Source: Polychytrium aggregatum
Taxonomy: Eukaryota > Chytridiomycota > Chytridiomycetes > Polychytriales
Direction: 5' to 3'
Assembly: GCF_025602895.1 (NCBI RefSeq)
Contig: NW_026516551.1
Location: forward strand, 1 to 23,568
DNA: 23,568 bases
Shown here: one piece after another, positions 1-23,568 of the stretch
Layout of the letters: every line of letters begins with the position of its first letter
Numbering within the stretch: position 1 is the stretch's first letter
The notes under the pieces: model-generated
The model's input: only the letters and a program-made list of their open reading frames with translations
Told to the model about the DNA's origin: nothing
Database searches by the model: none
Translations under genes and position numbers: made by a program

Positions 1-2817
1 TTGCCAAAGCCGGGGAAAGTCTATCCTTTGTCCCCGGCCGAGGAATCTGCTCTTTCGGAGTATCTGACCACGCCCTCGCACGTGGTTGGATCTCCAAATC
101 CTCTTCTCCCGTTGGTGCTCCCTGCTTCTTCGTGAAGAAGCCCAATGGTGGTCTTCGCCTTTGCGTCGACTACCGAGGCCTCAATGCCATCACGAAGAAG
201 AACCGTTACCCACTTCCCCTCTTCCAGGATTCTTCTGGATAAACTTTCTTCTGCCCGCGTCTTCTCACACCTCGACCTTCCTGATGCTTACCACTTGGTT
301 CGTGTCAAGAAGGGCGATGAGTGGAAGACTGCTTTTGTTTGCAAATCTGGCTCATTTGAGTACAATGTTATCCCCTTTGGTCTTTCGAATGCCCCCGCTG
401 CTTTTCAGTTTTTTATGAACGACATCTTCTCGGACCTCCTTGGTGTCTGTGTTGTCATTTATCTTGACGACATCCTGATCTTCTCAAAAGATCCCCAGGA
501 GCATGAGGAGCATGTTAAGCTTGTTCTCTCTCGCCTTCGTGAACACTCCCTTAAGGTCAATCCGGCCAAGTGTTCTTTTGACCTTTCTGAAGTTGACTTT
601 CTCGGCATGATCATTTCTGCCGATGGCATCAAAATGGACCCTGCCAAGGTCGAGGCCGTTTCCCTTTGGCCTGTTCCCTCTTCTGCTCGCGATATCCAAG
701 TCTTTATTGGTTTCGCAAACTTTTACCGCCGCTTCGTCAAGGACTTTTCCGCACTTGCTCGTCCTTTGACTTCCCTCACTACCAAATCCTCCACCTTCTC
801 TTGGTCTCCCGAGGCCCAAGAGGCTTTTGATTCTCTTAAACTTTCCTTCACTTCCGCACCTATTCTTCGATACTTTGATTTCTCTAAACCCGCTGTCATC
901 GAGCCCGATGCTTCTGACTTTGCTTTGGGTGCCGTCCTTTCTCAGTTTGACCCTGACGGCGCTCTTCACCCCGTTGCTTTTCACTCTCGGCAATTCCGTC
1001 CCGCCGAGGTGAATTATGACACTCACGACAAAGAGCTCCTCGCCATTGTCGATTCCTTTACCGCCTGGCGTCATTACTTGATGGCTGCCGACCCTGATAT
1101 TCCCACTCTTGTTTTCTCTGATCATCAGAACCTTACCCGGTTCACTGCCGCTTCTCAACTTTCTCGCCGCCAGTTCCGGTGGGCCCAATTCCTTTCTGAC
1201 TTTGCTTTTCGCATTTACCACCGCCCTGGTCGTCTCAACACCAAAGCCGATGCTCTCAGTCGCCGTTCTGACTTTGAGATAAAGCCTGGTGACTCCCTCC
1301 ACTCCACCAACTTCCTTCAGCTGTTCGAGTCTATTTCTCTCGACAGCATCACTGTTATCGGCTCGAATCCCGACTTTCTTTCCGAGATTCGAGCTGCCAC
1401 CCTTTCTTGTTCCCTCCTTTCTGACTTTAACGCCAAACGTCTTGATGGCGATTACTCCTTCCGTGACGGTCTCCTTTACTTTAAAGACCTGATCGTTGTC
1501 CCTTCCCCCGAGCTCCAGCTCAAAGTGTTTGAGCAACGTCACTGCTCCGCTGCCGCTGGTCACTTTGGTCTTGCCAAGACCGTTGAGCTCGTCTCCCGGG
1601 ACTTTCACTGGCCCCGGCTTCGTAAGTCTGTGCGTCGCTTCATTGCTAATTGTGAAGCGTGCCAGCGAGCCAAGCCGTCCCGTCACTCCCCTTATGGTTT
1701 ACTTCATCCTCTCCCCGTTCCTTCCGAACGTTGGTGGGACCTGTCGATGGACTTCATCACGGATCTCCCACCTTCGAACGGTTTTGACTCGATCTTCGTG
1801 GTTAAGGACCGCCTGTCCAAACAAGCACACTTTGTGCCCACCACGAAGACGGTTACAGGCGAGCAAACCGCCGAACTCTTCCTCTCCCACATCTTCCGCT
1901 TGCATGGTTGTCCCCGGTCTATTGTTTCGGACCGAGGAACTCAGTTTACTTCGGCCTTCTGGAGGCGCTTCAATGAGCTTCTGAAGACGAAGATTTCCCT
2001 TTCTTCTGCCTTCCACCCCGAGACCGACGGTTCGACCGAGGTTCTCAACCAGGTCATCGAGCAGTATTTGCGTATCCATTGCAATTACCTGCAAGACGAC
2101 TGGACCCTTCACCTTCCCCTTGCCGAGTTCACTTACAACAACTCGGAAAACACCTCCACTGGCATGACTCCCTTCTTTGCAGTCCATGGCCATCACCCCA
2201 TTTTCGATCCCTCTATCATTCGTGATCCCTCTGTTGTGCCCTCTGCCGAAGAACGTGTCGACCGACTTCAGACCGTTCTCGAGGATCTCAAGGCCAACCT
2301 CCGGGTTGCCCAAGAGTCCTACACTGTGCAGGCCAACAAATCCCGTCTCCCCACTCCCGACATCTCCGTTGGCGACCTCGTTTTTCTGGATCGTCGCCAC
2401 ATTCGCACCCTTCGTCCCTCCAACAAGCTTGACCAGAAAAAGCTTGGCCCCTTTAAAGTTCTTCGCCGCATCAACCCCGTTGCCTTTGAGCTTAAACTCC
2501 CTTCCACACTTAAAGTTCACCCCGTTTTCCATGTATCCCTCCTTGAACCCCGAACGAAGGACATTGTTCCCGAGTTCACCCAACCAGAACCACCTCCCAT
2601 TCTTGTTAACTCCCAGGAAGAGTTTGAGGTCGAGACTGTTCTCGATTCTCGGCTCTTCCGTGGTCGCTTACAGTACTTGGTTCAGTGGAAGGGCTATTCC
2701 GAGACTGACCGGTCTTGGGAGCCCGCTGCCAATGTTTCCCACGCCACTGATCTTGTTGCTGACTTCCACCTTCGCTATCCCTCAAAGCCGAAGGCGACGT
2801 CCGGAGTTCGTCGCTAA
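1..2817 (+). pseudogene. pol: Pol polyprotein of B-I (RT-RNase H-integrase-chromodomain), frame-broken
   Basis: The polyprotein copies element RNA into DNA and integrates it. Reading starts mid-RT in frame 1 (1-65, YPLSPAEE), moves to frame 3 (66 to about 215, [18 protein letters not shown]) and returns to frame 1 from about 222 to the stop TAA at 2815-2817. The long uninterrupted stretch is 145-2817. In that stretch, with approximate residue numbers, I see RT VIYLDDIL (Asp pair 108-109) and RNase H DASDFALGA (254), with E296, D325 and D368. The integrase has an H-H-C-C zinc finger (465, 472, 502, 505) and a D535, D595, E631 triad with 35 residues between the last two. A chromodomain (825-875, LVQWKGYSETDRSWEP) ends the protein. 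The two frame breaks fit loss of 1 nt near 66 and of 2 nt near 205-225. They inactivate RT unless they are sequencing errors. Confidence 0.9.
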
Positions 2818-2829
2818 GGAAGGGGATGA
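2816..2829 (+). other. Polypurine tract of B-I
   Basis: AAGGAAGGGGATGA lies between the pol stop codon and the first TG of the 3' LTR. It is all purine except one T. This is the expected position of the plus-strand primer in reverse transcription, and it fixes the left boundary of the LTR. Confidence 0.75.
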
Positions 2830-3620
2830 TGTTAGGGATAGCTCCTGCTTGTTCTCCACTTTGACTGCACACTTGGCTATTCTTTTGCCTTTCTGTTTGT
2901 TTGTGTGTAGCCTTGCAGTTCCCCTCCGATTTTCCGCCTTTTGCCTGTCTTTTCCGCTCCTTCCGCACTTCCGTTTTCCCGCGCTGCTCCGCTTCCTTTG
3001 TCTTCTTCGCACGCGCCGGTTTGTTTGTGCACGCGCCTTGCTGCGATTGGTTGCAATTCGGCTGCCGGTCATGTGTCCCCCCACCGGTGACTCATGACCT
3101 GCCTGACCGCCCCGATCTCTTGTTCATCTCGCATGCATTTGCCCCAACCTTATACTTGACCAATCCGCTTCTTGGACGTTGAGTCACATTGCTTCGCCTT
3201 TGCACGTTTCTCCTGCCAGGTGCTTCGCTTTTGCTTGCGCCTCTCTCGCTTTGGTTCTCTGCCTGTCTCGGTGGTCCTTCTCGGCCCTCGTTCGTGCATC
3301 GCCCCCTTCGCCCTGCTCGATCGCCCACTTTTCCCTCCCTTGGCCGCCCTTCGCTGCCAAGTCCGGACTTGTCTATAAATAGCCTGACCCCCGCGATGTG
3401 TAGTCGAACCTTAGCGTTCAAAATAGGACTAAATAAAGTGCCTTCTACTTTATTCTCTGAGTGTTCCTCACGTCTCATTTCGAGACAAGTCTTATCTTGA
3501 ACGGATCTTTGCTTCCCTCGCTCCCTCTCCGAGTCCACTTCGGACTCTACCCTTGCTTTCCCTGAGCTCACTTCGAGCTCACTTCTTCTTTTGCCGTTGA
3601 GTCCCCTTTGGACTCTAACA
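2830..3620 (+). repeat. 3' LTR of B-I (791 bp)
   Basis: The LTR starts TGTTAGGG and ends CTCTAACA, and it is nearly identical to 20876-21666. Visible in order are an inverted CCAAT box (3046-3050), two perfect TGA(C/G)TCA sites (3088-3094 and 3180-3186), CCAAT (3160-3164), a TATAAATA box (3374-3381), the 12-nt self-primer AGCGTTCAAAAT (3413-3424) and AATAAA (3432-3437). Four short hairpins follow (3472-3486, 3531-3547, 3564-3580, 3599-3615). U3, R and U5 can thus be laid out, with the RNA start predicted at about 3413. Confidence 0.93.
3374..3381 (+). promoter_or_regulatory. TATA box of the B-I LTR
   Basis: TATAAATA is the only strong TATA match in this LTR and is conserved at the same place in B-II (21420-21427). 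It lies 39 nt upstream of the 12-nt self-primer that should begin the RNA, a plausible TATA-to-start distance for a fungal-type RNA polymerase II promoter. Confidence 0.65.
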
Positions 3621-3810
3621 GGCGGCTTGCGCCACCATGCACCTCTCGCACGACGCACAACACTTGGTTTGTTTCTCCTTCGGGGGAGGGGGCGAGGTGA
3701 ACTTCCTCTGGAGACGCGTGGACTGCATTGAGCAATCCACGGCGTTGGTCTCCTACTAGGGCTCCAGAGCCACCTAGTAGGGTCGGCCGTTTCCCGACTT
3801 CATGGGGCAC
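3621..3810 (-). pseudogene. pol: Start of A-I pol, truncated by B-I
   Basis: The first 63 codons of the pol frame are the same as in A-II. They include the overlap with gag but stop well before the protease motif. At 3620 the frame runs into the B-I LTR and ends after 17 foreign residues. This piece cannot encode any Pol enzyme. It is useful because it places the B-I insertion precisely within A pol. Confidence 0.85.
3752..3795 (-). promoter_or_regulatory. -1 frameshift signal at A-I gag-pol overlap
   Basis: The heptamer G GGA AAC (3789-3795 on the minus strand) is in the correct gag phase. A 7-nt spacer follows, then a stem-loop (3781-3752) pairing CCTACTAG with CTAGTAGG, a 2-nt bulge and an inner GGCT/AGCC helix with loop CTGG. 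It is identical to the copies in A-II and A-III. Confidence 0.8.
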
Positions 3811-4595
3811 TCCTTGGCCTGGTGTCCCGGTCGGTGACAGAAGAAGCAGGAACCATGGCGGAGGTCCTCCTGCTTCTGTCTGTCCTTGGGGGAGACAGTG
3901 GCAGCTTGCTGGAACCGGGAGCGGGGAGGGCCACGAGCCTCCATGGCGTTGACGTCAACGTCCATGGGCTCAGGCATGGGTCTTGCGGGCGGGGCCGGGC
4001 GAGGCGGACGGGCTGGGACGTGATGAGACCGATGGCCGCCTGCCAGCTGCGGGTAGAACTGGCGGCCATGGTACTGGACGTTGTCGAGGTTCTCGGCAAC
4101 GTCCATCATCACGTCCAGGGACTTGCGGGCATCAGGGTTGCTGGCGATGTACTCTCTGATCTTGGGCTTGAGGCCCTTCTGGAAGAGGTACATCGCATCA
4201 GCAGAGCCCAGCTCCTCAATCTGGGAGGAGAGGTCTTCAAACTCCTCGATGTAGCGGGTCACAGAACCACGCTGCACGAGAGAGTATAGCTTGTCACGGG
4301 CAATGAGTTCAGCATTGGGGCTGCCGAAGCGGCGACGGAGGCGGTCCTTGAAGTCGTCAAACACACCTTCGCTCTGCTCGTCGAACCCTTGGCGGCGGTA
4401 CCAACGGTACGCCTGGTCCTTTAAGCAGAGCTTGGCGGCGACGATGTGGTGGGTGGGGGCGACTTGGGCAGCATCGAGGTAGTCCTCGAGTTGCTGCAGC
4501 CAGTCCTCCACCGAGGAGGAGCGGCTCTTCCCAGTAAACACTGGGGCACGGAAGGTCTTGAGGAAGGCTTCCGGAAGTGGGCGGGGGTTGCTCAT
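3774..4595 (-). CDS. gag: Gag of element A-I
   Basis: Complete 273-residue Gag, the structural protein that forms the retrotransposon particle and binds its RNA. It starts with ATG at 4595 and ends with TAG. The body resembles Ty3/gypsy Gag ([34 protein letters not shown]). A proline-rich stretch follows at about residues 190-215, and a CCHC zinc knuckle with C250, C253, H258 and C263 ([14 protein letters not shown]) ends the protein. The sequence is identical to the Gag of A-II and A-III. The gene is intact, although its pol is destroyed by B-I, so any transcript from the A-I LTR could still supply Gag. Confidence 0.92.
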   Translation of the reverse strand: MSNPRPLPEAFLKTFRAPVFTGKSRSSSVEDWLQQLEDYLDAAQVAPTHHIVAAKLCLKDQAYRWYRRQGFDEQSEGVFDDFKDRLRRRFGSPNAELIARDKLYSLVQRGSVTRYIEEFEDLSSQIEELGSADAMYLFQKGLKPKIREYIASNPDARKSLDVMMDVAENLDNVQYHGRQFYPQLAGGHRSHHVPARPPRPAPPARPMPEPMDVDVNAMEARGPPRSRFQQAATVSPKDRQKQEDLRHGSCFFCHRPGHQAKECPMKSGNGRPY

Positions 4596-4705
4596 GGCAG
4601 GGGCAGGCTCCAGGGACAGAGAGGAGAGTCGGTCGGCAAGAGAGGCGGGATCCAGCTTGAGGATCTAGAAAGAGGACAAACAGGACGAAAACAAGACGAG
4701 GATTT

Positions 4706-4717
4706 CCGATGCTACCA
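4706..4717 (-). other. tRNA primer-binding site of A-I
   Basis: Directly after the 5' LTR the sense strand reads TGGTAGCATCGG. The first eight bases, TGGTAGCA, would pair with a tRNA ending UGCUACCA, the usual 3' end of eukaryotic initiator tRNA-Met. The tRNA identity is inferred. The position and the TGG start are seen directly. Confidence 0.65.
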
Positions 4718-5026
4718 TGTAACGTCCACTACTGGGACGTTGGGGCAAGACGGGGAGGGAGGGGGTACAAGACAAGACAGGACGGGGCAGAACAGGGCGG
4801 TGCTAGGCTACTCTAGCGGACGGGTGAGCTCGGGGAGCACTTACGTTTATTCACGATAAAACCGAACTCCAGACAAACGGGGGGAACGGGGGCAACCCGC
4901 AGGTATACCCTGCGGTGGCCTGCCTGCGGTGCGTGAAAACGCAAAGCGCAGCACAGGTCACGACCCACTGCGCCGCGCAGTACGCGCAGTACGCGCAGCA
5001 CAGCGTCGGAGATACCATCTCCTACA
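4718..5026 (-). repeat. 5' LTR of A-I (309 bp)
   Basis: On the sense strand it begins TGTAGGAGATGG and ends GGACGTTACA. It is the same, as far as I can read by eye, as the LTRs at 7267-7575, 12425-12733 and 18669-18977. It abuts fibre-gene sequence at 5027. Confidence 0.95.
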
Positions 5027-7266
5027 GGAAGCGTCTGGCCCATCAGCAACACCCGGTCGCCGGACTGCAGCGTCACTCCATCGATGACCGAGACGGGGCT
5101 GGTGAGGTCAACGTTCGAGTCGGCAGCGACAGAGACCGATTGCTTGACATTCAGGCCCCTCGCCACGGCATCGACATAACCCTTGGTCGCCGAGTCCGAC
5201 GACAGGATGGGGTCGGGGACGTTGGTCAGCCGGGTGACCGACTTGAGATCCATCACACCACTCACGACACTGAAATCACTGGTCGCCAGCCCGCCCGAGA
5301 GCTCGAGTACGTTGCTGGTGTTGGTCAAGGCGATGGTGTTTGTGGGGCTGGTCGTGTCCTGGATGTGCAAGGGGGATGCCACCACCGAGAGCGTCAGGGG
5401 CGATGGACAACTCAAAGTCAATGGCTGGTCAAAGGCCAGCTGGTTTGCACTGAACTGGATGGTACCCCCCGACGGGGCAATAAAGGACGGGCAGGTGAGC
5501 GAAGTGGCAATCGACACAGGGGCACCCGTCAGAGCCAGTGATGCATTAGCAGGGGTGGTGATGGATGTGACGTTCTGGATGGCGGACGAGTTGATCTCGA
5601 TGCCGCTCTCGATCACCAGCGGCACATTGCACTGGACCGTAGAGCCTCCGGTGCTAGTGGAGAGCTGAGCCCCGCCGGAAAAGACAATGGAGCTGGGCAG
5701 AGAGAGATTGGGGCAGATGGCACGGGCATTGGCAATGTCAAAGAGAATGGACAGATCGTTGCCGGGGGTAGTGGTGTCGATCCATGCAATCCCCGGATTC
5801 GGCGTGCTGGTGATGAGCCGGAGACTCTTGGTCTGGATGGAAGTAGACGGGTCAAAGGAGACAAAGGTAAAGACGTTGCTCGGGATGGAGAGGGTGTCTG
5901 CGGTGATGGTCAGCTCGGAGCCGACGATAACCGAGGTATCGACACTGAATGCACCGACCCGAGCCAAGTTCCCGAGACTCAACACATCGCTGCTGGCCGA
6001 GAGCACGACACCGCTGGTTCCAAAGATGAGCTGGCCGCCGACGATCTGCAGGTCTCTGTTGAGCAGCTGCAACCCGACCCCATCCGGTGCAGTGGGTCCC
6101 GCTGGATTCCACGAGTTGATGGCCATGAGCTGCCGACCAGCGTCAAACCATGGGCCATTGGCATTGATCTTGGAGCCATCGGATGCGAGTAGGAAGTTTG
6201 CAGCGAGCGAAGACGACCCTGTGCCTCCATAAGCGAGTCCGACGGCCTGGCCCTGCCATTTTCCCGCGGTGATGGTGCCGACGGCATCGAGATGGGTGAT
6301 GGAGGAGACAGAGAGGGTGCCGCCGGAAAGCGTCAGGCCCTCGCCGGCAAAGGTGTCTGCAACCCGCAGACCGCTTGGAGCAGCAATCAGCGACGAATCC
6401 TGGACCTGCACCGAGAGCTGCTTGCCGGAAGCGACGAGACCATTGCCGGCCACAGCCAAGCTGTCCCCCGACGAGCACTGGTGAACGCCCGACGAATCCA
6501 CCAGCCATGATGTATTCCCATACTGCGTGCCGGACTGGATGTAGACCAGAGTCTGGTTGGGCAGCGCAGCCGGGTTGTCGACATACATGTTGGTGGAGAG
6601 CGTCTGGACGGTCAGGATCTGGCTGGTGGCTGCACAAAAGATGGTCTGGCCGAGGAGGACGACGACCGAGTCGATGCTAAACTGGACGTAATAGTACTGG
6701 TTGGTGTTGGTGTCGAGAGTGGGTGCGGTGGCAATGTAGTAGTCTGCCGTCTGTCTCGATGCGATCCCGTTGCTGACCCAGTTCTGCAGATACGAGAGCG
6801 GCACGGCATCGGTCGGATCGGTTGGGGTCGGCAGGCCCGTCAGCGTCCCTCCGCCCCCGATGGCCAGTTTCGATCCACTCTGGGTGAGGGTCTGGCCCTG
6901 GATGTAGAGAGTGGTGCATCCGAGGGTCTGGGACTGGACCGAGTTGGCCGAGACGGCATCGGCAAAGTAGCTCTCGATCTGGACCTTGGGGATATCAAGG
7001 GTGCCGTCGTCTCGAGCGGTCCAGATGGTCTGTCCGTTGCGCACGAATGCGGTGGAATTGGTGCTGTCCACCAAAGACGAGTGGGTCATGGCGAGAGTGT
7101 CGGTTTGCACCTGCTGGGCCTGAATGGTGCCGCTCACAGTCTCGCTACCGGTGACGGTCAGGGTGGCCACTTTGACTTCCTCGGTCTCGAAATACCCGCT
7201 GGCAATGGCCCCTATCTGCACGAGCACCCAAGTAGATGTGTCGATTGGAGGTGTCAGTGCAGTGAC
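5027..7266 (-). pseudogene. Fibre-like virion protein, C-terminal part, cut by A-II and A-I
   Basis: Continuation of the gene that starts at 14841. Dropping A-II and one GTGAC copy keeps the frame (codon position 2 at 12734, position 3 at 7261). This part has about 745 codons and no stop before A-I cuts it at 5026, so the true C-terminus is outside the window. It is rich in Ser, Thr, Gly and short beta-prone repeats typical of phage and giant-virus fibres. It holds a GTITAGKWQG...AYGGTG module (about 6215-6280), an LTGLPTPTDPTDAVPLSYLQ module (about 6780-6840) and a SATKGYVDAVARGLNV module (about 5150-5200). The likely role is a trimeric surface fibre or adhesin. That is inferred from repeat style, not from a named family. 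The open frame runs 68 codons into the A-I LTR. Confidence 0.8.
7262..7266. repeat. Target-site duplication of A-II, left copy (GTGAC)
   Basis: GTGAC immediately left of A-II matches GTGAC at 12734-12738 immediately right of it. A 5-bp duplication is standard for Ty3/gypsy integrases. It shows that A-II arrived by a single integration into a continuous gene. Confidence 0.93.
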
Positions 7267-7575
7267 TGTAACGTCCACTACTGGGACGTTGGGGCAAGAC
7301 GGGGAGGGAGGGGGTACAAGACAAGACAGGACGGGGCAGAACAGGGCGGTGCTAGGCTACTCTAGCGGACGGGTGAGCTCGGGGAGCACTTACGTTTATT
7401 CACGATAAAACCGAACTCCAGACAAACGGGGGGAACGGGGGCAACCCGCAGGTATACCCTGCGGTGGCCTGCCTGCGGTGCGTGAAAACGCAAAGCGCAG
7501 CACAGGTCACGACCCACTGCGCCGCGCAGTACGCGCAGTACGCGCAGCACAGCGTCGGAGATACCATCTCCTACA
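7267..7575 (-). repeat. 3' LTR of A-II (309 bp)
   Basis: TGTAGG...GTTACA on the minus strand, apparently identical to the 5' LTR at 12425-12733. The pol stop codon (TAA, 7585-7587) lies only 9 bp from it, with a short purine run (GTGTGGGAG on the sense strand, 7576-7584) as the only candidate polypurine tract. Confidence 0.95.
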
Positions 7576-7584
7576 CTCCCACAC

Positions 7585-10500
7585 TTAAGAAGGCTTCCTG
7601 CGAGGAGCCCTGCGTGTGCTCTTTATTTGGGGCTCCTCGAGGTGTTTACCGTATTTACTCAGCTCCTCGGGTGCATGGGACAAGTCCTCCAGTGTTTGCC
7701 ATGTGTTGCCCGAGTGTGGGTAACCAACCCACTTGACATAAAACCGAAGTGACCCATCAGCCACTTTCTTGTGCCTCACGATCCTTTCGACTTCATATTC
7801 TTGAGTATAGTATTGTCCGAGGTCGTCTTCCAGTGGTGCGTCGTCCGGGACACCTTCGTCGGCGTCGGGGAACTGTGCTGGACTGCGGGTCGTGTGGCGA
7901 CGCAGCTTGGACACATGGAAGACAGGATGGAGCTTGCTTCCAGGTGGCAAGTCCAACAGGTAGTTGAGGGGACTGGGTCGGGCCGCTATCTTGAACGGTC
8001 CTCGGTACTTGGGCAACAACTTCTTTGACTGGGCTTCGGGGACCTTGATGTTGTCGGCGTCCAGGTAGACAAGGTCTCCAACTTCAAAGGAGACATCCTG
8101 GTGTCGGCGGTCGTAGTACTTCGCCATCACTTGTTGCGCATCCGTGAGCGCGTCGGCGATCATCTTGTGTCGGACTTGATGATCTTTGACAAAGGCACTT
8201 GGTTTGGGAGGCAATCCAGCCGTGGACTCGGTCAGTGTCAAGGAGGTGGGAACATCAGGCTGGAATCCGTAGAGCGCCTCAAAGGGGCTCAAGCCAGTTG
8301 TGCTCGACTTGGCGGTGTTGTATGCAAACTCTGCATGACTCAGCTGTATGTCCCAGTCGTCTTGGCTGGTCGAGGCGTATGTCCTCAGGTATTGCTCGAG
8401 GGTGCGGATCGTCCGCTCGGACTGTCCATCCGTTTGTTGGTGGTGCGAGGTTGACATGTTCAGCTTGGTGCCGAGATGGTCGAACAGACTTGTCCAAAAC
8501 AAGGAGGTGAATCGGGGGTCTCGATCACTGACGATGGACTTTGGGAGGCCGTGGTGCTTGAACACATGCTTGAAGAACAGCAGTGCAAGGTCAGGCGCGG
8601 AGCATGTCGTCTGGCACGGCACAAAGTGTGCCATCTTGCTGAACCTGTCGACAAAGACAGCGATTGCATCGTGGTCCAACTTGGTCGTCGGTAGATGCGT
8701 GATGAGATCCATGGACATGCTGGTCCAGGGGCGGTCGGGAACAGGCAGGGGTTGCAGCAATCCTTGCTCTCGGGTCGTGCGTGACTTGACCATCTTGCAG
8801 GTATGGCAGGACTCGATGTACTTCTCGACGGTGCGCTTCATTCCAGGCCAGTATGCGACTTTGGCCAGTCGGTCGTATGTCTTCTCGACTCCAAAGTGTC
8901 CAGCGAGGGGCGAGTCGTGGACCTCTTGGAGCAACTTGGTCTTCAACGACGGAATGTCCGGCACACAGACACGGCTGTCCTTCTTCAGGAGGAGCAGGCC
9001 ATCACGCACTGTGTACTCGGATGATTCGTCGTCCTTGGGGAGCTTAGACACCTTTCGGAACAGTTCTCCGAACTGTTTGTCGTTGGCGATGTTGTCTCGG
9101 ACAACATCCAGCATCGTGTTGTCGACACTGACAGTCGACTCGTACAGTGACGCCAATTGGTAGTCGGGGCGTCGGGACAGTGCGTCAGGCACCACATTGA
9201 GTTTGCCTTTCTGGTATACAACCTCGTAGTTGTACTCGGCGAGGAACTCCATCCATCGCGCTTGGCGTCGGCTCAGGTTCTTCTTGGTGTCGAGGTAACG
9301 CAGTGACTGGTGGTCCGTCACAATCTTGAAGGGCTTGGCGGTACCGTGGAGGTACACTCGGAACTTCTGCAGCGCGTAGATGATCGCAAGCTGCTCCTTC
9401 TCGTGCACGGGATAGTTGATCTCGTGTTGGGACAGTTTGCGCGACTCGAAGGCAACGGGCCTTCCCTCCTGCATCAAAACAGCTCCCACCGCAAAGTCGG
9501 AGGCGTCGGTGTGCACGGAGACATCCGTGTTCGGGTCGAACACAGCGAGGACAGGAGCGTTCGTCAAGGCGTGCTTGAGGGTCTCGAACGCTTGGCGTTG
9601 TGGGTGGTCCCACACGAAGGGGCACTCTTTGCGGAGTAGGTCTGTGAGTGGACCGGCAGTGCGCGCCAGATCGGGGATGAATCGGCGGTAGTAGTTGACG
9701 AGACCGAGAAACGACTGCACGTCAGAGACGCATGCGAGCGGCGGCCACTCGACCACAGACTTGACCTTGGCGGGGTCGACTTCGATTCCTCTTCCTGAGA
9801 CAACGTGTCCCAGGAACGGGACTTGATTCTTGAAGAACTCACACTTGGACAGTTTGGCATACAACTTGTGCTCGCGTAGCTTGGCCAGCACGCGGGCGAC
9901 ATGACCTTCATGGGTCGCTTCATCCTTGCTGTACACAAGGATATCATCCAGGTACACGATGACAGAGTTGTCGAGCTCTTGGCGGAACACATCGTTCATC
10001 AGCTGCATGAACGTGGCAGGTGCGTTCGTCAATCCGAACGGCAGCACTAGGAACTCGTACAGTCCGTAGCGAGTCCTGAAGGCGGTCTTGTGGACATCAT
10101 CCTCGTGGATGCGGATCTGATGGTAGCCTGAGCGGAGGTCTATCTTGCTAAAGACCTTTGCTCCACTCAGACGATCCATCAACTCGTCGATCCTGGGCAA
10201 CGGGTAGGTGTTCTTGATGGTCTGTTTGTTTAGTGCGCGATAGTCGACGCACATCCTGAGATCACCTTCTTTCTTCTTGACAAAGAGCACTGGTGCACCA
10301 TACGGTGACTGGCTCGGGCGGATGAACCCATGGGCGAGGAGGTCATCCAACTGGCGCTTGAGTTCGTCCATCTCCGTCAGCGACAGTTGGTACGTCGGTC
10401 TTGACGGAGGCGACGAGCCTGGTTCGATGTCGATGCGATGATCGACGGTGCGTTGGGGTGGCAGGCATTGTGGCAACTGGTCGGGGAATACGTCCTTGTA

Positions 10501-11517
10501 CTCGTCGAGCAGCTTGGTCACCACAGGCGGGGGACCGGGACCGGCTTGGTCGGTGTCGTCGACCTCACGCACGACACAGAGGAACGACGTGTCCTTCTTG
10601 ATCAGCCTCTTGAATTGCATGGCTGAGAGGAGAGGTGGCATGTTGGGTGAGGCCATGCCCTGCAGGACAATGTCAGGGCCAACACGGACAGTGCGGCCTT
10701 TCCAGTCGACGACTGGAGTCGGCTCGGCACGAGCAAGCCAGCTCATGCCGAGGATGGCATCGAACTTGGTGTCGATCACTTGGAACAACAGGACAGGATG
10801 GTACTTGGGATGGAGGGCCACTCGCAGGACCACTTGGTGTGTGCACTGCTGCACACGATCGTCTGCAAGCGCCACACTCATCGGCGACTTCTTCTTGGTT
10901 GCATGTATGTTGAGCTCCTGGAGCAAGCGTCTGCTGACAAAGTTGCAGCTTGCTCCAGAGTCCACCATCATTCGGACGGTGTGACCTTGGACGGTGGCAG
11001 GGAGGTACAGCAGGGACTCTTCATGGTCCTCCTGCACAGCCTCCTGCACCATGACTTGACTTGGGGGAACGGGCGACACTTGGTCTTGGTTGGCTTCATC
11101 ACGGCCACTCGGACATTTTGGATAGGGTTCGGCCATTGCGGGGGCCTGCGGCGTCAGCACGCCATTGCACACGACGTCCACGGCTTGCGGACACATGTCG
11201 GAAGCATCCGACACACACGACTTGACAGGGGTGAGGGCACAGGCGGTCCTGTCCCTCAAGGGTTCTTGATTTTCTTTTTTGTTTTGGTTTTCAATTTTGG
11301 TTTTCTCTTCACGTTCGTGGAGAGGCAGGCGGCTTGCGCCACCATGCACCTCTCGCACGACGCACAACACTTGGTTTGTTTCTCCTTCGGGGGAGGGGGC
11401 GAGGTGAACTTCCTCTGGAGACGCGTGGACTGCATTGAGCAATCCACGGCGTTGGTCTCCTACTAGGGCTCCAGAGCCACCTAGTAGGGTCGGCCGTTTC
11501 CCGACTTCATGGGGCAC
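7585..11517 (-). CDS. pol: Pol polyprotein of A-II (PR-RT-RNase H-IN-chromodomain)
   Basis: About 1310 codons, open from at least 11517 in the -1 frame relative to gag. No ATG opens it, so it should be made as Gag-Pol by frameshifting at 11496-11502. Domains by approximate residue: aspartic protease DSGAS (186-190); RT with [11 protein letters not shown] (459-469), LPFGLTNAP (492-500) and YLDD (522-525); RNase H D671, E708, D735, D778. The integrase has a zinc finger H867, H874, C904, C907 and a triad D937, D998, E1034 (35 residues between the last two). A GPF motif lies near 1173 and a chromodomain at 1241-1292 ([15 protein letters not shown]). The chromodomain is known in this group to steer integration to modified histone H3, usually heterochromatin. 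No frame breaks are seen. Confidence 0.95.
11459..11502 (-). promoter_or_regulatory. -1 frameshift signal at A-II gag-pol overlap
   Basis: Slippery heptamer G GGA AAC (11502-11496) in gag phase, 7-nt spacer, then CCTACTAG paired with CTAGTAGG, a GT bulge, and GGCT paired with AGCC around loop CTGG (11488-11459). The gag TAG stop lies in the 5' arm of the stem. Slippage by one base enters the pol frame. Confidence 0.85.
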
Positions 11518-12302
11518 TCCTTGGCCTGGTGTCCCGGTCGGTGACAGAAGAAGCAGGAACCATGGCGGAGGTCCTCCTGCTTCTGTCTGTCCTTGGGGGA
11601 GACAGTGGCAGCTTGCTGGAACCGGGAGCGGGGAGGGCCACGAGCCTCCATGGCGTTGACGTCAACGTCCATGGGCTCAGGCATGGGTCTTGCGGGCGGG
11701 GCCGGGCGAGGCGGACGGGCTGGGACGTGATGAGACCGATGGCCGCCTGCCAGCTGCGGGTAGAACTGGCGGCCATGGTACTGGACGTTGTCGAGGTTCT
11801 CGGCAACGTCCATCATCACGTCCAGGGACTTGCGGGCATCAGGGTTGCTGGCGATGTACTCTCTGATCTTGGGCTTGAGGCCCTTCTGGAAGAGGTACAT
11901 CGCATCAGCAGAGCCCAGCTCCTCAATCTGGGAGGAGAGGTCTTCAAACTCCTCGATGTAGCGGGTCACAGAACCACGCTGCACGAGAGAGTATAGCTTG
12001 TCACGGGCAATGAGTTCAGCATTGGGGCTGCCGAAGCGGCGACGGAGGCGGTCCTTGAAGTCGTCAAACACACCTTCGCTCTGCTCGTCGAACCCTTGGC
12101 GGCGGTACCAACGGTACGCCTGGTCCTTTAAGCAGAGCTTGGCGGCGACGATGTGGTGGGTGGGGGCGACTTGGGCAGCATCGAGGTAGTCCTCGAGTTG
12201 CTGCAGCCAGTCCTCCACCGAGGAGGAGCGGCTCTTCCCAGTAAACACTGGGGCACGGAAGGTCTTGAGGAAGGCTTCCGGAAGTGGGCGGGGGTTGCTC
12301 AT
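11481..12302 (-). CDS. gag: Gag of element A-II
   Basis: 273 residues from ATG at 12302 to TAG at 11481, identical to the Gag copies at 3774-4595 and 19100-19921. Capsid-like body, then a proline-rich linker and a CCHC zinc knuckle (C250, C253, H258, C263). The last 12 codons overlap the pol frame. Since the A-II pol is intact, this is the copy most likely to be part of a working element. Confidence 0.95.
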
Positions 12303-12412
12303 GGCAGGGGCAGGCTCCAGGGACAGAGAGGAGAGTCGGTCGGCAAGAGAGGCGGGATCCAGCTTGAGGATCTAGAAAGAGGACAAACAGGACGAAAACA
12401 AGACGAGGATTT

Positions 12413-12424
12413 CCGATGCTACCA
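12413..12424 (-). other. tRNA primer-binding site of A-II
   Basis: TGGTAGCATCGG on the sense strand, directly after the 5' LTR. TGGTAGCA fits the 3' end of initiator tRNA-Met. The same sequence is found in A-I and A-III. Confidence 0.65.
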
Positions 12425-12733
12425 TGTAACGTCCACTACTGGGACGTTGGGGCAAGACGGGGAGGGAGGGGGTACAAGACAAGACAGGACGGGGCAGAAC
12501 AGGGCGGTGCTAGGCTACTCTAGCGGACGGGTGAGCTCGGGGAGCACTTACGTTTATTCACGATAAAACCGAACTCCAGACAAACGGGGGGAACGGGGGC
12601 AACCCGCAGGTATACCCTGCGGTGGCCTGCCTGCGGTGCGTGAAAACGCAAAGCGCAGCACAGGTCACGACCCACTGCGCCGCGCAGTACGCGCAGTACG
12701 CGCAGCACAGCGTCGGAGATACCATCTCCTACA
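12425..12733 (-). repeat. 5' LTR of A-II (309 bp)
   Basis: TGTAGG...GTTACA on the minus strand. It holds three perfect inverted repeats (GGAGAT/ATCTCC, CCGCAGG/CCTGCGG, AACGTCC/GGACGTT) and an AATAAA on the sense strand. It abuts fibre-gene sequence at 12734. Confidence 0.95.
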
Positions 12734-12738
12734 GTGAC
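12734..12738. repeat. Target-site duplication of A-II, right copy (GTGAC)
   Basis: Right-hand copy of the 5-bp duplication, matching 7262-7266. Its removal together with A-II restores the reading frame of the fibre-like gene. Confidence 0.93.
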
Positions 12739-14841
12739 ACCGGTCAACCCCCGTCCCGTCAGCACAGTGTTAGCAGCGCCGATGGAGAGGAACCAGGTCT
12801 TTGCACCGCCCGCATTCTGAACGAGATAGTACAGCTGGGCGGATGGGGGGCTGGTCTTGGTGTAGAGACGATAGCCCTCGGTTGGGCTATAAGACCACTG
12901 GCCCTCGACGGTGATGGAAGTCCAGTTGAGATCGTTGATTTGGTAAAAGCCCGTCGACAGCATCGTTTCAAAGACGGGTGCCTGGAGGGTGCTCACCGCA
13001 ATCGATGGAGCCGTGAACGACTCGAGCTGTGGTGCATTCAGCGTGCCGTTGACGGTGACGACGGTGCTGCCAGAGGACGGGTCTGGTGAGATCTCTGCGA
13101 CGGAGATGGCTCTGGCGGTGGCATCGTATGCGGGTCCCTGGACCCAGGAACCACTGGTTCTGCACTGGATGCCATCGAGGAGGGTGGTGGAGCCAGTCCC
13201 GCCATACGCGACGGCCACCGGGGTCGACTCCCAGACACCCTGGGAGATGGTGCCGAGTTGCGAGACATGCGACTGGTTCGAGTCGGTTGCAACCAGGCCG
13301 CCCGAGATGTTGAGGATGCCGCGGCCTGGCTGGATGCGATGGGTGCCCGAGAAGAGGACCCACTCGGTGACGCTGCCGGTGACAATGCAGACGTAGGTTT
13401 GGTCGTCGTTGATGGAGTAGACCAAGTTGCCGTTGCCTGTCGACACGAGCGACCCGGTGTCCCAGACACCCATCTGCGAGCCGGAGAGAACGAGCACGCG
13501 GCCGGTCGAAGGAATCGACACCCCGGACGGACCAGCGATAGTGAATTGGACCGAAGCGATGGGGGCAAGCCCGACGGACATTTGGTCGACATATGCCTTG
13601 GAGACAGCATCACTCGACGAAGACCACGATATGTTCGTCACTCGGTTGCCGCCCATATCGAGCGTCGCCGTGGGGTTCCATTGGCCCGAGAGCGAGCTGC
13701 ATTGAAGCGAGGGAGCATCGATGCGGACGCTGGTTGGGTGGTAGATGACGATCTCGTTGGTGTCGCCCTGAATATACCCGAGACCTGAGGTAAAGTCGAT
13801 CTGGCTGAACGTAGACGAGGAGCCGGAACCTCCGCCTCCACCACCGCCAGAGCCACCGCCGCCACCACCAGACGACGGCCAAGTGGGTTGATTCCGGAAG
13901 GTGACATTGCCGAGGAACTCGATCGAGTCGGTGAATGTGACCGGGCCGGTGAGTTCTGGGCAGGTGATGGAGCCGGTGCATACGAGGCTGCCGTCGTTGT
14001 AGATCTGGATGCCGACCCCATTGGCATTTTGGACTTGGATGGATGCCGAGTCGCTGGTAAACTTGACACCCCCATAGAGATCGAGCTGGCGCACACTGAG
14101 GGTGTCGAGATGGACAGCGTTGCCTGCATTGAGATAGAGATCCTGGCCGGACCCGGTGATCTGAGTGCCGGCAGAGACATTGATTCCCGCATATGCCTTG
14201 AGGGGGCTGCCACGGATGCTGATCTGGCCGCCGTCGTCGAGCAAGCTGAGGGTCATACCGCTGTCCAGAAAGACCTGGCTGCACTGCACAACGCCGGCCT
14301 GCACGGTTCCAGACTGGCTTTGCAAGAAGAGGGTCCCGCTGTTGTTGTAGATGCCGGTCTGGCCGGTCGAGTCAAAGTCGATCCCCTGGAGGGTGTGCAA
14401 GGGCTGTGAGAAGGTCGTCTCGAAGCCAATGGTGTTGGAAGCGCTCATGACGCCATTGAAGATCTGCATGGTGCCGTTCAAGGCCGAGTTGGGATCCATG
14501 ATGGCCACGAGATTCTCGCTGCCCTTGATGCCGATATAGAAGAGCTGGGTCGAGTCGTCGTAGGTGAGCACGGCGGGAGCAAGCGATCCTCGGTTGACCA
14601 TGAGGCCGCCGCGAGTCGATGGGTTGGAGGCATCGTTGACTTCGACATACGCGTCGGTGATGGTGGTGATGGTGCTCTCGACGGTGTTGATGTTGCCGAG
14701 GACCTCGAAATTGCCATTGACTCTGAGATCGCCGGCGAGCTGGAGGCTGCTGAAGGACACATTGGACTGCGGGGTGAGGGGCTGGAGCAGATTCTGGTCG
14801 ATTCGTCGGACATACTGGGCAAGAGAGCGAACGTCCTGCAT
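12734..14841 (-). pseudogene. Fibre-like virion protein, N-terminal part, cut by A-II
   Basis: I start it at the first in-frame ATG (14841, MQDVRSLAQYVRR). The frame is open upstream but has no other ATG. About 702 codons remain before A-II. Features in order: a short helical N-terminus; GNINTVESTITTITDAYVEV, a fold-start motif typical of phage tail fibres; repeated Ser/Thr/Gly strands; a glycine-serine linker (about 13818-13878); GNRVTNISW...AVSKAYVD (about 13585-13640), the repeat common in tail-fibre shafts; and GTISQGVWES...AYGGTG (about 13195-13260), the counterpart of the module in the C-terminal part. The whole protein would exceed 1447 residues. The role is inferred as a surface fibre. 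It lacks any enzyme motif. The next gene is divergent, 114 bp away. Confidence 0.8.
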
Positions 14842-14955
14842 GACCAACGCTGTCTTTTGGATGGCGGTGGGCAAAAAAAGGACATTGCAGCTGGCGCAGG
14901 AATCATGCAAATATTTTGTATGATTGAGAGTATCATCGAAACCAAAGTTTGGAGA
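14842..14955. promoter_or_regulatory. Divergent intergenic region with a T7 tract
   Basis: This 114-bp gap separates the fibre gene (leftward) from the coiled-coil gene (rightward). It holds A7 at 14873-14879, read as T7 on the fibre sense strand, 31 nt before the fibre ATG. It also has an AT-rich stretch (about 14905-14925, ATATTTTGTATG) that may serve the rightward gene. Two in-frame ATGs (14905, 14920) precede the preferred coiled-coil start and could be alternative starts. Confidence 0.45.
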
Positions 14956-17046
14956 ATGAACGACTCGGATGACCAAATGGGTATGAGCTCAGGAAGTAGC
15001 GATGATTCGATGTCGGAAGTATCCCCCTTTTATGATGCTGATGCTGCTATGGATGATGTTTTCGATCGATTTTTGGATGAAGAGCCACCCGCAAAAATCG
15101 AGATATCGCCCAGTATTGTGAAACACACTCCAGATGTATCACGAATTGCGGATCCTACTGAAGTCGATTCAGACACTCCGCGTAGGTGGGTCCGAGATAT
15201 AATTGGTATTGTCACGTCTGTTGATAGCTACTCGCATAATATCAAAGGAAAAGGCGAAGCACTGATAAAGAGTATCACATCCGAAACATTTGACCACATC
15301 ACCAAAATGACAAAAGACATAGAACATGATAAAACGATGCTTAATAATATTGAGAGCGGTGATGTTGAAGATTTATACGGTGGTACAATTCAGAATCTGA
15401 GAGGAGCCCTCGATAGTTATCTTGAATACCTGACACGGGAGTATAGTGCAATGCAGGACATCGTTGCAACGACCAAAAAATTGATCGACAAGTATGATGA
15501 CCAGTCGTACCTCGGTACATTGAACGCGCTTAAGATAGAAGTCGAAGTTGGGATTGGACTAATCTACGAAAGAACAGCTTTAAAGACCACGCCACTCTTG
15601 AGTGAAGCCGAAGCAAAGTCGTATGCCCAGGCGAGGATGAATTTTTTTTCATTCCTTGAACGTCTCAAGGATGACTACAGAAATGACATCAGGTTCATTA
15701 ATAAATATGGAAGGGTCAGGATGGAAATGGTGGAACGACACCTCGGTGAGATGACCCTGGCCATCAAGAGGGCGTGGAATCAATATACTCTTCATGTGAC
15801 TCTTATCGATGCTGAACATATGGAATGGAAAGAGCTTCGCGATACATTGAAAGATACACTCGCCGAAAAAGCACACTGTGAGGATAAATATGAGGTACTC
15901 CTATTGGAAGATCACAAACGGAAAGAACGTGCAGCCAAAAAGAAGAAACGTGCTACTGAGGCAGACGATGACAAGAAGACTGAAGATGAAGATGAAAAAC
16001 TAATTCCAGACATTGAAATTGCATTAGACGCACTCGGTATTCCTTCGAATGAATGGCCTGACTATAATAACACAAGCAATGAAGAATATAAAAGCTTCAT
16101 CCAGCAAAGGGTTGTTAACATTGTCGAACAATCGACCCACACTCAGCTTGCCGAAAAGAATCAGCTGATAGAGAGGCAGCATCAACTACTCACTCACCAG
16201 ACGGTTGTAATGGATCAACTGAACGCACAGCTGGAAGCCAATGCTGTCGAGTTAGAAGGAATGGTGGCAGGGAGAGACGCGGGAGTTGAACAATCGAGAC
16301 AGAGTTTTGCCCAACAATTAGCAGCAAAAGACAGTGAAATTCAAAATTTGTCACGCCAGCTCGCGGAGCGACAAGTGATTGTAACAACCCAGAGTCGTAA
16401 TATACAGAAACTGTACGAAGATAAAGAAGCCGTGACAACGGAGCTGACCGCGAAGGACAATGATGTTAATCAATTGAGACAGAATTTGGAACAACATACG
16501 GAAGCCCTTACACAGGCTCAAAAGGCCAATCAAGAGCTGAATCATCAAGTGTCAGCAAAGACTATCGAAAATGGAAACTTGACACGCCAGAATGAAGCCA
16601 TGACAGCCGAGCTGACCGCAAAGGAAAATCATGTTACTCAATTGGGACAGAGATTGATGCAAAATGCTAACGCCCTTGGCGTGTTTACCGCCGAATCGAA
16701 ACGTAAAGATGAAGAAATAGCAAGTTTAACTGAAAAAGTCAACAAGCTCAATAAATTAACACCTAAATACAATGAATTGGAAGATGCATTGCTTAGTATA
16801 CGAACGCTATTAAGTAACATCAGTACTGGTGAAACAAGCACAGTACCAGATATCAATAGCACAACATCAGACTCTAACGTTTCGATTAGTTCTTTGGTAA
16901 CCAAAATCGAAGCTATCATTAACGAACGCAAGATAGCACAGATGACAAAAGCAATAGCTCCGAACATCCAGGACTACGTCAAACAAAAATTGAACCGCAC
17001 CGTGGCTCAAGCGATCGATTGCCTACATGGCAAAGTATACCTCTGA
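14956..17046 (+). CDS. Large coiled-coil protein, unknown function
   Basis: I do not recognise the family. From ATG 14956 (MNDSDDQMGM) it has 696 residues. In-frame ATGs at 14905 and 14920 are less likely because they would start inside an AT-rich promoter-like stretch. Layout: an acidic Ser/Asp-rich N-terminus (1-45); a helical region (about 90-320) with no known motif; a basic patch KRKERAAKKKKR (about 319-331) followed by an acidic run, possibly a nuclear signal; then long heptad-rich coiled coil (about 395-630) and a short C-terminal helix. Within the coil, ELTAKDNDVNQL and ELTAKENHVTQL are 56 residues apart, that is eight heptads, with similar DNA (168 bp apart). A third relative, QQLAAKDSEIQNL, lies upstream. 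Composition is strikingly AT-rich beside its neighbours. A structural or scaffold role in a virion is possible but unproven. Confidence 0.8.
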   Translation: MNDSDDQMGMSSGSSDDSMSEVSPFYDADAAMDDVFDRFLDEEPPAKIEISPSIVKHTPDVSRIADPTEVDSDTPRRWVRDIIGIVTSVDSYSHNIKGKGEALIKSITSETFDHITKMTKDIEHDKTMLNNIESGDVEDLYGGTIQNLRGALDSYLEYLTREYSAMQDIVATTKKLIDKYDDQSYLGTLNALKIEVEVGIGLIYERTALKTTPLLSEAEAKSYAQARMNFFSFLERLKDDYRNDIRFINKYGRVRMEMVERHLGEMTLAIKRAWNQYTLHVTLIDAEHMEWKELRDTLKDTLAEKAHCEDKYEVLLLEDHKRKERAAKKKKRATEADDDKKTEDEDEKLIPDIEIALDALGIPSNEWPDYNNTSNEEYKSFIQQRVVNIVEQSTHTQLAEKNQLIERQHQLLTHQTVVMDQLNAQLEANAVELEGMVAGRDAGVEQSRQSFAQQLAAKDSEIQNLSRQLAERQVIVTTQSRNIQKLYEDKEAVTTELTAKDNDVNQLRQNLEQHTEALTQAQKANQELNHQVSAKTIENGNLTRQNEAMTAELTAKENHVTQLGQRLMQNANALGVFTAESKRKDEEIASLTEKVNKLNKLTPKYNELEDALLSIRTLLSNISTGETSTVPDINSTTSDSNVSISSLVTKIEAIINERKIAQMTKAIAPNIQDYVKQKLNRTVAQAIDCLHGKVYL

Positions 17047-17047
17047 C

Positions 17048-17194
17048 ATGGACGCCATTTCCGCAACCAACAATGTGAAATTAGACGACGTCTTCAGCCC
17101 AATGCTCACACGAATGAAGAGCAAAACCAGTGATCTCACTCAACTCTACAAGGTCTTCACCACGAGCGGATTCAGTTTCGTGCCCCAGACGTGA
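17048..17194 (+). CDS. Small ORF, 48 codons, unknown
   Basis: ATG at 17048 lies one base after the stop of the coiled-coil gene (TGA 17044-17046). The ORF runs to TGA at 17192-17194. The product (MDAISATNNVKLDDVFSPML...) is mostly polar, with no membrane segment and no motif I know. Its last 23 bases overlap the end of the convergent gene at 17172-17492. Arguments for it are the close spacing and the clean ATG. Against it are its small size and the lack of a separate promoter. It may be a remnant of a longer gene. Confidence 0.35.
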   Translation: MDAISATNNVKLDDVFSPMLTRMKSKTSDLTQLYKVFTTSGFSFVPQT

Positions 17195-17492
17195 ACATGG
17201 TGTTTCTTGCGGTCCAGTTGTCCTCATAACCCTGGATTCTGTTACGCACAACAGCAACGCTTTTCTCCAATGACTTGTAGATTGATATCAACCCAGTTTT
17301 CAAATATGATACATACCAGTCATACCCAGTTATCATCTCAGTAAGAGCATCGCTTATGACTTGAATCTTTGAAATGTCGACGGAACATGTTGTTGCTGGT
17401 GGTTTCGTATAGGCCGACTCGATAAAGGTTGCCAAATTCGATTCAAACACATGAAATGCGGCGTCAATTGCATTTTTAACAGAATCGTCCAT
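17172..17492 (-). CDS. Small helical protein, paralogue of the 75-residue protein at 18138
   Basis: 106 residues from ATG at 17492 to TGA at 17172. It has no signal peptide or membrane segment and is mostly helical. The C-terminal 35 residues resemble those of the gene at 18138-18365. Both have a Y-x-SL pattern followed about 20 residues later by W-x-ARN-x-MF (NWTARNTMF here, GWEARNAMF there). The two genes flank the metalloprotease gene, so this looks like an old duplication. The gap to the upstream metalloprotease is 42 bp and holds a T7 tract 29 nt before the ATG. Function unknown. A small virion or accessory protein is a guess. Confidence 0.75.
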   Translation of the reverse strand: MDDSVKNAIDAAFHVFESNLATFIESAYTKPPATTCSVDISKIQVISDALTEMITGYDWYVSYLKTGLISIYKSLEKSVAVVRNRIQGYEDNWTARNTMFTSGARN

Positions 17493-17521
17493 GATCAGCC
17501 TACACTTTCCAGAAAATCAAG

Positions 17522-17528
17522 AAAAAAA
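17522..17528 (-). promoter_or_regulatory. T7 tract between metalloprotease and 106-residue gene
   Basis: TTTTTTT on the sense strand, 6 nt after the metalloprotease stop and 29 nt before the next ATG. It may end the upstream transcript, start the downstream one, or do both. Confidence 0.4.
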
Positions 17529-17534
17529 TGACAA

Positions 17535-18098
17535 TCAATCCAACCCTCCCAAATCCAAACCACAGTAATTGGAGCTGTTCTTATCGGTGTGATACATACC
17601 CAGACGATGCGCCTCGCGCTTGAGGAACCGGAAGTTTTCCAAAAACTCCCCGTTGTGACCCTCGGAAGCACTTGCCACATGGGCCAGCTCGTGGAGCATG
17701 ACGTACATTAGCAGATTCGGGGGTATCACTTCCCCGGTCTGGCGATCGCGAATGCACATGGAGATCAGCGTGCCCTTGTTCACCGTATACGACGTGAACT
17801 CGGCATTCCGCGTCTCCTGCATCCTTGTCGGGCTAAACCGAGCCCGGAGTCTGTCGAGAGCGATGCGCTCCTTATCGGTGGTCGGGTTGCAGTGGTTGAT
17901 GATATGGCTAGCATCAACTCCCAGTTTCCCGAGTATCCGAAAGCTCTCTGCATTGACGTCGTCATTTTTGGATTCATTGACGCAGATGGCTTCCTTGCCG
18001 GGTAAGCACACCTGCTGACGATATCTCGATCGGAAACACACGCACACGGCGACAATGAGGAGTACTGCCAAAAAGCCGATCCAGTTTTGTAAAGACAT
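17535..18098 (-). CDS. Membrane-anchored SprT/WLM-like zinc metalloprotease
   Basis: 187 residues, ATG at 18098. A hydrophobic segment at 5-22 (WIGFLAVLLIVAVCVC) followed by Arg-rich residues indicates an N-terminal membrane anchor with the body beyond it. The zinc motif is HELAH (136-140) with E137 catalytic. The following EGHNGEF puts H148 where SprT/WLM enzymes have the third ligand (HExxH, then HG-like and F). Single-domain HELAH proteins of this size with a leading membrane segment are common in nucleocytoplasmic large DNA viruses. Cellular SprT and WLM proteins act in protein-DNA crosslink repair, but the membrane anchor argues for a different, perhaps virion, role here. Cys residues in the predicted ectodomain (31, 39, 70, 115, 179) could form disulphides. 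Neighbouring genes lie 39 and 42 bp away on the same strand. Confidence 0.85.
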   Translation of the reverse strand: MSLQNWIGFLAVLLIVAVCVCFRSRYRQQVCLPGKEAICVNESKNDDVNAESFRILGKLGVDASHIINHCNPTTDKERIALDRLRARFSPTRMQETRNAEFTSYTVNKGTLISMCIRDRQTGEVIPPNLLMYVMLHELAHVASASEGHNGEFLENFRFLKREAHRLGMYHTDKNSSNYCGLDLGGLD

Positions 18099-18123
18099 GG
18101 TGAGCGTCTTTCATTCAGCCCTG

Positions 18124-18130
18124 AAAAAAA
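18124..18130 (-). promoter_or_regulatory. T7 tract before the metalloprotease gene
   Basis: TTTTTTT on the sense strand, 7 nt after the stop of the 75-residue gene and 25 nt before the metalloprotease ATG. Same placement as the other leftward genes. Confidence 0.4.
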
Positions 18131-18137
18131 TCGATTT

Positions 18138-18365
18138 TCACTTGGGAGGCTGGAACATGGCATTGCGTGCCTCCCATCCCTTCAGGTACTCGGTATCCTG
18201 TTTCAAAACATGCTCCTTGACGTCTTTGAGGGATTGATAGTACTCCAGCAGGTTGTCTCGGATGGTTTTGATGAGCTCTTGCTGAATCTTGATGGTGTTT
18301 TCGAGCTCATCCATCGTAGTCTTCTCGGTCTCTGGAGTGACGGGTGCGGACGATGGCTGATCCAT
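18138..18365 (-). CDS. Small coiled-coil protein, paralogue of the 106-residue protein
   Basis: 75 residues, ATG at 18365 (MDQPSSAPVTPETEK). A polar Pro/Thr/Ser-rich N-terminus of about 15 residues precedes a helix with heptad spacing (about 20-60). It ends GWEARNAMFQPPK, matching the NWTARNTMF end of the protein at 17172. No membrane segment. It heads the three-gene leftward cluster, 39 bp before the metalloprotease. A T8 tract lies 22 nt before its ATG. The next gene upstream is divergent, 69 bp away. Function unknown. Confidence 0.75.
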   Translation of the reverse strand: MDQPSSAPVTPETEKTTMDELENTIKIQQELIKTIRDNLLEYYQSLKDVKEHVLKQDTEYLKGWEARNAMFQPPK

Positions 18366-18387
18366 TCTGGGCTACGTTTGTGGGAAG

Positions 18388-18395
18388 AAAAAAAA
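18388..18395 (-). promoter_or_regulatory. T8 tract in the divergent promoter region
   Basis: TTTTTTTT on the leftward sense strand, 22 nt before the ATG of the 75-residue gene. Because the neighbouring gene is divergent, this copy cannot be a terminator for an upstream leftward gene seen here, which favours a promoter role. Confidence 0.4.
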
Positions 18396-18434
18396 GGAAC
18401 TGCGTTGAATGCACCCCCTATATTCTCTCGGTCA

Positions 18435-18668
18435 ATGAGCAGAAGCCTTGTCATGTCGGCCAAGGAGATTTTCAAGCGTTTTATTGAGTATCTCAAAGAG
18501 AACGGCAGCGAAGCCCAGCGCACGACCGGCCGTGCTCTCTCCAATACATTCGACACCATCTTGGGACATTTGAGTGAGCCGATCTTTGTGGATATGTGCG
18601 GGGACGTCAACTCGTCGATTCTGCGGGATGTGTCCTTCTTTGAAGCAGCCCGTGACCCCAAGGGACGG
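18435..18668 (+). pseudogene. Unknown gene, first 78 codons, cut by A-III
   Basis: ATG at 18435 (MSRSLVMSAK), with a second in-frame ATG at 18453 that could be the true start. The frame runs 78 codons to the A-III LTR with no stop and then continues into the LTR. The visible part is soluble and helical (KEIFKRFIEYLKENG; LSNTFDTILGHLSEPIF), with no motif I recognise. TATATT (about 18420) lies just upstream. The remainder should lie beyond A-III and B-II, outside the window. The bases at the junction, GACGG (18664-18668), would be the left half of the A-III target duplication. Confidence 0.65.
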
Positions 18669-18977
18669 TGTAGGAGATGGTATCTCCGACGCTGTGCTGC
18701 GCGTACTGCGCGTACTGCGCGGCGCAGTGGGTCGTGACCTGTGCTGCGCTTTGCGTTTTCACGCACCGCAGGCAGGCCACCGCAGGGTATACCTGCGGGT
18801 TGCCCCCGTTCCCCCCGTTTGTCTGGAGTTCGGTTTTATCGTGAATAAACGTAAGTGCTCCCCGAGCTCACCCGTCCGCTAGAGTAGCCTAGCACCGCCC
18901 TGTTCTGCCCCGTCCTGTCTTGTCTTGTACCCCCTCCCTCCCCGTCTTGCCCCAACGTCCCAGTAGTGGACGTTACA
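18669..18977 (+). repeat. 5' LTR of A-III (309 bp)
   Basis: TGTAGGAGATGG to GGACGTTACA. Inverted repeats lie at 18673-18678/18682-18687 (GGAGAT/ATCTCC), 18780-18786/18792-18798 (CCGCAGG/CCTGCGG, around GTATA) and 18954-18960/18968-18974 (AACGTCC/GGACGTT). AATAAA is at 18844-18849. A GCGCGTACT unit is repeated near 18697-18720. Confidence 0.95.
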
Positions 18978-18989
18978 TGGTAGCATCGG
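18978..18989 (+). other. tRNA primer-binding site of A-III
   Basis: TGGTAGCATCGG directly after the LTR. It starts with TGG and fits initiator tRNA-Met for at least eight bases. Confidence 0.65.
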
Positions 18990-19099
18990 AAATCCTCGTC
19001 TTGTTTTCGTCCTGTTTGTCCTCTTTCTAGATCCTCAAGCTGGATCCCGCCTCTCTTGCCGACCGACTCTCCTCTCTGTCCCTGGAGCCTGCCCCTGCC

Positions 19100-19921
19100 A
19101 TGAGCAACCCCCGCCCACTTCCGGAAGCCTTCCTCAAGACCTTCCGTGCCCCAGTGTTTACTGGGAAGAGCCGCTCCTCCTCGGTGGAGGACTGGCTGCA
19201 GCAACTCGAGGACTACCTCGATGCTGCCCAAGTCGCCCCCACCCACCACATCGTCGCCGCCAAGCTCTGCTTAAAGGACCAGGCGTACCGTTGGTACCGC
19301 CGCCAAGGGTTCGACGAGCAGAGCGAAGGTGTGTTTGACGACTTCAAGGACCGCCTCCGTCGCCGCTTCGGCAGCCCCAATGCTGAACTCATTGCCCGTG
19401 ACAAGCTATACTCTCTCGTGCAGCGTGGTTCTGTGACCCGCTACATCGAGGAGTTTGAAGACCTCTCCTCCCAGATTGAGGAGCTGGGCTCTGCTGATGC
19501 GATGTACCTCTTCCAGAAGGGCCTCAAGCCCAAGATCAGAGAGTACATCGCCAGCAACCCTGATGCCCGCAAGTCCCTGGACGTGATGATGGACGTTGCC
19601 GAGAACCTCGACAACGTCCAGTACCATGGCCGCCAGTTCTACCCGCAGCTGGCAGGCGGCCATCGGTCTCATCACGTCCCAGCCCGTCCGCCTCGCCCGG
19701 CCCCGCCCGCAAGACCCATGCCTGAGCCCATGGACGTTGACGTCAACGCCATGGAGGCTCGTGGCCCTCCCCGCTCCCGGTTCCAGCAAGCTGCCACTGT
19801 CTCCCCCAAGGACAGACAGAAGCAGGAGGACCTCCGCCATGGTTCCTGCTTCTTCTGTCACCGACCGGGACACCAGGCCAAGGAGTGCCCCATGAAGTCG
19901 GGAAACGGCCGACCCTACTAG
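19100..19921 (+). CDS. gag: Gag of element A-III
   Basis: Intact 273-residue Gag, ATG 19100 to TAG 19919-19921, identical in sequence to the A-I and A-II copies. Capsid-like body, proline-rich linker and CCHC knuckle (C250, C253, H258, C263). The 110-bp leader between PBS and ATG holds no ORF of note. Its pol is destroyed downstream by B-II. Confidence 0.93.
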   Translation: MSNPRPLPEAFLKTFRAPVFTGKSRSSSVEDWLQQLEDYLDAAQVAPTHHIVAAKLCLKDQAYRWYRRQGFDEQSEGVFDDFKDRLRRRFGSPNAELIARDKLYSLVQRGSVTRYIEEFEDLSSQIEELGSADAMYLFQKGLKPKIREYIASNPDARKSLDVMMDVAENLDNVQYHGRQFYPQLAGGHRSHHVPARPPRPAPPARPMPEPMDVDVNAMEARGPPRSRFQQAATVSPKDRQKQEDLRHGSCFFCHRPGHQAKECPMKSGNGRPY

Positions 19922-20875
19922 GTGGCTCTGGAGCCCTAGTAGGAGACCAACGCCGTGGATTGCTCAATGCAGTCCACGCGTCTCCAGAGGAAGTTCACCT
20001 CGCCCCCTCCCCCGAAGGAGAAACAAACCAAGTGTTGTGCGTCGTGCGAGAGGTGCATGGTGGCGCAAGCCGCCTGCCTCTCCACGAACGTGAAGAGAAA
20101 ACCAAAATTGAAAACCAAAACAAAAAAGAAAATCAAGAACCCTTGAGGGACAGGACCGCCTGTGCCCTCACCCCTGTCAAGTCGTGTGTGTCGGATGCTT
20201 CCGACATGTGTCCGCAAGCCGTGGACGTCGTGTGCAATGGCGTGCTGACGCCGCAGGCCCCCGCAATGGCCGAACCCTATCCAAAATGTCCGAGTGGCCG
20301 TGATGAAGCCAACCAAGACCAAGTGTCGCCCGTTCCCCCAAGTCAAGTCATGGTGCAGGAGGCTGTGCAGGAGGACCATGAAGAGTCCCTGCTGTACCTC
20401 CCTGCCACCGTCCAAGGTCACACCGTCCGAATGATGGTGGACTCTGGAGCAAGCTGCAACTTTGTCAGCAGACGCTTGCTCCAGGAGCTCAACATACATG
20501 CAACCAAGAAGAAGTCGCCGATGAGTGTGGCGCTTGCAGACGATCGTGTGCAGCAGTGCACACACCAAGTGGTCCTGCGAGTGGCCCTCCATCCCAAGTA
20601 CCATCCTGTCCTGTTGTTCCAAGTGATCGACACCAAGTTCGATGCCATCCTCGGCATGAGCTGGCTTGCTCGTGCCGAGCCGACTCCAGTCGTCGACTGG
20701 AAAGGCCGCACTGTCCGTGTTGGCCCTGACATTGTCCTGCAGGGCATGGCCTCACCCAACATGCCACCTCTCCTCTCAGCCATGCAATTCAAGAGGCTGA
20801 TCAAGAAGGACACGTCGTTCCTCTGTGTCGTGCGTGAGGTCGACGACACCGACCAAGCCGGTCCCGGTCCCCCGC
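19885..20875 (+). pseudogene. pol: A-III pol, protease part only, truncated by B-II
   Basis: Pol frame in -1 phase to gag, entered by frameshifting at 19900-19906. The first 330 residues are as in A-II, including the basic linker and the aspartic protease (GAC of DSGAS at 20440). They end just before RT. At 20876 the frame passes into the B-II LTR and stops after about ten residues. Any product would be Gag-protease without RT or integrase. Confidence 0.88.
19900..19943 (+). promoter_or_regulatory. -1 frameshift signal at A-III gag-pol overlap
   Basis: GGGAAAC at 19900-19906, spacer 19907-19913 (7 nt), stem CCTACTAG (19914-19921) with CTAGTAGG (19936-19943), bulge GT (19922-19923), inner GGCT/AGCC (19924-19927/19932-19935), loop CTGG. 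The gag stop TAG is the end of the 5' arm. Confidence 0.85.
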
Positions 20876-21666
20876 TGTTAGGGATAGCTTCTGCTTGTTC
20901 TCCACTTTGACTGCACACTTGGCTGTTCTTTTGCCTTTCTGTTTGTTTGTGTGTAGCTTTGCAGTTCCCCTCCAATTTTCCGCCTTTTGCCTGCCATTTC
21001 CGCTCCTTCCGCACTTCCGTTTCCCCGCGCTGCTCCGCTTCCTTTGTCTTCTTCGCACGCGCCGGTTTGTTTGTGCACGCGCCTTGCTGCGATTGGTTGC
21101 AATTCGGCTGCCGGTCATGTGTCCCACCACCGGTGACTCATGACCTGCCTGACCGCCCCGATCTCTTGTTCATCTCGCATGCATTTGCCCCAACCTTATA
21201 CTTGACCAATCCGCTTCTTGGACGTTGAGTCACATTGCTTCGCCTTTGCACGTTTCTCCTGCCAGGTGCTTCGCTTTTGCTTGCGCCTCCCTCGCTTTGG
21301 TTCTCTGCCTGTCTCGGTGGTCCTTCTCGGCCCTCGTTCGTGCATCGCCCCCTTCGCCCTGCTCGATCGCCCACTTTTCCCTCCCTTGGCCGCCCTTCGC
21401 TGCCAAGTCCGGACTTGTCTATAAATAGCCTGACCCCCGCGATGTGTAGTCGAACCTCAGCGTTCAAAATAGGACTAAATAAAGTGCCTTCTACTTTATT
21501 CTCTGAGTGTTCCTCACGTCTCATTTCGAGACTAGTCTTATCTTGAACGGATCTTTGCTTCCCTCGCTCCCTCTCCGAGTCCACTTCGGACTTTACCCTT
21601 GCCTTCCCTGAGCTCACTTCGAGCTCACTTCTTCTTTTGCCGTTGAGTCCCCTTCGGACTCTAACA
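20876..21666 (+). repeat. 5' LTR of B-II (791 bp)
   Basis: TGTTAGGG to CTCTAACA, same length as the B-I LTR. TGACTCA 21134-21140, TGAGTCA 21226-21232, TATAAATA 21420-21427, self-primer AGCGTTCAAAAT 21459-21470, AATAAA 21478-21483, and four hairpins between 21518 and 21661. Confidence 0.94.
21420..21427 (+). promoter_or_regulatory. TATA box of the B-II LTR
   Basis: TATAAATA, 39 nt upstream of the predicted first base of the RNA (A at 21459). Conserved in B-I. Confidence 0.65.
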
Positions 21667-21668
21667 TC

Positions 21669-21680
21669 ATTTTGAACGCT
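21669..21680 (+). other. Self-primer binding site of B-II
   Basis: ATTTTGAACGCT, two bases after the LTR, is the exact reverse complement of AGCGTTCAAAAT at 21459-21470, 39 nt after the TATA box. No TGG start is present, so a tRNA primer is unlikely. This arrangement matches Tf1/sushi-type elements, whose RNA 5' end folds back on the PBS to prime. Confidence 0.8.
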
Positions 21681-21737
21681 CCCTCTTGGCTTCCCGGCCT
21701 TTCTTCTTCTTTCGCCTCTCTTTCCCTCGTCGATCCG

Positions 21738-22691
21738 ATGGCTGAGCCTGCTGCACCCCCTGCAGACCTCAACGCGTATCTGGCGCGCATGGAGGAGCGT
21801 ATGAACGCCCTCATGACCCAGAACGCTGCTCTCCATCGTCAGATCCAAGATCTGCAAGCTCCCGCCGCCGCTCCCCGCCAGGTCTACCAGGTCAACAAGC
21901 CCAAGGAGTTCCTAGGTTCCCGCGATGAAACGACGGCCTTCCTCGCCCAGTGCCACCTGGTTTTCCTCGCCGATCCTGCCTTCTTCGCGCCCGAGCGCCA
22001 GAAGGTCCTGTACGCCACCTCCTTCCTCCGCGGTGAAGCCTTCAAGTGGTACGAGGCCGCCTTCTACATGGCCAACCGCTTCCCGGCTTCCTTCGCGGAT
22101 TTTGAAGTTGCCCTCAAGTCGACCTTCGGTGAGGACACGGCCTCCTCGCAAGATAAGGCCTTGAACGACCTCAAGCGCTTGGTCCAGCTCAAGTCCTGCC
22201 AAGCCTTCGCCACCCGCTTCGTCCAGCTCGCCGCCCGCGTCCAGACTGATGAACCCACCAAGATGCACTTCTTCAAGGAGGGTTTGAAGTCTGAGGTCAA
22301 GTTCCACCTCATCGGTCTCCGCCCCGCTCCCGCTTCCCTGCCTGAGTTGATCAAGGCAGCGGTCGAGTACGACGATGCCCTCCATCGTCTCAAGATCTCC
22401 TCCCGTTCCCAACCTCCTCCTCCTTCTTCTCGCTCTGCTCCCCATCACCACCATTCTCCCGCGCATGTTTCTTCTTCCTCCTCTTCTGCACCCACTCCCA
22501 TGGACCTTGACTCTGTCTCGGTCCGCCCTGCTAAGCTCTCCGACGTCGAGAAAAAGCGACGTCGTGAGCAGGGTCTCTGCCTGTACTGCGGGGAAAAGTC
22601 TTGTCCCGGCAGTCGCGATGTTCAGCAGTGCCCGGTTCTGGTCAAACGGAACTCGGGAAATGCCCACAGCCGAGCAGCACCTCGCAAGTAA
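21738..22691 (+). CDS. gag: Gag of element B-II
   Basis: I choose ATG 21738 (MAEPAAPPADL). The frame is open upstream through the PBS without another ATG. 317 residues to TAA at 22689-22691. An N-terminal coiled coil (about 11-42, LNAYLARMEERMNALMTQNAAL) precedes a Ty3-type capsid region (about 60-210, with LRGEAFKWYEAAF and FKEGLKSEV), a Ser/Pro/His-rich linker, and a Cys cluster LYCGEKSCPGSRDVQQC near the end. That cluster lacks the His of a normal CCHC knuckle, so RNA binding by it is uncertain. Unlike family A Gag it has a coiled coil and no classic zinc knuckle. Pol overlaps in the -1 frame. Confidence 0.9.
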   Translation: MAEPAAPPADLNAYLARMEERMNALMTQNAALHRQIQDLQAPAAAPRQVYQVNKPKEFLGSRDETTAFLAQCHLVFLADPAFFAPERQKVLYATSFLRGEAFKWYEAAFYMANRFPASFADFEVALKSTFGEDTASSQDKALNDLKRLVQLKSCQAFATRFVQLAARVQTDEPTKMHFFKEGLKSEVKFHLIGLRPAPASLPELIKAAVEYDDALHRLKISSRSQPPPPSSRSAPHHHHSPAHVSSSSSSAPTPMDLDSVSVRPAKLSDVEKKRRREQGLCLYCGEKSCPGSRDVQQCPVLVKRNSGNAHSRAAPRK

Positions 22692-22710
22692 GCGAGGTGG
22701 TCTGTTCGGC
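22655..22710 (+). promoter_or_regulatory. -1 frameshift signal at B-II gag-pol overlap
   Basis: Heptamer G GGA AAT (22655-22661) in gag phase, 7-nt spacer (22662-22668), then a long stem: 22669-22677 pairs with 22702-22710 (nine pairs, one G-U), a 2-nt bulge (22700-22701), then CACCTCGC (22678-22685) pairs with GCGAGGTG (22692-22699) around loop AAGTAA. The gag stop TAA is in the loop. Confidence 0.82.
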
Positions 22711-23568
22711 GATACGAACATCTTCCCCCTCTGACTCGTCATTATCGGACGATAAGCTTCTTCTTCCGGCCACCCTTGTCGTCATGAGTCTTTCTGGCCC
22801 GGTCTCCATCTCCCTTTCTGTCTTTATTGATGATGGATGCACCGCTCTTGCCCTCATTGATCCTGCCTTTGCGGATCTCCATAAACTCTCTCTTATCCCT
22901 CTTTCTACTCCCTACTCCGTTTCCCTTGCTGATGGTTCTTCGGCCGGTTTCATTCGTTTCCAAACCGTTCCTGTGACGTTGACCATTGGTTCCCACACCG
23001 AGTCGATTTCTTTTCTTGTGACTCGACTCTCCACCACTCCCATCACTCTTGGTCTTCCCTGGATGCGCTTGCATAATCCAGTTGTCAATTGGAAGTCCCT
23101 CTCCCTTTCGTTCTCCGATCCCTCTTGCCTTGCTGATGGACACATCCTCGCGGATGTCTCTGCTTCCTCCTTGGACACTTCGTCCCCTTCCGGCTATTCG
23201 CCTCCCCTTCGGGCACTTCGCCCTTTGACTCCTCCCTCCGGTCCTTCCCTTACACCGGTTCCCTCCTTTGGCACTTCGCCTTCCCTTTCTTCCCGCCTTG
23301 ACTCTGCTTCGCTTTCTGAAGAGCCAACGGCTTTATCTTCGCCCGACATTGAGCTCGTTAATGCGGCGAGTCTTCTCCGTCTTTGCACGGGAAGACAAGC
23401 TCGACATTTTCGCTGCCCAAATGGATATCCGTCCTCCTTCGCCGGAGACGTATCCTACGGTGTCGATAAGGTCCGTGCTCACGACGAAGGTGTATGCCGA
23501 GTCTGGCACCCCTGTTGACTCTCGAGGTGTCCCGCTCAAATACAATGAGTTTGGCGACGTTTTCAGCC
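22662..23568 (+). pseudogene. pol: Start of B-II Pol (aspartic protease and linker), frame-broken
   Basis: After the slip the -1 frame reads through a Ser/Thr-rich stretch into a retroviral-type aspartic protease. The active-site loop is FIDDGCTALALID (about 22823-22860), where DSG or DTG is usual. The C-terminal motif ITLGLPWMRLHNPVVNW (about 23043-23093) is typical of this group. The frame holds to about 23368. Beyond it, the family-like sequence (VFAREDKLDIFAAQ, then KYNEFGDVFS at the window edge) is in another frame, and the first frame stops at 23516-23518. So there is a net +1 or -2 nt change between about 23360 and 23380. RT and later domains are outside the window. Confidence 0.82.

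Follow-up and report, generated by a model that had tools for sequence, protein, structure and literature searches.

What is a run of tightly packed, intron-free genes doing among retrotransposons in the genome of Polychytrium aggregatum, a chytrid of the order Polychytriales whose assembly comprises 64.68 Mb in 418 contigs? The window that we analysed is an entire contig (C278, 23,568 bp), which has retroelements at both of its ends and so carries no host gene of its own. Between them lies an island spanning 5027-18668, broken by the element A-II at 7267-12733 (Table 1). A sequence-only reading had proposed an endogenised virus of Nucleocytoviricota type, and this is upheld by hallmark genes in the same assembly and by matches of island proteins to the WLM metallopeptidases and to phage structural proteins. 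We therefore think it very probable that the island derives from a Nucleocytoviricota lineage infecting zoosporic fungi and is a fragment of the viral genome now lodged in the nuclear DNA of P. aggregatum. The island carries virus-type genes, it exists in further copies, and Ty3 elements have since inserted into it; it is one fragment of a far larger viral complement.

The intergenic gaps given in the earlier reading, 114 bp (14842-14955), 42 bp (17493-17534), 39 bp (18099-18137) and 69 bp (18366-18434), are all exact, and there is a fifth, of 125 bp, at 17047-17171. Five complete or split genes are each open without introns. The two small proteins are paralogous, as had been suggested (local alignment score 54, a value reached by none of 500 shuffles, whose maximum was 50). 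The coiled-coil protein has relatives in only two other contigs of this genome, C2 and C255, and its Pfam matches all fall below cut-off. The reading frame of the gene starting at 18435, interrupted by A-III past 18668, goes on in C2.

Table 1. Features of the window (positions on contig C278)
Feature	Position	Strand	Details
B chromovirus, incomplete at contig end	1-3618	+	pol 145-2817 with chromodomain; repeat (LTR) from about 2830
A-I, truncated A copy	3619-5026	-	LTR 4718-5026
Fibre-like gene, 3' part	5027-7266	-	A-I cuts it at 5026, A-II at 7267; one open frame
A-II, full-length Ty3 chromovirus	7267-12733	-	LTRs 7267-7576 and 12425-12733; gag 11481-12302; pol 7585-11517
Fibre-like gene, 5' part	12734-14841	-	ATG at 14841; one open frame
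Long coiled-coil protein, 696 aa	14956-17046	+	ATG 14956
Small protein, 106 aa	17172-17492	-	paralogue of 18138-18365
T7 tract	17522-17528	-	29 nt upstream of ATG 17492
Membrane-anchored WLM metallopeptidase, 187 aa, HELAH	17535-18098	-	PF08325
Small protein, 75 aa	18138-18365	-	paralogue of 17172-17492
T tracts like 17522-17528	18124-18130, 18388-18395, 14873-14879	-	each upstream of a minus-strand start
Viral gene, first 78 codons	18435-18668	+	cut by A-III; frame continues in C2
A-III, truncated A copy	18669-20875	+	LTR 18669-18977
B chromovirus, incomplete at contig end	20876-23568	+	repeat (LTR) from 20876; gag 21672-22691

The claim that the island encodes a phage or giant-virus fibre finds support in the 3' part, which in a PHROG profile search matched phage structural families (phrog_2647, head decoration, 3.4e-16; phrog_30390, 2.3e-11; phrog_24595, 4e-8), but the two 'fibre' reading frames are a single gene split by A-II; no PHROG or Pfam family was matched by the 5' part. 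The 3' part is 99.6% identical to C2:102429-104671, and in C2 the two parts are continuous, although the central portion of the 3' part, query 284-671, matches there in a different frame from both ends. In C255 both parts fall within a single open frame of 1493 codons, ending in the LTR of another A copy. The possibility of two separate fibre genes is ruled out by the empty site in C2, the GTGAC target duplication and the single frame in C255. We also rejected as fibre coding sequence the open reading frame tails at 4813-5026 and 12520-12733, which are read-through into LTR sequence.

One island gene, that for the protease, is a giant-virus marker. As described from the sequence, it has both the HELAH motif and an N-terminal hydrophobic helix; it belongs to the WLM family (PF08325: 30.6 bits against a curated Pfam cut-off of 26), with the HExxH active-site motif, for which a catalytic role is predicted. 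A search with the single sequence found two proteins, the host's own and one metagenomic, and an alignment of the window protease with this metagenomic relative then retrieved 1189 relatives. Among the 119 of these that were listed and examined, all have HExxH and 104 have an N-terminal helix of membrane type. Matches to solved structures by sequence alone were weak (best E 0.015). The model of the protease structure (mean pLDDT 87.4) resembles yeast Wss1 (5xbn, E 1.5e-4) and, at E <=0.001, eight viral structure models, four of them named (Orpheovirus, Iridovirus Liz-CrIV, Chloriridovirus anopheles1 and Pithovirus LCPAC304). 'Metallopeptidase WLM' is the name of orthologous group GVOGm0787 in the legend of a supplementary figure (PMC8575486), a WLM metallopeptidase figures in a gene-cluster table of a proposed expanded Mimiviridae (PMC3620924), and two are recorded for Chrysochromulina parva virus CpV-BQ1 (PMC12085832). 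Profile searches, proposed earlier as a check, thus linked the 3' part of the fibre to phage structural proteins and the protease to the giant-virus WLM group. The statement that no hallmark gene was visible holds for the window as regards capsid, PolB, A32 and VLTF3, but not for the WLM gene, a giant-virus marker present in the island. The C2 copy of this region has a public gene model with introns (P0121, BJ171DRAFT_597244; 261 aa), which fuses a small protein, the WLM protease and a second small protein. We do not accept it as a real intron-bearing gene: it spans three separate open frames, and so has the look of an artefact of gene modelling by which three viral genes are concealed.

Are the missing hallmarks elsewhere in the assembly? 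Profile searches, paired with 14 control genomes, found capsid, PolB, VLTF3 and A32-type ATPase genes, though none on a contig that carries the island. Capsid_NCLDV, the double-jelly-roll major capsid protein, is present in three places (C63, C326 and C5; best E 2.4e-50) and in none of the controls, and the PBCV-1 capsid is among the solved-structure matches of the protein. The product of the C63 gene is 100% identical to a public sequence annotated as the major capsid protein of P. aggregatum. Over 1248 bases the gene shows no differences between C63 and C326, and four between C63 and C5. VLTF3 occurs once (C96, E 4e-46; no control matches), adjoined by the sole A32 match in the assembly, which is weak (27.4 bits against a cut-off of 22.8, E 4.6e-5) and of a kind also seen in two of the 14 controls. 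The 18 PolB matches include two full-length, intron-free frames of 992 and 995 codons, on C189 and C5, the remainder being partial or having stops; five of the 14 controls match too, as expected of a family that is also cellular. The lack of introns, together with linkage to the capsid gene on C5 (at a separation of 139 kb), argues for a viral rather than a cellular polymerase. Near the capsid gene on C63 are genes for a DUF5901 protein and RNase III. Scans of a collection of viral contigs with WLM, VLTF3 and a capsid alignment gave 0, 3 and 34 pattern matches in the three scans, of which none was confirmed as a relative.

Downstream of the capsid gene on C63 is a transposon (L039:905-4687) that encodes a DDE_3 transposase and, in a reading frame of 854 aa, a Fanzor/TnpB-like protein (Cas12f1-like_TNB, E 1.2e-9). 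Its ends are similar inverted sequences flanked by a TA duplication, and the C5 copy of the region is an empty site. Relatives are found on C326 (L005), where the transposase reading frame lies in two frames, and at C2:38501-42073, in a copy cut by an A element.

Genes on different viral contigs also share a run of T residues shortly before the start codon. A sense run of six or more T residues lies within 60 nt upstream of nine of 23 hand-picked viral genes, compared with 1.4% of random 60-mers drawn from the viral parts of seven loci. The nine include three island genes and those for the capsid, RNase III and A32 proteins; the fibre start at 14841, with a T7 tract 31 nt upstream, stands outside the count. 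The 23 genes are those left from 25 initial rows after two fibre pieces with uncertain starts had been dropped. The pattern is post hoc, having been chosen after the upstream sequences had been viewed in a search for A runs, and the genes were hand-picked, so the calculated probability of 1.4e-11 is too optimistic. Runs of A were likewise above background (A5 or longer upstream of six of 25 genes, against 2.5%; A6 or longer upstream of three of 23, against 1.35%). T tracts may also be a general fungal habit.

It could be argued that only the capsid and PolB regions derive from Nucleocytoviricota, and that the island belongs to a different element, such as a polinton-like or other DNA virus. 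The island lies on C278, C2, C255 and C59, and the tested hallmarks on C63, C326, C5, C96 and C189; this separation counts against the giant-virus reading, along with the absence from the other hallmark contigs of D5_N. Matches to D5_N occur in 13 places (C374, C101, C182, C193, C206 and eight other contigs), none of them on a capsid, PolB, VLTF3 or island contig, and in three of the 14 controls. Five have equal scores, four of these being frames of 1036 codons, which suggests some other element, perhaps viral or mobile, that this genome holds in multiple copies. Against such an origin for the island are its WLM gene, as a giant-virus marker, the similar sense T tracts upstream of island, capsid, RNase III and A32 genes, and the occurrence of the same transposase-Fanzor pair on C2 and beside the capsid gene on C63. 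We consider this alternative improbable.

Evidence on integration comes from the other copies of the island. There are three in all: C278, C2, and a copy divided between C255 and C59, the ends of which flank one further A insertion with the duplication TAACC. Outside the coiled-coil repeat they are 96.9-99.7% identical. Between C278 and C2, identity is 99.3-99.6% in the fibre gene; elsewhere two stretches reach 99.4% and 99.7%, and a 414-bp part of the coiled-coil gene 81.9%. Between C278 and C255 it is 99.2-99.7% in the fibre gene, and two parts of the rest, 1.85 kb and 372 bp long, show 96.9% and 89.2%. The insertions differ among the three copies, which may have integrated separately, have arisen by duplication or be alleles of homologous chromosomes. 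Host-gene matches are often paired on two contigs with equal scores (e.g. C113/C405, C364/C378 and C190/C71), from which it seems that the assembly probably keeps two haplotypes and that some viral copies may be alleles.

C2 is a contig of 1,068,768 bp, in which we surveyed the open reading frames from 20 to 220 kb, a range in which no junction of viral and ordinary host DNA was seen. From 20 to 112 kb the frames are intron-free, and virus-like where they match families (thymidylate kinase, Sel1-kinase, haspin-like kinase and fibre), although thymidylate kinase and the kinases are not virus-specific, and several of the C2 families are also cellular. From 112 to 220 kb most frames match A or B. 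The virus-like part includes two large frames with similar openings (C2:47614-49722 and C2:71760-74267; 702 and 835 aa), neither of which has a Pfam match. Some 750 kb from the island, at 857-859 kb, is a match to a mitochondrial carrier in three pieces, from which we infer that C2 is host DNA. Judged from C2, then, the island appears to be integrated in host DNA, provided that the carrier is, as it seems, of host type.

The window contig itself, without a host gene and with retroelements at both ends, might be taken for part of a giant virus that was present in the culture, free or episomal, and had been invaded by host retrotransposons, and several other viral contigs (C326, C96 and C189) are short. 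Such a source for unintegrated DNA is nevertheless highly improbable, given that the C2 island is on a 1.07-Mb contig that runs into about 100 kb of mostly retroelement reading frames and has the carrier match, and that copies of element A lie on 11 contigs or more. The notion that these are ordinary genes, of fungal or bacterial kind, in DNA rich in retroelements, for which one might cite the occurrence of WLM and kinase domains in fungi and the introns of P0121, can all but be dismissed, since that model joins three open frames as an apparent artefact and, besides it, the 120 protease relatives listed, most of them nameless, include just one cellular name (a bacterial MAG, P0169).

If the island is, as we favour, integrated giant-virus DNA, its gene families suggest what it would have done in the living virus: it may have been a virion module of a fungal giant virus. 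Such a module would have supplied a WLM protease anchored in the membrane, a coiled-coil protein and a long protein of fibre or decoration type, all from closely packed genes, several of which are preceded at short distance by a T tract. Later, young retrotransposons with chromodomains inserted into the integrated DNA, A-II and A-I in the fibre gene and A-III in the next gene. Both A and B are Ty3 chromoviruses, with gag, reverse transcriptase, RNase H, integrase and a C-terminal chromodomain; in the window the truncated A copies abut incomplete B copies. A-II has GTGAC on both flanks, whereas C2 is an empty site with one GTGAC. The retrotransposons cutting this island copy are young: the LTRs of A-II are identical over at least 300 nt, and in a census of the A LTR (699 first-look candidates, 40 scored) 41 of the 42 matches listed are 100% identical. 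With two insertions in its fibre gene this copy cannot make a whole fibre, and it is now a relic, the fibre gene and the gene at 18435 both being cut.

Does A seek out viral DNA? The idea that it is confined to GEVE regions is unsupported, as its LTR matches are on at least 11 contigs, and on C2 the two elements cover 19.5% of the viral stretch compared with 31% of the neighbouring 108 kb, which counts against targeting of viral DNA. It is conceivable, though we think it unlikely, that P. aggregatum harbours large integrations (at least two copies or alleles) of a distinct chytrid giant virus, able to integrate and remain latent and with its own T-tract promoter signal, and that retrotransposons with chromodomains take up residence in this silenced DNA and inactivate one copy after another, the insertions still differing among copies. 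With the island copies one can ask directly whether viral DNA is a preferred target of chromodomain elements, and the comparison of nearly identical copies that have or lack a given insertion shows how viral DNA is dismantled in a fungal genome.

Large DNA viruses of fungi are only now gaining recognition, and the presence in a chytrid of capsid, polymerase, packaging and late-transcription genes supports giant-virus infection of zoosporic fungi. When the 120 nearest capsid proteins are arranged in a tree (made by a quick method with SH-aLRT support and drawn with a midpoint root), all eight proteins of named fungi (one each from Polychytrium and Catenaria, and two each from Quaeritorhiza, Allomyces javanicus and Blyttiomyces) fall inside one clade of 40 (SH-aLRT 100), in which Polychytrium joins Quaeritorhiza (support 93). 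Metagenomic sequences are interspersed, so the fungal ones form no clade of their own, and the 120 listed proteins include none from a named isolate of a giant virus. The family Mycodnaviridae has been proposed for fungal giant viruses (Myers et al., 10.1101/2024.01.04.574182, as cited in PMC12993054); the clade of 40 does not define it. In the literature searched we found no report of a giant virus in P. aggregatum itself, a species that the preprint of Myers et al. may treat.

How does the P. aggregatum island compare with known systems? The proposed Mycodnaviridae resemble it, going by description, as Nucleocytoviricota of zoosporic fungi, for which genomic evidence of a lysogenic type of life is put forward (PMC12993054). 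Giant-virus genes in early-branching fungi have already been published (PMC5294986, PMC9894930, PMC10640383). As described in the first of these, Gonapodya, Allomyces and Rhizophagus likewise have NCLDV core genes, which in Gonapodya and Allomyces are in small islands among eukaryotic genes, but each fungus has fewer of them than P. aggregatum. In Euglena gracilis, an algal rather than a fungal host, GEVEs are similarly said to be eroded by transposable elements and duplications (PMC12455990). The 1.5-Mb viral region of Rhizophagus irregularis is also an endogenous giant virus in a fungus; in the account given in PMC10640383 it is related to Asfarviridae, and forms one long region with few transposable elements and no capsid gene, whereas in P. 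aggregatum the capsid is present and the viral regions are cut by chromoviruses.
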